Assembly (NCBI GenBank): GCA_019634625.1
Contig: JAHCBA010000020.1
Span: 1-64,000 of the forward strand
Length of the DNA: 64,000 nucleotides
Direction: 5' to 3'
Origin: Verrucomicrobiia bacterium
GTDB taxonomy: Bacteria; Verrucomicrobiota; Verrucomicrobiia; Limisphaerales; CAIMTB01
The notes beneath the pieces were generated by a model that was not told where the DNA came from, made no database searches, and saw nothing but the letters and a program-made list of their open reading frames with translations. A program made the position numbers and the translations under genes. Shown piece by piece: positions 1-64,000 of this stretch (position 1 is its first letter; each line of letters opens with the position of its first letter).

Positions 1-1168
1 GTTTTCGGAAAATAGACAGGAGAGTGGGTAGGCTGTTTGTCTGAGTACAATGCCTCTCAGTTTAAACCCGCAATTTGAATACTGGCCACATTCAGTATTG
101 CACTGATAGCTGGTATATATATGATTTCTCTCATGGTTCGCTTGTCACTCACTCAGACCGAGTTGAAAGACATCACTGAAGCGCTGGACGATCCCTCTGT
201 CGAAGAGCGTGCCAAGCGAAAGCTTCTCGCTGTCCGGATGCACGTGCTGAACGTTCCACACTCGGCCATTGCACAGATCTTGGACATCACGGACGACACG
301 GTGACAAACTACCTGAAGCGCTACCAGGCGGAGGGTCTTGCTGGTTTGCTGGAGGATAGGTTCTTCCAACCAACCAGCAAGGTAGCTCCGTTCTTCGAGA
401 CGATCAGGAAGTCACTCGCTGAGGAACCTGTTGCTTCTGCGAAAGAGGGCGCGGCTCGAATCGAGAAGCTCACGGGCATTCTGCTTTCCGAGACGCAAGC
501 CCGGCGTATCATGAAGCAACTTGGTCTGGAGTATCGGAAGACGGCTGCGGTTCCTGGCGGTGCGGACCCGCAGCTGCAATTGGATTTTTTGACCCATGAG
601 CTTCTTCCCCGGCTGGAGGAAGCTCAGATGGAAAAGCGCCGAGTCTTCTTCGTGGATGCAGCTCACTTTGTCCTCGGGGCGTTCGTTGGAATGATATGGT
701 GCTTCGCACGCATATTCATTCGAAGCGCCAGTGGCCGGAGGCGCTACAGCGTCCTTGGAGCAGTGGAGACCAGGGACCATGATTTCGTCTCGATCCAGAC
801 GGACGGCTCTGTCAATGCTGGGACAGTATGCGAGCTCATTCGCAAGCTAGATGCAAGGTATCCAGGAGAGGAGCTGACTCTCGTGATGGATAATGCGCGC
901 TATCAGTACAATGCTCAGGTTCAGGAGTTGGCCAAAAGTCTTAACATTGAGCTCCTGTATCTTCCTGCGTATTCGCCCAACCTGAACTTGATTGAGCGGG
1001 TTTGGAAGCTCGTGAAATCCAAATGCCTTCGTAACAAGTACTATGAGGATTTCGACGCTTTCCGATCTGCGATTGACACATTCCTGATTTCCTTGAGGGG
1101 TAGAAACAGGGATCTACTCAGATCACTCATCACTGATAACTTTCAGTGCTTGCCGAATCCGAAAATTT
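1..1168 (+). mobile_element. IS630-family insertion sequence (left end at or just beyond window edge)
   Basis: A complete IS630-type transposase gene sits between short inverted ends. The first bases of the window contain TTTTCGGA (2-9) and the reverse complement TCCGAAAA lies at about 1158-1165, just before the transposase stop, so the element probably spans nearly exactly 1 to about 1168. The element is visibly less GC-rich than the housekeeping genes that follow, consistent with transfer. The target duplication (TA for this family) cannot be confirmed because the left flank is outside the window. The right flank lands directly inside the reading frame of a truncated gene. Confidence 0.75.
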
Positions 1169-1170
1169 GA
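121..1170 (+). CDS. IS630-family transposase
   Basis: 349-residue DDE transposase of the IS630/Tc1-mariner superfamily, which cuts and pastes its element into TA sites. The N-terminal half carries helix-turn-helix segments (about residues 43-68, AIAQILDITDDTVTNYLKRY, and 100-135). The catalytic triad is visible as D179 in VFFVDAAH, D257 in LVMDNAR and E292 in NLIERVW, giving the D-34-E spacing typical of the family. The length is normal and no internal stop is seen, so the copy looks potentially active. The start ATG at 121 follows an AT-rich leader; ATG 133 is an alternative. Its stop overlaps the right inverted end. Confidence 0.93.
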   Translation: MISLMVRLSLTQTELKDITEALDDPSVEERAKRKLLAVRMHVLNVPHSAIAQILDITDDTVTNYLKRYQAEGLAGLLEDRFFQPTSKVAPFFETIRKSLAEEPVASAKEGAARIEKLTGILLSETQARRIMKQLGLEYRKTAAVPGGADPQLQLDFLTHELLPRLEEAQMEKRRVFFVDAAHFVLGAFVGMIWCFARIFIRSASGRRRYSVLGAVETRDHDFVSIQTDGSVNAGTVCELIRKLDARYPGEELTLVMDNARYQYNAQVQELAKSLNIELLYLPAYSPNLNLIERVWKLVKSKCLRNKYYEDFDAFRSAIDTFLISLRGRNRDLLRSLITDNFQCLPNPKI

Positions 1171-1503
1171 TGCCGCGCAGTATACCGCAACATTGCGATT
1201 GTCGCGCTCATCGCGGCCATGCTTCAGTTTCTTTGTGTTGTCCTGTGTCGCGAGTGGGTCAAGACCGACCTCCGGCAGCGGCTATGCAAGGCGCACAGCA
1301 TCCGGTGGCGGCCCTTTGCGTGGCGGACGAATGGGATCACGTGCTCCTTCAGAGTCGTCTATTCGGACTTTCGCGGACACATTCACCGAGCGATCTGCCG
1401 GACATATTGGCATCGCGCAAGCGTGACGTGGGTTGAGGACGAGATTGTCGATTTCAGACATGAATCGAAAGCGTATGAAAGGCCCGGAAGACCCCTACCC
1501 TAA
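1171..1503 (+). pseudogene. 5'-truncated small membrane protein, cut by the IS630 element
   Basis: An open frame continues from immediately after the transposase stop and encodes a hydrophobic helix (NIAIVALIAAMLQFLCVV), then a basic soluble domain containing RWRPFAWRTNGITCSFRV and TYWHRASVTWVEDEIVD. The only ATG (1219) lies in the middle of the membrane helix, so the natural start has been lost; the IS right end sits exactly where the N-terminus should be. Its 3' end overlaps the next gene by 44 bases, suggesting the two were once a translationally coupled pair. I do not recognise a named family. Confidence 0.6.
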
Positions 1504-1987
1504 CTCATCTGACACCGCATCAGCCGGCGCGAAACGGAAACGCCACCCATTCTGGCGATGGTTCTGGCTGGCTTTCCTGGTGGCTTCCCTTGGCTATGCA
1601 TACCATTCGTTCTACGTTCCTTCGAATGATGTCGTGTGGGCTGATGACATTGCGTCGGCTCGACAGCGGGCGAATGAATCCGGGAAGAATATGCTGTTGT
1701 TCTTCACCGCGGAGTGGTGCGTTCCGTGCCGGATCATGAAGCGTGAGGTGTTCGCGGATGACGAAGCAATGACTGCGATCAATGCGCAAGTCATCCCGGT
1801 GATGATCCATGCGGACGATCCTGGTGCGGAAGAGGCTTTCAGCCGGTATCACGTCGGCGGTACACCGGTGACGATTTTTACGGACCCTCAGGGCAACGTA
1901 ATCGATTACGCAGTCGGAAGGATAGGAAGGGGGAGGTTCCTCGAGATGCTTGATAACCTGGGGAGCATTGGCGGCGAAAGGCTGTGA
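1460..1987 (+). CDS. Membrane-anchored thioredoxin-like protein
   Basis: About 175 residues. A basic N-terminus is followed by a membrane helix (about residues 32-52, FWRWFWLAFLVASLGYAY), and then a thioredoxin fold facing the periplasm. The redox motif is C87-V-P-C90 in FFTAEWCVPCRIMK, and the cis-proline loop is GGTPV near residue 135. Such proteins act as thiol-disulfide oxidoreductases of the thioredoxin_7/DsbD-gamma kind. ATG 1460 is preferred over an upstream TTG (1433) because the latter only adds residues overlapping the preceding frame. It lies downstream of the IS-disrupted gene, so it may have lost its original promoter. Confidence 0.85.
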   Translation: MNRKRMKGPEDPYPNSSDTASAGAKRKRHPFWRWFWLAFLVASLGYAYHSFYVPSNDVVWADDIASARQRANESGKNMLLFFTAEWCVPCRIMKREVFADDEAMTAINAQVIPVMIHADDPGAEEAFSRYHVGGTPVTIFTDPQGNVIDYAVGRIGRGRFLEMLDNLGSIGGERL

Positions 1988-2455
1988 CATGTCGCTGCGG
2001 TGGAGAATGGCGGTTGGCTGTTCCTCAGCGCAAAGCCGGCTTCCGCGGCGACGGCGGCGCTCGGCTTGGCCGGATACGTGCGGCTCGCCTTCGGGCAGTC
2101 GGGTGCAACTGCGAGGATCGTTGTGGCGCTTGTGGCGATCGGACTTCTGACGCTCGTCGTCGCCTGCGTGGACCTTACCTGGTCGTTCCGTGCGGTCACC
2201 GTGCTGGTTTACTACACCCTCACCCATCTCGCGGCCTTGCGGCTTCCGAAGGAGAGCAGGCTGTACCCCAGGCGGGTACCGGTCTGCGGCCTTGTATCCT
2301 GGCTTGGCCTCGCTTTCTGGGTGGAACCGGGGATCGGGTTGGCGGGCCTCGTGCTCATGGGTGCAGGCCTGCTTTGGCACAAGCACTTCAGGAGGCGCGC
2401 CCGGAAGGACGGCAGGACGGAGGATCCCCAACACGATCGTTCGACAAGGCACTGA
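1988..2455 (+). pseudogene. C-terminal remnant of an APC-family amino acid permease
   Basis: Only the last part of a multi-spanning transporter is present: four hydrophobic segments, with the signature stretch LTWSFRAVTVLVYYTLTHL followed by AALRLPKESRLYPRRVP and a final helix ending in a basic tail. This arrangement matches the C-terminal helices of APC-superfamily permeases, which usually exceed 400 residues. The possible start (GTG 2000) lies directly after the thioredoxin stop and there is no upstream coding sequence for the missing helices, so this is a deletion fragment and not a functional carrier. Confidence 0.65.
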
Positions 2456-2678
2456 AGGGGAACGCTCCTCCGCTGAGGCGTCCGAGCGTCCCTCCGCCTG
2501 AGGGTTCAGGAAACAGCGGGTGCCGTTGCACCAACAACGCCGATCCCCGGCAACCGTCCGCCGAGGCGCCATGAACCGGGGCGCTGGATCGGCACCCTGC
2601 ACCAGGGACACCACCGCGCCGAACACCCCGGTTATTTCGCGTGAGGCGTCGCACGCCGACGGGTACGGTGCCGCGCAC

Positions 2679-3617
2679 ATGGACATCGCCGCGTTGCCCA
2701 GACCGGACGTCATCCTCACCCACGAAAGCGACCTGGACGGCTTTGTGGCCGGGCACCTGCTGGTGCGCCTCGCCCGGAATCTCTTCGAGACCGACGTCCC
2801 GCTCGAGGCCTGGAACAACCAGGGCTGGCGTCAGCGGCCCATGCGCGAACGAGCCGCCTGGATTTGCGACCTTGCCTTCGAGGAACGCGTCGATCGTCCC
2901 GACTGGGTGATCATCGACCATCACGTCGTCCCCGGCGCCCCGGTCAACGCGCGCCTCATCCACAATCCCGCCAAATGCGCCGCCCGGCTCTGCTACGAAC
3001 TCTGCCAGGCCCGCGGACTGGGCAGTTCGAACCTCGACCGGCTGGTGGAATTGACCGAGGTCGGGGACCTCTTCCTCGAGGCGCATCCCGACTTTACCCT
3101 TGCCAATGACTATGCGTCCCTCCTCAAAGCCTATCCCTTCTGGAACCTGAGCCGACTGCTCGACGGCAACCTCGATCGACTCCTCGATCATCCCCTCCTC
3201 GAAGTCACCCAGGTCCGGCGAAGGGTCGAGGATCCCATCGGACTCGCCTGGAGCCGGGAACGGGTGGTCGAGGTCACGCCGCAGCTCGGATTCGTGGATG
3301 TCGTGGTCGGCAACGGCAATCTCATCGTGCACGAACTGCTCGCCGCCCCCGAGTGCCGTCACCCGGTCCTGATGACCCTCCTGAAGAAGGGTGCCGCCGG
3401 CGTGGTGGCGAGCTTCCGGAGCCGGGACGGGCAGGCCATCGAGGTTGCCCGTCGGTTGCAGGGCGGCGGCCACCCGAATGCCAGCGGAGCCACCCTGCCC
3501 CGCTCGGTCCAGTCCATTCCGGACGCTCTCACTTACCTCCGGCGCGTGCTCAATCCGACCCGCGCCGTTGCCGCCGCCCTGGTGGAGGATCCCGGAGGAC
3601 TCCGCTGGGACGCCTGA
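2679..3617 (+). CDS. DHH-family phosphoesterase
   Basis: 312 residues from ATG 2679. It has the N-terminal DHH module: LTHESDLDGFVAG supplies the first metal-binding aspartates, DWVIIDHHVV the DHH motif, and EVGDLF a further acidic ligand. The C-terminal DHHA1 substrate-binding region ends in LQGGGHPNASGA, the GGGH motif. Relatives include oligoribonuclease/pAp phosphatase and cyclic-dinucleotide phosphodiesterases; the exact substrate cannot be told from the sequence. ATG 2571 in frame is an alternative start, but homology-like sequence begins only after 2679. The 220 bases upstream hold nothing else recognisable. Confidence 0.85.
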   Translation: MDIAALPRPDVILTHESDLDGFVAGHLLVRLARNLFETDVPLEAWNNQGWRQRPMRERAAWICDLAFEERVDRPDWVIIDHHVVPGAPVNARLIHNPAKCAARLCYELCQARGLGSSNLDRLVELTEVGDLFLEAHPDFTLANDYASLLKAYPFWNLSRLLDGNLDRLLDHPLLEVTQVRRRVEDPIGLAWSRERVVEVTPQLGFVDVVVGNGNLIVHELLAAPECRHPVLMTLLKKGAAGVVASFRSRDGQAIEVARRLQGGGHPNASGATLPRSVQSIPDALTYLRRVLNPTRAVAAALVEDPGGLRWDA

Positions 3618-3688
3618 ACAGGACACGGGGCGGGACGAACGCCCGGCTGATTCCCGCCCTTGCTCCGACAGGCCCTGGACCGACTAAC

Positions 3689-5779
3689 TCAGGCCTTCTT
3701 CTCCTCCTCATGGAGACGCTTGCTTTCCGCAATGACCTTGGCCTCGAGTTCGGCCGGCATGTGGTCGTAGTGGCTGAACTCCTCCGCGTGGTGGCCCCGT
3801 CCACCCGTGAGTGAGCGGAGCGCTGCGGAGTACAGGTAAAGCTGGTTCTGCGGGACGTGCGCCTTCACCACCTGGTAGCCGTCGGCGGTGTCCATTCCCA
3901 GAATGCGGCCCCGCCGGCTCGACAGGTCGCCCAGCACGTTCCCCATGAATTCCTCGGGAATCCGCACCTCGACCGAGCAGATCGGTTCCAACAGGCACGG
4001 ACGGGCCGCCCGGAACGCCTCCTTGAAGGCCTCCTTGCCCGCGATCTGGAAGGCGATGTCCTTGGAATCCACCGGGTGCATCTTGCCGTCGTAGAAATCC
4101 ACCCGCACATCCACCACCGGGTATCCCGCCAGAATCCCCTCGGTCACCGCCGAGCGAACCCCTTTCTCGACCGAGGGCACAAAGACGCGATCGACGTTCT
4201 GGCCCGTGAGGGATTCGTCGAACTCCACACCGTTGTTCCGCTCCAGGGGTTCGATGCGCATCCAGACCTCGGCGAACTGACCCGCCCCGCCGGTCTGCTT
4301 CTTGTGACGATACTTCGACTCGGCCCGGCCCCGGATGGTTTCGCGATAGGGGACCCGGGGTTCGTGCAGTTCGAAGTCGATCCGGTACCGCCGCTTCAGC
4401 CGCTCCGCCACGATCTGAAGATGCAGTTCCCCCTGCCCGGAAATGACCGTCTGATGGAGCGCCGAATCCACGTGATAGTGAAAGGTCGGATCCTCCTCGT
4501 GAAGCGCCGCCAGGCCGGCCGCCAGCTTGTCCTCCTCGCCCTTGGTTTTCAGCTTGAGCGCCATGTGGACGTTGGGCTTGGGAAACGCGACCTTGGGCAG
4601 GCTCACCACGTACTTGCTCGAACACAGCGTGTTGCCCGTGTGCGTGTCCTTCAGCTTCACCGCCGCCCCGATGTCCCCCGCGTTCAACCGGTCCATCACC
4701 GTGCGGGTCTTGCCGTTGAGACTGAAGAACTGGCCCAGCCGCTCGTTGGTCTTCCGGTCGCTGTTGTAGAGGTCGGTGTTGATGTGGACCGCCCCCGAAT
4801 AAACCCGGAACAGCGACAGGTCGCCGAACTGGTCCTCGTGCGTGGTCTTGAAGACGTACAGCACCGGATGCTCGCCGTTCAACGCCACCTCGACCCCGTT
4901 TCCGGCCGCGTCGTGCGCCGCGAGCTTCATACGGTCCACCGGCGAGGAACCGTACTTCGCGATGAAGTCCATCAACCGGGCCACGCCGATGTTGGTTTCC
5001 GCCGAGGTGAAAAACACCGGGATGAAGGCCTGCTTCTGAAGGGCCGTGTGCTCGCCTGCCCGCAGCTCCTCCTCGGTCAGACTTCCCTTCTCAAAGAACT
5101 TCTCCATCAGGGCATCGTCCGCCTCCGCCGTGTACTCGATCAGTTCGCGGTGCAGCTGGGTGACCCGCTCCTTCCATTCGCCCTCGGCCGCCGCCTCGGT
5201 GTACTTCCCCGAGGCGTCCGTGGCGTAGGTCACGATTTCGCTGCGCATGACATCCAGTTCGCGGTTGAATCCCGGGCCCGGATTCACCGGCCAGGTCATT
5301 GGAAAGACCCGCGGCCCGTACTTCTCCCGCAGGGCCGCCAACATCGCGTCCGGATTCACGTTCTCCCGGTCGCATCCGTTCACCACCAGAATCTTCGGAA
5401 GCCCGTACTGGGTGGCGTAGCGCCACACGGTGTCGGTTCCCAGCGCCGGCCCGTGCAGGGCATGCACCACGACGAGGGCGAAATCGCCGACCTGCATGGC
5501 CACCGGCGCCTCGCTGATGAAATCCATGTAGCCCGGCGTGTCGATGATGTTGAACTTCCGGCCCAGCCACTCCAGCCGCAGCGGCGTGGCGTGGATCGAG
5601 ATCTGGTGGAGCTTCTCGCCCGGGTGGTAATCCGAAACCGTCGTTCCATTCGCAATGCTCCCCATCCGGTTGATCTCCCCCGCGGTCGCCAGCATCGCCT
5701 CGCACAACATGGTCTTCCCGGCGGTCGCGTGGCCAACAACTGCGAAGTTCCGAATCTCTGCGGCTTGGTAGGTTTTCAT
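3689..5779 (-). CDS. Elongation factor G-like GTPase (EF-G2-type paralogue)
   Basis: 696 residues with the full EF-G domain order: GTPase domain I, beta-barrel II, III, IV with the QTGGAGQFAEV segment, and V. The P-loop is GHATAGKT. Two motifs deviate from canonical EF-G: the G3 motif reads DTPGYMDF (Tyr in place of the catalytic His) and the G4 motif reads NGCDRE instead of NKxD. DTPGY is typical of the EF-G-like paralogues (EF-G2/FusA2 type), for which at least one mycobacterial member is reported to lack ribosome-stimulated GTP hydrolysis. It is therefore unlikely to be the main translocase. It is transcribed divergently from ilvB. Confidence 0.88.
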   Translation of the reverse strand: MKTYQAAEIRNFAVVGHATAGKTMLCEAMLATAGEINRMGSIANGTTVSDYHPGEKLHQISIHATPLRLEWLGRKFNIIDTPGYMDFISEAPVAMQVGDFALVVVHALHGPALGTDTVWRYATQYGLPKILVVNGCDRENVNPDAMLAALREKYGPRVFPMTWPVNPGPGFNRELDVMRSEIVTYATDASGKYTEAAAEGEWKERVTQLHRELIEYTAEADDALMEKFFEKGSLTEEELRAGEHTALQKQAFIPVFFTSAETNIGVARLMDFIAKYGSSPVDRMKLAAHDAAGNGVEVALNGEHPVLYVFKTTHEDQFGDLSLFRVYSGAVHINTDLYNSDRKTNERLGQFFSLNGKTRTVMDRLNAGDIGAAVKLKDTHTGNTLCSSKYVVSLPKVAFPKPNVHMALKLKTKGEEDKLAAGLAALHEEDPTFHYHVDSALHQTVISGQGELHLQIVAERLKRRYRIDFELHEPRVPYRETIRGRAESKYRHKKQTGGAGQFAEVWMRIEPLERNNGVEFDESLTGQNVDRVFVPSVEKGVRSAVTEGILAGYPVVDVRVDFYDGKMHPVDSKDIAFQIAGKEAFKEAFRAARPCLLEPICSVEVRIPEEFMGNVLGDLSSRRGRILGMDTADGYQVVKAHVPQNQLYLYSAALRSLTGGRGHHAEEFSHYDHMPAELEAKVIAESKRLHEEEKKA

Positions 5780-5875
5780 GGGGCGCCAGGGGGCGTGGAT
5801 GTGCTTCGCGCGGGATCATCCGCAAGGACCGTCCCCAGGCCAAGGCCGGATTGACGGACTGCCGAAAACCGGGGG

Positions 5876-5979
5876 CCGGGTACCACGAGGCCGCAGGAGG
5901 GCGGAGCAAGGGGTTGAGGACTCGCAGGGCTCGTCCCTCCGGTTCGCTGCCTCCCCACCCCCAACCCGGGGATGCACCG
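5876..5979 (-). repeat. MITE-like repeat, partial copy (reverse orientation)
   Basis: This stretch between the EF-G-like gene and the ilvB leader aligns with the reverse complement of the full copies at 61891-62050 and 58453-58614. It retains the CCACGAGGCCGCA block, the core (as GGACTCGCAGGGCTCGTCC at 5928-5946) and the outer end GGGGATGCACC, but lacks about 60 bases of the other end. The rest of 5780-6044 holds no gene that I can support. Confidence 0.7.
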
Positions 5980-6062
5980 CGGGGATGCACGGCCCGAAAC
6001 AGGACCTTGACCCGTGGCATTCCCGATCACTAGGTTTCCCGCCGATGTCGGATCGCCAACCC

Positions 6063-6131
6063 ATGCCCCCGGGGCTCCTCGTACTGGTCGTCGTATCGAC
6101 CGGCCTGGCCGGGGGGGTGAGTTGTCGGTGA
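6063..6131 (+). CDS. Leu/Val-rich leader peptide of ilvB attenuator
   Basis: A 22-codon open frame (ATG 6063, or 28 codons from ATG 6045) ending in TGA at 6129-6131. Codons 5-11 encode LLVLVVV, seven consecutive branched-chain residues, as in leader peptides of branched-chain amino acid biosynthetic operons such as ivbL. It is followed 18 bases later by a GC-rich hairpin with six T residues, then by ilvB. The inferred role is to couple ribosome stalling at Leu/Val codons to transcription of acetolactate synthase. No strong ribosome binding site is visible before ATG 6063; a weak TAGG precedes ATG 6045. Confidence 0.7.
6086..6105 (+). promoter_or_regulatory. Possible antiterminator-forming segment within the ilvB leader
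   Basis: GGTCG (6086-6090) can pair with CGACC (6097-6101), and CCGGCC at 6100-6105 can pair with GGCCGG (6155-6160) in the 5' arm of the downstream terminator. This gives the mutually exclusive pairings expected for a ribosome-mediated attenuator. The pairing was done by eye and is inference. Confidence 0.4.
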
Positions 6132-6149
6132 ACTCGTTCGAAACCTCCA

Positions 6150-6179
6150 CCCACGGCCGGAACCGGTCGTGGGTTTTTT
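6150..6179 (+). terminator. Intrinsic terminator in ilvB leader (attenuator)
   Basis: CCCACGGCCGG (6150-6160) pairs with CCGGTCGTGGG (6163-6173) with one G-U wobble, followed directly by TTTTTTG (6174-6180). It lies between the Leu/Val leader peptide and the ilvB start at 6217 on the same strand. No other plus-strand gene precedes it, so an attenuator is the simplest reading. Confidence 0.8.
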
Positions 6180-6216
6180 GTTCACCCCGCCCCGTCCGGC
6201 CTCATTATCCAAGAAG

Positions 6217-8109
6217 ATGAGCAGCAAGACTCGAACCGCCCGCAACGGCCGCAAATCCGCCGGCCCCCGCACCCCCGCCGAACTCGGCCCCGCCATGCTG
6301 GGCCGGGATATCTTCGTCCAGGCCCTCGAGCGCGAAGGCGTCGAGGTGATCTTCGCCTACCCCGGCGGCGCCAGCATGGAACTGCACCAGTCCCTCACCC
6401 AGTCGAAGATCCGCACCATCCTGCCCCGTCACGAGCAGGGCGGCAGCTTCGCCGCCGAGGGCTACGCCCGCGCCACCGGCAAGGCCGGCGTCTGCATGGC
6501 CACCAGCGGCCCGGGCGCCACCAACCTCGTCACCGCCATCGCCGATGCCTACATGGATTCCTGCCCCCTGGTCGCCATCACCGGCCAGGTGCCCCAGGCC
6601 ATGATCGGGCGCGGCGCCTTCCAGGAGACGGACATGATCGGCCTCACCCTGCCGATCGTGAAACACTCCTACCTGGTCACCGACGTCAACGACATCCCGG
6701 CCATCGTCAAGGAGGCCTTCTACATCGCCCAGTCCGGTCGCCCCGGCCCCGTGGTGATCGATGTCCCCAAGAACGTCCAGCAGGCCCGCACCCAGCCCGT
6801 CTGGCCCACCCTCGACGATGTCCGGAAACGGCTCCGCGGCTACAATCCCGAGATCTACGCCGGCGACCTCGAACTCAACGAGATCATCGGCCTTCTCGAA
6901 AAATGCGAACGCCCCGTCCTCTACACCGGCGGCGGCATCATCACCTCCGGAGCCGCCGCGGAATTGAAGAAGTTCGCCGAAACGGCGGGCATCCCGGTCA
7001 CCACCACCATCATGGGCATCGGCGGGTTCCCGGAGGAACATCCCCTCTCCCTCCGCTGGCTCGGCATGCACGGGGCCGCCTTCGCCAATTGGGCCGTCAG
7101 CGGCGAGTTCGCCCACCGCAAGTCGCCCGCCGATCCGATGGTCAAACTCAAGGACGGCGCCGATCTCCTCCTCGCCTTCGGCGTCCGGTTCGATGACCGC
7201 GTCACCGGCAAGTTCACCGAGTTCGCCAAGGGCGCCACCATCGTCCACGTGGACATCGACGCCTCCGAGCACAACAAGAACCGGCGTGCCAACCTGACCG
7301 TCCACGGCGACCTCCGCGACACCCTCAAGCGCCTCAACGCCCTCCTTTCCAAACGGGGAGGCATCCGGCGCCAATACGACGCCTGGCACGCCCGGATCGC
7401 CGAGTGGAAGGAGCGCGCCCCCTTCCAGTACACCACCAAGGCCGAGTTCATCGACTCCGACCACATCAAACCCTTCGCCCGCGGCGGCAACGAGTACATC
7501 CTCCCCCAGATGGCCATCGAGGAACTCCACCGCCTCACCCGCGGCGAGGCCTTCATCACCACCGGCGTCGGCCAGCACCAGATGTGGGCCGCCCAATGGT
7601 ACAAATACAAGTTCCCCCGCCAGTTCATCAGCTCCGCCGGCCTCGGCTCCATGGGCTATGGCTATCCCGCCGCCCTCGGCGTCAAGGTCGCCCACCCGGA
7701 CCGCGAAGTCATCGACATCGACGGCGATGGCTCGTTCCTCATGAACATTCAGGAACTCGCCACCGCCAACATCGAGAACATCGCCGCCAAGGCCATGATC
7801 CTGAACAATCAGCACCTCGGCATGGTCGTCCAGTGGGAGGACAACTTCTACGGCGGCAACCGGGGACACACCTACCTCGGCAATCCCAGGGATCGCCAGG
7901 CCATCTACCCCGACTACGTCAAGGTCTGCAACAGCTTCAATGTCCCCTGCGAACGCGTCGTGTACCGCAAGGACCTTCGCCCCGCCCTCGAACGGATGCT
8001 GGCCGCCAAGACCCCCTACGTCCTCGACATCATCACCCCCTACACCGAGCACGTCCTTCCCTTCATCCCGGCCGGTCAGACCGTCGCCGACATGATCTGG
8101 AAAGCCTGA
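6217..8109 (+). CDS. ilvB: Acetolactate synthase, large (catalytic) subunit
   Basis: 630 residues. This ThDP-dependent enzyme condenses two pyruvates, or pyruvate plus 2-oxobutyrate, at the first common step of valine/leucine/isoleucine synthesis. The N-terminal ThDP pyrimidine domain shows [12 protein letters not shown] and the activating glutamate in [19 protein letters not shown]. The central FAD/Rossmann-like domain follows. The C-terminal pyrophosphate domain contains [17 protein letters not shown] ending in [12 protein letters not shown] 6217 is preceded by AAGAAG and fits the family N-terminus better than GTG 6169, which would lie inside the terminator. No regulatory subunit gene (ilvN) is adjacent. 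Expression is probably controlled by the leader attenuator. Confidence 0.95.
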
Positions 8110-8126
8110 CGCGCTGCCTCCCAGAT

Positions 8127-8163
8127 GGGCCGGGCGTCCCCGATACACGCGGACACCCGGCCC
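8127..8163 (+). other. Strong intergenic hairpin between ilvB and xseB
   Basis: GGGCCGGGCGTCC (8127-8139) and GGACACCCGGCCC (8151-8163) form a 13-bp stem with one mismatch around an 11-base loop. There is no T-run after it, so it may be a processing or RNA-stability element, or a weak terminator. Confidence 0.5.
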
Positions 8164-8186
8164 CCAGCCCCCGCCCCACCGCTTCC

Positions 8187-8447
8187 ATGTCCAAGACCTC
8201 CAAGGCAACCGAACCCTCCTTCGAGGACGCCCTCGGCAAACTGGAATCCATCGTCGAGGCCATGGAAGGCGGCGAACTGCCGCTCGAACAACTCCTCGCC
8301 CGCTACGAGGAAGGCACCCGGCTGGCCCGGTTGTGCGAGGAGAAACTCGCCGCCGCCGAACAGCGCATCCTCGAACTCCAACCCTCCAACCCCGGTCCCG
8401 ACCCCGTCGGAGATTCCGCGGACGAAGACGACGAACCCGGCGATTGA
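8187..8447 (+). CDS. xseB: Exodeoxyribonuclease VII small subunit
   Basis: 86 residues. It matches XseB throughout its helical hairpin: SFEDALGKLESIVEAMEGG, then LPLEQLLARYEEGTRLARLC and KLAAAEQRILEL, ending in an acidic tail. XseB joins XseA to make the bidirectional single-strand exonuclease VII. The large-subunit gene is not in the window. The xseB-dxs neighbourhood is conserved in many bacteria, which supports the call. ATG 8187 has no obvious strong ribosome binding site. Confidence 0.93.
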   Translation: MSKTSKATEPSFEDALGKLESIVEAMEGGELPLEQLLARYEEGTRLARLCEEKLAAAEQRILELQPSNPGPDPVGDSADEDDEPGD

Positions 8448-8540
8448 TTCCTGAACCCGCCCCCCGGACGCCTCGCCCCCTTCCCAACCCACTCCAGCCT
8501 CGTGCAATCCAAAACCCGCACCCCCGCCAAGCCCCTGACG

Positions 8541-10544
8541 ATGAGCCGCTACCTCGACATGGTCGATCACCCTGACCACCTCAAGAAGCTCACCCTCGAG
8601 CAGAGCGCCCAGCTCGCCACCGAGGTGCGCCACGAACTCATCACCAAACTGGCCAAGCACGGCGGCCATCTCGGCCCCAACCTCGGCGTCGTCGAACTCA
8701 CCATCGCCCTGCACCGCGTCTTCAGCACCCCCAAGGACAAGTTCGTCTGGGATGTCAGTCATCAGGTCTATGTCCACAAACTCCTGACCGGCCGCAAGAA
8801 TCGCTTTCACACCATCCGCACCACCGACGGCCTCAACGGCTTCGCCCTCCGCTCCGAAAGCGACCACGACTGCTACGGCGCCGGCCATGCCGGCACCGCC
8901 CTCTCCGCCGCCCTCGGCATGTGCGCCGCCCGCGATCAGCGGAAGGGCGACGAACATGTGGTCTGCATCTTCGGCGACGCCGCCCTCACCAACGGCATCT
9001 CGTTCGAGGCCCTCAACAACATCGCCCACACCACCAAGCGCTTCATCGGCATCCTCAACGACAACGAGTGGTCCATCGCCAAGAACGTCGGTGCCATCTC
9101 CGGCTACCTCAACCGCCTCACCACCAACCCGCGCTACAACCAGCTCCAGCGCGATTTCGCCCACTGGCTCAAGAAACTCCCCAAGGGCGATCTCGCCGTC
9201 CGCCTCGGCCAGAAGGCCGAGGAGGCCCTCAAGGGCGTCGTCGCCGACATGTCCCTCGAACGGACCCACGAAGGCCCCGGCACCGACGGCCGCGGCGGCT
9301 ACGGCAGCAGCCTCATCTTCGAGGAATTCGGTCTCCGTTACCTCGGGCCCTTCGATGGCCACGACCTCCCCACCCTCGTCGGTGTCCTCGAATTCGCCAA
9401 AACCTTCGATGGCCCCGTCGTCATCCATGTCCTCACCAAGAAGGGCAAGGGCTTCGATGCCGCCCTCCAGCACCCCGAGAAGTTCCATGGCCTCGGACCC
9501 TACTGCGCCGAAACCGGCGCCGTCGTCTCGCCCAAACCCGGCAGCCCGCCCGCCTGGCAGGAGATCTTCGGCCAGACCATGGTCAAGCTCTGTCACCAGA
9601 ACAAAAACGTGGTCGGCATCACCGCCGCCATGCCCAGCGGCACCTCCCTCAAGGTCCTCGATCAGGCCCTCCCCAATCAATTCTACGACGTCGGCATCGC
9701 CGAGGAACACGCCGTCATCTTCGCCGCCGGCATGGCCACCATGGGCTTCCATCCCGTGGTCGCCATCTATTCGACCTTCCTCCAGCGCGCCTACGACTGC
9801 ATCCACCACGATGTCTGTCTCCAGGATCTCCCGGTGATCTTCTGCATGGACCGCGCCGGCCTCAGCGCCAACGACGGCCCCACCCATCACGGCCTGTTCG
9901 ACATCGCCTACCTCCGCTGCCTGCCCAACATCGTCCTGATGGCCCCCAAGGATGAGGATGAACTCCAGGACATGATGTTCACCGCCACCCTTCAGCCCCA
10001 CCCCGTCGCCATCCGCTATCCCCGCGGTCCCGCCGAAGGGGTCCCCGTCAAGGAACGCCCCGCCGTCATCGAAATCGGCAAGGCCGAGGTCCTGCAGCAC
10101 TTCCGCAATGCCGGCTCCCGCAAGGCCGCCTTCTTCGCCCTCGGCAACATGGGCCGCATCGCCCGCGACGCCATGGCCGCCCTCGAACGCGAAGGCTGGG
10201 ACTGCGCCCTCATCAATCCACGCTTCGCCAAACCCCTCGACGCCGCCGTCCACGAGTTCTTCGCCCGCTCGTCCGATGTCGTCGTCACCCTCGAAGACCA
10301 CGTCATCGCCGGCGGCTACGGCAGCGCCGTCATCGAATGCCTCAACGAACGCCGCATCGCCACCCCGGTGGTGCGCCTCGGCTGGCCCGACCAGTTCGTC
10401 GAACACGCCAGCAGCGTGGACTACCTCCGCCAGCGCCACGGGCTCACCGCCGAGGCCGTCGTCCAGCAGGTCCGAGCCGCCGTGCCGGCCTCCCTCCCGG
10501 CCGCCACCACCACTCCCCATCTCGCCGCCGCGGGCGCCGCCTGA
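8541..10544 (+). CDS. dxs: 1-deoxy-D-xylulose-5-phosphate synthase
   Basis: 667 residues from ATG 8541 (GTG 8502 would add 13). It condenses pyruvate with glyceraldehyde 3-phosphate, the first step of the MEP isoprenoid pathway and a source of thiamine and pyridoxal precursors. The ThDP-binding motif reads FGDAALTNGISFEALNN, with Ala where the common motif has Gly (GDG), a variant that still keeps the Asp and Asn ligands. GIAEEHAVIFAAGMA carries the catalytic Glu of the pyrimidine domain, and NDGPTHHGLFDIAYLRC is the conserved middle-domain block. The C-terminal transketolase domain is complete. It follows xseB by about 90 bases. Confidence 0.95.
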   Translation: MSRYLDMVDHPDHLKKLTLEQSAQLATEVRHELITKLAKHGGHLGPNLGVVELTIALHRVFSTPKDKFVWDVSHQVYVHKLLTGRKNRFHTIRTTDGLNGFALRSESDHDCYGAGHAGTALSAALGMCAARDQRKGDEHVVCIFGDAALTNGISFEALNNIAHTTKRFIGILNDNEWSIAKNVGAISGYLNRLTTNPRYNQLQRDFAHWLKKLPKGDLAVRLGQKAEEALKGVVADMSLERTHEGPGTDGRGGYGSSLIFEEFGLRYLGPFDGHDLPTLVGVLEFAKTFDGPVVIHVLTKKGKGFDAALQHPEKFHGLGPYCAETGAVVSPKPGSPPAWQEIFGQTMVKLCHQNKNVVGITAAMPSGTSLKVLDQALPNQFYDVGIAEEHAVIFAAGMATMGFHPVVAIYSTFLQRAYDCIHHDVCLQDLPVIFCMDRAGLSANDGPTHHGLFDIAYLRCLPNIVLMAPKDEDELQDMMFTATLQPHPVAIRYPRGPAEGVPVKERPAVIEIGKAEVLQHFRNAGSRKAAFFALGNMGRIARDAMAALEREGWDCALINPRFAKPLDAAVHEFFARSSDVVVTLEDHVIAGGYGSAVIECLNERRIATPVVRLGWPDQFVEHASSVDYLRQRHGLTAEAVVQQVRAAVPASLPAATTTPHLAAAGAA

Positions 10545-10589
10545 GCGGTATCCATCCAGTAAGGAGGTAAGCGCCGGGCATCGCCACCC

Positions 10590-11054
10590 ATGACCCTCGG
10601 CCTCATCTCCGATACCCACGGACGCCTCCCCCCCGCGGCCCTCCGGGCTCTCGCCGGCGTCGATCGCATCCTCCACGCCGGAGATGTCGGGCCGCCCAGC
10701 CTCATCGCCGAACTGGCCCGCCTCGCCCCGGTCACCGTGGTCCACGGCAATACGGACAGCCACGCCGGCTGGCCGGACTTCGAGTCCGTCGAAATCGGCC
10801 CCCATCGGATCCTGGTGGAGCATATCGTCTCACCCCACCACCCCTCCCCCTCCTTTCGCCTCCGCCTTCAACTCGTCCGCCCGACGGTGGTGGTCTTCGG
10901 CCACACCCACCGGCCCTTCGCCGAAACCCTCGAAGGCATCCTCTACGTGAATCCCGGTTCCGCCGGCGCCCCGCGCTTCGGCCTGCCCCCCTCGATCTGC
11001 CGCCTGCACCTCGATGGCGACCGCCCGCGCCACACCTTCGTCGAGCTGGCCTGA
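10590..11054 (+). CDS. YfcE/MJ0936-type metallophosphoesterase
   Basis: 154 residues. Calcineurin-like metal-binding motifs appear in order: SDTHG (D8, H10), HAGDVG, HGNTDS and FGHTHRPF, followed by YVNPGSAGAPR near the C-terminus, the signature of the YfcE/MJ0936 subfamily of small phosphodiesterases. The physiological substrate is unknown. A perfect anti-16S sequence AAGGAGGT (10561-10568) lies 21 bases before the ATG, farther than normal; no alternative in-frame start codon lies between, so either spacing is unusual or that sequence serves no ribosome. Confidence 0.88.
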   Translation: MTLGLISDTHGRLPPAALRALAGVDRILHAGDVGPPSLIAELARLAPVTVVHGNTDSHAGWPDFESVEIGPHRILVEHIVSPHHPSPSFRLRLQLVRPTVVVFGHTHRPFAETLEGILYVNPGSAGAPRFGLPPSICRLHLDGDRPRHTFVELA

Positions 11055-11077
11055 ACCCCCTGGCCCCCCCTTCGGAG

Positions 11078-11152
11078 GGACGAGCTCCGCGAGTCCACGT
11101 CCCATTTCACCCCCCCCGCTTCACCCCCCGGAGGGACGAGCTCCGCGAGTCC
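11078..11152 (+). repeat. Two partial MITE-core repeats
   Basis: Cores at 11078-11096 and 11134-11152 each read GGACGAGCTCCGCGAGTCC, 56 bases apart, within the gap between the phosphoesterase and alanine dehydrogenase. Both lack the GTGCATCC outer ends, so they are either truncated copies or independent short hairpin units. Confidence 0.7.
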
Positions 11153-11209
11153 TCCTCCCATGGCACCTAACGCCTTCCCGCCCCGGTCCCTCTCTGCCAT
11201 CAATCGCCC

Positions 11210-12322
11210 GTGATCATCGGCGTCCCCCGCGAACTCAAGGACCAGGAACACCGCGTCGCCCTCGTCCCCTCCGCCGCCTACCAACTGGTCCAGCGCGGAC
11301 ACCAGGTCCTGGTCGAACGCGACGCCGGCCGCGGTTCGGGCTACCCGGACGCCGATTACGCCGAGGCCGGCGCCCAACTCGTCCCTGAACACCGCGTTGT
11401 CTTCGAAGACGCCGACCTCGTCATCAAGGTCAAGGAACCCCTCCCCTCCGAGTATCCCCTGCTCCGTCGCGGCCAGATCCTCTTCACCTACCTCCACCTC
11501 GCCGCCAACCGGCCCTGCACCGAGGCGCTCCAGCAATCCGGCGTCACCGCCATCGCCTACGAGACGATCGAGGTCAACCGGCGGCTCCCGCTCCTCGAAC
11601 CCATGAGCGAGATCGCCGGCCGCATGAGCGTGGTGGTCGGAGGTTATCTCCTCGCCAAACACCAGGGCGGCAGCGGCGTCCTGCTCGGCGGGGTTCCCGG
11701 CGTCCTTCCCGGCCGCGTCGTGGTCCTCGGCGGCGGCACCTCCGGCATCAATGCCGCCCGCATGGCCACCGGGGTCGGCGCGGATGTCACCATCCTCGAA
11801 GTCGATCTCGAACGGATGCGCTTCCTCGACATCACCCTCCACACCGCCCACACCCTCTACTCGAACGAAGCCCACCTCCTGGACCTCCTTCCCTCCGTGG
11901 ATCTCCTCATCGCCGCCGTCCTCGTCCCCGGCGCCCGCGCCCCCCGGCTCATCCGCCGGGACATGCTCCGCCGCATGCGTCCCGGCAGCGTGCTGGTGGA
12001 CATCGCCATCGATCAGGGCGGCTGCGCCGAAACCTCCCGGCCCACCACCCACGATGATCCCGTCTATGTCGAGGAAGGCGTCAGCCACTACTGCGTCGCC
12101 AACATGCCCGGCGCCTACGCCCGCACCGCCACCCAGGCCCTCGCCAACGTCACCTTTCCCTACCTCCAGCTTCTCGCCGATGCCGGTCTCCCCGCCGCCC
12201 TCGAAAAGAATCCCGCCCTCTGGTCCGGTCTCAACATCGTCGCCGGCCATGTCACCCACCCCGCCGTCGCCGCCGCCCTCCAGTTGCCGCACCACGACCC
12301 GCGCACCGTCCTCCCCACCTGA
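11210..12322 (+). CDS. ald: Alanine dehydrogenase
   Basis: 370 residues, the normal length for NAD-dependent L-alanine dehydrogenase, which interconverts alanine and pyruvate plus ammonia. The N-terminus is [30 protein letters not shown] contains the substrate-binding Lys and [10 protein letters not shown] the catalytic His. The nucleotide-binding Rossmann motif is [13 protein letters not shown], followed by ILEVDLERM. The C-terminal block [19 protein letters not shown] is diagnostic. The start is GTG at 11210, which gives the expected N-terminus; no ATG is closer. Confidence 0.95.
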
Positions 12323-12337
12323 CTGCATGGCTGCGGC

Positions 12338-13276
12338 TCAGGGAAGCCCCGGACGACGGACCGGCGCCACATAGTTGCGGTGCCAGGACAACTGCCAGAG
12401 ATCGTCCAGCGCCACTCGTCGGGCATGGCCGTCCGCCATGGCCATGTTGACCGCCCCCATCAGGGGCCGTCCGGATGGCGCGATCTGCGGGATCGGGAAG
12501 CTGCGGCTCCCGTGACGGGCGAGGCAATAGGTGTGGATGTTCGGGCCGGGGCCTCGAAAGCCGCCGTAACCGTGAAGATCCCGCGGCGGCGTGTCAGTCG
12601 CCCGCCCCCAGGCGATATGATACTGCCCATCCCCCACCATCGGCGTCCGGCTCGGCTCGACGACATCGGACTCGCGCTGAAACGCCTCGGGCACGATCCG
12701 GTTCGGCACGTCGTTCCATGCCTCCCAGGCGAACCACGCATTGATGGCATAACTGCCCGCCCGGTCCTCCGGTGCATCCCCGGGGAACAGGGATTCCTCG
12801 GACCACGCCTTGTCCTGCCATCGGAGGCGCAGGCTTCTCACCCACCTCGGGTGGGTCCAGGCACGGTCCACCGCCCCCGGCATAAAGGCGTTCTCCGGAG
12901 CGTTTGCCGCCCAGGGCAGCCGCCCGGGACGGACCGGCGCTCCGGGACAAATCCAGGCCCTGCCCGGCACCCCGAAATCGCGCACCAGCCAGTGCGCCAG
13001 AAACGGCTCCTCCAACCATCGCCCCTCGACCCCGGTCATCTCCACGATCATCGCCAGACTCACCTGCCGGACATGCCCGAGACAGACGGCTTCCCTGGCG
13101 CGGTCCTTCGCCCGCCCGAGCGCCGGAAGCAGCAGACTGGCCAGGATCGCGATCACCGCGATCACCACCAGCAGTTCAACCAGCGTGAACCCTCCCCTGT
13201 CACCCGGCCGGCTCCGAAAGACCCCGCCTCGAGATCCTGATCGAAGCCCTCTCCTGTCTGGACGCATCGCTGACAT
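12338..13276 (-). CDS. Prepilin-like protein with type IV pilin N-terminal methylation site
   Basis: 312 residues. After a basic leader comes [18 protein letters not shown], the prepilin peptidase site (cleavage after Gly, Glu at +5) and membrane helix, about residues 28-50. The rest is a soluble domain including [16 protein letters not shown] near the end, as in the H-X9-DG/DUF1559-like pseudopilins that are greatly expanded in Verrucomicrobiota and Planctomycetota. It is not part of the secretion operon that starts beyond the repeat region at 13.9 kb. Its function is unknown; such proteins are thought to enter the type II secretion/pilus machinery. ATG 13267 is an alternative start. Confidence 0.85.
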
Positions 13277-13354
13277 GGCAACCCAAGTGGACGATCCATC
13301 GAATGGCCCCCGACCCGATCTGTCAAGCCCGTCTCAGCGTCCACACCTCCACCG

Positions 13355-13905
13355 GTGCATCCCGGAGTGGCGGGTAAGAAGGCAGCGGATCGGATGGACG
13401 AGCTCCGCGAGTCCTCAATCCCATCGCACCACACCTTTTCCCCCTCCCCGGGACTCGTACTCAGCCCGAAGGGCGGTACTCGTACTCGTCATCGTCCTCG
13501 ACTCGCAGGCACACCGCTTCAGCGTCGCCTCATGGCTGGCCCGATGGGTTTGATCGTGTTCGGACCTCCCATGCCGCATGGGAATTGGGGGGGCGATTAC
13601 GAGTACGATTACGATTACGATTACGAGTACGATTACGATTACGATTACGAGGTTCTGCTGCAAAAAGGCTGAGGTGCGCTGGCAGGGCGGGGAGGTGGGG
13701 GGGCAGAGGCTGGGTCGGCCTCTGTTGGGTGTGCACGCTTTGGCGTGTCGGGGCGGATTTGGGAGGCTCACGCTGAAGCGTGTACACCCAACGGTCCCTC
13801 CGATTTCACCCCTTTGCCTCACGCCGGAGGGACGAGCTCCGCGAGTCCTCGTCCCAACGCTCCACACCCTTGCGGCCTCATGGAACCCGGCCCCTCCGAA
13901 ACCTG
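13355..13905 (+). repeat. Composite repeat, copy A (MITE ends + GTACTCGTA tract + hairpin)
   Basis: This fills the gap between the prepilin and CvpA-like genes. In order: GTGCATCCCGG end of the MITE-like family (13355) with its core (13396-13414); an ACTCGTACTCAGCCCGAAGG block and a GTACTCGTACTCGTC tract (about 13448-13492); a 60-base stretch containing GATCGTGTTCGGACCTCCCA; a GATTACGAGTACGATTACGA simple-repeat tract (about 13597-13652), the reverse complement of the first tract; a nested hairpin (13724-13792); and another MITE core (13830-13848). Copy B at 27233-27700 has the same order, so this is one mobile or duplicating unit. No gene is evident inside. Confidence 0.75.
13724..13792. repeat. 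Nested hairpin with 24-base arms
   Basis: GTTGGGTGTGCACGCTTTGG plus CGTG (13724-13747) is nearly the reverse complement of CACGCTGAAGCGTGTACACC plus CAAC (13769-13792). Each arm itself contains a small palindrome (CACGC-4 nt-GCGTG), so single- and double-hairpin forms are possible. A second copy lies at 27560-27628. Confidence 0.75.
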
Positions 13906-13932
13906 CGGCAATCGCCCCCACCCCTCCCGGAT

Positions 13933-14484
13933 TCATGGCGCCGTCGCCGGCACCAGTCCCCCGGACACATGCGTCCGCACCATCTCTCCCACCCACGATT
14001 CCTCGAGCACCAGCCGGCGCAGCGTGCCGGCAATGGCACCGAACAGCGCCGACACTGCCTCGTCCCCGGCCATCTCCTGCGGTTGCCAGTCCACCAATCC
14101 GGCCGGCGCCGGGTTCAGCAGCGCCAGCGTCATGAAGATCAATCCGACCCCGCCCAGCACTCCGGCTGCGGCCCCAAGAACCGCATCCCCCTCGCCCCAC
14201 GGCGCCGTGGCGGAAACCCGGTCCGCCACCCGCCGCTCCAGCAGGCTCACCGCAAGCAGCACCGCAGCGGCCACGGCGACATAGGCAAACCAGTGGGCCG
14301 CACCCGCTGAGAGTCCAAGAGTCTGCCCGAGCGGCCCGCCAAGCGGCACACACAGCAGCGCCCCGGCCAGCGGAATCGTCAGCCACCTCATGGCGGGCCA
14401 GAGCATTGCGCCCAGACCGCGCTGATAGCCTCCGTACCCCGCCAGAACCAGGGCGGCCACCATCACCGCATCGATGGCATTCAC
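13933..14484 (-). CDS. CvpA-family membrane protein
   Basis: 183 residues with about four hydrophobic segments. The N-terminus NAIDAVMVAALVLAGYGGYQ followed by RGL is the hallmark of the CvpA (colicin V production) family, whose members are small inner-membrane proteins of poorly understood role. A long C-terminal region facing one side of the membrane ends in THVSGGLVPATAP. The start is GTG 14484, which yields the conserved N-terminus. It is the last gene of the minus-strand secretion-like operon; a link to secretion is possible only from position. Confidence 0.6.
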   Translation of the reverse strand: MNAIDAVMVAALVLAGYGGYQRGLGAMLWPAMRWLTIPLAGALLCVPLGGPLGQTLGLSAGAAHWFAYVAVAAAVLLAVSLLERRVADRVSATAPWGEGDAVLGAAAGVLGGVGLIFMTLALLNPAPAGLVDWQPQEMAGDEAVSALFGAIAGTLRRLVLEESWVGEMVRTHVSGGLVPATAP

Positions 14485-14538
14485 ACTCGCAAACGGGTTT
14501 CAGGAACCGCCCGCCGGAGGATCGCCGCATCGGCCCGG

Positions 14539-14645
14539 GTGAACACGAGCGCCCATGAAGGCGGGGGGCCACCTTGTTGTAGCGGAGGTGCGATTGGAGC
14601 ATCGTGCTGCCCCGCCGCCTCCGTCGTTGGATCGCTCGTGTTCAC
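14539..14645. repeat. 13-bp perfect inverted repeat between secretin and cvpA-like gene
   Basis: GTGAACACGAGCG (14539-14551) and CGCTCGTGTTCAC (14633-14645) are exact reverse complements separated by 81 bases. It fills most of the gap between the secretin stop and the CvpA-like start and could form a stem-loop in the operon mRNA or be a small transposable remnant. Confidence 0.65.
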
Positions 14646-14679
14646 TCGGACCGACGCATCCGCCGGCGTCTGGAAAGAA

Positions 14680-16383
14680 TCAGTCAACGATCACAGGGGT
14701 GATCGAGATCACCAGTTCCTTCTTGGAAGTCGATTCCACCCGGCCCCGGAACAGATGACCCAGCAGCGGAATGTCACCCACCACCGGCACCTTCCGCACC
14801 GTCCGGGCATGCTCGTCCTGCATCAGCCCTCCGATGATCACCGTCGCCCCGTTCCGCACCCGGACCAGCGTCGAGGCCTGCTTGATATCGAGCACGGGAG
14901 CGGTCGTGGTCTCGCTCGGCGACGTTCGTGTCTCCACCAGGCTGGTCAGCACCGGCGCAATATCGAGTGTCACCCAGTCGTTGCTCGAGATCTGCGGCGT
15001 GATGGCCAGGATCGTTCCGATCGTGATCGTCGAGACGGCATCCTCCTGAAGCTGCGTCGTGCTGCCCGCGGTGTTCCCGGGAAGGAAGGTCGTCCGGCTC
15101 GTGAAGAACGGCGTCTCCGTCCCCACCTTGATCATCGCCGTCTGGTTGTTCACCACCCGGATCCGCGGCTGCGACACCACATTGACCGTTCCCTGCTCCT
15201 GCAGGGCGTCGAGCAGCACCGTGGTGTCGTTGCCCTGAAACAGGAAGTTGAACGAACCGTTCTTCATCGGCACACCGCCGACCGGCGCCGTCACGATCGA
15301 CGATCCGCCCATCGTGGCCACACCCCCGAATGCCTCGGCCGCGTGCTGCCAGTTGATGCCGAACTGGAACTGGTCCCGCAGCGTGACATCGAAAATCCGG
15401 GCATGGATCTCGACCTGCCGCGCCACCGAACCCGACAGGCTCTCGAGATACCGGTTCACCCGCTTCAACGCCGAAGGACGGTCGGTGATCTGGATGATCC
15501 CCGCCGTCATGTTGATCGCCATCGTGTCGCGCCCGTCGGGGGTCAGCAGCCGGGACAGTTCCTCCCTCAGTTCGGTCCAGAAGTTGATGGCGTTGTCGGC
15601 GGTCAGATTGACGGACGATCCGCCACTCCCTCCTCCGCCACCCCCGCCCCCGCCCCCGCCCCCGCCTCCACCCCCGCCCATTCCCGAAGCGAGGTTCGCG
15701 GAACTCACCCCCATGCCGGACCGCGACAACCGCAGATAGTCGATCCAGTACTCCTGCGTCTGACGCGCCCGCACCCGGATGAGTCCGTCGTCCTCCATCC
15801 ACACGTAATCGTAAGCCTCGAGAAGCGCCTGCATCACACGTTCCAACGGCAGGTCACGCAGTTCCACCGTGACCGGTCCCGACACGTCGCGGTCGGGCAC
15901 GATGTTCAGCCCGTTGGCCCGCGCGAACATCGCCAGGGCGGCCTTCAGGTCGAGCTCTGTCGCGCTGAACGAATACAACGCCCTCCCCCCCGACTGCCGC
16001 GTCACCGGCTCCGGCGTCTCCGCATCCGCGGGTAGAATGATCAATGGCGACCCGGCCCCCTCCCAATCCCCGGACTCGTCAGTCACTTCCACCGCGTTGA
16101 TCACCGTCTCGACCGGGCGCGGCTGCGGGAGCGGGACGGTCGCGGCAGGCCGTTCGACCGGTTGCGCCAGCGCCACCGCCCCCTTCGCGGGCTGCACCCG
16201 GGAGGTGGACGGTCCGGTCTGGGATGGCGGACGCCAGTTGGAGACGGACGCCGACACCGCGACTCCATGGGCCGCTGCGAGCCAGACACCCAGGCGCACG
16301 ACCGCGAGGACGGATCGAACCGCCTCACAACGTCGCGATGCATCAAATCGAATGAGCTTCATGGGCGAAGGGCAGGCCCTCAT
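14680..16383 (-). CDS. gspD: Secretin (GspD/PilQ-like outer-membrane channel)
   Basis: 567 residues from ATG 16383, which is preceded by GAGGA five bases upstream; ATG 16362 is an alternative. A signal-like helix (VLAVVRLGVWLAAAHGVAVS) is followed by a Pro-rich linker, an N0/STN-like domain (LKAALAMFARANGLNIVPDR), N1-like repeats, and the C-terminal secretin domain with GTVNVVSQPRIRVVNNQTA and VIIGGLMQDEHARTVRKVP. Around residues 229-250 runs an almost pure Gly stretch encoded by CCCCCG-type repeats, likely variable in length. It is the last recognisable secretion component in the operon and would form the outer-membrane gate. Confidence 0.92.
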   Translation of the reverse strand: MRACPSPMKLIRFDASRRCEAVRSVLAVVRLGVWLAAAHGVAVSASVSNWRPPSQTGPSTSRVQPAKGAVALAQPVERPAATVPLPQPRPVETVINAVEVTDESGDWEGAGSPLIILPADAETPEPVTRQSGGRALYSFSATELDLKAALAMFARANGLNIVPDRDVSGPVTVELRDLPLERVMQALLEAYDYVWMEDDGLIRVRARQTQEYWIDYLRLSRSGMGVSSANLASGMGGGGGGGGGGGGGGGGGSGGSSVNLTADNAINFWTELREELSRLLTPDGRDTMAINMTAGIIQITDRPSALKRVNRYLESLSGSVARQVEIHARIFDVTLRDQFQFGINWQHAAEAFGGVATMGGSSIVTAPVGGVPMKNGSFNFLFQGNDTTVLLDALQEQGTVNVVSQPRIRVVNNQTAMIKVGTETPFFTSRTTFLPGNTAGSTTQLQEDAVSTITIGTILAITPQISSNDWVTLDIAPVLTSLVETRTSPSETTTAPVLDIKQASTLVRVRNGATVIIGGLMQDEHARTVRKVPVVGDIPLLGHLFRGRVESTSKKELVISITPVIVD

Positions 16384-16519
16384 GGATTCCTCATCGGCGC
16401 GTTTCGCAATCAACTCCAGTCCCTTCCGTATTCCCTTGGTTCTTTGTTGGCATCGCTCGGCGTCGTACCCCTTCCGCAACCCTCTCATTCCCGATCCCAA
16501 CCTTGGTCTCCTTCCTGGT

Positions 16520-16760
16520 CTTAATCTTACTCTTAATCTTAATCTTAATCTTAATCTCCCCCCCGAACTTCCCGCCACTCCTCGCCCCACCCAGCGGCGA
16601 CAGGCGCTCGTTCGAGAGTGGGGAAGATTGAGAGCAAGATTAAGAGCAAGATTAAGAGCAAGATTAAGAGCAAGATTAAGAGCAAGATTAAGAGCAAGAC
16701 CAAGACCAAGACCAAGACCAAGACCAAGACCAAGACCAAGACCAAGACCAAGACCAAGAC
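16520..16760. repeat. Pair of oppositely oriented simple-repeat tracts
   Basis: In the 434-base gap between the GspC/PilP-like gene and the secretin, a TTAATC hexamer tract (16520-16557) is followed, after a 70-base spacer, by an AAGAGCAAGATT 12-mer tract (about 16622-16699) that runs into an ACCAAG hexamer tract (about 16697-16760). The left tract is largely the reverse complement of the 12-mer tract, so the region can fold into a long imperfect hairpin. No convincing gene occupies the gap; Lys/Thr- or Leu/Val-repeat frames through it are artefacts of the repeats. Confidence 0.85.
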
Positions 16761-16817
16761 TGGGACGAGTATTCCACCCGGGCTCGCATGTCGGGGTGCG
16801 ACGAAAGGTTCGCCTGC

Positions 16818-17453
16818 CTACGGCGTCCGCGCGGCGTGATGACTCGCCCTTGTCCCGCCGGGGGAAGGATTCGAACTCCGGCCCGGCGCCGCGGGACGTC
16901 TGGACGGGACCAGCGAAAACTCCACCCGTTCCAGTCCGTTGGTTCCGCTCACCCAGACGCCGTCGCCCTCGATCCGTTCCAGCGTGTAACCGGCCACCGG
17001 ATCGCCCTCCCGCAGGACCGCGTTGTTGATTACCGCAAACTGCCCGCCCGTCTGCCGCCAGATCGCCCGCAACGCCAGGACATCCGCGGCCTTCGGTCCC
17101 TCCACGCGTGCCCGGACCGCGGTCTGACGCTCGAAGGGATCCCGCTGCGGCGCCTCGATCCATTCCCGGATCCGCGCCTGGATCGCCGCCAGGTCCATCG
17201 GCCGCACAGCCACGTCCTCCGCCCGGACAGGAGCGCCCGTCCCCGAACCGCGGTTCCCGGCGGCTTGAGACGGTGGCTTCGCAGCCTTCGCCGCACTCGC
17301 GGCAGGTTTCGCAGGAGTGACTTTGGCTGTCTTGGCCGGGCCGCGGGAGGGGCGCGATTTCTTCATCATCGGTCCCGCGATGTTCCAGACCACAAACGCC
17401 AGGGCGCCCGTGGCAAGAATCCCCACCACCACCGGATTGCGAAGAAGCTTCAT
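16818..17453 (-). CDS. GspC/PilP-like inner-membrane assembly protein
   Basis: 211 residues. An N-terminal membrane helix (VVVGILATGALAFVVWNIAG, about residues 8-27) is followed by an Ala/Lys/Pro-rich linker and a small beta domain with AVINNAVLREGDPVAGYTLE and GVWVSGTNGLERVEFSLVPS. This layout and position, just upstream of the secretin, match PilP or the homology region of GspC, which link the inner-membrane platform to the secretin. It overlaps the preceding gene by four bases (ATGA), so the two are translationally coupled. Sequence identity to either family is not strong enough to choose. Confidence 0.65.
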   Translation of the reverse strand: MKLLRNPVVVGILATGALAFVVWNIAGPMMKKSRPSRGPAKTAKVTPAKPAASAAKAAKPPSQAAGNRGSGTGAPVRAEDVAVRPMDLAAIQARIREWIEAPQRDPFERQTAVRARVEGPKAADVLALRAIWRQTGGQFAVINNAVLREGDPVAGYTLERIEGDGVWVSGTNGLERVEFSLVPSRRPAAPGRSSNPSPGGTRASHHAARTP

Positions 17454-18070
17454 GGTGCGTCATCCTCCTCGAAGGTCCCCGCCCAGAGATCCACCGTGAC
17501 CGAGGCCATGGCCACCGAGTTCGATCCGCCCCGGACCCTCAGTTCAACAAGATCCACCCGCTGGGTCGCCGAAGTCAGATTCTGCACGAAATCCACCACC
17601 CGCCGGTACACCGGCCGGGCCGCCTCGATGCCGTACGCTGGCTCGACCTCGACCGTCGCCTGCAGCACCGCGAGCGACTGGCCCCCGACGCTGTTGGTGC
17701 GCGTTCCCACAAAGGCGATCGCCGGCTCCAGGGCCAGCGGAACCGCATCGCTTCTCAGTCCGTCATGCCATTCCGCCACCGCCTGGCCGCCTCCGAACAG
17801 ACCGTCCTGCGCATCCGCCAACCGGCGGGCAATCTCCTCCAGGCGCCCGGGACCCTGCCCCGCCTGCATCAGTTCGATCTCCGTGGAGAGACGTGACGCG
17901 GTCTGGGTGAGCGCCGCCGATTCCTGCTGCACCCGGGACACCCGCCCGACGCTCCACCAGGACAGCCACAGGGCTCCCCCCACCACGCCAAGCAGTCCCA
18001 CCCGTTCGAGGACTGCCAGCACGCGGGTGCGCGTGCGACTCGATCTCCGCGGGTTCGGGTTGGATTTCAT
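17450..18070 (-). CDS. PilO/GspM-like inner-membrane assembly protein
   Basis: 206 residues. A basic N-terminus and one membrane helix (VGLLGVVGGALWLSWWSVG, about residues 25-43) are followed by a coiled-coil-like stretch (QQESAALTQTASRLSTEIEL) and a ferredoxin-like periplasmic domain ending in VTVDLWAGTFEEDDAP. The topology and its place after the GspL-like gene fit PilO/GspM, which pair with PilN/GspL. Start ATG 18070 overlaps the upstream stop by four bases. Assignment rests mainly on topology and gene order. Confidence 0.65.
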   Translation of the reverse strand: MKSNPNPRRSSRTRTRVLAVLERVGLLGVVGGALWLSWWSVGRVSRVQQESAALTQTASRLSTEIELMQAGQGPGRLEEIARRLADAQDGLFGGGQAVAEWHDGLRSDAVPLALEPAIAFVGTRTNSVGGQSLAVLQATVEVEPAYGIEAARPVYRRVVDFVQNLTSATQRVDLVELRVRGGSNSVAMASVTVDLWAGTFEEDDAP

Positions 18071-19644
18071 TGGAGGACTCCCTGGAGATTGAACTGGGCC
18101 CCGGGCGGCGCAGTGGGCCCCGTGGCGCCCGGCGCCGGTCGGGCCGCCCAGACGGCGATCATCTCAATGGCGGATTTCGGCCGGGCCGGTTCGGACGCTT
18201 CCACCGGATCGGGTGCTCCCGCGGTCAGACTCACCTGGAAAGGCCCCGAACGAAGCCGCTCGGTCATTTCCGCAATCCGCTCGCCGGCAATCATCGCCTG
18301 GGCCGCATTGGTGGCCGATGGCATGCCCCCCGCCAACTGCAGTTGCCATCGGGCGCCCTCTTGGCGCAGATGGAGATTCGTCACCACCAGCTCCGTCGGC
18401 ACCGCCTCGGAGAGATAGGCCAGAAACCACACCGGCACGGGTGCCGGCCGGCCGTCCAGCACGGCCTGCGCCCACTGGGACCGCCGCTCCAGCTTCTGGT
18501 GCGTCCGCTGCAGCTCCCGGTGCTGCGATTGCAGTTGGGCCTGCCGAAGCTCGAGATCCCGCATGGCCGCCCGCTCCGTCCGGACCAGCACTTCACAAAA
18601 TGCCGCCGTGGCCAGCGCCCCGGCCGCCAGCAGGAGCGCCACCAGCGCCGTCACCCGCAGCGCGGCCCGTTGCTGCGGCGCCCGTCGCACCTCGGCGCTG
18701 ATCAGGTTGGGAGACTGCGCCGGCCCCAGTCGCGCCGATTCCTCCGCCCAATACACCGGCCGGTGCTCCTCCGGACTCGCCTGCACCGCGACAGGAAGCT
18801 GGCCATTCAGCTCTGCCAGCCGCTCCGACGTCCCCGGACCAAACCACCAGACCCCCGCGACATTCACCCCGAATTGCTGCGAGACGAACAACAGCGTCCG
18901 GCTCATGTCCACCGCCACTCCCCCTTTGTCCCGCGTCCGCGTTCCATCCAGGGAGCGGGCCATGAGGAGCTGCCCGTCGGCACGCCCGACGACCACCGAG
19001 GTCATGCCCCCGGCGTCGCCCGCCACCAGGGCCACCTCGTCCTGCTTCAGCGGCAGACGCCCGATCTGCGCGTGCAGCACCGCGGTGCTCGGCGTGACCC
19101 CCACCAGGTGAAGTCCCGCCCGCTGCGTCTCGCTGACCAACCGGTCCAGCAGATCCCGCGGAAACAGATGCACCAGCACGCTCTGCGAATTCTTCGTCGG
19201 CAGGGCGGGCTGATACGCCCAGGCCGGTGCCCCTTCGAAAACCTTCGACTTCTCCACCTGCCGCTCCACCAACCCCCGCAACGCCGATCCCCGCGCCGGC
19301 GGCACCTCGATGAGCTGATGCGTCAGCCGCGGATGCGCCAAAAGAAGCGTGACCGTCCCCCCACGATACCCCGTCCGCGCCGCCGCCTCCTTCACCCACT
19401 CCCCAAACTGCGCCGGATCATCCCCGACCCCGCTCTTCTCCCACGTCCCCGTCGGCTCCCCACGCTGCACCGCCACCGCCTCGATCCGCCCATGCATCCA
19501 GCTCAGGCTGAGCGTGGTCAAACCTCGACCAAACTTCGGGGCCGACAGCGTCGGGCGCGAGGGTTCAAGCGTCGGCACGGAGGCCGGCTCCTGAGGTGGA
19601 GCCGGTTCCGGCTTGGGAAGGGCTGGGATGCGGAGGGTGAGCAT
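18067..19644 (-). CDS. GspL-like protein (PilM-type cytoplasmic domain fused to PilN-type domain)
   Basis: 525 residues. After a Pro-rich N-terminus, residues about 45-320 resemble an actin-fold PilM/GspL cytoplasmic domain, with TVTLLLAHPRLTHQLIEVPP, EVALVAGDAGGMTSVVVGRA and FVSQQFGVNVAGVWWFG. A single membrane helix (VTALVALLLAAGALATAAFC, about 330-350) leads to a coiled coil rich in Arg, Gln and Leu and a PilN/GspL-like periplasmic domain. This protein would tie the assembly ATPase to the periplasmic scaffold. It overlaps the PilO/GspM-like gene by four bases and sits 22 bases after the upstream pseudopilin gene. Confidence 0.75.
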   Translation of the reverse strand: MLTLRIPALPKPEPAPPQEPASVPTLEPSRPTLSAPKFGRGLTTLSLSWMHGRIEAVAVQRGEPTGTWEKSGVGDDPAQFGEWVKEAAARTGYRGGTVTLLLAHPRLTHQLIEVPPARGSALRGLVERQVEKSKVFEGAPAWAYQPALPTKNSQSVLVHLFPRDLLDRLVSETQRAGLHLVGVTPSTAVLHAQIGRLPLKQDEVALVAGDAGGMTSVVVGRADGQLLMARSLDGTRTRDKGGVAVDMSRTLLFVSQQFGVNVAGVWWFGPGTSERLAELNGQLPVAVQASPEEHRPVYWAEESARLGPAQSPNLISAEVRRAPQQRAALRVTALVALLLAAGALATAAFCEVLVRTERAAMRDLELRQAQLQSQHRELQRTHQKLERRSQWAQAVLDGRPAPVPVWFLAYLSEAVPTELVVTNLHLRQEGARWQLQLAGGMPSATNAAQAMIAGERIAEMTERLRSGPFQVSLTAGAPDPVEASEPARPKSAIEMIAVWAARPAPGATGPTAPPGAQFNLQGVLQ

Positions 19645-19666
19645 GCGCGGACGGGACAGGCTGCCG

Positions 19667-20830
19667 TTACGGGCCGGGGGCCTCGGGCTTGTGGAGCAGA
19701 TTGACCGAGGCAGTCTTCATGGCGGTCTGGGAGTCGGAGACCGCGGTTCGGGTGGCATGCTTGGCGGGATAGCCGGCGTCCCGCCAGGCGACGAAGTTCT
19801 TCATGTAATTGCTCAGCGTGTTGACCACGATCACCGGTGTGGCCTGCGGATTTCCCTTGGCATTCACGTTCAGCGGAGACGCCACAAACACGTCGTGCGC
19901 CGCCTGGAGATCCAGCCCCGAAGTCAACCGGAGTCCGCGCCCGAGAAACAACTGACCCCGCCAGGCATCCCCCTCGTACGCGAACGACACCGGATGCTGA
20001 AGCACCTCGCGGACCTGAAGTGTGTTCACCGTCCCCGCATGATGGTGCAGTCCAAGAACGGTTCCCTTGATGTAACTGGCCGAAAACGATGGCGTGGTTG
20101 GCAGGATGTTGGTCGTCGAGTTGCCGATGGTGAACCGCCCCTGATTCGTCCCCGCCACCAGGATGGTTCCATAGTTCAGCACCAATGGTACGAAGAGGTT
20201 GTCCAGCGCCAGCCGCCGTATCCTCAAGTCCTCGCCGCGCCCGGACCAGACCCACCCCGCCGGGATGGATCCCTCAGGCGCATTCCAGATGTTCGAGAAC
20301 GCCGCCGTGCTCGAGGCAAGGCCGGTCAGGATGCCCGCCGGCAGCGGTTCGCCGACGCTCGACATCAGGATGATGCCCAGCGCGGGCTCGATGTCCGCCG
20401 CCACCCCCATCTGGGTCTGGGTGAAGGGAATCGGCAGGGTGTTGGTCACCGCCGGATCCACCAGGAACCGCCTCGCCTGCCCCCGGCTGTTGGTCAATAC
20501 CGCCCCCTCCCGCCACCCGACAGCCACCGCGAGGAGCCCCGGGAAGTTGGTCGGATGCGGCACCTCCTGGAATCGCAGCACATGCGTCCGCAATCCTTCC
20601 GATAGCGTCTCCAGTGCCCGATCCTCCCGGTCCCGGGCCAGCCGGTCATACCCGCGGATCAGGGCCGGCACCAGCGCCAGGCTCAGTATGGTGAGCACCG
20701 CCATCAGGCCGATCATCTCGATCAGCGAAAACGCCGCCTCCCTCCGACTCCGATGCACGCTCCGATCCTGCTGGGTCTCCAGCCAACCCCGACCCGATCC
20801 TCCCGCTGCCGCCGCGTTCCCGATGCTCAT
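19667..20830 (-). CDS. Large pseudopilin-like protein
   Basis: 387 residues from ATG 20830. Residues about 33-55 are the prepilin signature AAFSLIEMIGLMAVLTILSL, where Glu is at position +5 after the presumed Ala/Phe cleavage site (Ala replaces the usual Gly). The long C-terminal domain is rich in Thr, Asn and hydrophobics and resembles that of the preceding gene in layout (a GRGEDLRIRRLALDNLFVPL block matches LGEDLWIQRMDLRSLFRRVV), so the two are probably ancient duplicates. It likely serves as a minor pseudopilin, possibly GspK-like in size. It is 22 bases downstream of its paralogue. Confidence 0.8.
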   Translation of the reverse strand: MSIGNAAAAGGSGRGWLETQQDRSVHRSRREAAFSLIEMIGLMAVLTILSLALVPALIRGYDRLARDREDRALETLSEGLRTHVLRFQEVPHPTNFPGLLAVAVGWREGAVLTNSRGQARRFLVDPAVTNTLPIPFTQTQMGVAADIEPALGIILMSSVGEPLPAGILTGLASSTAAFSNIWNAPEGSIPAGWVWSGRGEDLRIRRLALDNLFVPLVLNYGTILVAGTNQGRFTIGNSTTNILPTTPSFSASYIKGTVLGLHHHAGTVNTLQVREVLQHPVSFAYEGDAWRGQLFLGRGLRLTSGLDLQAAHDVFVASPLNVNAKGNPQATPVIVVNTLSNYMKNFVAWRDAGYPAKHATRTAVSDSQTAMKTASVNLLHKPEAPGP

Positions 20831-20852
20831 GGTTCGTTGCACGTCCGGAACT

Positions 20853-22019
20853 TCAGTTGATGAGATTGCCCGAAATCCAATCGAGCCGGGACTGCGCCCC
20901 CAGAAGCGCCTGGTACGCCGGCACCTGCTGGTCACTGGTGCTCCCGCCATTGTCGAACGGCACGCTGTACGGAGGCTCGCCCGTCGCCCAGAACCCGTAG
21001 GTGTACAGATACGTGAACACCTCCTCCACCACCGCCTGGGCATTGGCCCCGAACTTCGAGTTCGGCGGCATCGGCGACTGCCGGAAATTCTCCGCCAGCA
21101 ATCCGAACCCCGACAGCGGCGGCCGCTTCCCATAGTTGAGATATCGGCTCCACCGCCCGTTCTCGAAGACATAACTGATGTCCTCCCGGACATACTCCTG
21201 CGCCTGCAGGGTCTCGTCGGCGAAATGCAGCCGGATGCCGCTGGTCTCCAGAAACCACGCCTCGTGCCGCTGTCCCGCCGGAATCCGGACCATGGTCTGG
21301 GCCGTCGGATTCCCCTGAATCAGGAAGGTCGGCGCCCCGGCCACCGCGAACGGCGCGACATTGTCCGGGTCCATGTTGTTGAACACCACCCGCCGAAAGA
21401 GACTGCGCAGATCCATCCGCTGGATCCACAGGTCCTCCCCCAGCCCCGTCCAGTTGGTCCACCCCGCCGGGACCTGGCCCTCCACCGAGTTCCACGCCGC
21501 ATTGAACGCCGCCTGGTTGGTCGCCCCCGGAAGCGGCGCACCCAACGTCGAGATCAGCATCACCCGCCCGTTCACCGGCTCGATCGATCCATGCATCCCC
21601 TGCGTGTAGGGAAGGGTCACGCCACCCGTCATGATGTTCCCAATCTGCAGTCCGGGATCGACCAGGAACCGCCGCGCATACCCGAGCCGGGTCTCGTTCG
21701 CATGCACCAGGGGAATTGCCAGTTCATCCGCAATGGCCTGGGCCCACTGGTTCGGCGTCCCGATCTGCTTCGTCCTGAGTATCCGGTCCCGCAGCGCATC
21801 CCGCATGGTCTCCAGATTCCGAGCCTCGGTCTCCCGCGCCGCCCGCTTCATCTGCGCCACCACGTTCAAGGTCACCGCCGACGCCAGGATCGTCAGGATC
21901 GACATTACCCCGATCAGTTCGATCAGCGTGAACCCCCGGGTCCGCACCAACCCCGATCGGACCCCCTCACCCCACCCCACGGTGCCGCTGTACGGGGCCT
22001 TGCCCTTCTGTGAGTTCAT
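20853..22019 (-). CDS. Large pseudopilin-like protein
   Basis: 388 residues from ATG 22019, which has AGGTGGAG six bases upstream; ATG 22052 would add 11 residues and begins right after the GspF stop. The prepilin site is RGFTLIELIGVMSILTILAS with Glu+5. The following helix continues into an Arg/Glu-rich stretch (RAARETEARNLETMRDALRD), then a large soluble domain including RRFLVDPGLQIGNIMTGGV, also similar to RRFLVDPAVTNTLPIPFTQ in the next gene. It is expected to be processed by a prepilin peptidase that is not encoded here. Confidence 0.82.
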   Translation of the reverse strand: MNSQKGKAPYSGTVGWGEGVRSGLVRTRGFTLIELIGVMSILTILASAVTLNVVAQMKRAARETEARNLETMRDALRDRILRTKQIGTPNQWAQAIADELAIPLVHANETRLGYARRFLVDPGLQIGNIMTGGVTLPYTQGMHGSIEPVNGRVMLISTLGAPLPGATNQAAFNAAWNSVEGQVPAGWTNWTGLGEDLWIQRMDLRSLFRRVVFNNMDPDNVAPFAVAGAPTFLIQGNPTAQTMVRIPAGQRHEAWFLETSGIRLHFADETLQAQEYVREDISYVFENGRWSRYLNYGKRPPLSGFGLLAENFRQSPMPPNSKFGANAQAVVEEVFTYLYTYGFWATGEPPYSVPFDNGGSTSDQQVPAYQALLGAQSRLDWISGNLIN

Positions 22020-22055
22020 CCGGCTCCACCTCTCGTTCCGCCTCGTTTTCATACG

Positions 22056-23279
22056 TCAGTTCAAGGCTCCCATGAGTGAGATGATCGGAAGGAAAATCGC
22101 CAGCGCCACCGTCCCCACCACCCCCACCAAGAAGAGAATCAACGCCGGTTCCATGATGCTGAACACCTTCTTGATCCGGCGCGGAATCAGCACGTTGTAG
22201 TAACTCGCCACGTTCTCCAGCGAGGTGTCCAGGCTCCCGCTCCGTTCCCCCATCGCCACCATCCGGATGAGCAGTTGGGGAAACACCGGGTGACGCCGCA
22301 TCGAGTCGCTGATGACCTCGCCGGCCTCGACCCGCTGCGCGATGTCGTCCAGCGCCTCCGCCACCAGCGAACTGCCCACCAGGTCCTTGCACAGCTTGAT
22401 CGCGTTCACGATCGAGATGCCCGACCGGTAAAGCACCGCCAGGTTGTGCGCCAGGCGCGAGATCACCAGCATGTGGTTCAATTCCCCGAACACCGGCAGC
22501 CCGAACTTCGCCCGGTCGAATGCCAGATCGAACCGCTTCGACTTCGCCCGCGCAATCTGCACCGAGACGGGCACCACGATGAACGCCGCCATCCAGATCC
22601 ACCACGTCGCCTTCGCCACGTCGCTCAACGAAAACACCACCCGCGTGATCAGCGGCAACCCCACCTTGGCCACCGTCAGCAGTTGCACGAACTGCGGCAC
22701 CACGAAGGTGAACAGCACCAGGACGAACAAACACACCACCGCAAACACAATGGCCGGATAAATCGTCGCCTGGCGGATGTCCGCCATGATCTGTTCCTGC
22801 CACTCGAGATACCGTTTCAGCTCCAGAAACGCCTCCGGCACCGTCCCGCTGCTCTCCGCCGCCCGGATCAGACTCGTGAACTGCGAGGCGAACACCCGCG
22901 GAAACCGCGCCATCCCGTCCGCCAGCGATTCCCCCGATTCCACCAGCCGCTTGAGTTCCCCAATGGTGGCCTTGAACCGCGGGTTCGCACAGTCGGCCGC
23001 CGCAATCTCCAGCGACTGCATCATCGGCACCCCGACCCGGAGCTGGAAACTCATCAGGGTCGCGAAATCGATCAGCTCGCGTCGTCCCCCGCCGCTCCCC
23101 ATCCCCCACCGCGTCAGGCTCGAGGCCTTCGCGTCCTTCCCCTTCTCCGCCTTCGCCGAGACCAGCCAAAGCCCCATCGCCCGCAGCCGCTCTTCAAGAC
23201 TCGCCTCGTCCCGCGCCGCAAGCTGCCCGTTCACGGTCTTTCCGTCCTGGTCGATGCCCTGGTACGCGAAGGTCTGCAT
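22056..23279 (-). CDS. gspF: Type II secretion/type IV pilus inner-membrane platform protein
   Basis: 407 residues with the two-fold repeated GspF/PilC domain. The first repeat contains FATLMSFQLRVGVPMMQSLE and ESGESLADGMARFPRVFASQ; the second MLVISRLAHNLAVLYRSGIS and VEAGEVISDSMRRHPVFPQL. Three membrane helices are visible (about 170-195, 220-240 and 380-402, the last IMEPALILFLVGVVGTVALA). GspF anchors the ATPase to the pseudopilus. It follows gspE by 15 bases. Confidence 0.95.
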   Translation of the reverse strand: MQTFAYQGIDQDGKTVNGQLAARDEASLEERLRAMGLWLVSAKAEKGKDAKASSLTRWGMGSGGGRRELIDFATLMSFQLRVGVPMMQSLEIAAADCANPRFKATIGELKRLVESGESLADGMARFPRVFASQFTSLIRAAESSGTVPEAFLELKRYLEWQEQIMADIRQATIYPAIVFAVVCLFVLVLFTFVVPQFVQLLTVAKVGLPLITRVVFSLSDVAKATWWIWMAAFIVVPVSVQIARAKSKRFDLAFDRAKFGLPVFGELNHMLVISRLAHNLAVLYRSGISIVNAIKLCKDLVGSSLVAEALDDIAQRVEAGEVISDSMRRHPVFPQLLIRMVAMGERSGSLDTSLENVASYYNVLIPRRIKKVFSIMEPALILFLVGVVGTVALAIFLPIISLMGALN

Positions 23280-23294
23280 GGTGTCTCAACGCCC

Positions 23295-25022
23295 TCAATG
23301 CCCGCCCATGCGGGTCACCCGCAAAAGCTCCTGAATGGTTGTCGTCCCTTCCATCGCCACTCTTAAGCCGTCTTCAAACATCGTCGCCATCCCGCCCTCC
23401 CGTGCCAGCCGCGCAAATTCATGCGCCCCCGCCCGCCGCACGATCGGATCGTGAAACCGATGGTCGATCTGCATCAGTTCGAAGATCCCCTGCCGCCCCT
23501 TGAACCCCGTCCCGCTGCACGTCTCGCACCCCACGTTCCGCCACAACTGCAGCGGCCCCTTCTCCGGCACCGGCACCCCAACCTCCTGGAATACCCGCTC
23601 CGGATCGCCCACCGGTTCCTTGCACTTCGGACACAGCTTCCGCACCAACCGCTGCGCCAGCACCGCCAGGAGGCTGTCCGGCAGCAGAAACGGCTCAACC
23701 CCCATGTCCAGCAACCGCGGAATCGCCCCGGGCGCGTCGTTGGTGTGCAGCGTCGAAAACACCAGATGCCCCGTCAGCGCCGCCCGGATCATCAACTGCG
23801 CCGTCTCCACATCCCGCGTCTCCCCCACCAGAATCACGTCCGGATCCTGTCGCAGCAGCGATCGCAACCCCGCACTGAACGTCAGCCCGATGTCGTCCTT
23901 GATCTGCGTCTGCCGTACCCCCGCCATCCGGATCTCCACCGGATCCTCCAACGTGAAAATGCTCAGCTCGGTCGAGCTGATCTCGTTCAGCACCGCATAC
24001 AGCGTCGTGGTCTTCCCGCTCCCCGTCGGCCCGGTCACGATGACCACCCCGTGCGGCTGATCCATCGCGTCCTTCAGGATCTTCGCCGCATCCGGCGGCA
24101 ACCCAAGCTGCGTGAGCCGCGCCAATCCCGTCCCCGGATTCAGAATCCGCGCCACGATGCTCTCGCCATACGTGGTCGGCAGACTCGACACCCGCAGGTT
24201 CACCTGCCTCCGTCCCACCGTCACCGTCGCCCGCCCGTCCTGCGGCACCCGCGTCTCCGACACGTCCAGGTCCGCCAGGATCTTCATGCGCGACGCCACC
24301 AGCGCCTGCAGCGCCTTCGGAATCAGCACGTCCGGATGCAGCACGCCGTCGATCCGCACCCGGATCCGCATCAGCCGCTCCTCGGGCTCGAAATGAATGT
24401 CGCTGGCCCCGATCTCGATCGCCCGCTCGATGATCTGGCTCACCAAACGGATCGTCGGCGCCTCGTCGTCGGTCGTCGCCCCCGTCTCCAGCGTCGCCAC
24501 CGGCACCGCCTTCGCATCCCGCGCCTGATCCTCGATGATCTGATCGATGGCCTGCTGGATGCTGGCCCCCTCCGCATCGAGCCGGTCCAGCGCGTTGAGA
24601 ATGTCCCTCTCCGTCGCCGTGACGACGTCGATGTGCTTCCCCGTGAGCTGACCCAGATGGTCGATCGCGACGACGTTCGACGGGTCCGCCATCGCCACCG
24701 TCAGCGTCCCGTTGTACTGGGCGATCGGGACCGCCTTGAACCGGCGCGCCAGATCGCGCGGCACCAGGTCGGTGACCGCGCGATCCAGCTTGATCTGATG
24801 AAAATGAACCCGGCGCGACTGCGCCGCCTGCGCCAGGTAATCGGAAATCTTCTCCGCCGGAACCAGCCCCAGATCCACCAGGACCTTCGACAACGGCTGG
24901 CCCTTCCGCCGCTGCTCGCGCGTCGCGAGATCAAGCTGCGTCTCGTTGATCAGTCCCGACGCGATCAGGCGGTTGCCCAGATCGGTCGAAGACGTCGCCG
25001 GCATTGGCAGGGCGGCAGCCAC
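23295..25022 (-). CDS. gspE: Type II secretion/type IV pilus assembly ATPase
   Basis: 575 residues. The N-terminal MshEN-like domain shows LGNRLIASGLINETQLDLAT and QPLSKVLVDLGLVPAEKISD. The ATPase core has Walker A GPTGSGKTTT (331-340), an Asp box ending LEDPVE, Walker B RQDPDVILVGETRD and a His box TLHTNDAPGA. A zinc-binding four-Cys site is formed by CPKC (about 470) and CETC (about 503). It powers pseudopilus assembly from the cytoplasm. The start is GTG 25022 or ATG 25004. It follows the pseudopilin by about 110 bases. Confidence 0.95.
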   Translation of the reverse strand: MAAALPMPATSSTDLGNRLIASGLINETQLDLATREQRRKGQPLSKVLVDLGLVPAEKISDYLAQAAQSRRVHFHQIKLDRAVTDLVPRDLARRFKAVPIAQYNGTLTVAMADPSNVVAIDHLGQLTGKHIDVVTATERDILNALDRLDAEGASIQQAIDQIIEDQARDAKAVPVATLETGATTDDEAPTIRLVSQIIERAIEIGASDIHFEPEERLMRIRVRIDGVLHPDVLIPKALQALVASRMKILADLDVSETRVPQDGRATVTVGRRQVNLRVSSLPTTYGESIVARILNPGTGLARLTQLGLPPDAAKILKDAMDQPHGVVIVTGPTGSGKTTTLYAVLNEISSTELSIFTLEDPVEIRMAGVRQTQIKDDIGLTFSAGLRSLLRQDPDVILVGETRDVETAQLMIRAALTGHLVFSTLHTNDAPGAIPRLLDMGVEPFLLPDSLLAVLAQRLVRKLCPKCKEPVGDPERVFQEVGVPVPEKGPLQLWRNVGCETCSGTGFKGRQGIFELMQIDHRFHDPIVRRAGAHEFARLAREGGMATMFEDGLRVAMEGTTTIQELLRVTRMGGH

Positions 25023-25129
25023 GAGGGGTTTCTGTCGGGTGGTCCTTCACTCCCGCAACCGCGGGGGACGGATGCCCTCCCGGACACCCGTCCCATCTCG
25101 CCGCGGATGCAGAAACCAGTCATCGCAAC

Positions 25130-25810
25130 TCAGCGATGGGCTAGGTAAATGTGGACGTCGACCTTGCCGCCCGCATCCGGGGTCGTGTATTTAACTCGGC
25201 CTTTCAGGTCCGGAAGAGGACTTCCACCACTATCCACCAACGGCTCGCCAAGCGTTGGACCATCAAGGCGATCATTGAGCGACTTCGCGTCTTGGTGATC
25301 CACACCCACGATGACCGCTTCAACGACTAGCGATCCGATCACGCGATTCACATCCGATCCATCCAAGGCATAGGTTCCAGCGTCCATGTCTGTGGCAACT
25401 GGGGCATTGGTTGCAACATTTGCACCAATCTGTATTACACGGAGTCGCGATCCGTTATTCGCAGAGCCAATTTGCCCATTCCCAATTCGAACCGAAAAGG
25501 GCTTCTCGGCAACGCCTTCGGCTACCAGAGTGGTCAGGTCCCAGTCCTCTGAAATGCCGTTTGTGAATGTGAGCGACGTCCCTCCAGGCCCTGCAATCAA
25601 GCCATGTTTCCCATAGTACTCATTCACCGCGGCCTTGATGCTGTTGCAGGTGGTGGCGGCGTTGCTGATTTTGGAATCCCCGATGGCCTGGAAGACGCGG
25701 GGGATGAGGAGGGAGGCGAGGATGGCGATGATGGCCAGCACGCCGATCATTTCGACGAGCGTAAAGCCGCCCCGGGCTTTCTTCTGGATACGTTGGGTTT
25801 TCAGTCTCAT
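25130..25810 (-). CDS. Major pseudopilin-like protein (GspG/PilA type)
   Basis: 226 residues. The short basic leader ends in ARGG, then [20 protein letters not shown] gives a standard prepilin cleavage site, Glu+5 and the assembly helix. The remainder is a compact domain with a Thr/Gly/Asn-rich middle. The conserved N-terminal codons are GC-rich, but the stretch encoding about residues 35-200 is clearly poorer in G+C than neighbouring genes, so it may have been exchanged. As the first gene of the operon it is probably the most strongly expressed component. It is longer than a usual GspG (about 145 residues), so a type IV pilin role is equally possible. Confidence 0.85.
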   Translation of the reverse strand: MRLKTQRIQKKARGGFTLVEMIGVLAIIAILASLLIPRVFQAIGDSKISNAATTCNSIKAAVNEYYGKHGLIAGPGGTSLTFTNGISEDWDLTTLVAEGVAEKPFSVRIGNGQIGSANNGSRLRVIQIGANVATNAPVATDMDAGTYALDGSDVNRVIGSLVVEAVIVGVDHQDAKSLNDRLDGPTLGEPLVDSGGSPLPDLKGRVKYTTPDAGGKVDVHIYLAHR

Positions 25811-26240
25811 GGGATACTTATGTGTGGTTGGTTGCTCCGGCAGCCGTGCGGAACCGCGTCCGCGGCGGACGGTCTCAAGCTGGCCACGACTGGACCGGCT
25901 TCACCGACTTACTTCGGCCGAATCGGCCCCCACTGAAGTCGAAAGACGCCGTCAATCGGTTTTCTTGAAGACTACAACATCCCTCGTCGCAGCAGGATAA
26001 GTGAATTGGAGCCCCCCGTTGTACGGTGGCAAACCTGCTTGGTGTGCCTCCCGTGCTTCCGTCGGCGTAGTCCCTTCATCCCCCTGCCCCATGAACTAAG
26101 CAAATTCCCCAGCCCGCATCCCTCCGCCGGACGAAACCGTCGGAAAGCAATCCCCCCCCAGCGCCCGACCGCAGACGCCCCCCCCGTGCCGCCACCCCGG
26201 CATCGATCCCCGAACCCATCCCCCCAAAAAGCGCCCCCCC
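25811..26240. other. Upstream region of the secretion-like operon
   Basis: About 430 bases between the pseudopilin start and the heptamer array. The part nearest the pseudopilin is less GC-rich than average and should hold the operon promoter, but I cannot place -35/-10 boxes with confidence. No gene is supported. Confidence 0.4.
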
Positions 26241-26377
26241 CTCAGGCCTCAGGTTTCAGGTTTCAGGTTTCAGGTTTCAGGTTTCAGGTTTCAGGTTTCA
26301 GGTTTCAGGTTTCAGGTTTCAGGTTTCAGGTTTCAGGTTTCAGGTTTCAGGTTTCAGGCCTCAGGCCTCAGGCCTCA
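26241..26377. repeat. TTTCAGG heptamer tandem array
   Basis: About 19 head-to-tail copies of a 7-base unit, mostly AGGTTTC, flanked at both ends by the variant AGGCCTC. It ends 11 bases after the stop side of the SDR gene (26388), so it lies in that gene's 3' region and at the far upstream side of the pilin operon. Confidence 0.95.
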
Positions 26378-26387
26378 CGTCTCCCCA

Positions 26388-27155
26388 TCAACTCACCGTC
26401 ACCCCCCCATTCACATGGAGCGTCTGCCCGGTGACAAACCCGGCCCCGTCCCCTGCCAGGAACACCGCCGCGGCCGCCACATCGTCCGGCACTCCCCAAC
26501 GGCCGGCCGGCACCCCGGCGAGATACGACGCCTTCGCCTCGGGCGAATCGTCGGCATGCCGTTCCACCGGGATCCAGCCCGGGGCGATCATGTTCACCGT
26601 GATGCCATCCGGGGCGAGTTCGGTGGCCAGACTGCGATGAAGTCCGTTCTGACCGCCCTTGGCCGCCACATACGCCGTGAACCTCGGCACCCCTCGGGCC
26701 ACCACCTCCGACCCGATCTGGATCAGGCGCCCCCAGCGCTGTTCCCGCCAGTGCGGCAGACAGGCGCGGACCAGCAGGACGGGACTTTTCACGAAGTAAT
26801 CCAGCATCCGCTGGAAGAAGCCCCAGTCGTATTCCTCGATCCCCAACTGCGGCTGCTCGCAGGTGGCATTGACCACCAGGATATCCACGGGCCCCAGGAC
26901 CTCCCCACACTCCGCAACCAACCGCTCCACCTCGGCCGCGTCCGTGACATCGGCCCGGAACAGCTCCCCGATGTGCCCCGCCTGCCGGAACTCGCGCAAC
27001 GTCGTCACCGCCCGTTCCTCGGTTCGCGCATAATTCAGCGCCACCCGCGCCCCGGCCGCCCCCAGTCCGAAGGCGATCGCCCGTCCCAACCCCGTCGAGC
27101 TTCCCGTCACCAACGCCACCCGACCCTCCAGGGGTTGTGCCGCCATGGTCGTCAT
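26388..27155 (-). CDS. Short-chain dehydrogenase/reductase
   Basis: 255 residues from ATG 27155 (ATG 27146 also possible). Classical SDR: the cofactor motif ALVTGSSTGLGRAIAFGLG (TGxxxGxG), the NNAG-equivalent reads VVNATCEQ, and the catalytic Y-x-x-x-K is in TAYVAAKGGQNGLHRSLATE with the preceding Ser in IQIGSEVV. GITVNMIAPGWIPVERH and FVTGQTLHVNGGVTVS are typical C-terminal blocks of FabG-like reductases. NATC instead of NNAG is a departure at a usually conserved Asn, so substrate and activity are uncertain. It stands alone between two repeat regions. Confidence 0.88.
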   Translation of the reverse strand: MTTMAAQPLEGRVALVTGSSTGLGRAIAFGLGAAGARVALNYARTEERAVTTLREFRQAGHIGELFRADVTDAAEVERLVAECGEVLGPVDILVVNATCEQPQLGIEEYDWGFFQRMLDYFVKSPVLLVRACLPHWREQRWGRLIQIGSEVVARGVPRFTAYVAAKGGQNGLHRSLATELAPDGITVNMIAPGWIPVERHADDSPEAKASYLAGVPAGRWGVPDDVAAAAVFLAGDGAGFVTGQTLHVNGGVTVS

Positions 27156-27232
27156 GCCCGGATTCAACCCGCCCCCCGCGCTCCCGCAATCCCCGATTCG
27201 CCCCGCCGCCTCACCGTCCGGAGACCCTTCCC

Positions 27233-27700
27233 TTCGGAGGGACGAGCTCCGCGAGTCCTCGATCCATGGCTCCACACCATTTCCCCCCCTCGGTCCTCGT
27301 ACTCAGCCCGAAGGGCGGTACTCGTACTCGTCCCCGGTTCTCGAACCCGCAGGCACACCGTTTCAGCGTCGCCTCAAGGCTGATCCGATCGGTTCGATCG
27401 TGTTCGGACCTCCCATTCCTCATGCGAACCGGGCAGGGCGAGTACGAGTACGAGTACGATTACGAGTACGAGTACGAGTACGATTACGAGGCCTGCTGCA
27501 GAAGACTGGGATGCGCTGGGAGGACGGGGATGTGGGGGGCAGAAGCTGGGTCGGACTTTGTTGGGTGTGCACGCTTTAGCGTGTCGGGGCGGATTTGGGA
27601 GGCTCACGCTGAAGCGTGTACACCCAACGGTCCCTCCCATCCCACCCCTCCGCTTCACCCTTCGGAGGGACGAGCTCCGCGAGTCCTCGTTCCATGGCTC
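27233..27700 (+). repeat. Composite repeat, copy B
   Basis: Same order of parts as 13355-13905: MITE core (27240-27258), ACTCAGCCCGAAGGGCGGTA with GTACTCGTACTCGTC (about 27297-27340), the GATCGTGTTCGGACCTCCCA block, a GAGTACGAGTACGATTACGA tract (about 27440-27492), the nested hairpin (27560-27628) and a second MITE core (27668-27686). It fills the interval between the divergent SDR and hyp genes; the remaining bases 27701-27828 hold nothing else recognisable apart from the hypA leader. Confidence 0.75.
27560..27628. repeat. Nested hairpin, second copy
   Basis: Arms 27560-27583 and 27605-27628 match the copy at 13724-13792 almost base for base; the left arm differs at one loop position (TTTAGCG instead of TTTGGCG), which improves its internal palindrome. 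Confidence 0.75.
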
Positions 27701-27828
27701 CCCTCCCCTGCCGCCCCCGCAACACCCGGCCCTCCGATGCAAGGCACCAATTCCCGCACAGCATCGGCCAACCCATGCCCAGTTCCGTCTCGCAAACCGT
27801 GGCAGATGTCGTAGGAACGAGGAACCCC

Positions 27829-28173
27829 ATGCATGAGGCAAGCCTCATGAAAACCGCATTGGACCTGGCCCTCTCCCAGGCCGCCGCCCAGGGCGCCCGG
27901 CGCGTTCACCGCCTCGGCATGCGCGTCGGAGACCTCAGTGGGGTCGTCCCCGACGCCCTTCAATTCGCCTTCGAAGCCCTCTCCCTGGGAAGCGCCGCCG
28001 AAGGGGCGCGCCTCGACATCGAACGCGTCGCCCCGCGCTACGCCTGCGACACTTGCGGTGCCGAGTTCGATCCGGCCGAGGAACTCCTTCCCGAATGTCC
28101 CCATTGCGGCGCCCTGGGAGGCCGCCTCTGCCGGGGACTCGAACTCGAACTGACCTCCCTGGAGATCTCGTGA
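27829..28173 (+). CDS. hypA: Hydrogenase maturation nickel metallochaperone HypA
   Basis: 114 residues. The N-terminus MHEASLM supplies the conserved His2 nickel ligand (canonical MHE), and the zinc site is CDTC (about residues 70-73) with CPHC (about 86-89). HypA delivers nickel, with HypB, to the [NiFe]-hydrogenase large subunit. The start ATG 27829 is fixed by the MHE motif and a GAGG six bases upstream. It opens the cluster hypA-hypB-hypF-hypC-hypD, with hypB starting two bases after its stop. Confidence 0.95.
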
Positions 28174-28174
28174 T

Positions 28175-29047
28175 ATGTGCCAGGACTGCGGCTGCGGCCT
28201 TCCCCTTCCCACCCCGAACCCCGGATCGCCCGCCCACGAAGCGACCGGCCCGTCTCCACCCCATTCCCACGATCACCCCCATTCCCACGATCACCCCCAT
28301 TCCCACGATCACCCCCATTCCCACGATCACCCTCACGAGCCCACCGTCGCTGGCAATGCCGCCAGTCCAACCCCGTCCTCCGAAGCGGCCCGACACATCC
28401 CCATCCTCCGTTCGCTCCTCGAACGCAACGAACGCTTCGCCGAACGCAACCGTGGTTTCTTCCGCGCCAAACGCCTCCTCGTCCTGAACGTCGTGTCCGC
28501 TCCCGGCTCGGGGAAGACCGAACTCATCGAGAAAACCGCCGTCGCCCTCCGCCCCGCCCTCCGGGTCGGCGCGATTGTCGGCGACCTCGCCACCGACCAC
28601 GACGCCCAGCGTCTTCGGGCCGCCTCCGTTCCCGTCGTTCAGATCGCAACCGGCACCCTGTGCCACCTCGAAGCCGAAATGGTCGGCCGCGCCGCCGATT
28701 CCATGGATCTCGACGCCCTCGACCTGCTGGTGATCGAAAACGTCGGCAATCTGGTCTGTCCCGCTTCCTACGACCTTGGCGAGCACCTCCGCGTCGTGCT
28801 CCTCTCCGTCACCGAGGGCGAAGACAAGCCGCTCAAGTATCCCCCGCTCTTCCATTCCGCCCAGGCCGCCCTGATCACCAAGCTGGACCTCGCCGATGCG
28901 GTCGGGTTCGACCGGCAACTGGCCCGATCCAACCTCGAACGCGTCAGTCACCACGCCCAACGGTTCGAGGTGTCCGCCCGCACCGGCGCCGGCATGGATG
29001 CCTGGACCACCTACCTGGCTGAACAACACCGCGCCCTCCGCGGTTAG
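28175..29047 (+). CDS. hypB: Hydrogenase maturation GTPase HypB
   Basis: 290 residues. The N-terminal nickel site is MCQDCGCG. Residues about 29-54 form a His-rich nickel-storage tract with four HSHDHP units encoded by near-perfect 18-base repeats. The SIMIBI GTPase domain follows: P-loop [23 protein letters not shown] (switch), [17 protein letters not shown] and [12 protein letters not shown]. HypB couples GTP hydrolysis to nickel insertion. The His tract suggests the cell buffers nickel. It ends six bases before hypF. Confidence 0.96.
28254..28336 (+). repeat. 18-base in-frame tandem repeat encoding the HypB His tract
   Basis: Four copies of CATTCCCACGATCACCCC, almost identical at nucleotide level, including third positions. 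Identity at synonymous sites shows recent expansion or homogenisation by slippage. Confidence 0.9.
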
Positions 29048-29053
29048 CCTCCC

Positions 29054-31642
29054 ATGCCCCCTGCCCCCGTCATCGGAGGGTCGAACTCCCGCGACGCCAC
29101 CCTGGGCGCGCTGCCCCCGGAACCTTCCCCGTCCGGCCCTCCCTCCGCAGCGCACACCGCGCTCCACGTCCACCTCACCGGCACCGTGCAAGGCGTCGGC
29201 TTCCGTCCCTACGTCCACCGCCTCGCTTCGGAACACCACCTCACCGGCTGGGTTCGCAACGGCGCCGACGGCGTCACGCTCGAGGTGGAAGGACCAGCCA
29301 CCGCCGTCCGCGCCTTCCTCGAACGTCTGCCCCGCGAAACCCCGCCGCACAGCCGAATCCGGCACCTCGAAACCGCCTGGCACCCCCCCGGCGGCCACCC
29401 GTCCTTCGTCATCCGCGACAGCGACCCAACCCCCGCCCATTCCGGTCCCGTCCGTATCCCGCCGGACCTCGCCACCTGTCCCGACTGTCTCCGCGACGTC
29501 TTCGATCCCGGCAACCGGCGCCACCGGTATCCCTTCACCAACTGCACCCAGTGCGGCCCGCGCTACTCGATCGTCGAGTCGCTCCCCTACGACCGGCCCC
29601 GCACCTCGATGCGCGCGTTCCCGCTGTGCCCGGATTGCCAGGCCGAGTACGACGATCCGCGGGACCGCCGCTTCCATGCCCAACCCATCGCCTGCCCGCG
29701 TTGCGGCCCCCAGCTTGAATTCTGGGATCCATGCGGCCGAACCCTGGCCGTCCGCGACCAGGCCCTAACCCTCACCCTCGAATCCCTGCGCGCCGGCCGC
29801 ATCGTCGCCCTCAAGGGCATCGGCGGATTCCAACTGCTCGTCGATGCCACCAACCACCGGGCGGTCCAGGACCTTCGCGAACGCAAACGCCGCGAAGCCA
29901 AACCCTTCGCTGTGATGTTCCCAAACCTCCCCACCCTTCTCCGCCACGGCGACATCAGTCCTGTCGAAACAGCCTGCCTCACCGGCCCCGAAGCCCCCAT
30001 CGTCCTCGTCCGGCGCCGCCCGGATCGCCACGACCGTTCCCAGCCCACCACCGCACCCTCGGTCGCCCCCGGGAGCCCCTGGCTCGGCGTCATGCTCCCT
30101 TACTCTCCCCTTCATCACCTTCTGCTGGCCGGTTTCGATGGACCCCTCGTGGCCACCAGCGGCAACCCCGGCGACGAACCCCTCTGCATCGACAACCACG
30201 AAGCCCTGCAACGGCTCGCCGGCATCGCCGATGCCTTCCTCGTCCATAACCGCCCCATCGTCCGCCCCGTGGACGATTCCGTGGTCCGCGTCGTGGCCGG
30301 ACGCGAAATGGTCCTGCGCCGTGCCCGCGGATTCGTCCCCACTCCCACTCCCATCGCGCCATCCCCTGTCCTCCCACCCGCAGCCGAACCCGGCTCCCCC
30401 GGCCCGAACGCCTCATCCCCTCCACGCCCGCCCGCGCGTCCCGCCACCATCGCCCTGGGCGGTCACCAAAAGGCCGCCATCGCGCTGTCCAACGGATCGG
30501 AGTTCATCCTGGGACAACACCTCGGCGATCTCGACACCGTGGCCGCCCTCGCCGGCTTCGACCGCTGCGTCGGAGACCTCGTCCGCCTGTTCCACCTCCA
30601 GCCCGCCGGGGTGTGCGTCGATGCCCATCCCGACTACGCCAGCACCCGGCACGGTCATCGCCTCGGGCTCCCGGTCCGGCCGGTCCAGCATCACCAGGCC
30701 CATGTCCTCGCGGTCATGACCGAACACCGCCTGCGCCCGCCGCTCCTGGGGTTCGCCTGGGACGGCACCGGCGCGGGACTGGACGGCACGGTCTGGGGCG
30801 GCGAGACATTCCACGCCACGATCCACGGATGGCGCCGGTGCGCCCGGTTGCGACCCTTCCGCCTGCCGGGTGCCGAGGCCGCCATTCGTGAGCCACGCCG
30901 TTCGGCCCTCGGACTCCTGTACGCCGCATTCGGCGAAGACCTGACCGCGCAAGCCAACCTCCCAACCCTGCGCGCCTTCGAGAGGCGCGAACTCGCTCTC
31001 CTCCTTTCCGCCCTCCGACGCGGACTCCATGCTCCCTGGACCTCCAGCGTCGGACGCCTCTTCGATGCCGTGGCGTCCCTCGCCGGCTGGCGCCACCTCC
31101 ATCGCTTCGAGGGCGACGCCGCCATGGCCGTCGAGTTCGCCGCCGAGGGGTGCCCGGACGACTTCGGGTATCCCATGCCCCTGCAAATGCCGCCGCCCGA
31201 TCGCGCCGCCCCCGACGGCGCCAACGAACTCGACTGGGAACCCCTTCTCCAGGCGCTCCTCGACGACCTCCGCGCGGGCATGGCCCCGGGCCGCATCGCC
31301 GCCCGGTTCCATCGCGGCCTCGCCGACGCCATCGTCGCCGTGGCCCGTCACATGGGCGAAAGGGTGGTCGTCCTTGGCGGCGGCTGCTTCCAAAACCGCC
31401 GCCTCACCGAATCCGCCGTCACCGCCCTGCGCGAGGCCGGCTTCGAACCCCACTGGGCCCACCTCATCCCCCCCAACGATGGCGGACTCGCCCTCGGTCA
31501 GCTCGCGGCAGACACCTTCCCCACCGAAGCCGGGCTCGCCCTCGGTCAGCTCGCGGCAGACACCCTCCCCGGGGAGGTCGGGCTCGCCCTCGGTCAGTCC
31601 GCTGACGCCTTCCAACCCGATCCACTCGCCCAACCCATCTGA
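29054..31642 (+). CDS. hypF: Carbamoyltransferase HypF
   Basis: 862 residues, somewhat longer than the usual 750-780. It makes the carbamoyl adduct that becomes the CN ligands of the hydrogenase Fe. Domains in order: a Pro-rich leader; acylphosphatase (GTVQGVGFRPYVHRLASEHH, about 35-120); paired zinc fingers (CPDCLRDVF, CTQCGPRYS, CPDCQAEYD, CPRCGPQ, about 140-220); YrdC-like domain with FAVMFPNLPT and ATSGNPGDEPLCIDN; and Kae1-like domain with VQHHQAHVLAVMTEH and LGGGCFQNRRLTE. A Pro-rich linker of about 40 residues separates the YrdC and Kae1 parts. The normal C-terminal motif PPNDGGLALGQLA is followed by tandem 16-residue duplications of itself. Confidence 0.95.
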   Translation: MPPAPVIGGSNSRDATLGALPPEPSPSGPPSAAHTALHVHLTGTVQGVGFRPYVHRLASEHHLTGWVRNGADGVTLEVEGPATAVRAFLERLPRETPPHSRIRHLETAWHPPGGHPSFVIRDSDPTPAHSGPVRIPPDLATCPDCLRDVFDPGNRRHRYPFTNCTQCGPRYSIVESLPYDRPRTSMRAFPLCPDCQAEYDDPRDRRFHAQPIACPRCGPQLEFWDPCGRTLAVRDQALTLTLESLRAGRIVALKGIGGFQLLVDATNHRAVQDLRERKRREAKPFAVMFPNLPTLLRHGDISPVETACLTGPEAPIVLVRRRPDRHDRSQPTTAPSVAPGSPWLGVMLPYSPLHHLLLAGFDGPLVATSGNPGDEPLCIDNHEALQRLAGIADAFLVHNRPIVRPVDDSVVRVVAGREMVLRRARGFVPTPTPIAPSPVLPPAAEPGSPGPNASSPPRPPARPATIALGGHQKAAIALSNGSEFILGQHLGDLDTVAALAGFDRCVGDLVRLFHLQPAGVCVDAHPDYASTRHGHRLGLPVRPVQHHQAHVLAVMTEHRLRPPLLGFAWDGTGAGLDGTVWGGETFHATIHGWRRCARLRPFRLPGAEAAIREPRRSALGLLYAAFGEDLTAQANLPTLRAFERRELALLLSALRRGLHAPWTSSVGRLFDAVASLAGWRHLHRFEGDAAMAVEFAAEGCPDDFGYPMPLQMPPPDRAAPDGANELDWEPLLQALLDDLRAGMAPGRIAARFHRGLADAIVAVARHMGERVVVLGGGCFQNRRLTESAVTALREAGFEPHWAHLIPPNDGGLALGQLAADTFPTEAGLALGQLAADTLPGEVGLALGQSADAFQPDPLAQPI
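31487..31606 (+). repeat. 48-base tandem repeat at the hypF 3' end
   Basis: Units starting at 31487, 31535 and 31583 each begin CTCGCCCTCGGTCAG and encode LALGQLAADTFPTEAG, LALGQLAADTLPGEVG and LALGQSADAF. They duplicate the normal end of HypF in frame, adding about 35 residues. Confidence 0.9.
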
Positions 31643-31645
31643 ATC

Positions 31646-31900
31646 ATGTGCCTCGCCGTCCCAGGTCGTGTCGTGGAAATCCAGGGTGACGATCCCCTCT
31701 GGCGCTCCGGCCGCATCGACTTCGGAGGCGTCCTCAAGGACATCAGCCTCGCCTGCGTTCCCGAGGTCGTCATCGGCGACTACGTCATCGTCCATGCCGG
31801 CGTCGCCATCAGCCGCCTCGACCCGGACGAAGCCGCCCGCGTCCTCGAACAGTGGCGCGCCCTCGAAGCCCTGATCGGCCCGGAGGAACCTCCCCCGTGA
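31646..31900 (+). CDS. hypC: Hydrogenase assembly chaperone HypC
   Basis: 84 residues starting [12 protein letters not shown], where Cys2 binds the Fe(CN)2CO unit, followed by the small OB-fold with [20 protein letters not shown] and [15 protein letters not shown]. HypC forms a complex with HypD and hands the iron group to the hydrogenase large subunit. It starts three bases after hypF and its stop overlaps hypD by four bases. Confidence 0.96.
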
Positions 31901-33003
31901 AGTACCTCGAGGAATATCGCGACCCCGACCTCGCCCGGCGTCTCGCAGGCGAAATCCATCGGGTGACCACCCGCCCCTGGACCCTCATGGAGGTCTGCGG
32001 CGGACAGACCCATTCCATCGTCCGCCACGGCATCGACGAAGTCCTGCCTCCGGACGTCACTCTCATCCACGGCCCCGGTTGTCCGGTCTGCGTCACCCCC
32101 GTTGCGATCATCGACGCCGCCATCGCCATCGCGCGCCGGCCCGGGGCGATCCTCTGCTCCTTCGGCGACATGCTCCGGGTTCCGGGCACCGACACCGACC
32201 TGCTCGCCGCCCGCTCGGAAGGGGCCGATGTCCGCATGGTCTATTCGCCGCTCGACGCCGTCGCCCTCGCCGCCCGTTGTCCCGACCGCGAAGTGGTGTT
32301 CTTCGGCGTGGGATTCGAAACCACGGCGCCAGCGACCGCCCTTGCCGTGCTTCAGGCCGCAGACCGGCGCCTCTCCAACTTCTCGATGCTCGTCTCCCAC
32401 GCACTGGTGCCCCCGGCCATGGAGGCGCTGCTCTCGGATCCCGACGCCTCGATCCAGGGCTTCCTCGCCGCCGGTCACGTTTGCGCCGTCATGGGCTACG
32501 CCGGGTACGAACCCATCGCCGCCCGCCACCGCCTCCCCATCGTTGTCACCGGCTTCGAACCCCTCGACATCCTCGAAGGCATCCTCCGCTGCCTCACACT
32601 CCTCGAGGCTGGCCGCTTCGGACTCGAAAACCCCTACGCCCGCGTCGTCCGCCGACCGGGCAACGAGACCGCCCAAGCCTGGATGCAGCGCGTGTTTCAG
32701 GTCGTCGATCGCGCCTGGCGCGGCATGGGCATCATCCCCCGCAGCGGCCTCGGCTTGCACCCCGGTTACGCCGCCTTCGATGCCGCCCTCCGCTTCGACC
32801 TCGATCCCAATCCAGTCGAACCGGAATCGCCCTGCCGCAGCGGCGAAGTCCTTCGCGGCCGCCTCAAACCCTTCGACTGCCCCGAATTCGGCACCCGTTG
32901 CACCCCGGAACATCCCCTCGGCGCCACCATGGTCTCCTCCGAAGGCGCCTGCGCCGCCTACTTCCGCTACCGGCCCCGCCCGGCCCCGGCACCCTCCTCC
33001 TGA
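31897..33003 (+). CDS. hypD: Hydrogenase maturation Fe-S protein HypD
   Basis: 368 residues from GTG 31897, which overlaps the hypC stop as GTGA. HypD carries a [4Fe-4S] cluster and is the scaffold for the Fe(CN)2CO group. Diagnostic motifs: [66 protein letters not shown] and, at the C-terminus, [20 protein letters not shown] followed by [18 protein letters not shown]. Length is normal. It closes the cluster; hypE does not follow. Confidence 0.96.
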
Positions 33004-33073
33004 CCCTCACGCGCGCCCCCACCGCACCGTTCGCGCCCCCACCGTTCGTTGTCCCGGCTTCAGCCGGTCATGA

Positions 33074-33292
33074 GTCAATGTCACTATGCCCGGCTTGTTA
33101 TTTGTCTTAGGTCAAAATTAACCTGAATGTCTCCACCTTTGCCTAGGGTCAATAACACTCTGCCCGTCTCAATATTTGCCGCTTCCGCTACCCGCCCCGC
33201 CCGGACGCCGCACGGTCAATTTCAATCTGACCGGCTTATTATTTGCAGCTGCGGTCAATAATTCTCTGCCGGTCGTATTATCTATCCCTGAT
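33074..33292. repeat. Degenerate 37-base tandem repeat array
   Basis: Five units begin with GTCAAT or GTCAAA at 33074, 33111, 33148, 33215 and 33254 (spacings 37, 37, 67 and 39 bases). A consensus is roughly GTCAATnnnACTCTGCCCGG followed by CTTATTATTTGCC. The array is far more A+T-rich than its surroundings. It lies in the 621-base gap between hypD and the NamZ-like gene, where no gene is supported. Confidence 0.65.
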
Positions 33293-33406
33293 CCTGATCC
33301 CTGCGCCGCCTCGCATCCGCTACCCCACCTCCTCTCCTGACCACGCGCCAATGCACCGTTCGCGCACCCCCCACCCCTCGAATCCAATCGATCCCGACAG
33401 GCTGAA

Positions 33407-33448
33407 ATGGCCCTAAACTTCGTGCATATGCACGAAGTTTAGGGCCAT
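33407..33448. repeat. Perfect 42-base palindrome
   Basis: ATGGCCCTAAACTTCGTGCA (33407-33426) continues through a central TATA-like TAT/GCATATGC region into its exact reverse complement, ending GTTTAGGGCCAT at 33448. All 21 bases of each half match, with no spacer at the centre. Confidence 0.95.
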
Positions 33449-33624
33449 CCCAGGATGCCAACCGCCGGCGCCCGGACGCCGCACCGCACCGCCTGCTCAC
33501 CCTCACGGTATTCCCCGGGCGCGGCTTCGGATTCATCCCCCGGACAGTCCCGCTGCCCGAATCCACCGCCCGGACTTGCCCGAAACCCCGCCGTGCCCTT
33601 ACCTCACCCCGCCTGCTGTTGCCC

Positions 33625-34887
33625 ATGATGCCGAAGCTCCCACCCATGCCCCCCCGCCCTTCCGCCCTCCTCCTCCTCCTCCTCCTCGGCACGGCCGCGT
33701 CTGCTGCCGTCCAGCCCGGCATCGACGTCCTCGAAGCGGAACGGTTCGCTCTCCTGCAGGGAAAGCGGGTCGGACTTCTCTCCAATCCGACCGGGGTGAA
33801 CCGCGCTGGTGAACCCACCTGGAAGGTTCTCCGCCGTGCGCCTGGGGTGCAGCTGGTCGCCCTGTTCGGCGCCGAACACGGTTTCCATGGCAAGGCCCGG
33901 GCCGGCATCGAAGTGCCGGACCAGCGCCACGAGGAAACCGGTCTGCCCATCCATTCCCTCTACGGGCCCGGGCCCGTTCGCCGCCCCACCCCCCGCATGC
34001 TTCAGGGCATCGACGTGCTGGTGTACGACATCCAGGACACCGGCTGCCGCAGTTACACCTACATCAGCTCGATGGGCCTTGCGATGGAGGCCTGCGCCGC
34101 CAACGGGGTCGGGTTCATGGTCCTCGACCGGCCCAACCCCCTCGGCGGCCTCCGCGTCGAAGGCCCCGGCGTCGAACCCAGGTTCAAGTCCCTCGTCAGC
34201 CAGTGGCCCATCCCTTACGTCTATGGGCTCACCCCCGGGGAACTCGCCCGCATGATCCATGGCCAGCGCTGGATCTCCAACCGCTGCGACCTCCTCGTCG
34301 TCTCCATGCGCGGCTGGTCCCGGTCCATGACCTGGCCCCAGACTGGCCTGCGCTGGATCGCCAGCTCCCCCAATGTCCCCGCCGGCGACACCCCCCTTTA
34401 TCTCGTCGCCACCGGCATGCTCGGCGAAATCGGTGGCCTCAACCTGGGCACCGGCACCGCGGACTCCTTCAAGCTGATCGGCGCCGCCTGGCTGGACCCT
34501 CAGAGATTCGCCAGCCACCTCAACGCCTACCGCCTCCCCGGAGTCGTGTTCGATCCCATCGAGATGGACTTCAACCGCGACCCCAGGGACGGCCGCGAAC
34601 TCCGCGGAGTCCGGGTCCGCTTCACCGAACCCGCCACGGCTCCCCTCATGGCCATCAACTTCCACGCCCTCGAAGCCGTCCGCATCACCGCCAATCGCGA
34701 CCTCTTCCAACTTGCCCTGAAGCGTGGCAAGTCCTGGGACATGTTCGACAAGGTCAGCGGTTCCGACCGCCTCCGGCGCGACCTCCAGGCCGGCCGCTCC
34801 GCCCGCGATATCGTCGCCTCCTGGCGGGCCCACGAGGACTCCTTCCGCCAGCTTCGCGCCCCCTACCTGCTGTACCACGAGCGCTGA
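33625..34887 (+). CDS. DUF1343/NamZ-family exo-beta-N-acetylmuramidase-like protein
   Basis: 420 residues from ATG 33625. A signal peptide (ALLLLLLLGTAASA) is followed by GIDVLEAERFALLQGKRVGL, SNPTGVNRAG and the family motif LFGAEHGFHG, whose Glu-His pair corresponds to the catalytic region of NamZ glycosidases that remove MurNAc from peptidoglycan fragments. Further blocks are VYDIQDTGCRSYTYISSMG, VLDRPNPLGG and SPNVPAGDTPLYLVATG. It probably acts in the periplasm or outside in cell-wall turnover or scavenging. The preceding repeat region separates it from the hyp genes. Confidence 0.88.
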   Translation: MMPKLPPMPPRPSALLLLLLLGTAASAAVQPGIDVLEAERFALLQGKRVGLLSNPTGVNRAGEPTWKVLRRAPGVQLVALFGAEHGFHGKARAGIEVPDQRHEETGLPIHSLYGPGPVRRPTPRMLQGIDVLVYDIQDTGCRSYTYISSMGLAMEACAANGVGFMVLDRPNPLGGLRVEGPGVEPRFKSLVSQWPIPYVYGLTPGELARMIHGQRWISNRCDLLVVSMRGWSRSMTWPQTGLRWIASSPNVPAGDTPLYLVATGMLGEIGGLNLGTGTADSFKLIGAAWLDPQRFASHLNAYRLPGVVFDPIEMDFNRDPRDGRELRGVRVRFTEPATAPLMAINFHALEAVRITANRDLFQLALKRGKSWDMFDKVSGSDRLRRDLQAGRSARDIVASWRAHEDSFRQLRAPYLLYHER

Positions 34888-34899
34888 ACCCTCCCGCCC

Positions 34900-35550
34900 C
34901 TACCGCCGCTCCAGCACTTCCGAGCGCGGATACCGGACTTTCGGCAGCCCGGCCTGCCGGTCCGTCTCCCCGCGGTACCCGGCGGCGCAGCACACCACGC
35001 TGGCCAGACCCCGCGCCCCCAATCCCAGAACCTCGTCGAACTTCCCCGGCTCAAACCCCTCCATCGGGCAGGTGTCCACCCCCACCATCGCCGCCGCCGT
35101 CATGAAATTCCCCAAGGCGATATAAACCTGCCGCGTCGCCCATTCGTTGATCACCGCCTTCACCGGCCCCTCCACCAGCGAACCCACCATCATCTGCCGA
35201 AACCCCGCCAGATTCGCCATCGGCGTCCCCCGCACCTCCCCAATCCGCCTCAAATACCGGTCGATCTCCGCCTCCCCCAGATCCTGCCGGATGCAGAACA
35301 CCACGAAATGCGAGCAGTCCGCCACCTGCCGCTGCCCCCACGCATGCCCCACCAAACGCTCCCGCAGCCCCCGGTCCGTCAGGATCAGGAAATGCCAGGG
35401 CTGAAGACCATACGACGACGGCGTCAGGACCAGCGCCTCCTCAAGCGCCTCCCACGTCGCTTCCGGGATCGTCCGCCCCGGCTCGAAAACCCGCACCGCA
35501 TAACGCCACTGCAGGCGGTTCAGCAATTGCTCCGGCGCTATCGATGTCAT
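34900..35550 (-). CDS. Nitroreductase-family FMN oxidoreductase
   Basis: 216 residues from ATG 35550, NfsB-like. FMN-binding features include LQWRYAVRVFEPGRTIPE at the N-terminus (RYAVR), LTPSSYGLQPWHFLIL in the middle, and the C-terminal LASVVCCAAGYRGETDRQAG, close to the GYR-x-D end of NAD(P)H-dependent nitro/quinone reductases. ALGNFMTAAAMVGVDTCPMEGF is the usual dimer-interface helix and following loop. The natural substrate is unknown. It lies 70 bases downstream of the long greA gene on the same strand and may be cotranscribed. Confidence 0.9.
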   Translation of the reverse strand: MTSIAPEQLLNRLQWRYAVRVFEPGRTIPEATWEALEEALVLTPSSYGLQPWHFLILTDRGLRERLVGHAWGQRQVADCSHFVVFCIRQDLGEAEIDRYLRRIGEVRGTPMANLAGFRQMMVGSLVEGPVKAVINEWATRQVYIALGNFMTAAAMVGVDTCPMEGFEPGKFDEVLGLGARGLASVVCCAAGYRGETDRQAGLPKVRYPRSEVLERR

Positions 35551-35620
35551 GTGAAGTGGGATTCCCCCAACCGCTGCCCCTTCTCGCCAGGCACCGACGG
35601 GCACGGGAACCCTTCGCCCA

Positions 35621-37594
35621 TCAGGTTCCCGCCGCCGGGGCCTGTTCCTTCACCGGCTCGCCCGGACCCGGTCCGGCGTCCGGTGCCGGCCCCGTCCCGG
35701 AACTCTCCACGGCAACCGGCTCCGCTCCAGGCGCCGTGCCGGCCTCGGCCTCGATCGTTTCCACGGGTACCGCGGACGTCGGAGGCGCCTCCCGGATCGC
35801 CTCGATCCGGTAACGGCTGATCACCCCCGCCAACTCGATCTCCACTTCGTCGCCCACCGCCCGGTTCAGCAGGCTCTGACCGATGGGACTGAGATAGCTG
35901 ATGATCCCGCGGCTCTCGTCGAAATCCCAGGCCCCCATCAGGATGAACTCCTCGTGATGGTCCTTTCCCTCCTCGACCACCCGCACCACGCTGCCCGGAC
36001 TCACCACGTCGGTACGCGGCGCACTGAAGTCCGTCCCCCGCGCCCGCCCCAGGTCCCGCTCGAGTTCGGACTTGCGGCGCATCAGCACCTTTTGCGCCTC
36101 CTTGGCCGCCTTGTACTCGTGGTTCTCCCGAAGATCCCCGTAGCTCCGCGCCAGCGCAATGTCGCGCGAATTGGCCGGGATCTGCTTCTCCACCAGATCG
36201 TGATACTCCCCTTTGCGCCGCTCCAGGCTCCCCCAGGTGACCAGCAGATTGACCTCCTGCTTGACGTGCTCCGAGGAAATGAGCGACTGCACCGACGGAA
36301 AGGCCTTCACAATCCGCGCCAGCAGCGACCGCTTGTCCATGTCGTCGAAGCTCGGCGACAACTGCAGCGCCCGCGTCAGATCCTTGATCACCTCGATGTC
36401 CGCCGAGGAAATCAGTTCCACGATCAACTCGTGGTCCGACAGCACGTAGTCCCGCAGCTTGTTCGACTTCTTCTCGAGAAACAGGTCCCGCTCGATCGCC
36501 GTCAGCATCGCCCGGAACACCTCCGGCCCGAGAATGTCCGCGTACGCGTCCGACCGCGCCCGCGCCACCCACAGCAGGAGATCGCTGGTCGCCGCATGCT
36601 GGCTGATCAACCGCAGCAGCTTGTCCTTGAGCTTGTCGAACTGCCCCTCCCGAATCAGCAGCTCCGCCATCTCCCCCACCACCTTCGCCGGCGCCTCGTT
36701 CATCACCCCGAGGATGGCTTCGATCCATGTGTCCGGATGCGCCTGCCGGAAGGTATCCAGAATCCGCCCATGCTTTCCGGCCGTCGCCTCCGCCAGCACC
36801 GCCAGCAGCGGCGGTTCGATCTGCCACACCTCCCCGGTCCCGATCTCGCCCTCCCCAGCCGGCACACCCGACAGCGCCCGCAGATCGTCCCGCGCGAGAA
36901 TCCCCTCGAGGGCCAGGCCCGGCATCGTCTTCAGATGACTCGCAATCTCCACGTTGAGCAGCGGAATCACCTCGGTCCCCAAAGCCTCCCGGTCCGTCAG
37001 GTCCTCCGCGCTCTTGAGAATCTCCTGCACCGCCCCGACCCGCGCCTTCAAGCCCCGGGCCGCCCGCACCTCGGCCACCAACCGGTCCTGCATCCCCACC
37101 GCCTCGGCCAGCAACATCACCGGGTCGGTCTTCTTCACCGGCACCTGGAAATGCCCGTCCTTCTTCAACACCCGCTTGGTTCCCTCCCACCACTTCTTCC
37201 AGTCCGCGCTGATCACCTCCGGGACGAGCGCCTGCTGGATCTGATCCACCGTCGCCCGCCCGTCGAAACTCTCCAGCACGATCCGCATCAACCCCTGGGG
37301 ATCCGTCACCGCCATGGTCTTCAACACCCCCGTGTCGTTCAGCTTCCGCACCAGGATGTGGTTCGCCGGAACCGATCGCAGCGACTCCGCCGCGAATCCC
37401 AGATCCATCCCGTGCCCGGGCTTGTTCGCGAAATCAATCGTCAAACGCCCCAGGACCGGGTCCAGCCCCGTCACCCGACCGCACCCCCACGCCCGATGCA
37501 GGCAGTACCCCGCCTCCTGCAACGCCAGCAGCGGGTCCACGTGCCGCCGCTCCAGTTTTCCAATCGCCACCAGTCGCTCAAGTTCCTCTCTCAT
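35621..37594 (-). CDS. greA: Transcription elongation factor GreA with long N-terminal extension
   Basis: 657 residues. The last about 160 residues are a GreA core: a coiled-coil tip YGDLRENHEYKAAKEAQKVL with the acidic residues that enter the RNA polymerase secondary channel, then the FKBP-like domain with VSPGSVVRVVEEGKDHHEEF and SPIGQSLLNRAVGDEVEIEL. Gre factors rescue backtracked polymerase by stimulating RNA cleavage. The about 450-residue N-terminal part is helical and unlike standard GreA; a comparable extension is known in chlamydial GreA, suggesting a feature of the PVC superphylum. The C-terminus adds a Pro/Ala/Glu-rich tail. ATG 37594 gives MREELERLVA; it diverges from rsmB. Confidence 0.9.
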   Translation of the reverse strand: MREELERLVAIGKLERRHVDPLLALQEAGYCLHRAWGCGRVTGLDPVLGRLTIDFANKPGHGMDLGFAAESLRSVPANHILVRKLNDTGVLKTMAVTDPQGLMRIVLESFDGRATVDQIQQALVPEVISADWKKWWEGTKRVLKKDGHFQVPVKKTDPVMLLAEAVGMQDRLVAEVRAARGLKARVGAVQEILKSAEDLTDREALGTEVIPLLNVEIASHLKTMPGLALEGILARDDLRALSGVPAGEGEIGTGEVWQIEPPLLAVLAEATAGKHGRILDTFRQAHPDTWIEAILGVMNEAPAKVVGEMAELLIREGQFDKLKDKLLRLISQHAATSDLLLWVARARSDAYADILGPEVFRAMLTAIERDLFLEKKSNKLRDYVLSDHELIVELISSADIEVIKDLTRALQLSPSFDDMDKRSLLARIVKAFPSVQSLISSEHVKQEVNLLVTWGSLERRKGEYHDLVEKQIPANSRDIALARSYGDLRENHEYKAAKEAQKVLMRRKSELERDLGRARGTDFSAPRTDVVSPGSVVRVVEEGKDHHEEFILMGAWDFDESRGIISYLSPIGQSLLNRAVGDEVEIELAGVISRYRIEAIREAPPTSAVPVETIEAEAGTAPGAEPVAVESSGTGPAPDAGPGPGEPVKEQAPAAGT

Positions 37595-37635
37595 ACTTGT
37601 CTCGCCCGTCGTCCTACTCTCGGCGAACATCCGGC

Positions 37636-38931
37636 GTGGTCTCGCAAAAACCAAGAGAAATTGCCGCCCGCATCCTCCTCCGCCACGCCGAATCCGGCGC
37701 CTTCCTCGAAGCCCTCGTGGACCGTCAGCTCGCCGAAGTACGGCTCCCCGCCGTCGATCGGGCCCTGGTCCAGGAACTCTGCTACGGAACCCTCCGCTGG
37801 CGTGCCACCCTCGACTGGCTCATCGAACGGAAGAGCGTCCGCCAACGCCCCACCGTCCCCGCCCAGATCCTCCTCCGCCTCGGCCTCTACCAGCTCTTCT
37901 GGCTCGATCGCATCCCCCCCCATGCCGCCGTCAACGAAACCGTCGAAGCCGTCCGAACCCTCGACCTCGGCCCCCAAACCGGCTTCGTCAATGCCCTCCT
38001 CCGGACCTACGCCCGCGAAATCGACCCCACCCGCGCCGAACTCGCCCAACTGAAGGAACGCGATCCCGCCCTCGGCTGGTCCCACCCCCGCTGGCTCGTC
38101 AATCGCTGGCGCTCCCATCTCCCCCAGGACCAGCTCCAAACCTTCCTCGCCTGGAACAACGCCCCCGCCCCCACCTACGCCCGCGTCAACACCCTCCGCG
38201 CCGATCCCGCCCAGGTCATCGAAGCCTGGCGCAATGAAAACGTGGACTACGACTTCGCCCGCTTCGACTGGACACCCCCGAACCTCGTCTTCCGCCTCCG
38301 CCAGCATCCCCCCCTCGAACGCCTCAAAAGCCTCCAGGATGGCTGGTACTACATCCAGGACCCCGCCACCCTCCTCTCCGTCCATCTCCTCAATCCCAAA
38401 CCCGGCGAAGCCGTCCTCGACCTCTGCGCCGCACCCGGCGGCAAAACCACCTACCTCGCCCAGTGCCTCGACAACGACGGCCGCATCGTCGCCGCCGAAC
38501 ACGACGCACGCCGCCGCTCCCGCCTCGCCCAAAACTGCGAACGCCTCGGCGCCGATGTCACCACCACCGCCCCCGAGGATCCCAAGGCCCACGGCCCGTT
38601 CGATGCCGTCCTCCTCGATGCCCCCTGCACCAATTCCGGTGTCCTCCGCCGCCGCCTCGACGCCCGCTGGCGCCTCAACGCCGCCGAACTCGAACGCGCC
38701 CGCCGCCTCCAGGCCCAGTTGCTCACCACCGGTCTCCGGCGCCTCCGCCCCGGTGGACGCCTCGCCTACAGCACCTGCAGCGTCGAACCCGAGGAAAACC
38801 TCCTCCTCGTCGAATCCGTCCTCGCCGCCCAGCCCGGCTTCCGCCTCGAATCCTCCCGCCTCCTCCACCCCGCCCGCGATGCCGTCGATGGCGCCTTCGT
38901 CGCCCTCATCCACCGCAACCCCTCCCCCTGA
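37636..38931 (+). CDS. rsmB: 16S rRNA (cytosine-967-C5)-methyltransferase
   Basis: 431 residues from GTG 37636 (TTG 37597 would add 13). The N-terminal NusB-like RNA-binding domain begins REIAARILLRHAESGAFLEA and includes VDRALVQELCYGTLRWRATL. The SAM-binding domain has motif I LDLCAAPGGKTTYLAQ, motif IV DAPCTNSGVLRR and motif VI AYSTCSVEPEEN, in which Cys is the expected nucleophile. These define the Fmu/Sun (RsmB) family of m5C methyltransferases. It is divergent from the long greA, with only about 40 bases between the likely starts. Confidence 0.93.
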   Translation: MVSQKPREIAARILLRHAESGAFLEALVDRQLAEVRLPAVDRALVQELCYGTLRWRATLDWLIERKSVRQRPTVPAQILLRLGLYQLFWLDRIPPHAAVNETVEAVRTLDLGPQTGFVNALLRTYAREIDPTRAELAQLKERDPALGWSHPRWLVNRWRSHLPQDQLQTFLAWNNAPAPTYARVNTLRADPAQVIEAWRNENVDYDFARFDWTPPNLVFRLRQHPPLERLKSLQDGWYYIQDPATLLSVHLLNPKPGEAVLDLCAAPGGKTTYLAQCLDNDGRIVAAEHDARRRSRLAQNCERLGADVTTTAPEDPKAHGPFDAVLLDAPCTNSGVLRRRLDARWRLNAAELERARRLQAQLLTTGLRRLRPGGRLAYSTCSVEPEENLLLVESVLAAQPGFRLESSRLLHPARDAVDGAFVALIHRNPSP

Positions 38932-38941
38932 CCTCCACCCT

Positions 38942-38976
38942 CCGCCTACCGCCTACCGCCTACCGCCTACCGCCTC
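38942..38976. repeat. CCGCCTA heptamer tandem repeat
   Basis: Four to five copies of the 7-base unit CCGCCTA lie between the convergent rsmB and zinc-ribbon genes, running on into looser CCGCC-type repeats. Confidence 0.85.
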
Positions 38977-38988
38977 CGCCCTCCGCCC

Positions 38989-39219
38989 TCACGCCCGGAA
39001 ATCGAAGCTCTCGTTCATCAGCCCGCACTGCGGGCACCGCGAGAGATCCACATCCGGATCGTCGGTGTACACACTGGCGCACCGCGAGCACCGGAACACC
39101 CGGTCCTCCGCCGGACCCGACAAAAACCTCCGGCGCCGCGCCGAGTGCGTGAGCCACAACGTCACCAGCACCACCAGCAGCGCCAGCATGTAGAGAAATA
39201 AAACGGCATCCGGTCGCAT
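38989..39219 (-). CDS. Small membrane protein with C-terminal zinc ribbon
   Basis: 76 residues. An N-terminal membrane helix (AVLFLYMLALLVVLVTLWLT, residues 5-24) is followed by a basic stretch and two Cys-x2-Cys pairs (C44-S-R-C47 and C62-P-Q-C65) that should bind one zinc ion in a rubredoxin-like knuckle. Function unknown. It lies 13 bases after the TonB-like gene on the same strand and is probably the last gene of the exbB-exbD operon. Confidence 0.7.
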   Translation of the reverse strand: MRPDAVLFLYMLALLVVLVTLWLTHSARRRRFLSGPAEDRVFRCSRCASVYTDDPDVDLSRCPQCGLMNESFDFRA

Positions 39220-39232
39220 CGCGCCTCCCGCT

Positions 39233-40009
39233 TCATCGGTCCAGGCCCGCCGGGGCCCAATCCACCGCCACCAAACCCCACGTCCACCCCGCCCCCGATC
39301 CGCTGGATCCGCCGGATCCGCCATCCGCCCGCTCCCACCGCAGCCCCTCCACCCAGCGAAGCGCCAGCCCGTCCGCCGCCGGCACCCCGCTGCCTTCCCA
39401 GACCACCGGGGGCACCGCCACATCCCCCCGCTCGTTGATCGTGACCCGCAGGATGGTGGGACCGGGAATCGCACCTTCCGGCCCGGCAGGACCCTCCCCC
39501 CCCTCCGGCCCCTGCCATCCTTCCAGACCCGACACCCGCCGAAGGGTCGTTCGCCGGGGCACCGGCGGCGGCGTCGAGGCCGGAAGCGTCAGCCCCCCCG
39601 ACGGCACCTCCCATCGATGCCCGGGCCCCGCGTCCATCCGGGCCAGCAACGGGCCGCGCAGCGACATCCCCGCCGCCATCGGCGCAAAGGGCAACGGCTG
39701 AGACTTCATCGTCAGCGGCTCGAACCCCACCTCGCTGCGCCTCATCTCCATCCACGCGGCCGCCGAAAAGTCGTGCGTGGACGGCAACAGAAACAGCCCC
39801 GGGTTCATCAGCCACAGCCAGTCCTCGAATGCCCCTTCCGAATCGCCCGCCATCGTCCACTGCGTTCGAGGCCCCTCCACCCGCACCTCCGTCGGTTCCC
39901 CGGGCAGCGACAGCATCCAGAAAAAGGCCACCTGCGCCCCCACCGCAATCGCCGCCATCGCCACCCGCCGCCGCCGCCACCACGGTCTTGCCGGACCCGC
40001 CCCCGTCAT
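39233..40009 (-). CDS. TonB-like protein
   Basis: 258 residues from ATG 40009, overlapping the exbD stop by four bases. A basic N-terminus and one membrane helix (VAMAAIAVGAQVAFFWMLSL, about 17-36) are followed by a Pro-rich middle (PASTPPPVPRR) and a C-terminal domain with TILRVTINERGDVAVPPVVW and LALRWVEGLRWERA, which resembles the TonB C-terminal repeat (ITxxG...L..V..WRFEP). With ExbB and ExbD it would transmit proton-motive force to outer-membrane receptors. No receptor gene is adjacent. Confidence 0.65.
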   Translation of the reverse strand: MTGAGPARPWWRRRRVAMAAIAVGAQVAFFWMLSLPGEPTEVRVEGPRTQWTMAGDSEGAFEDWLWLMNPGLFLLPSTHDFSAAAWMEMRRSEVGFEPLTMKSQPLPFAPMAAGMSLRGPLLARMDAGPGHRWEVPSGGLTLPASTPPPVPRRTTLRRVSGLEGWQGPEGGEGPAGPEGAIPGPTILRVTINERGDVAVPPVVWEGSGVPAADGLALRWVEGLRWERADGGSGGSSGSGAGWTWGLVAVDWAPAGLDR

Positions 40010-40473
40010 CGGTCCCCTCCCGGCCCGGGTGCCGACAACAGGGCGTCCGCCGTCCCCCACGGGCCCCCCGGACGCGGACTCGTCGCCAGCACCACATCCC
40101 GGATGCCCGCACCCCGCGCCAGCGCCTGCAATCGCGTCAGCACCTCCAGCGTCACCCGCCGGTCCGCCATCAGCAGCAGCGTTCCCGGCGTCTCCGAACG
40201 CGTCACCCCCTCCCGCAACCGCGCCTCGAAATCCGCCTCACTCACCATCTGGTGCTCGAACAGAATCCGCCCGGCCGGATCCACCGCCACCGACCATCGA
40301 GGAAGCACCTCCCCCCACACCCCCGCCGCTTCCGGCAACTCCAGCCGCACCCCGGGCGGAAGCACCAGCGACGAATGCAGAAAGGTCGCGATCCACAGCA
40401 GAAACATCGTCCCGGCCAGCGCCGACGGATCCACCGGACCCCGCAGCATCTTGATGTTCCGCGGCAGCCTCAT
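40006..40473 (-). CDS. ExbD/TolR-family protein
   Basis: 155 residues. A short cytoplasmic N-terminus leads to a membrane helix (SALAGTMFLLWIATFLHSSL, about 17-36) and a periplasmic domain with TPGTLLLMADRRVTLEVLTR and a C-terminal AGIRDVVLATSP block, as in ExbD/TolR. The conserved membrane Asp of the family (DxxL-type proton carrier) is displaced: Asp15 lies just before the helix (GPVDPSALAG), as in typical ExbD. It overlaps exbB and the TonB-like gene by four bases on each side. Confidence 0.8.
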   Translation of the reverse strand: MRLPRNIKMLRGPVDPSALAGTMFLLWIATFLHSSLVLPPGVRLELPEAAGVWGEVLPRWSVAVDPAGRILFEHQMVSEADFEARLREGVTRSETPGTLLLMADRRVTLEVLTRLQALARGAGIRDVVLATSPRPGGPWGTADALLSAPGPGGDR

Positions 40474-41102
40474 TCACCCCCCTCCTCCGGACGTTCGCTC
40501 AGAAGCCGGATGATCTCCGTCGAGGACGTCTCCATCTCCAGCAGGACGTCGTTGAGCCGGGAAACCAGCAGGTTGTGCCCCACATACGCCGGCACCGCCA
40601 CCGCGATGCCCGCCCCCAGACAGATCAATCCCTGCCACATCCCCTCCGCAAACTCCGCCGGCTGCAGCGGCAGCCCCGTCACCTGGATCCGCCAGAACAC
40701 CCGCATGAACCCCAGCACCGCCCCGAACAACCCCATCAGCGGCGTGATCTGCGCAATCGTCGCCAGCACCCCGAGCTTCTCCTCCAGTCGCGGCACCTCC
40801 ACCAACCCCGCCTCCTCCAGCGCCTCCCGCATCCCCTCCCGACCCCCTTCCCGGTTCAGAATCGCCACCTTCACCATCCGCGCCACCGGCCCCGGCGTCG
40901 CATCGCAGATCGACACCGCCTCCACGATGTTCTCCCGCTTGAGCACATTGCGCACCCCGTTCAGGAACTCGAGCGAGTTGATCTGCGCCCGGTGATAATG
41001 GAGCAGCCGTTCGATGAACACGGCAATCCCCACCCCGCCTGTCACCAGGATCATCCAGAACACCCAGCCGCCCTTCGCCAGCAAAAGAGGCATGCGCCTC
41101 AT
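40470..41102 (-). CDS. ExbB/TolQ/MotA-type proton channel protein
   Basis: 210 residues with three membrane helices (about 9-28, 112-135 and 155-178). The family core LATIAQITPLMGLFGAVLGF and a Gly-rich last helix (GLICLGAGIAVAVPAYVGHN) match ExbB/TolQ, which form the proton-driven motor with ExbD. ATG 41102 is used; ATG 41093 is possible. It is the first gene of the four-gene minus-strand operon exbB-exbD-tonB-like-zinc ribbon. Confidence 0.88.
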   Translation of the reverse strand: MRRMPLLLAKGGWVFWMILVTGGVGIAVFIERLLHYHRAQINSLEFLNGVRNVLKRENIVEAVSICDATPGPVARMVKVAILNREGGREGMREALEEAGLVEVPRLEEKLGVLATIAQITPLMGLFGAVLGFMRVFWRIQVTGLPLQPAEFAEGMWQGLICLGAGIAVAVPAYVGHNLLVSRLNDVLLEMETSSTEIIRLLSERPEEGGE

Positions 41103-41147
41103 TAACCATGCCCGCCCCCGCGCTCAAGGCGCATCTGCCGCCATCCC

Positions 41148-41355
41148 GTGCATCCCGGTGTGGGTAGAGGCGCGAACTTCGCGAAGCATCGCCTCGGAGG
41201 GCCGGGTTCCACCAAGCCGCCGTGGAAGGGAGCGTTGAACGGTTCGCGTCCTGACGCCCGCGCCGACAGGGGATCGTGGAGGAGTGTTCGGTTGAGGACT
41301 CGCGGAGCTCGTCCCTCCGATTGGCTGCCTCCTCACCCGCAACGCCAGGATGCAC
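41148..41355 (-). repeat. MITE-like repeat, longest copy (reverse orientation)
   Basis: 208 bases bounded by GTGCATCCCGG (41148) and its imperfect inverse CCAGGATGCAC (41345-41355). It contains GAGGGCCGGGTTCCACCAAG, an extra about 45-base stretch not found in the other copies, and the core GGACTCGCGGAGCTCGTCC at 41296-41314. It lies between the divergent exbB-like and argA genes and may carry or disturb their promoters. Confidence 0.8.
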
Positions 41356-41379
41356 CACCACCCCTGATCCCTCCCCCTT

Positions 41380-41478
41380 CAGATCTCAGGTCTCAGGTCT
41401 CAGGCCTCAGACCTCAGGCCTCAGGTCTCAGGCCTCAGGTCTCAGGCCTCAGGTCTCAGGCCTCAGGTCTCAGCTTTC
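41380..41478. repeat. TCAGGYC heptamer tandem array
   Basis: About 13 copies of a 7-base unit alternating TCAGGTC and TCAGGCC, ending 53 bases before the argA start. It shares the CAGG core and 7-base period with the array at 26241-26377. Confidence 0.95.
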
Positions 41479-41530
41479 AGCTTCCAGCCCCCAGGTTTCC
41501 CCCGTAATTTCCATTCCCGCCTCGCCTCCA

Positions 41531-42811
41531 GTGAAAGCCACCGACCTCCGCGGCATCCTCCGCTACATCCCCCGCTTCCGCGAACGCACCTTCGTGGTCA
41601 GCGTCGATGCCGCCGTCGTCATGGACGAGAACTTCGCCAACATCCTCCTCGATGTCGCCGTCTTCCGCTCCCTCAACATCCGCGTCGTCCTCGTCCATGG
41701 CGCCGCCGCCATGATCGCCCAACTGGCCTCCGAAACCGGTCAACACCCCTCCAACCTCGACGGCTCCGGCATCACCGACGCCCCCACCCTCAAACTCGCC
41801 CTCACCGCCTCCAACCGCCTCACCCACGAAATCCTCGAGGGTCTCGCCACCAACGACCTCCGCGCCGCCTCCACCAACGCCGTCGTCGCCCATCCCCTCG
41901 GCATCCTCGGCGGCATCGATCACCTCCTCACCGGCAAGGTCGAACGCGTGGACGCCGACATGCTCCAGGCCCTCCTCGCCCAGGGCATCGTCCCGGTCGT
42001 CCCTCCACTCGGCTTCGACGGCGAAGGGCATACCTACCGGGTCAATTCCGACGCCGTCGCCCTCGCCCTCGGCGTGGCCCTTCGCGCCGCCAAGATCCTC
42101 TACGTCACCTCCCAACAGGGTCTCCTCTGCGGCGGTCAGCTCGTCCGCCAGATCCTTGCCAGCGAACTCGAGGATCTCCTCGCCCGACGCCGCGCCGACA
42201 TCCCCCCCGAACTCCTCCCCAAAGCCCAGTTCGCCGCCCAGGCCTGCCGCGCCGGCGTCTCCCGCGTCCACCTCATCAACGGATTCCAGGACGATGCCCT
42301 CCTCGCCGAGGTCTTCTCCAACGAGGGCGTCGGCACCCTCGTCTATGCCAACGAGTACGAACAGGTCCGCCGCGCCCTCAAAAAGGACATCCGCCAGATC
42401 CTTCTCCTCACCCGCAAATCCGTGGACAGCGCCGAACTCGTGAAACGCACCCGCGCCGAAATCGAACGGAACCTCGCCGACTACCACCTCTACGAAATCG
42501 ACCGCAACCCCGTCGCCTGCGTCGCCCTCCACCTCTACCCCGAACACCACAAAGCCGAACTCGCCTACCTCTGCGTCAGTCCCGCCCACGAAAACCAGGG
42601 CATCGGACGCAAACTCATCCAGTTCGTCGAAGGCCGGGCCCGCGAGGCCGGGGTCCGCCAGCTCTTCGCCCTCTCCACCCAGGCCTTTACCTACTTCCAG
42701 TCCAAGGGCGGCTTCACCGAAGGCTCCCCCGACGACCTCCCCCCCGGCCGGCGCGACCGCTACGACGCCAGCGGCCGCCGCTCCAAGGTCCTCGTCAAGA
42801 CCATCGCCTGA
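41531..42811 (+). CDS. argA: N-acetylglutamate synthase (ArgA-type)
   Basis: 426 residues from GTG 41531. It has the classical two-domain ArgA layout: an amino-acid-kinase domain (about 1-285; VVSVDAAVVMDENFANILLD, VLVHGAAAMIAQLASETGQ, GILGGIDHLLTGKVERVDAD) and a C-terminal GNAT acetyltransferase domain (about 290-426) with the acetyl-CoA loop HENQGIGRKLIQFVEGRA. It acetylates glutamate at the first step of arginine synthesis and is usually feedback-inhibited through the kinase-like domain. The upstream frame through the repeat array is open but not coding. It is followed by the L,D-transpeptidase gene after five bases. Confidence 0.93.
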   Translation: MKATDLRGILRYIPRFRERTFVVSVDAAVVMDENFANILLDVAVFRSLNIRVVLVHGAAAMIAQLASETGQHPSNLDGSGITDAPTLKLALTASNRLTHEILEGLATNDLRAASTNAVVAHPLGILGGIDHLLTGKVERVDADMLQALLAQGIVPVVPPLGFDGEGHTYRVNSDAVALALGVALRAAKILYVTSQQGLLCGGQLVRQILASELEDLLARRRADIPPELLPKAQFAAQACRAGVSRVHLINGFQDDALLAEVFSNEGVGTLVYANEYEQVRRALKKDIRQILLLTRKSVDSAELVKRTRAEIERNLADYHLYEIDRNPVACVALHLYPEHHKAELAYLCVSPAHENQGIGRKLIQFVEGRAREAGVRQLFALSTQAFTYFQSKGGFTEGSPDDLPPGRRDRYDASGRRSKVLVKTIA

Positions 42812-42816
42812 CACCC

Positions 42817-43389
42817 ATGCCCCGTCCCGGCGCCCTGCCCCGCTCCCTCCTCCTCACCTGCCGGCGTCACCGCATCCCCCTCACCCGCGACGTCCTCACG
42901 GTCTCCGTCCCCGCCCAGCGGGTGGCCTGGTTCCGATCCCCTTCCCTCCCCATCCATCCCTTCGCCCCCGCCCACACGCTCCATCGCACCTTTCGCGCCT
43001 CCACCTCCCGCTTCGGCATCGGCCAGATCCGGGATTCCCTCCGGACCCCCCTCGGCCTCCACCGCATCGCCGCCCGCATCGGACACGGCTGGCCCGTCGG
43101 CACCGTCTTCCGCGCCCGGCAACCCGTCGGCCGCACCTGGGCCGGCATGCCCCACGCCACCATCGCCCACCGCATCCTGTGGCTCGAAGGCCTCGAACCC
43201 GGCTTCAACCGCGGCGGCCCCGTCGATACCTTCTCCCGCTACATCTACGTCCACGGCCTTGCCGACGAACCCTCCCTCGGCCGCCCCGCCTCCCAGGGCT
43301 GCATCCACCTCGCCGCCGCCGATCTCATCCCCCTCCACGACCAACTCCCCCTCCATACCCTCGTCTGGATCCATCCGAAGGCATTCTGA
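42817..43389 (+). CDS. L,D-transpeptidase (YkuD domain)
   Basis: 190 residues. The YkuD active-site region is YIYVHGLADEP followed by ASQGCIHL: the His, the S-x-G-C motif and its nucleophilic Cys near residue 163 are all present. Such enzymes cross-link peptidoglycan or attach proteins to it in the periplasm. FGIGQIRDSLRTPLGLHRIA is a typical substrate-loop region. No clear signal peptide is visible at the annotated start, which is odd for a periplasmic enzyme; an earlier start inside argA is not supported. It is tightly spaced after argA. Confidence 0.85.
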   Translation: MPRPGALPRSLLLTCRRHRIPLTRDVLTVSVPAQRVAWFRSPSLPIHPFAPAHTLHRTFRASTSRFGIGQIRDSLRTPLGLHRIAARIGHGWPVGTVFRARQPVGRTWAGMPHATIAHRILWLEGLEPGFNRGGPVDTFSRYIYVHGLADEPSLGRPASQGCIHLAAADLIPLHDQLPLHTLVWIHPKAF

Positions 43390-43642
43390 CCTGTCACCGC
43401 CGGACGGGGTTCCCTTCCGGATGCCCGAGGTCCTTCACCCCCCACCTCCTTTGCGCCTTCGCGTCCTCGCGTGAGCACCAAACGTCCCGTTGCACCCTTC
43501 GATCCAACCGCCCTGCCAAATTCTCACGCCACGAATGCAAAACGGCCCGGTCCCCAAAGGATCAACGCCGAAGTCCAACCCGCTCTCGAAAGGCCGCGCA
43601 TCTCGGGTTCTCGGAACTCCCCCCAAACCACCCGTCGCACGA

Positions 43643-43775
43643 CTCGTACTCAGCCCGAAGGGCGGTACTCGTACTCGTCCTCGAACCTCGCCTTGTAACG
43701 GGTGCGATGGGTTCGATCATGTTCGAACCTCCCATTCCCGTGCATCCCGGAGCTGCGGACAGCGGTGCGAACTCT
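43643..43775 (+). repeat. Composite repeat, partial copy C
   Basis: It carries ACTCAGCCCGAAGGGCGGTA with GTACTCGTACTCGTC (43643-43682), a shortened GATCATGTTCGAACCTCCCA block, and then a partial MITE end GTGCATCCCGGAGC (from 43740). It lacks the GATTACGAG tract and the nested hairpin of copies A and B. It directly abuts the broken gene that follows. The 250 bases before it (43390-43642) hold no recognisable feature. Confidence 0.7.
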
Positions 43776-43779
43776 GCAG

Positions 43780-44789
43780 GTCCGGCATACATGCCGGGGA
43801 ACATGTCCGCTCCCAGTCCAGGATCGAAATCGGTGTCCAGCGTGCCATCGGGATCGAGCAGCGCGATGCCGGTCCGATCCTTCTACGGTTTGGTAAGGCA
43901 GGGTCAGCGGCAAGCCCGAGTCGTGGCCGGCGAGACGCACGTTGATTCGGGCCTCACCGCCAGATTCAACCACCGAAAGCGGACCCTCCGGGAATTCGAT
44001 ATTGGCAAAGGCTGGCGGGATGTCCGCGTCCAGAATGACAACTTCGGAGCGGCTTTGCTGGCCAAGGCCATGCATCCCGGTCACCGAGCCGAAACCCAGC
44101 CGAATCCGTTCCTCGCCCTCCTCCAGGTCGTCGGGCAGGATCTCGAAGAGGAACAACACATCCACCACGGTCGGCTCCGGCAATGTGTCCGCCGGGGGAA
44201 GGTCCAGGGCGTGAAGTGCCACCCCGGCTCGGGCGAGGGCCGGTCGGGCGTCATCCACCCTCGGCAGCCAGCCCGTGGCGCAATGGACGGGCGGCCTCGT
44301 GGCCAGTTGCCGCACTTCATGGAGGCCACCCTCGTCAACGGGCACCAGGCGGAAGTGCCCCAGTCCGCTCAGGCGGATCATGCCCGTCAGTTCGCGTCCC
44401 TGGAGCGTCAGGGTGACCGTGCTGGCCTCGTCGGTCGTGGCACGGCCATGCACCACCCAGCCGCCATCCACCGTGGACGTCACCCCCTCCACCGCCACGA
44501 TGATGTCCTGGTCCTCGAGCAGGTCCAAACGCAGTTCCTGTCCGGGCTGCAACCAGTCGGAGGCCGACGCCGCAAGGGCTGGGTTCAGACGATGGTATTG
44601 CACGGAGGCGGGACGCGGCGAACCCGCTCGTCCGGCGGGCTGCACCGCGGCTTGTGCCTCCGCCGGGAACAGGAGCCGGTGCGCGGGTGCATCTCCCGTT
44701 GCGAGGGCGGCGGGTTGGCTGGAACAGACGGCGATAACGGCCACGCCAAGCCAGGTTGCCGCGGGGTGAAGGCGAACCCGTTCCAACAA
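43780..44789 (-). pseudogene. Mosaic remnant: secreted protease N-terminus, Calx-beta and delta-60 fragments
   Basis: Reading from TTG 44789, a signal peptide-like segment (ATWLGVAVIAVCSSQPAALA) is followed by about 180 residues resembling the N-terminal region of large secreted metalloproteases (VQYHRLNPALAASASDWL, LQGRELTGMIRLSGLGHFRL). At VVDVLFLFEILPDDLEEGEE the frame passes abruptly into a Calx-beta segment. After YQTVEGS the reading frame shifts and the other frame encodes GIALLDPDGTLDTDFDPGLG, a delta-60 repeat. The sequence then ends at a repeat. At least two internal deletions are needed to explain this order. Confidence 0.6.
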
Positions 44790-44945
44790 GCCGAAGGGCC
44801 TCCCGGTTCGTGATTCTCCTTGGATCTTTGGGGATGGGCCGCGGACCGGCCTTGGGGAAGAATGCGGGATGTCCACATCCCCTCTGGCGAGATTTCCGGG
44901 AAGAACCGGACAAGAAATTCTGGGAATTCCGGATGACCCATCCGG

Positions 44946-45170
44946 GTGGACGGGCCCAAGGTCATGCTGACCGACGAAACAGCCCGCTCCGGCGGTGACC
45001 TTCTCCCCTCGATGTTCCGCAAGTTCCAACTCGGCACCTTGGTCGGCAAACGCACCTGGGGTGGACTCGTCGGCATTCTTGGGCGCCCGGTCCTCATGGA
45101 CGGCGGCCGCATCACCGCTCCCAACCGCGCCTTCCCTATCGGTTCGGTGGTTGATAGGTTGGAGGCATGA
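44946..45170 (+). pseudogene. C-terminal fragment of an S41 (tricorn-like) peptidase
   Basis: 74 residues. GPKVMLTDETARSGGDLLPS contains the S-G-G-D block with the catalytic serine of S41 peptidases, and FRKFQLGTLVGKRTWGGLVG is the conserved segment that follows in tricorn-like members. Everything before it, normally several hundred residues, is absent. The opposite-strand remnant begins about 160 bases away, so a rearrangement joined them. Confidence 0.65.
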
Positions 45171-45415
45171 ACAGCGGGCCCAGGACGATGACCGAGTCCG
45201 AGCGCGAGGCGACACGGCGCCGGTTACAGATCTGGCAGGAAGCCCAACCGCTCCTGGAAGAGCAGCGTTGGCGGGAATTGATGGCCCTAACGGATCAGCA
45301 GGCACTGAGGCTGACTCAATCTCTTTTCAGTCGGCAGGGGATTGCGCCCAGGTTCCGCGACACATCCGGTTTGGTGGAACAACAGGCGTTGTTCCAAAAG
45401 AGCCGCGATCGATGA
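45167..45415 (+). CDS. Small protein encoded before a nucleotidyltransferase fragment
   Basis: 82 residues, charged and helical (REATRRRLQIWQEAQPLLEE, LMALTDQQALRLTQSLFS), with no membrane segment. Its stop overlaps the start of the nucleotidyltransferase frame by four bases (ATGA), the usual layout of two-gene toxin-antitoxin or minimal nucleotidyltransferase modules; small helical partners of this kind commonly precede such genes. I do not recognise a named family. Base composition is less GC-rich than in the housekeeping genes. ATG 45188 is an alternative start. Confidence 0.5.
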   Translation: MNSGPRTMTESEREATRRRLQIWQEAQPLLEEQRWRELMALTDQQALRLTQSLFSRQGIAPRFRDTSGLVEQQALFQKSRDR

Positions 45416-45711
45416 GCCTCGATCCCATCCTGGCGGCGGCATGGGAGTTGCAAGAGTTCTGCGAGGCACGGGGCTGGCGGTTCTGTTTCATTGGCGGTAT
45501 CGCGGTCCAACGTTGGGGCGAACCGCGTTTCACGGCGGATGCAGACCTCACCTTGCTCACGGGCTTTGGCGAAGAAGAGAGCTTCATTGACCCCCTTCTG
45601 TCACGCTTCCGCCCACGCCGGGACGACGCGCGAGAATTCGCCCTCCGAAACCGTGTGTTGCTGCTTGAAGCGCACAACGGAACCCCGCTGGACGTGGCCA
45701 CGAGAAGTTGA
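45412..45711 (+). pseudogene. Truncated AbiEii-like nucleotidyltransferase
   Basis: The 99 residues begin MSLDPILAAAWELQEFCEA and contain the nucleotidyltransferase signature GGIAVQRWGEPRFTADADL (GG, then D-x-D metal ligands). At AHNGTPLDV the normal fold should continue for about 80-100 residues, but the frame ends at ATRS just before a palindromic repeat block. The catalytic aspartates are intact, yet the protein is probably nonfunctional. Confidence 0.6.
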
Positions 45712-45850
45712 AACGACGGTTGGGATAGCACAACGCGGGAAGCAGGCCGGGATCGACCCCGCGTCGAAGGTGGCGAAGGTGCATGGGGCCCCCCGCCGTC
45801 GGGGGGCGTCGCGTTCGAAAGGACGCCATCTCATGAAGCCTCCTGCGGTC

Positions 45851-46074
45851 GGCCCCAACGGGGCCGGAGGCGATAGCCCAGGGCAACACCCTGGGGATCG
45901 CCATGCCCCCATGATCATGCGAGCCCTGAAGGGGCGAAACCTGTCGGTGGGCGCAGGGGATGCGGGGTGGGACGGTCGGGTTTCGCCCTTTCAGGGCTTG
46001 AGAATCTTTTTCACCCTGTTCGGCCCCCAGGGCGTTGCCCTGGGCTATCGCCTTTCGCCCCGTTGGGGCTTCGG
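45851..46074. repeat. Inverted pair of PVC-type palindromic repeats
   Basis: The left arm (45851-45941) reads GGCCCCAACGGGGCCGG, GCGATAGCCCAGGGCAACACC, then GAGCCCTGAAGGGGCGAAAC. The right arm (45977-46074) is its near reverse complement, with GTTTCGCCCTTTCAGGGCTT, CAGGGCGTTGCCCTGGGCTA and CGCCCCGTTGGGGCTTCGG. Similar CCCAGGGC/GCCCTGAAAGGGC motifs are familiar as dispersed repeats in planctomycete and verrucomicrobial genomes. It separates the truncated nucleotidyltransferase from the kinase-like remnant; 45712-45850 adds a short GCCCCCCG/CGGGGGGC hairpin. Confidence 0.8.
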
Positions 46075-46098
46075 ATGGGGCGTTTCGCGCAGGACGGT

Positions 46099-48082
46099 TT
46101 ATGGCCTGCCCGCCCGCGTGGGTGGAGTGGATGGGGTCGCTTCGGTGGGCTGTCCCATCCATTCCCGGGCTTGCCGGAGGGCCAGGTCGGTGGTGGCCAT
46201 GTGCCACCAGTGGGGATCCAACATGCCGCTGCCAGCCTCGACCCGAATACGAAGGGCTTCCTCAGCCTGGCTCAGCCACCGACGTGCATCGTCGCGGCGG
46301 CCGAGTTTCCAGGCGGCCAGACCGGCATACGCCTTGGCGGAGGTCGAACAGTTGTCATCATGTGAAGCGATGGCGCCTTCGAGGTGCTTCAACGCGGCGT
46401 CGTACTCTCCGAGTCCGTGGAGCGCCATGCCATGGCCCAGGTGGAACCATTGCTGGAGCCACCCCGCTGCCGACACGAACCACGGTTCGGTCTCGATCGG
46501 GGTGCTGGCTTCAATCCGGATACGCTCCATGAGATCGGAAGGCAGGCGGTCGCCCAGCCAGGCGATGGCGAACCCGTAATGGGGGGTGCGGATGTCGAGT
46601 TCGCGGAATGCCTGGCGCAGGAATGCCACCATCCCCGCTTCGTCGCCGGCCAGAACCAACAGGAGCGGCACCGATTCGGCAAGGCGCAGACCGCTCTCGA
46701 TCGCCGCCTCGCTATCGAACCCGGGATGCGCCCGGGCACGCAGGTAAAGGGCCCGGACGCAGGAGACGGTCGAGGAGCGTGTTCGCGTCGTGAAGCCGTG
46801 CCTCGGCGGAGTCCGCTTTCCGACACGGTGAAGCGCCATGGCGATGACATAGCGGCCCAGGACGGCGAGGCGGCGGTTGTCGAGGTTCGAAGCCACCGGT
46901 TCGAGGAGTCGAAGGGCGCGGTCGAAATCGCCGCGTCGATAGGCCACCTGCCCTTCGAGCATTCGCGTTAACAACCAGCCCCAAGGGTTCTGATGCGTTT
47001 CCTCCCCGGCGGCGGTGTCGTCGAGGAACCGCTGGGTGCGTGCCCGGTCGAGGTCCTCGGCGGGCAAGGGCAGCAAATTCAACAACGCCCCATGCCTGGC
47101 AGCGCGATCCGTCTCGGTATCGAACCGCGCCCAGAACGGTTCCGGCGACGCCTGCATGGAACCTCCGGTGCCCCCGAGGTGCCGAACGACCATCTCCTGG
47201 GAGAGTGACAAGGCGTCCACGCTGCCGCGTTCCCGCTTGGGCTTCCCAGCGAAGAGTTCATGGGTGCCTTCGCCCGGAAACGCCGGCACGCCACGCAGCA
47301 CGACCTCCCCCTTGGTTCTGGGACCGCACGACGTTTCCTGACCGGGGCCGACCCTCCGAGAATAGCCAGTCCTCGCTGGCTCGCAGGATGCTGGCCGGTT
47401 CGAACCGGTCCGATCCCCGGCCCCACCGCACCGTGCCACTCCATCGGGGGGCTTCCGACACCACCTTGAGAACAAGGGTGTTCCGTCCGGGACGCAATGT
47501 CAGACCCGACCGCCGATCCGGCGACAGTGGCGCAGGCCGCGGCGAAGTGCAGAGAACACGTCGCCACCCATACTCCATGACCAGTTCGCCGTTTAGGTAC
47601 AGGCGGTATTCCTCATCGCTGCCCACCTCGATCAGGACGTCTCTTACCTCACGATCGCTCTCCAACTTGGCCGTGGCATACGTCACCCAAACCCGACTAT
47701 CGAAATCGCCTGTGGGGCCGGGGAGATCGACTTCACCCGCCGGTGTCATCCGAAGGCGCCACCAAACGCGATTTCCATCCATCATCGCCTCACTTCCTTC
47801 CCGAGGATCAAGACGTGCCTCGTCGGGCAGCAACTCCCGGTCCAAAGCCTCGACCGGCAATCCGGTGATCCAACACGGGTCCAGGACCAGCCACTCCTCA
47901 ATAGCCCCCATAGCGAACCCCAGGTCGGGTAGGCCCGAATGCGATCGCTCCCATTCGACCTCGGCGGTTCTGTTGTCGATCTCGGCAAGGGTCGGCGCCC
48001 TCAGGACATGAGCCACACCGCCCGCTTCAAATGCAATCAACGCGTCACCCGTCGGCGCGAACTCGCAACGACGGCACCTCAA
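46099..48082 (-). pseudogene. Frameshifted remnant of a large WD40/TPR protein (protein-kinase-type C-terminus)
   Basis: Two minus-strand frames meet near 47.3 kb. The upstream one (48082-about 47300) begins with the end of a WD40-like blade (CEFAPTGDALIAFEAGGVAH, APTLAEID), then a beta-sandwich region (SDEEYRLYLNGELVMEYGWR, LTLRPGRNTLVLKVVSEAPR). The downstream frame (about 47300-46099) carries TPR-like helices (GDFDRALRLLEPVASNLDNR, ALKHLEGAIASHDDNCSTSA, WKLGRRDDARRWLSQAEEAL). This order is found at the C-terminus of giant serine/threonine kinase-WD40 proteins of this phylum. The kinase and most WD40 repeats are missing, so it is a broken fragment. Confidence 0.55.
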
Positions 48083-48431
48083 CCAGATTCACCATCCCCT
48101 CCACGTCGGCGGTGACCAATGGATGGGCGTCTCGATCTCGGCGTGGGATCATGCCAACGGCCGGTTTGTGGCTGCCGGGACCGGCGGCCAGGTATTGCGT
48201 TCCCAACCGTTGGCGTACCTGGGCGATCCGCGTCCCGATCCCCTCGGGGGTGTACGAGTCCGGTTCGAGGGGGAGGCGGGACGCGAATATCAGGTGCTCG
48301 GCTCGTTCGACCTGATCCAATGGTCACCGGTCGCGACGGTGACGCCCACCCTCCCCATCCAGGACTTGATCCTGCCCGCCGAGGCCACCGCGGGCGGTTA
48401 TCTGTTCTATAGGTTGGGCGACGGTCCCTAG
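48078..48431 (+). pseudogene. C-terminal fragment of a secreted protein
   Basis: The open frame encodes HHPLHVGGDQWMGVSISAWD, NGRFVAAGTGGQVLRSQP (end of a Kelch/photosynthesis-stability-like repeat) and a final beta domain, VRVRFEGEAGREYQVLGS and FDLIQWSPVATVTP, a common C-terminal module in verrucomicrobial secreted proteins. No signal peptide or repeats precede it, and its 5' end abuts the oppositely oriented kinase remnant. Confidence 0.55.
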
Positions 48432-48589
48432 AGGACTCCGCCCTTCGAAGTCATTCCCCACGATGCGGCACGATTCGGCTTCACCGAGACCCCGGGCACC
48501 GCCCGCCATGAGGATCCACTCCCGCACAAGATCACCCGAACAGCATTTCCAGTCCCTCACCGCCCTCACCCCCTGCTACCCTGCGCCCG

Positions 48590-49747
48590 ATGCGCGACCG
48601 CTTCACCCTCGACCCCACGGTCACCTTCCTCAACCACGGCAGCTTCGGCGCCTGCCCGCGCGCCGTCCAGGAAGCCCAGCAGGCCTGGCGCCAGCGCCTC
48701 GAAGCCGAACCCGTCCTCTTCCTGGCCCGCGAACTCGAACCCCTCCTCGATCACGCCCGCTCGGTCCTCGCCGACTTCCTCCACGCCGACCCCGACGACC
48801 TTGCCTTCATTCCCAACGCCACCTCCGGCGTCAACACCGTCCTCCGCAGTCTCGCCTTCGAACCGGGCGATGAACTCCTGGTCACCAACCACGCCTACAA
48901 CGCCTGCGCCGCCGCCCTCGCCTACACCGCCCAACGCAACCGCGCCCGCGTCGTCGTCGCTCCCGTTCCCTTCCCCGGCACCACCCCCGAACAGGTCGCC
49001 GCCGCCATCCTCGACGCCGTCACCCCGCGCACCCGCCTCGCCCTGCTCGACCACGTCACCAGCCCCACCGGCCTCGTCCTCCCCATCGAACCGCTGGTCT
49101 CCCAACTCGAATCCCGTGGCATCCCCACCCTGGTCGATGGCGCTCACGCCCCGGGCATGGTCCCCGTCCATCTCCACCGCCTCGGTGCCTCCTACTACAC
49201 GGGCAATCTCCACAAGTGGGTCTGCGCCCCCAAAGGCTCCGCCTTCCTCCACGTCCGACGCGACCGCCAGCCGGACATCCATCCCCTCACCCTCAGCCAC
49301 GGCTACAACAGCCCCCGCACCGACCGCTCCCGCTTCCAGCTCGAATTCGCCTGGACCGGCACCCTCGACCCATCCCCGTGGCTCGCCGTCCCCGCCGCCA
49401 TCGAAACCGTCCACGCCATGCACCCGGACGGCTGGGAGGGTGTCGCCCGCGCAAACCGCGACCTGGCCCTGGCCGGCCGCCAGCTTCTCCTCGACGCCCT
49501 CGAAGTCCCGGCGCCCTGCCCGGAAACCATGATCGGCTCACTCGCCACCGTGCCCCTGCCCCCAGCCCTGTTCCCGCCCCTGCCCGCCCCATTCGCCCCG
49601 GATCCCCTCCAAACCCGCCTCTTCGACCGGCACCGCATCGAGGTCCCCTGCCTCACCTTCACCGGACGCCGCTGCCTCCGCATCTCGACCCACCGCTACA
49701 ACACCCTCGACGACATCCGACAGCTCGCCGCCGCGCTCCGCGCCTGA
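48590..49747 (+). CDS. Class V aminotransferase (isopenicillin-N-epimerase-like)
   Basis: 385 residues, fold-type I PLP enzyme. The N-terminal FLNHGSFGACPRAV is typical of the isopenicillin N epimerase-like group. FIPNATSGVNTVLRS binds the PLP phosphate, LVDGAHAPGMVPV carries the Asp that contacts the pyridine nitrogen, and GNLHKWVCAPKGSAFL contains the Schiff-base Lys209. The C-terminal TGRRCLRISTHRYNTLDDI binds the substrate carboxylate. Whether it is an epimerase, desulfurase or aminotransferase cannot be told. About 150 bases without features precede it. Confidence 0.9.
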   Translation: MRDRFTLDPTVTFLNHGSFGACPRAVQEAQQAWRQRLEAEPVLFLARELEPLLDHARSVLADFLHADPDDLAFIPNATSGVNTVLRSLAFEPGDELLVTNHAYNACAAALAYTAQRNRARVVVAPVPFPGTTPEQVAAAILDAVTPRTRLALLDHVTSPTGLVLPIEPLVSQLESRGIPTLVDGAHAPGMVPVHLHRLGASYYTGNLHKWVCAPKGSAFLHVRRDRQPDIHPLTLSHGYNSPRTDRSRFQLEFAWTGTLDPSPWLAVPAAIETVHAMHPDGWEGVARANRDLALAGRQLLLDALEVPAPCPETMIGSLATVPLPPALFPPLPAPFAPDPLQTRLFDRHRIEVPCLTFTGRRCLRISTHRYNTLDDIRQLAAALRA

Positions 49748-49802
49748 TCCTCCAGCAGGCCGGTCGGGAAGTCGCCCCGCAGCGAACCCTCGAAGCGCGC
49801 CC

Positions 49803-51740
49803 TCACGGCTCCGCCGGACCCTCGATGATCCTCATCGTGCGGTTGATCCCCAACCCTTCCGTCACCCGCTGGCGGAGCCCCGACGGCCAGCGCACCTCAA
49901 CCGCCTCGATCGCCTCCGCATCGCCCAGCCCGAAATACAGCGGCATCGAACTCTGCCCGAGATATCCCGACTTCCCGTCGTGATACTGGGTCAGCGTCCG
50001 CCCCCCCGCCGTCACGCGCACCGTCGCACCCAGTCCGTCCCGGTTGGAACGTGTCCCCTGAAGCCGCACCGCGAGATACCGGACGTCCCTCCTCTCCGTG
50101 AGATCGCTCAACAGGATCTGCGGCCGGTCGTTGAACTCATGGATCACCAGATCCAGATCTCCGTCGCCGTCCAGATCCACGATCGCCGACGACCTTGAAC
50201 TCAGCGTGCCCAGCACGTTGGTCCGCCCCTGGAAATCCCCGCACATCGGGTGACCCCGGTCGTCCCCGCCGCAATCGAGGCTGAACCAGACCTTCTCCGT
50301 GCGGCCGTCCGCCCTCGGCTCGACGCCCACCAGAAACTCCGCGTCGAAAAACCGCCGTCCGCCGTCATTCAAGAGCACGGAATTGATCGCGTACCGGAAC
50401 GGATACCCCATGCCCGCGGTCACCACGATGTCCTCGTACCCATCCGCGTTCAGGTCCCCGACACTCACGCCCCACGGCCAGTATGTCTCGACCCCGAGCG
50501 CATCGGAAACCTCCTCGAAGACTCCCCCGCCCCGGTTCCGGTAGAAGGCATTGCCAAAGAGGTTGTTCTCCGGGCCCTGGAAATACTCCTCCGGCCACTG
50601 CACCGAACACCACGCCTCGCTCTTCGACTTCTCCACCTCCAGCCGGAACTGCAACGCCAGCTCGGTCTGCGGCTGGGTCATGTCCGAATGCATGTCCACC
50701 ACATACCCGTCCATCCGGCCGTCCCCGTCGAAGTCGAAGAACTTCACCCCCATCGCGCCCCAGGGCGTTTTCGGGAAATACTGCGCGGTCCGCTCCACAA
50801 AACCCTTCCCCGCCACGTTCTCGTAATACCGGTCGTCGCCCTGCATGTTCACCAGGTACAGGTCCGGAAAACCGTCCCCGTTCAGATCCGTGAACGTGGC
50901 GTCCCCGCTCCAGCTTCCATCCCGGAATCCCATCGCGTCCGAGACGTTCCGGAACCGCCCGCCCCCGATCCCGCGATACAGAATGCTGTACTCCGTCCGC
51001 TCGGGAAACAGGTGGCCCTGGAAGGCGTCCGGCAACGCCAGAAAATACCCGCCCCGCCCCCGCCGGTTCTCCGTGTACCGCCCCACATTCGTCACCAGCA
51101 GATCCAGCCAGCCGTCGTTGTCGAAGTCGAAGAACACCACCCCCGAGGAATGCCCGAAATGCTGCAGACCCGACTCCCGGGTCACGTCCCGAAACCGTCC
51201 GTCCCCGAGATTCTCGAAGAGCCGGGTGCCGTATCGCACCGTCGTCACCAACAGGTCCGGATCCCCGTCGTTGTCCACATCCGCAAACGCGCACGCGACC
51301 GAGATCTGGTCGGTCATGGCCACGCCGGCCCGTTCGGTGATGTTCTCGAACCGTCCACCCCCCAGATTCCGCCAGAGTTCGTTGCTCCCCAACTGGGTCG
51401 TGAAATAGAGGTCCGGAAGCCCGTCCCCATCGACATCCGCCACCGCCATGCCGTTCCCGTGATCGTAATGCGCCGCCCGGTAGTTGATCCCGGCGTCGTC
51501 CACAATCCGGTGCTCGAACCGGATCCCGCTCGATTCCCGCGCATCCTGGAACCGGAACCCATGAAACGCCTCGAACCGCCGGCTGGCCGTCTCCTGCTGG
51601 CGTTTCCGCGCCTCCAACCGGCGCACCGCGAACTGGTGCTCCGCACTCTCCGCGCTCTCCGCACCCGGCGCCGGCTCCATGCCCGCCCACCCGCACCCCA
51701 GGGCCAGTCCAATCCTCATCCAACATGATGCCTTCCGCAT
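49803..51740 (-). CDS. CRTAC1-type FG-GAP/ASPIC-UnbV repeat protein
   Basis: 645 residues from ATG 51740, preceded by AAGGGGGG. A signal peptide-like N-terminus (IGLALGCGWAGMEPAPG) is followed by FG-GAP/VCBS beta-propeller repeats with Ca-binding D-x-D-x-D-G loops: VADVDGDGLPDLYFTT, FADVDNDGDPDLLVT, FFDFDNDGWLDLLVTNVG, FTDLNGDGFPDLYLVN and others. It ends with an ASPIC/UnbV domain (RLQGTRSNRDGLGATVRVTA). Such proteins are exported; their ligands are unknown. It differs from the two tandem CRTAC1 proteins farther on in containing an inserted FQGPENNLFGNAFYRNRG region. It is divergent from the sulfatase gene, 122 bases apart. Confidence 0.88.
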   Translation of the reverse strand: MRKASCWMRIGLALGCGWAGMEPAPGAESAESAEHQFAVRRLEARKRQQETASRRFEAFHGFRFQDARESSGIRFEHRIVDDAGINYRAAHYDHGNGMAVADVDGDGLPDLYFTTQLGSNELWRNLGGGRFENITERAGVAMTDQISVACAFADVDNDGDPDLLVTTVRYGTRLFENLGDGRFRDVTRESGLQHFGHSSGVVFFDFDNDGWLDLLVTNVGRYTENRRGRGGYFLALPDAFQGHLFPERTEYSILYRGIGGGRFRNVSDAMGFRDGSWSGDATFTDLNGDGFPDLYLVNMQGDDRYYENVAGKGFVERTAQYFPKTPWGAMGVKFFDFDGDGRMDGYVVDMHSDMTQPQTELALQFRLEVEKSKSEAWCSVQWPEEYFQGPENNLFGNAFYRNRGGGVFEEVSDALGVETYWPWGVSVGDLNADGYEDIVVTAGMGYPFRYAINSVLLNDGGRRFFDAEFLVGVEPRADGRTEKVWFSLDCGGDDRGHPMCGDFQGRTNVLGTLSSRSSAIVDLDGDGDLDLVIHEFNDRPQILLSDLTERRDVRYLAVRLQGTRSNRDGLGATVRVTAGGRTLTQYHDGKSGYLGQSSMPLYFGLGDAEAIEAVEVRWPSGLRQRVTEGLGINRTMRIIEGPAEP

Positions 51741-51862
51741 CCCCCCTTGGTACGCTCCCCCACCCCGCCGCGGCAATACGCCGCATCTCGACCCCGCCTC
51801 CCAGGTTCGTGCAGGATCTCCCGGCTTGCCCCATGGCCCATCCCCGGTTCCCACTCCCCGTC

Positions 51863-53350
51863 ATGACCCGCCGCCTTTCCCTTTGCCTGACGTTGTCCGC
51901 CCTCCCGCTGGCGATCCTCCTGAGCGTCGCCTCCGCACAGACACCCGCTTCCCGGCCCAACATCCTCCTGATCTGCGTCGATGATCTGAAACCGACGCTC
52001 GGCACCTACGGGGACACGCTGGCAAAGACCCCGCACCTGGATCGTCTCGCCTCGACCGGGCTCCGCTTCGATCTCGCCTATTGCAACCAGGCGGTCTGCG
52101 CACCCTCCCGTTACAGCCTCATGCTCGGGTCCCGCCCCACCTCGACCGGCCTCTATGACCTGTCGCGCAACCTGCGTCAGGTCGCCCCGGACGCCGTGAC
52201 GCTGACCCAGCACTTCATGCGCCACGGCTACCGGACCGAGGCGGTCGGGAAAGTCCTCCATACCGGACACGGCAACGTCGAGGACGCCGCCTCGTGGAGC
52301 GTCCCGCCTGTCATTGAAAAGGTCGTCGAGTATCTCGACCCCGCCCATTCCGCAGGCGGCCGCCTGACCCGCGAGGAGGCCTACTTCACCAACCAGCAGC
52401 TCGACAACATCCGTGCCCTCCCGCGCGGCGCCGCCATCGAATCCGCCGACGTTCCCGACCAGGCCTACGCCGACGGCCGCATCGCCGACGAAGGCATCCG
52501 TCGCCTCCAGGCCGCTGCCGCCAATCCCGGGACGCCGTTCTTCCTCGCACTCGGCTTCGTGAAACCCCATCTCCCGTTCACCGCCCCGACACGCTACTTC
52601 GATCTCCACGATCCCCAGGCCTTTCCTCTCGCCCCCTTCCAGAACCCCCCGGAGGGCGCCCCGCGTTACGCCGGAAAGGTCGGCGGGGAGATCGTGAACT
52701 ACGACCCATTGACCGTCGAAAACCTCCGCGACGAAGTCACCCAACGCCGCCTGATCCACGCCTACTACGCCTGTGTCACCTACGTGGATGCCCAGATCGG
52801 CCGCGTCCTCGATGAACTCAACCGCCTCGGCCTGCGCGACAACACCATCGTCGTGGTCTGGGGCGATCACGGCTGGCACCTGGGCGACCACGGGTTCTGG
52901 ACCAAACACACCAACTACGAGGAGGCCAACCGCATCCCCCTCATCCTCTCGGCCCCGGGCGTCACCCGGCCCGGCACGGCCACCCGCCAGCTCACGGAAA
53001 CGGTCGATCTCTTCCCAACCCTGGCCGAACTGGCCGGACTTCCCGCCCCGTCCGGCCCCCAGTCCATCGACGGCGCCAGTCTGGTCCCCGTTCTGCGCGA
53101 CCCGGCCGCCTCGGTTCGCGACCACGCCTACCACTGCTTCCCGCGCGGCGAACGGATGGGCCGCGCCATTCGCACCGCCCGTCATCGCCTCGTGGAATGG
53201 AAACGTCCCGGCGCTCCCCCCGAAACCGCCGAATTCGAACTCTACGACTACCAGGCCGATCCCCTCGAAACCCGCAATCTCGCCACCGCCCAACCCGAAG
53301 TCGTCGCCCAACTCCGCGCCATCCTCGCCCGCCATCCCGAAGCCCGGTAG
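51863..53350 (+). CDS. Sulfatase (iduronate-2-sulfatase-like)
   Basis: 495 residues from ATG 51863. Signal peptide MTRRLSLCLTLSALPLAILL with cleavage near ASAQ. PNILLICVDDLKPTLGTYGD gives the metal-binding Asp pair (D40, D41). The formylglycine motif is C79-A-P-S-R, so it is a Cys-type sulfatase needing a formylglycine-generating enzyme. VKPHLPFTAPTRYFDL, VWGDHGWHLGDHGFW and KHTNYEEANRIPLIL are hallmarks of the iduronate-2-sulfatase group. It probably desulfates polysaccharides outside the cytoplasm. It is flanked by CRTAC1 genes on both sides. Confidence 0.95.
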   Translation: MTRRLSLCLTLSALPLAILLSVASAQTPASRPNILLICVDDLKPTLGTYGDTLAKTPHLDRLASTGLRFDLAYCNQAVCAPSRYSLMLGSRPTSTGLYDLSRNLRQVAPDAVTLTQHFMRHGYRTEAVGKVLHTGHGNVEDAASWSVPPVIEKVVEYLDPAHSAGGRLTREEAYFTNQQLDNIRALPRGAAIESADVPDQAYADGRIADEGIRRLQAAAANPGTPFFLALGFVKPHLPFTAPTRYFDLHDPQAFPLAPFQNPPEGAPRYAGKVGGEIVNYDPLTVENLRDEVTQRRLIHAYYACVTYVDAQIGRVLDELNRLGLRDNTIVVVWGDHGWHLGDHGFWTKHTNYEEANRIPLILSAPGVTRPGTATRQLTETVDLFPTLAELAGLPAPSGPQSIDGASLVPVLRDPAASVRDHAYHCFPRGERMGRAIRTARHRLVEWKRPGAPPETAEFELYDYQADPLETRNLATAQPEVVAQLRAILARHPEAR

Positions 53351-53394
53351 AACCGGCCGTTCCCTCTCCACCCGGCGCCCGCATCCCGCTCCCT

Positions 53395-55146
53395 TCAGTT
53401 CCCGGAGGATGTCCGGTCTCCCGCCGGCCCGCCCGGACCGGACCGGGACTGTCCCTCGATGATCGTCACGATTCGATCCGCCTCGACGTTCTCGAGGATG
53501 TCGATCCCGCCCCCGATCCATCGCACTTCGATCCGATCGACGCGCCCGCGCCGCCCCAGTCCAAAGTGCGGATGCATCCCGTAATGACTCTGATACCCGC
53601 GCCCGCTGTGAACCTCGCCCACCATCGTCAGATCCCCCGCCACCACCCGGACCCGCGCACCAATGCCATCCCGGTTCCCGCGCGTGCCCCGGGTCCGCAC
53701 CCGGATCCAATGGTTCCCTCCCGGACTCTCGTTCCTCAGGATCGTGGGACCGCTGCGCGCGTTGAGAATGACGACGTCCATCCGCCCATCGTTGTCCAGA
53801 TCGTCGAAGGCAGCCCCGCGACTGCTCAGCGCCACCGCAAGTCCGTCCCCGGCGCGTGAGGTGACATCCACAAACCGGCCCTGCCCGGTGTTTGCCAGCA
53901 GGATGTTCCGGGCCCGGTACCGCGCGGTGTCATCCCAGAGTTCGACATTGTCCTGCAAGTGACCGCAGACGATGAACAGGTCCCGGTGCCCGTCGTTGTC
54001 GAAATCGACCAGGCCGTTTCCCCAGGTGACCTCGGGCAGGGTCCCGGCGCCCGCCCCGGAACGGTGGGTCACGTCATCGAACATGCCCCGGCCAAGATTC
54101 CGGTACAGCGGCGCCCACTGCCGCTGATAGGACGTCATGTGGAAATCCAGCCGCCCGTCGTTGTCGTAGTCCCCGACCTCGACCCCCATCGTCCCCTGGC
54201 CCACCCCGTGCATGTCATACGCCAGTCCCGTGAGCATCCCCACCTCCTCGAACCGCCCCGTGCCGTCGTTCCGGAACACAAAGTTCGCCATGGCATCGTT
54301 GCCCACGATGATGTCCGTGTGCCCGTCGTCGTCGTAGTCCGCACACACGACGCCCATCCCGGTGCCCGCATGAGCCGCCACGCCGGATGCGACACTGACA
54401 TCCGTGAAGGTCCCGTCCCCGTTGTTCCGGTACAGGGTGTCCGGAACCGGCCCGTAGATCATGGGCCCGACATAGGCGGGATGTCCGTTGATGACCCGGG
54501 TCCGGTGCTTCTCCAGGGTGAAGTCGATATAGTTGGCCACGTAGAGATCCAGGTGCCCGTCGCCGTCGATGTCCAGAAAGCACGCTCCCGCCCCCACCTT
54601 GTCCCCGTTGGCCACGCCGGCCTCCGCAGTCACATCCGTGAACGTCCCGTCCCCGTTGTTCCGGTACAGCACGTTCGGCCCGAAATTGTTCACATAAATG
54701 TCCGGGTGCCCGTCGTTGTTGTAATCCCCGATGCACACCCCCAGCCCGTACCCGGTGTCCCCCACACCCGCCTCAAGCGTGACATCCGTGAACGTCCAGT
54801 CGCCATGGTTCCGGTAGAGCGCATTCCGCGGAGCCGGCGTTCCCCCGGGCGCCCCGGGCAGCGCCGCGCCGTTCAGAAAGTAGATGTCCGTCAGCCCGTC
54901 CCCGTTGTAGTCGAACAGCGCAATTCCCGCACTCACACTCTCAACGATGTAGCGCCGTCCCGAACTTCCGTCCGTGTGCACAAACCCGATGCCGGTCCCC
55001 GAAGTCACTTCGCGCAGCACAATCGGCGACGACTCCGCCATCCCCCGGGACGCAGCCGTCCCCAGCACGCCCGCGAGAACGCCCGCCATCGCGCCGATCG
55101 CCCGCCCCACCCTTCCCGATCCCCATCCGCAAAGGTTCCAGATCAT
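53395..55146 (-). CDS. CRTAC1-type FG-GAP/ASPIC-UnbV protein (tandem paralogue 2)
   Basis: 583 residues. After a hydrophobic export signal come VTSGTGIGFVHTDGSSGRRY and a series of Ca-binding FG-GAP repeats (LFDYNGDGLTDIYFLNGA, GDYNNDGHPDIYVNNFGP, LDIDGDGHLDLYVANYID, DYDDDGHTDIIVGNDAM, VDFDNDGHRDLFIVCGHL). The C-terminal ASPIC-UnbV domain contains RGTRGNRDGIGARVRVVA and GLGRRGRVDRIEVRWIGG. It is strongly similar over its whole length to the preceding gene, whose stop it overlaps by four bases (ATGA), so the pair arose by tandem duplication and is translated together. Confidence 0.9.
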   Translation of the reverse strand: MIWNLCGWGSGRVGRAIGAMAGVLAGVLGTAASRGMAESSPIVLREVTSGTGIGFVHTDGSSGRRYIVESVSAGIALFDYNGDGLTDIYFLNGAALPGAPGGTPAPRNALYRNHGDWTFTDVTLEAGVGDTGYGLGVCIGDYNNDGHPDIYVNNFGPNVLYRNNGDGTFTDVTAEAGVANGDKVGAGACFLDIDGDGHLDLYVANYIDFTLEKHRTRVINGHPAYVGPMIYGPVPDTLYRNNGDGTFTDVSVASGVAAHAGTGMGVVCADYDDDGHTDIIVGNDAMANFVFRNDGTGRFEEVGMLTGLAYDMHGVGQGTMGVEVGDYDNDGRLDFHMTSYQRQWAPLYRNLGRGMFDDVTHRSGAGAGTLPEVTWGNGLVDFDNDGHRDLFIVCGHLQDNVELWDDTARYRARNILLANTGQGRFVDVTSRAGDGLAVALSSRGAAFDDLDNDGRMDVVILNARSGPTILRNESPGGNHWIRVRTRGTRGNRDGIGARVRVVAGDLTMVGEVHSGRGYQSHYGMHPHFGLGRRGRVDRIEVRWIGGGIDILENVEADRIVTIIEGQSRSGPGGPAGDRTSSGN

Positions 55147-56864
55147 GGCCTGTCGTTGCCCCCGGTTTCCCCAACCCGGTTCTCTCCCTCCACCACGGTC
55201 ACCAGGCGGTTCACCCCGACGTCGCGCACCACATCCACTCCGCCACCAATCCACTGCACCCGGATCTCGTCCACCGCACCGCGTGGCCCGAGTCCGAAGT
55301 GAAGCCGTGTCCCGAAATCACTCTGGTAACTGCGTCCGCTGTGCACTTCCCCGAATTGAGTCAGGTCCCCGGCCACCACGGTCACCCGCGCCCCCACCCC
55401 GTCCCGGTTCGACCGGGTCCCCCGCAACCGGACCTGAAGCCAGCGATGACCGCCCCCGGACTCATTCCGCAACACGGTCGGTTCCCGCCGGGAATTGAGA
55501 ATCACCACATCCAGCAGACCGTCGTTGTCCAGATCCCCGACCACCGCCCCACGGCTGCTCAACGCCACCCGCAGCCCGTCCCCGCTCTGGTCCGACACAT
55601 CCACGAACCGACCCCGGCCCGTGTTCCGCAGGACGATGTTCCGCGCATGATACCGGGTGGTGTCATCGAACCGCTCCACCTGGTCGATCAGATGCCCGCA
55701 GGCGATGAACAGGTCCCGGTGCCCGTCGTTGTCCAGGTCCGCAAGACCCGCACCCCAGGTCACCTGCGCGTAAGTGCCCGTACCCGCGCCGGTCCGTCGT
55801 GTCGCATCCGCAAAATAGCGTCCCCCGCGGTTCTCGTAGAGCGTGGTGAGCTGCCGCTGGTACGAGGTCGTGAATAGGTCGGGCCACCCGTCATGGTTCC
55901 AGTCCCCCGCCTCGACCGCCATGGTGCCATGGGCGGCGCCCAACTCGTCGTACGCAATGCCCGCCGCCAGCCCGACCTCCTCGAATTTCCCGGCGCCGTC
56001 ATTGCGGAACAGAAAGTTCGCACCCAGGTCGTTGCCAACCACGATGTCGGTGTCCCCGTCCCCATCATAGTCCAGCGCGATCACGCCCATCCCGGTCCCA
56101 CGATGCGCCGCAATCCCCGAGGACTCACTGACATCCGTAAAGGTCCCGTCCCCGTTGTTCCGGTACAGCACGTTGGGGACCGCCGGATAGTTCAGCGGGC
56201 CGACATACGATGGAAAGCCGCTCATGTGCGAGATGTGATGCGTCTCGAAGGTGAAATCAACGTAGTTGGCGACGAACAGGTCCAGATGCCCGTCGCCGTC
56301 GATGTCGAGAAACGTGGCCCCAGCACCCACCCGGCTGCCGGCCGCAACCCCGGCCTCGCGGGTCACATCGGTGAAGGTCCCGTCCCCGTTGTTCCGGTAC
56401 AGCACATTCGGCCCGAAGTTGTTCACATAAATGTCCGGGTGACCGTCGTTGTTGTAGTCCCCCACACACACTCCAAGGCCGTACCCCGTGTCGCCAACCC
56501 CGGCCTCAAGAGTCACATCCGTGAAGGTCCAGTCCCCGTTGTTCCGGTACAGCGCATTCCTCGGAGGCGCGTCCGTCCGCGGCGCACCCGGGAGCGGCGC
56601 GCCATTGACAAAGTAGATGTCCAGATAGCCGTCCCCGTCGTAGTCCAGCAGCGCCAGACCGGCACTGACACTCTCCACGATGTAATAACGGCCCGAACTC
56701 CCATCCGTATGGACAAAGCCAATCCCCGAAGTCCGGGTGACATCGCGGAACCGGATGGGGGAGGGTTCGTTGGCGCCTTCCGCCCCGCCCAGGCCACTCA
56801 GCAGCAGCGCCAGGGTCTTCGCCAGGCCCTTCCAGCCCGGGACGTTCGAGCGCCGGCCGTTCAC
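55143..56864 (-). CDS. CRTAC1-type FG-GAP/ASPIC-UnbV protein (tandem paralogue 1)
   Basis: 573 residues from GTG 56864, which overlaps the stop of the TPR gene by four bases (GTGA). The export signal is LAKTLALLLSGLGGAEG. The repeat series parallels its neighbour (LLDYDGDGYLDIYFVNGA, LDIDGDGHLDLFVANYVD, LDYDGDGDTDIVVGNDLG, ADLDNDGHRDLFIACGHL) and ends in RGTRSNRDGVGARVTVVAGD and GLGPRGAVDEIRVQWIGG. An open frame continues farther upstream but overlaps the TPR gene and is not needed. Both tandem proteins probably sit outside the cytoplasmic membrane with the TPR protein. Confidence 0.9.
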   Translation of the reverse strand: MNGRRSNVPGWKGLAKTLALLLSGLGGAEGANEPSPIRFRDVTRTSGIGFVHTDGSSGRYYIVESVSAGLALLDYDGDGYLDIYFVNGAPLPGAPRTDAPPRNALYRNNGDWTFTDVTLEAGVGDTGYGLGVCVGDYNNDGHPDIYVNNFGPNVLYRNNGDGTFTDVTREAGVAAGSRVGAGATFLDIDGDGHLDLFVANYVDFTFETHHISHMSGFPSYVGPLNYPAVPNVLYRNNGDGTFTDVSESSGIAAHRGTGMGVIALDYDGDGDTDIVVGNDLGANFLFRNDGAGKFEEVGLAAGIAYDELGAAHGTMAVEAGDWNHDGWPDLFTTSYQRQLTTLYENRGGRYFADATRRTGAGTGTYAQVTWGAGLADLDNDGHRDLFIACGHLIDQVERFDDTTRYHARNIVLRNTGRGRFVDVSDQSGDGLRVALSSRGAVVGDLDNDGLLDVVILNSRREPTVLRNESGGGHRWLQVRLRGTRSNRDGVGARVTVVAGDLTQFGEVHSGRSYQSDFGTRLHFGLGPRGAVDEIRVQWIGGGVDVVRDVGVNRLVTVVEGENRVGETGGNDRP

Positions 56865-58384
56865 GGGCGCGCCACCCCGCTGAGTTGTTCGAGAAACTGC
56901 CGGTACCGCGCTTCGTCCGGGTGGATCGCCAGCGCGCGTTGAATCGCCTCCCGGGCTCCCGGACGGTCGCCCGCCCTCAGACACGCCACTGCCAGCAGAT
57001 AATGATGCGGTCCGCTCGGCTCCAGGGTGACAACCCTCCGCGCCAGCTCCCTCGCCTCCGAACCAGGACGCCCCGCCCGCAGAAGGAGTTCCGCCAGGGC
57101 GCGGTGGCCTTCCGCCCAGTCGGGCGCCAGTTCCAGCGTCCGGCGATAGGCTCGTTCCGCCGCATCGAACTGTTCCATCCGCCCAAGGAGCCGCCCCAGA
57201 AAGTAATGATTCAGCGGATTTCCCGGCTGATCGGCGACCAGTCCTTCAAACGCCGCCACGCCCTCGGTCAGGGTGCGCTCCCGCACATGGTGGCCTTCCA
57301 TCGCCCCCCGGTACGCCGCGTTCTCCGGATCCAGAGACGCCGCCCGCAACAGCAGCCCGCCCGCCCGCCCCGGCTCTCCATGAAGTCCATACACCTGGGC
57401 CGCGCCGAACAGCGTCTGCGCCACCGTCCGACGCACCAGCGGCAGCCCCGTCAGGGTGTCCTCCCGCGCACTCCGGTCCGACAACCCCTGCCGGTCTTCA
57501 GCCTCAAGCTCCTGAAACCGGCGCCGATACCGGTCGGCCTCGTCCGCCCGCTCCAGCCGGAGACTCGCGGTGTACAGGCCGAAATAGGCCTGGGTGTGGT
57601 CCGGAAGCAGCCTGACCGCCTCCAGAAAGGAGTTTATGGCCGCCTCATACTCACCCGACTGCACATGCGCCTGCCCCAGCAGATAGTGACTCTCACTCGT
57701 CGGCCGCGGCAGTGACACCGCCTGCCGCAATGGCCCCATCGCGTCTTCAGCCTGCCCCAGGTCCATCAGCGCCCGCCCCATCCGGTTCAGCAATTCGGCG
57801 TTCGCCGGACCCCGATTCAGCGCCTGCCGGCAAAGTTCAAGGGTCTCCTCCAGATTCCCCTGCTCATAGGCCATCCGCGCCAGTATCTCGTACGCATCCA
57901 CCAGTCCCGGATTCAGTTCGAGACACCGGCGCAAGTGCTTCCCGGCTTCCTCGGTCCGACCCAGATTGTAACAGGCCGACCCAAGCACGGCGTGAGCCAG
58001 CGCATCCTCCGGATACGCAGCCGCCAGCGCCGTCGCCACCGCCACCGCTTCTCCTTTGAGGGCCGCCGCCTCCGCCAGGGGCTCTGGTATGGGTTCCTCC
58101 ACCCGGCTCCCCAATCCGGGCAAAACCGGCCCCTTCGAGACCATCTCCCCAACGGCGCCATCGAGGCGCCCTGCCGGCTCCGGGGAGGATCTCCGGTTGA
58201 CGAACCACGTGGTCACCCCCACCGCCACCAGGATCAACGCCGCAAGCCCGACCCATTGGGCCAATGCGCCTGCCCGTCCGGCTCCCCCGCCGCGTCGCAT
58301 GAGCCCGTCCCGGAGCCCGTCCCGGACCTTCCCGGGATCTCGTTGGGCGCCACGGTTGCGATTTCGGTTGGAAGGCCGGCTCAC
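56861..58384 (-). CDS. Membrane-anchored tetratricopeptide-repeat protein
   Basis: 507 residues from GTG 58384 (TTG 58423 also possible). A basic, Arg-rich N-terminus is followed by one membrane helix (WVGLAALILVAVGVTTWFVN, about 44-63), then a linker and at least nine TPR units, for example ALAHAVLGSACYNLGRTEEA, ESHYLLGQAHVQSGEYEAAI, PLNHYFLGRLLGRMEQFDAA and GPHHYLLAVACLRAGDRPGA. Topology predicts a periplasmic TPR domain. It is the first gene of a three-gene operon with both CRTAC1 paralogues, joined by four-base overlaps, which suggests that it organises or receives the FG-GAP proteins. Confidence 0.88.
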   Translation of the reverse strand: MSRPSNRNRNRGAQRDPGKVRDGLRDGLMRRGGGAGRAGALAQWVGLAALILVAVGVTTWFVNRRSSPEPAGRLDGAVGEMVSKGPVLPGLGSRVEEPIPEPLAEAAALKGEAVAVATALAAAYPEDALAHAVLGSACYNLGRTEEAGKHLRRCLELNPGLVDAYEILARMAYEQGNLEETLELCRQALNRGPANAELLNRMGRALMDLGQAEDAMGPLRQAVSLPRPTSESHYLLGQAHVQSGEYEAAINSFLEAVRLLPDHTQAYFGLYTASLRLERADEADRYRRRFQELEAEDRQGLSDRSAREDTLTGLPLVRRTVAQTLFGAAQVYGLHGEPGRAGGLLLRAASLDPENAAYRGAMEGHHVRERTLTEGVAAFEGLVADQPGNPLNHYFLGRLLGRMEQFDAAERAYRRTLELAPDWAEGHRALAELLLRAGRPGSEARELARRVVTLEPSGPHHYLLAVACLRAGDRPGAREAIQRALAIHPDEARYRQFLEQLSGVARP

Positions 58385-58452
58385 GGGATCTCCAAGCGTA
58401 GAAACCGCGCTGGACAGCGGCAAGCCGGGAAGTCGGGCACGGCAGAGATTCC

Positions 58453-58614
58453 GGTGGATCGCGGAGTTGTGGGTGGGGAGACAGCGAATCGGAGGGACGA
58501 GCTCCGCGAGTCCTCAACCCAACGCTCCACACCATGGCGGCCTCGTGGAACTCGGCCCTCCGAAGAGCCGCTTGGCGGAGTTCGCTCCTCTCTCCACAAC
58601 TCCGGAATGCACGG
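58453..58614 (+). repeat. MITE-like repeat, near-complete copy
   Basis: 162 bases with a decayed left end (GGTGGATCGCGGAGTTGTGG), core at 58495-58513, the CGCTCCACACC and CCTCGTGGAACTCGGCCCTC blocks, and right end ACTCCGGAATGCACGG. It lies between the TPR operon and the LamG gene. The remaining bases (58615-58847) are less GC-rich, contain no supported gene and should hold the LamG-gene promoter. Confidence 0.8.
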
Positions 58615-58847
58615 CACAAATTCGGACAAAACCGCGCTGCATCGGAGAATACGCAACCAAAGTGTCCTCGGAACGGCCCGAGTACCACTTGCTCGTTGAC
58701 TTCGTCGGCTCGCCAATCGAAGCGTCCCCCAATCCCTAGAAGTGATTGAGAATCTCCGCACCGGTCGTGCGTGAGAAACGACAGTCTCATCGGGAATATT
58801 CAGTACTGCATTGAATTGACCGCAACGACACAACCCTGACCCAAACG

Positions 58848-61796
58848 ATGATCCGATCCCCCAAACCCCCGACCAGCCTCCGCCGATGGGCGAGCCTGGC
58901 CCTGGTCCTGCCCTTGCTGGGCGCCACGGCCCACGCCCAATCGACCGGCATCTCCGCGGGCCTGAAGGCCTACTGGAACTTTGATCAAAACAACTTCCAG
59001 GATTCCGTGGGTGAGTTCCACGGGACCGAGAACGGCACCGAGACCATCGCCTTCGTGAACGGCAAGCCGGGCTTCGGACGCGCCATCAGCCTCGATGGCG
59101 AGGATCAGTTCGTGGAAATCACCGGGGGCGAACCCGACGATCTGGCCTTCGAGGGCGGAAGCATTTCGATCGCCGGCTGGTTCAAGGTGGATGCCTTCGA
59201 CACCTCCTGGCAGGCGCTGGTCGCCAAGGGCGAGGGCAGCAACTGGCGCGTCGCCCGCCGCGGCGAAGAACAGGGCATTGCCTATGCCGGCGGCCTGACG
59301 GACACCCCGACGGGAAGCAGTGTCAACGACGGCGAATGGCACCATTTCGTGGCCATCAGCGATGCCGATGGCGCCGAATTCGGCACCGCCCTCTACATCA
59401 ATGGCGTTCGCGATGCCATCATCGAAGGGGCCGCCGTGCTCGCCGCCAACGGCCTCCGCATGCGCATCGGCGATAATCCCGGCGCCCCAGGCCGCGAATG
59501 GGAAGGGCAGATCGATGACCTCGCCATCTGGGACCGCGTCCTCACCGAGACCGAGATCGCCCTCCTCTACAACAACGGCACCGGCACCCCGCTCAACGAA
59601 TTGCTCGGACTCATGGAGGTCGATACCGACGGCGACGGCATGCCGGACTGGTGGGAGATTCTACACGGGCTCAATCCCAACGACCCAAGCGACGCCCATC
59701 TCGACTGCGACGGCGACGGGGCCACCAACCTCGAGGAGTATCTCGCCGGCACCGATCCCTGCGACACCACGCCCCCCACGCTCGCCTCGGTCACGGCCAC
59801 CCCCAGCTTCAACAACGTGATCATCACCTTCTCCGAGGAGGTGGACCCGGTGACCGCCTCCGATCCGGCCAATTACTCGATCACCCCCGCCCTCGCGGTG
59901 ACCGCTGTCTCCCATGACCGCCGTACCGTGACTCTCACCACCGCTCCGCAAACTCCGGGCGCCACAGCCTACACGCTGGCGGTCCAGAACGTCCTGGATC
60001 ACTCCAAGAATGCGATCGCACCCAACACCACCGCGGTCTTCTATTCCTATCTCCTCGTCAATACCGGCGTCCTCAAATTCTCCTTCTGGGGCGGCATCCC
60101 CGGAACGCCCGTCGACAGCCTGCTCGCGGACGAACGCTACCCGGATTCCCCGGACTGGATCGGACCCGTATTCTCCTTCAACAGCCGTGACATCCTGCCC
60201 ACCGACGTCAATGACAACTACGGCGCCACCATCGAAGGCTGGATCACCCCCGAGGAATCGGGCGATTACTACTTCTTCCTCCGCAGCGATGATGCCTCCC
60301 GGCTGGAAATCAGCACCGACGCCTCGCCGGCCAATCTCGTCTGGCAGGCCGAGGAGTACGGTTGCTGCTCGGCGTTCCTCGAACCCCTCGATTCCGCCAA
60401 GCCGGACGTGACGACTCCAGTCCCCCTCTCCCTCGTGGCGGGCCAGCGGTACTTTATCCGGGTCACCTACAAGGAGGGCGGCGGCGGTGACTTCGCCCAG
60501 GTGGCCTGGCGCCGCGAAGGCGATCCCACCCCCGCAGGGTCGCTCCTCCCGATCCCCGGCCGCTACCTCTCCTCCGCCGTGGACCTGCCGGCTCCGCCCG
60601 AAGGTGCCTTCCTCACCCAAACCCCGGGCCCGAACGCCACGGGCGTCTCCCCGTTCGCAGGCATCACCATCCGTCACCGCGACGGCGCCAGCGAATGGAC
60701 CGCCCAGAATGTCAGCCTCAAGCTCAATGGCGTCGATGTCACCCCCACCTTCACCAAGGAGGGCAACGTCGCCGTCATCACCTACCAGCCGGCGGATTCC
60801 TTCGCCAGTCTCTCCAGCCACACCGTCACCCTCGGCTACCCGGATGCCGGCGGGAACCCCGCGACACTGGACTGGTCCTTCACAGTCTCCGAGTACAAGG
60901 GCCCCGTCCGGGACAAGGTCAGCGGATTCCCTGCCCTGCTGTTCGGCGCCGCCGACCTGACCGCGGACCAGGGAGGGCGCACGGGTCAACCGGGCGATCT
61001 CGCCCTCGACACCGGGGTCTCCACCGGGGTGGGCTTCATCGCCGACGCCTCCTTCCTGAATGCCGCCACGGCGGATGACACCCTGACCATCGCCTACTTC
61101 CAGAAGCTGCGATCCGTCCGGGCATCCTCGGGCTTCTGGGCCAATTCGCCCGGCAGCAACAACGGCACCCGCGGATTCCAGGCCCATACGCCCTGGAGTG
61201 ACTCGACCATCTACTACGACACCGCCGGCTGCTGCGAGCCCGAGATCCAGCGGATCAGCCTCAACATCGCCAACTTCCCCGGCTACAGCGGAGACAACAC
61301 CTGGTGGGAGGAATGGCGCCACTTCGTCTTCATCAAGGATCGCGACCAGAAACACATCTACATCGATGGCCAATGGTTCCACTCGGGCGCAGGCGACCCC
61401 CTGCCGACCGACTTCACCTCCCTCGTCCTCGGAGGCGGCCCCAGCCTCACGGAAAACCGCATGGACGGCTGGCTCGACGACTTCGTGATCTACAGCGGCG
61501 CCCTCACCGAAACCCAGGTCGCCTCCCTCGCCGGCGGCGCGGCTCCCAGCTCGATCGCCGGTCTGCTCGCCCACTGGGACTTCAATGAAGCCCCGGCCGC
61601 CAGCGTGCGAATCATGGCGGCCCGCGCCGGCAACCAGGTCACGGTGACCTCCGAACCCGCCGCCCTCCCCGCCGGCTGGGTCCTCCAGACCGCCCCGAAC
61701 GTCAACGGCCCGTGGACGACCCAGGCCGGTGCCACCACGCCGTTCACCATCACGATCGGCAACGACAACGCGTTCCTGCGCGCCGCCCAACCCTGA
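58848..61796 (+). CDS. Secreted multidomain protein with LamG and PA14 domains
   Basis: 982 residues. Signal peptide (ASLALVLPLLGATAHA, cleaved near residue 30). Domains in order: LamG-like concanavalin fold (about 38-245; GLKAYWNFDQNNF, IDDLAIWDRVLTETEIALLY); a calcium-binding thrombospondin-3-like segment (DTDGDGMPDWWEILHGLNPN, 256-300); an Ig/SwmB-like domain (NNVIITFSEEVDPVTASDPA); a PA14 sugar-binding-like domain (GWITPEESGDYYFFLRSDDA, FIRVTYKEGGGGDFAQVAWR, about 460-570); an Ig-like domain; a second LamG-like region (EEWRHFVFIKDRDQKHIYID, WLDDFVIYSGALTETQVASL); and a short C-terminal beta module. It is probably a cell-surface or released carbohydrate-binding protein. No catalytic domain is recognised. 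Confidence 0.88.
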   Translation: MIRSPKPPTSLRRWASLALVLPLLGATAHAQSTGISAGLKAYWNFDQNNFQDSVGEFHGTENGTETIAFVNGKPGFGRAISLDGEDQFVEITGGEPDDLAFEGGSISIAGWFKVDAFDTSWQALVAKGEGSNWRVARRGEEQGIAYAGGLTDTPTGSSVNDGEWHHFVAISDADGAEFGTALYINGVRDAIIEGAAVLAANGLRMRIGDNPGAPGREWEGQIDDLAIWDRVLTETEIALLYNNGTGTPLNELLGLMEVDTDGDGMPDWWEILHGLNPNDPSDAHLDCDGDGATNLEEYLAGTDPCDTTPPTLASVTATPSFNNVIITFSEEVDPVTASDPANYSITPALAVTAVSHDRRTVTLTTAPQTPGATAYTLAVQNVLDHSKNAIAPNTTAVFYSYLLVNTGVLKFSFWGGIPGTPVDSLLADERYPDSPDWIGPVFSFNSRDILPTDVNDNYGATIEGWITPEESGDYYFFLRSDDASRLEISTDASPANLVWQAEEYGCCSAFLEPLDSAKPDVTTPVPLSLVAGQRYFIRVTYKEGGGGDFAQVAWRREGDPTPAGSLLPIPGRYLSSAVDLPAPPEGAFLTQTPGPNATGVSPFAGITIRHRDGASEWTAQNVSLKLNGVDVTPTFTKEGNVAVITYQPADSFASLSSHTVTLGYPDAGGNPATLDWSFTVSEYKGPVRDKVSGFPALLFGAADLTADQGGRTGQPGDLALDTGVSTGVGFIADASFLNAATADDTLTIAYFQKLRSVRASSGFWANSPGSNNGTRGFQAHTPWSDSTIYYDTAGCCEPEIQRISLNIANFPGYSGDNTWWEEWRHFVFIKDRDQKHIYIDGQWFHSGAGDPLPTDFTSLVLGGGPSLTENRMDGWLDDFVIYSGALTETQVASLAGGAAPSSIAGLLAHWDFNEAPAASVRIMAARAGNQVTVTSEPAALPAGWVLQTAPNVNGPWTTQAGATTPFTITIGNDNAFLRAAQP

Positions 61797-61890
61797 CCCG
61801 CAGCGTCAGGCCAACGCGCCTCCGGTTCCACCGCGAGGCGCCCTTTCCAAGGGGGACCGGATTCGTCCGGTCCCCTTCTTCTTTGCCCTG

Positions 61891-62050
61891 GTGCATCCCC
61901 AGGTTGTCGGTACCGAGGCAGCGAACCGGCGGGACGAGCTCTGCGAGTCCTCAACCCAACGCTCCACACCGGTGCGGCCTCGTGGAACTCGGCCCTCCGA
62001 AGCGCCGCTTGGCCGAGTTCGCACCTCTGCCCACAACGCCGGGATGCACG
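61891..62050 (+). repeat. MITE-like repeat, reference full-length copy
   Basis: 160 bases running from GTGCATCCCCAGGTTGTCGG to CACAACGCCGGGATGCACGG; the two ends are imperfect inverted repeats of about 20 bases. The core at 61932-61950 reads GGACGAGCTCTGCGAGTCC (one change from consensus), followed by AACGCTCCACACC, CCTCGTGGAACTCGGCCCTC and CGCTTGGCCGAGTTCGCACC blocks. There is no coding capacity. Confidence 0.85.
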
Positions 62051-62114
62051 GCCATGGCCCCGGCCCTTCGGTAGAGGTTTGCTTCCCGGTCCGCCTTCGG
62101 AGAGGCTCCCGCCC

Positions 62115-63446
62115 ATGAACCGGTCTCGTCCGACCTCGCGCCGCAGCTTTCTCAAATGGGGCGGTGGCGGCATCCTCGTCGCGCCCTTCGTCACCCGCAA
62201 TCTCCTCGCCAATCCCCCTTCGGGCCGCGTCCGCCACGCCAGCTTCGGCGCCTCCGGCATGGCCTTCGCCGATGCCACCGCCCTCGCCGCCCATCCCCAG
62301 ACGGAGATCGTCGCGGTGGCCGACGTGGATGCCGGCCGCATGGCCGGGTTCAAAAGCCGCTTCCCGGAAGCCCGCGTGTACGAGGACTTCCGGGTGCTCC
62401 TCGAAAAGGAGAAGGACCTCGACTCGGTCAATGTCTCCACCCCCGACCACATGCATGGCCCGATGGCCATGGCGGCCCTGAACCACGGGCTCCATGTGTA
62501 CGGCCAGAAACCCCTCACCCACGACATCTACGAAACCCGCCGCCTCACCGAGGTCGCCCGGGAACGGAACCGGATCACCCAGATGGGCATCCAGATCCAT
62601 TCCAACCGCGAATACCGCATGGCCGTCCACCTCGTGCGCGAGGGACGCATCGGCAAAATCCGCGAAGTCCATACCTGGAGCAGCAAGGAATGGGGCGACA
62701 ACGGCCCCATGCCCCAGGCCGCCGACCCCGTCCCTACCGGCCTGAACTGGGACCTCTGGGTCGGTGTCTGCGCCGAACGCCCCTTCATCGGCAATGGCTG
62801 GTATCACCCGGGCAACTGGCGCAAACGCCTCGACTTCGGCACCGGCACCTTCGGAGACATGGGCTGCCACATCTTCGATCCGGTCTTCAAGGCGCTCGCC
62901 CTGACCGCCCCGCTCTCCGTCCGCTCCGAGGGCGCCGCCCCCAACGACCATTCCTGGGCCACCAATGCCATCGTGCATTACCGGTTCCCCGCCACCCCCT
63001 ACACCACCCCGGGCAGCATCCCCATCACCTGGTACGACGGCCACCAGCGGCCTCCCGCCGCCATCCGCGCCCTCCTCGGGGATCACCCCTTCCCCGATCA
63101 GGGCTCCATCCTCCTCGGCACCGACGGCGTCATGGTCATCCCCCACATCGCCCTCCCAGCCCTGCTCCCGGAAGAAAAGTTCGCCGACTTCGAACCGCCC
63201 GCCATCGAGGGCGGTGACCACTGGAAGGAGTTCATCGACGCCATCCGTGGCGTGGGCCGCACCTCGACGCCCTTCGATTACTCGGGCCCCCTCACCGAGT
63301 CCATCCTGCTCGGCAGCGTCGCCAGCCGCTTCCCCAACGCCACCCTCGACTGGGATGGCCCAGGCCTCCGCTTCACCAACGTCCCCGAAGCCAATGCCTA
63401 CGTCCGGCGCCCCTATCGCGCCGGCTGGGACATCGCCGGGCTGTAA
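62115..63446 (+). CDS. Tat-exported Gfo/Idh/MocA-family oxidoreductase
   Basis: 443 residues from ATG 62115. A twin-arginine signal (SRRSFLKWGGGGILVAPF) directs a folded protein to the periplasm. The Rossmann-like part starts HASFGASGMAFADATALAAH, with AVADVDAGRMAGFKSRFPEA, and the family motif EKPL appears as YGQKPLTHDIYETRRL (Gln replacing Glu before the conserved Lys). The C-terminal domain has GTGTFGDMGCHIFDPVFKAL, where D-x-G-x-H is present. Such exported family members probably act on sugars or glycosides with bound NAD(P); the substrate is not known. Confidence 0.92.
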   Translation: MNRSRPTSRRSFLKWGGGGILVAPFVTRNLLANPPSGRVRHASFGASGMAFADATALAAHPQTEIVAVADVDAGRMAGFKSRFPEARVYEDFRVLLEKEKDLDSVNVSTPDHMHGPMAMAALNHGLHVYGQKPLTHDIYETRRLTEVARERNRITQMGIQIHSNREYRMAVHLVREGRIGKIREVHTWSSKEWGDNGPMPQAADPVPTGLNWDLWVGVCAERPFIGNGWYHPGNWRKRLDFGTGTFGDMGCHIFDPVFKALALTAPLSVRSEGAAPNDHSWATNAIVHYRFPATPYTTPGSIPITWYDGHQRPPAAIRALLGDHPFPDQGSILLGTDGVMVIPHIALPALLPEEKFADFEPPAIEGGDHWKEFIDAIRGVGRTSTPFDYSGPLTESILLGSVASRFPNATLDWDGPGLRFTNVPEANAYVRRPYRAGWDIAGL

Positions 63447-63494
63447 TCCGGAAAGATCAAGCCGGCGCCCCCGACCTTGTTGCAGGGCTGCGGC

Positions 63495-64000
63495 TCAGAT
63501 CTGGAAGTCCACCGCCGGTAGCAGCCGCTCCCGCTTCGCCTTCACCGTCATCCTTCCGTCCTCGTAAATCACCAGCGAGTCCCTCGGCACGCTGTGGATC
63601 AGAAACACATTGCCCCCGATCGTGCTTCGCTCCCCAATCACCGTCTCCCCTCCCACGATCGTTGCCCCCGCATAAATCGTGACGTGATCCTCCACCGTCG
63701 GATGCCGCCGCGTTCCCTTCAAACTCTGTCCCCCGGCCAGCGACCGCGCCACCAGTCCCACCCCCTGGTACATCTTCACGTGCGACCCAATCACCGCCGT
63801 CTCCCCCACCACCGTCCCCGTGCAGTGGTCCACAAAGAAGTGTGACCCGATCGTCGCCCCGGGATGCAGATCCATCCCGCTCCGCGTATGCGCCCACTCC
63901 GTCATGATCCGCGGTATCAACGGGATGCCCTGCAGGTACAACTCATGCGCCAACCGCTGCACCGCAATGGCCTCGATGAAGGGATAGGCCACGATGACCT
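63495..64000 (-). CDS. Serine O-acetyltransferase (EpsC/CysE type), 3' part only
   Basis: At least 168 C-terminal residues; the frame is open to the window edge, so the N-terminus is missing. Left-handed beta-helix hexapeptide repeats are evident: PGATIGSHFFVDHCTGTVVG, ETAVIGSHVKMYQGVGLVAR, VTIYAGATIVGGETVIGERS and TIGGNVFLIHSVP. HTRSGMDLHPGATIG contains the catalytic His/Asp region of serine acetyltransferases. It makes O-acetylserine for cysteine synthesis. It is convergent with the oxidoreductase gene. Confidence 0.92.
   Translation of the reverse strand, partial: VIVAYPFIEAIAVQRLAHELYLQGIPLIPRIMTEWAHTRSGMDLHPGATIGSHFFVDHCTGTVVGETAVIGSHVKMYQGVGLVARSLAGGQSLKGTRRHPTVEDHVTIYAGATIVGGETVIGERSTIGGNVFLIHSVPRDSLVIYEDGRMTVKAKRERLLPAVDFQI

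Follow-up and report, generated by a model that had tools for sequence, protein, structure and literature searches.

The locus analysed here raises the question of whether a membrane-anchored TPR protein and the two CRTAC1 proteins encoded directly behind it form a system of their own and, if so, what such a system does. The locus lies in a window of 64,000 nucleotides of DNA from a Verrucomicrobiia bacterium (order Limisphaerales), whose genome comprises 6.74 Mb in 88 contigs. Verrucomicrobiota, Planctomycetota and Acidobacteriota commonly encode ASPIC/UnbV (CRTAC1) proteins, and since the window's genome alone contains 32 UnbV_ASPIC matches, CRTAC1 genes as such are common there. The TPR-CRTAC1 cassette is real and conserved, and is made of known families. 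It is apparently undescribed so far, i.e., no publication on the TPR-CRTAC1 pairing or its role was found in the open CC-licensed PMC literature. We tentatively read it, with a probability of about 0.45, as an extracytoplasmic receptor complex that captures glycans or other polymers.

Organization of the locus

The TPR protein (P0001, 507 aa) is encoded at 56861..58384 on the minus strand and is followed on the same strand by CRTAC1-A (P0002, 573 aa, GTG start, 55143..56864) and CRTAC1-B (P0003, 583 aa, ATG start, 53395..55146). These assignments are based on translations and Pfam matches, together with AF2 models for the TPR protein and CRTAC1-A and a tree for CRTAC1-B. The first-pass annotation had described this gene order at 53395–58384 as joined by a GTGA and an ATGA overlap, and sequence and translations agree: the TPR stop codon shares GTGA at 56861–56864 with the GTG start of CRTAC1-A, and the CRTAC1-A stop codon shares ATGA at 55143–55146 with the ATG of CRTAC1-B. 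The two CRTAC1 proteins are indeed close paralogues, with 69% identity across 555 residues, and their N-termini are signal-peptide-like. Pfam matches above cut-off comprise FG-GAP_3 repeats in seven stretches of P0002 and six of P0003, and a C-terminal UnbV_ASPIC domain in each (1.1e-15 and 3e-16, respectively). P0001 gives many TPR matches (TPR_2, 1.7e-35); at E ≤ 0.001, Pfam returned TPR-type and other repeat families only, and no SusD domain. The membrane anchor proposed for P0001 is borne out by a single strong hydrophobic segment, residues 44–62, which is helical in the structural model, and because this segment stands behind an Arg-rich N-terminus, the protein is probably periplasmic.

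A giant exported protein of 982 aa with LamG, PA14 and Big_5 domains (P0005; Pfam and neighbour clustering) is encoded on the plus strand at 58848..61796, separated from the TPR gene by a divergent intergenic region of 463 bp (58385..58847). This region contains a 25-nt inverted repeat and is, from its position, the presumed control region for both arms. A promoter scan of 53100–59000 gave zero sigma-70-type matches, and terminators in the same interval occurred at chance level only. A sulfatase gene (51725–53350, plus strand) and a third CRTAC1 gene (about 49803–51680, minus strand) lie truly adjacent to the operon in the window, as had been noted before.

Conservation and gene order

The CRTAC1 subfamily was searched with P0002 as query (E ≤ 1e-150), first in 58 relatives and then in 320 genomes of the order; a separate search of the 320 genomes used the TPR protein as query (E ≤ 1e-25). 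The CRTAC1 subfamily is present in 35/320 genomes, mostly as tandem pairs, and the TPR protein in 32/320; both occur in 30 genomes, only the TPR protein in 2, only CRTAC1 in 5 and neither in 283 (Fisher p 1e-34, uncorrected for kinship). The TPR-only genomes are G082 and G087, the match in the latter consisting of two pieces, one with an internal stop, and the CRTAC1-only genomes are G060, G065, G085, G115 and G253, three of which (G253, G115 and G085) have sub-threshold TPR genes adjoining a CRTAC1. There is one match of cassette type per genome, the exceptions being G018 (two loci) and G087 (the two pieces).

In 57 of the 67 informative named genes and in 33 of the 38 informative same-order genes, the TPR gene immediately precedes CRTAC1 in the same orientation, compared with a background of 2/324 TPR-positive genes (genes of 250 aa or longer at a distance of four genes or more). 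The named and same-order sets overlap, as about nine named records are probably the same assemblies as genomes in the 320-genome set. Across 39 same-order loci with CRTAC1 at 400 bits or more, the preceding gene is TPR in 33 cases, CRTAC1 in 27, an opposite-strand gene in 3, another gene in 2 (one of them in G060, where it is a truncated CRTAC1-A) and a contig edge in 3. For the 78 named loci, the gene upstream of CRTAC1s at 500 bits or more is TPR in 57 cases, CRTAC1 in 7, opposite-strand in 6, other in 4 and a contig edge in 3; the corresponding counts are 13, 1, 10, 12 and 3 at 400–500 bits (Acidobacteriota and other more distant relatives), and at 300–400 bits TPR 5, CRTAC1 3, opposite-strand 3 and other 2. 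The pairing is thus not unique to this genome, and its paralogues elsewhere are not regularly found without the TPR gene, which upholds the earlier proposal of a conserved multi-gene unit.

The strict translational coupling that the first-pass annotation had stressed is not kept among relatives. A TPR-to-CRTAC1 gap of −4 occurs in 5/33 same-order loci and a CRTAC1-A-to-B gap of −4 in 8/27 as scored, or 9/27 counting the window, whose A-to-B gap was scored as 53 because the gene caller chose a later CRTAC1-B start; starts and gaps are approximate, since genes were called with a simple in-house script. As overlaps are a minority, strict overlap is ruled out as a conserved feature, and a fixed stoichiometry is not inferable from it. 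A TPR partner for every CRTAC1 gene is likewise ruled out: in 20 further regions of the window's genome, 1 of 21 other CRTAC1 genes has a TPR neighbour.

Arrays and fusions in other phyla

Besides the 30 genomes of the order, the TPR-CRTAC1 pairing recurs in Planctomycetota and Kiritimatiellota, where serial units are found, two to four per array (L158, L159, L161–L164, L175, L177, L179, L192, L201 and L218). Within arrays, TPR and CRTAC1 distances correlate with r 0.891, compared with a shuffled-partner mean of 0.855 (5 of 2000 shuffles were as high), and the nearest unit elsewhere agreed for TPR and CRTAC1 in 16/33. As far as sequence distances go, this agreement shows common inheritance of the pair rather than contact, and on the strength of its distribution the TPR-CRTAC1 pair is an inherited unit across phyla. 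Several arrays are headed by a protein of about 1150–1190 aa, which in L158, the one scanned with Pfam, is a fusion of TPR, FG-GAP and UnbV_ASPIC domains with a weak, below-cut-off match to TPR_Slam.

The arrays bear on the possibility that the TPR protein, bound to the membrane, serves CRTAC1 clients as a dedicated chaperone or export/assembly factor and that these clients act alone after release. One TPR per CRTAC1 in the arrays and in the fusion, the co-variation of the two inside arrays, the position of the TPR gene ahead of its client and the weak TPR_Slam match would all suit such a role, as would the resemblance of the modelled TPR solenoid to known peptide-binding TPR domains. However, the fusion of TPR and CRTAC1 in one protein suggests that the two stay associated, and the single TPR neighbour among 21 other CRTAC1 genes of the genome indicates that CRTAC1s in general need no adjacent TPR; we consider a chaperone unlikely.

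Another kind of fusion is found in G018 and G090, where a single-copy CRTAC1 has as its neighbour a TPR gene that is joined, through a hydrophobic segment, to a DNA-binding domain of the AraC type (HTH_18 at 8.3e-19 in L068, the fusion run through Pfam). Such a protein would fit a transmembrane sensor in which CRTAC1 detects a signal outside and the TPR protein relays it through the membrane, and the TM helix and short N-terminal tail of the window's TPR protein are compatible with this. The two carriers are, however, near-identical members of one genus in the tree, so that the fusion is confined to one lineage, and Pfam finds no DNA-binding or kinase domain in the window's TPR protein. A sensor is therefore a decidedly improbable explanation of the cassette as a whole.

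Origin of the A/B pair

A tree of 74 rows (quick search in IQ-TREE, with SH-aLRT as the sole support measure) places 28 CRTAC1-A genes in one clade and 29 CRTAC1-B genes in another (SH-aLRT 100 each), and single-copy CRTAC1 genes, which are mostly TPR-partnered, fall outside both. Both remain single clades (99 each) in a 107-row tree with Planctomycetota, in which 12 A and 12 B genes were retained, and are nested there in a wider radiation of TPR-paired CRTAC1 genes. Since the order has a single A clade and a single B clade, a recent tandem duplication is ruled out; the pair goes back to one ancient duplication and was kept paired afterwards.

G001 and G038 are close to each other among A as well as among B; G003 and G199 are grouped in the B clade and, in the A clade, branch from one and the same open fork. 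The three cassette species of the window's genus are not grouped together in the tree, and G002 and G004, of the same genus, are devoid of the cassette. The tree pattern suggests that the cassette may have moved between lineages as a unit; differential loss may be an alternative to transfer for this patchy pattern.

Structural models and the loop face

The AF2 model of CRTAC1-A (pLDDT 87.3) superimposes on murine CRTAC1 (PDB code 9etn) with Z 40.4 and rmsd 2.5 Å over 456 aligned residues. The two have in common the FG-GAP propeller and the ASPIC domain, but identity in the aligned part is about 24%, and the bacterial proteins, unlike the murine one, occur as an A/B pair accompanied by a TPR protein. 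Next after CRTAC1 in Foldseek come fungal lectins that bind GlcNAc (PVL/AAL); in VIA-align, LGI1 and aldos-2-ulose dehydratase come next. These lectins have about 400 residues versus 573 in CRTAC1-A and give TM-scores of about 0.35 (query) and 0.44–0.49 (target), which makes this a fold-level comparison only; integrins and LGI1 match, too. A propeller fold in common does not reveal a function.

In the model of the TPR protein (pLDDT 85.7), a TM helix at 40–63 is followed by a disordered linker (about 63–100) and two TPR superhelical halves linked by a long hairpin, residues 280–334. The best match is the TPR domain of OGT; SusD is not in the list of fold matches, which excludes nothing.

Eleven sites are diagnostic of A versus B, i.e., they differ between the two groups and reach 80% conservation or more in either one, and 10 of them lie on the loop face of the propeller (expected 2.2, p 5.5e-7). 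The sites invariant in A and B show no such concentration, with 29/140 on the loop face (expected 27.5). The DSSP string and the topology of the propeller served to define this loop face, at a point when the five sites at the 90% threshold were already known; the 80% threshold adds six sites, five of which are on it.

LamG/PA14, sulfatase and TonB-type neighbours

Relatives of the LamG/PA14 protein P0005 are found in 18/65 flank genes and in 0/91 genes four or more away, with each member of a genus counted separately; in 20 genomes, there are between 3 and 25 P0005-like matches in each. In L146, L148 (twice) and L149, a gene of this type is found upstream in the same orientation. The neighbours in L148 and L149 have Ig and PA14 domains and are devoid of LamG in Pfam; since the neighbours are modular in this way, the weaker ones are linked by shared domains, not by strict orthology. 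The LamG/PA14 giant gene is a linked fourth part of the cassette. It lies on the side of the operon that the first-pass annotation had left out. The sulfatase, which that annotation had brought into connection with the operon, is ruled out as a part of the system: beyond the window, sulfatase-like neighbours occur only in L067 and L165.

The CRTAC1 proteins of Acidobacteriota are about 40–45% identical, and a TPR gene accompanies only part of them. Some of these distant relatives do have the TPR gene, and a TonB-type outer-membrane receptor is often next door. Of 22 acidobacterial loci, 14 have an OMP_b-brl_4 TonB-type receptor no more than three genes away (0/43 genes five or more away), and 4 have a GH3 gene at such a distance (1/43 genes five or more away). 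Outside the acidobacterial loci, the TonB-type OMP gave 0 matches in the 78 named loci, which include verrucomicrobial and planctomycetal units.

These neighbours also touch on the idea that the proteins serve in adhesion or in a biofilm matrix, with integrin-like propellers and LamG/PA14 arms fixing the cell to surfaces or neighbours and no uptake involved. The LamG/PA14 neighbour, the predicted export of the propellers and the patchy distribution (35/320) would agree with this; the TonB-type receptors and GH3 genes of the acidobacterial relatives, on the other hand, point to nutrient uptake, and we regard pure adhesion as improbable.

Proposed function

The LamG/PA14 neighbour, the lectin ranks in Foldseek and the acidobacterial TonB-type OMP and GH3 neighbours are, by analogy, hints of a carbohydrate ligand, and it is on these that the reading as a glycan- or polymer-capturing receptor draws. 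It counts against this reading that certain planctomycetal arrays adjoin HZS-like (hydrazine-synthase-like) haem clusters instead. In such a receptor, the TPR solenoid would be the membrane-side scaffold that holds CRTAC1, an A/B pair in the order and one per TPR protein in Planctomycetota. A ligand or partner would be bound by the face of the propeller that the B–C loops and the ASPIC loop make up, A and B differing on this face; the LamG/PA14 protein would contribute an additional carbohydrate-binding or adhesive arm, and the captured material would be handed to uptake or degradation systems encoded elsewhere.

SusC/SusD-type glycan uptake likewise combines a helical-repeat protein with exported binding proteins, and the acidobacterial relatives of the cassette adjoin a TonB-type OMP. 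The window's cassette differs in that it has no SusD domain and no adjoining SusC-like TonB-dependent receptor, the neighbours being sulfatase, CRTAC1 and LamG/PA14 genes in Pfam. If the glycan reading is true, the cassette would be a Sus-like capture module in groups for which little is understood of how polymers are taken up. The function of the CRTAC1 proteins can be tested directly, given that their partner is fixed, the minimal cassette is defined and a candidate binding face has A/B-specific residues. On a more speculative and rather doubtful view, TPR-CRTAC1 pairs would be a new cross-phylum class of extracytoplasmic receptors, in which a membrane TPR solenoid docks interchangeable propellers, the loop face sets ligand specificity, the range of ligands is widened by arrays and by the A/B split, and the TPR end is, in some lineages, wired to an AraC-type DNA-binding domain for kinase-free gene control on ligand capture.

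Relation to haem protein clusters

A last possibility, the least probable of those considered, is that TPR-CRTAC1 units assist multihaem redox complexes outside the cytoplasm that resemble hydrazine synthase (HZS-like complexes). Within the window's order, HZS_alpha is not enriched in the cassette genomes (15/35 versus 113/320 overall; Fisher p 0.35), which rules out HZS-like complexes as obligate partners there; many genomes of the order have 10 or more matches to the HZS_alpha model. The window's genome (G000) has three, the listed one being on contig C28 and the window on C20, and among the neighbours of the window's cassette scanned with Pfam there are neither HZS_alpha nor haem beta-gamma genes.

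The case for a redox role comes from Planctomycetota. In eight planctomycetal loci, arrays converge on Peripla_BP_6-type genes (BLAST clustering, with Pfam for L177 and L222). In addition, a separate CRTAC1 branch is found inside HZS-like clusters (L075–L079). Gene clusters of the HZS-like kind that include a CRTAC1 family protein along with two substrate-binding proteins have been published (PMC12758564), and the word 'tetratricopeptide' is absent from its main text. The parallel consists in a CRTAC1 protein within a conserved multi-gene cluster, and some planctomycetal arrays adjoin such clusters, but the CRTAC1 of the HZS-like clusters belongs to a different branch (about 40% identity), and no HZS-like gene adjoins the window's cassette. 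In six of the eight planctomycetal loci a haem protein is also visible, with an HZS beta-gamma-like make-up and 2–10 CXXCH motifs; the two-haem case is L158, where the haem gene is interrupted by the end of the locus.

The divergent intergenic region between the cassette and the gene for the giant exported LamG/PA14 protein P0005 carries an inverted repeat of 25 nt at 58489–58563. A 22-base stretch overlapping this repeat gave two matches, compared with none expected, and its second copy, with two mismatches, lies past the LamG/PA14 gene at 61993–62014. The inverted repeat looks like a dispersed intergenic palindrome.

At two of the compared loci, L068 and L133, in genomes G018 and G090, a single CRTAC1 gene is located directly downstream of a gene whose product combines an AraC-type HTH, a TM segment and TPRs in a single protein (L068, 2480–4873, minus strand, Pfam assignment; L133, 2699–4582, plus strand). 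A more distant CRTAC1 branch is found inside hydrazine-synthase-like gene clusters of the window's own order (loci L075–L079, with HZS_alpha present in L075 and a CCP_MauG protein in L078), and such clusters extend to the window's genus (genomes G001 and G003).

The window's own genome also encodes CRTAC1-like proteins of ~1100–1250 aa (loci L085, L086, L088, L093, L095 and L097–L100), several of which have two UnbV_ASPIC matches per open frame; at L097, the gene for one of them is adjoined by a P0005-like gene.

Elsewhere in the window, the genes at 27829–33003 resemble, by their N-termini, the hydrogenase maturation genes hypA, hypB, hypF, hypC and hypD. The gene calls at 13544–13672 and 16551–16757 are low-complexity frames (DYEYDY and LVLV runs), and are possibly not genes.
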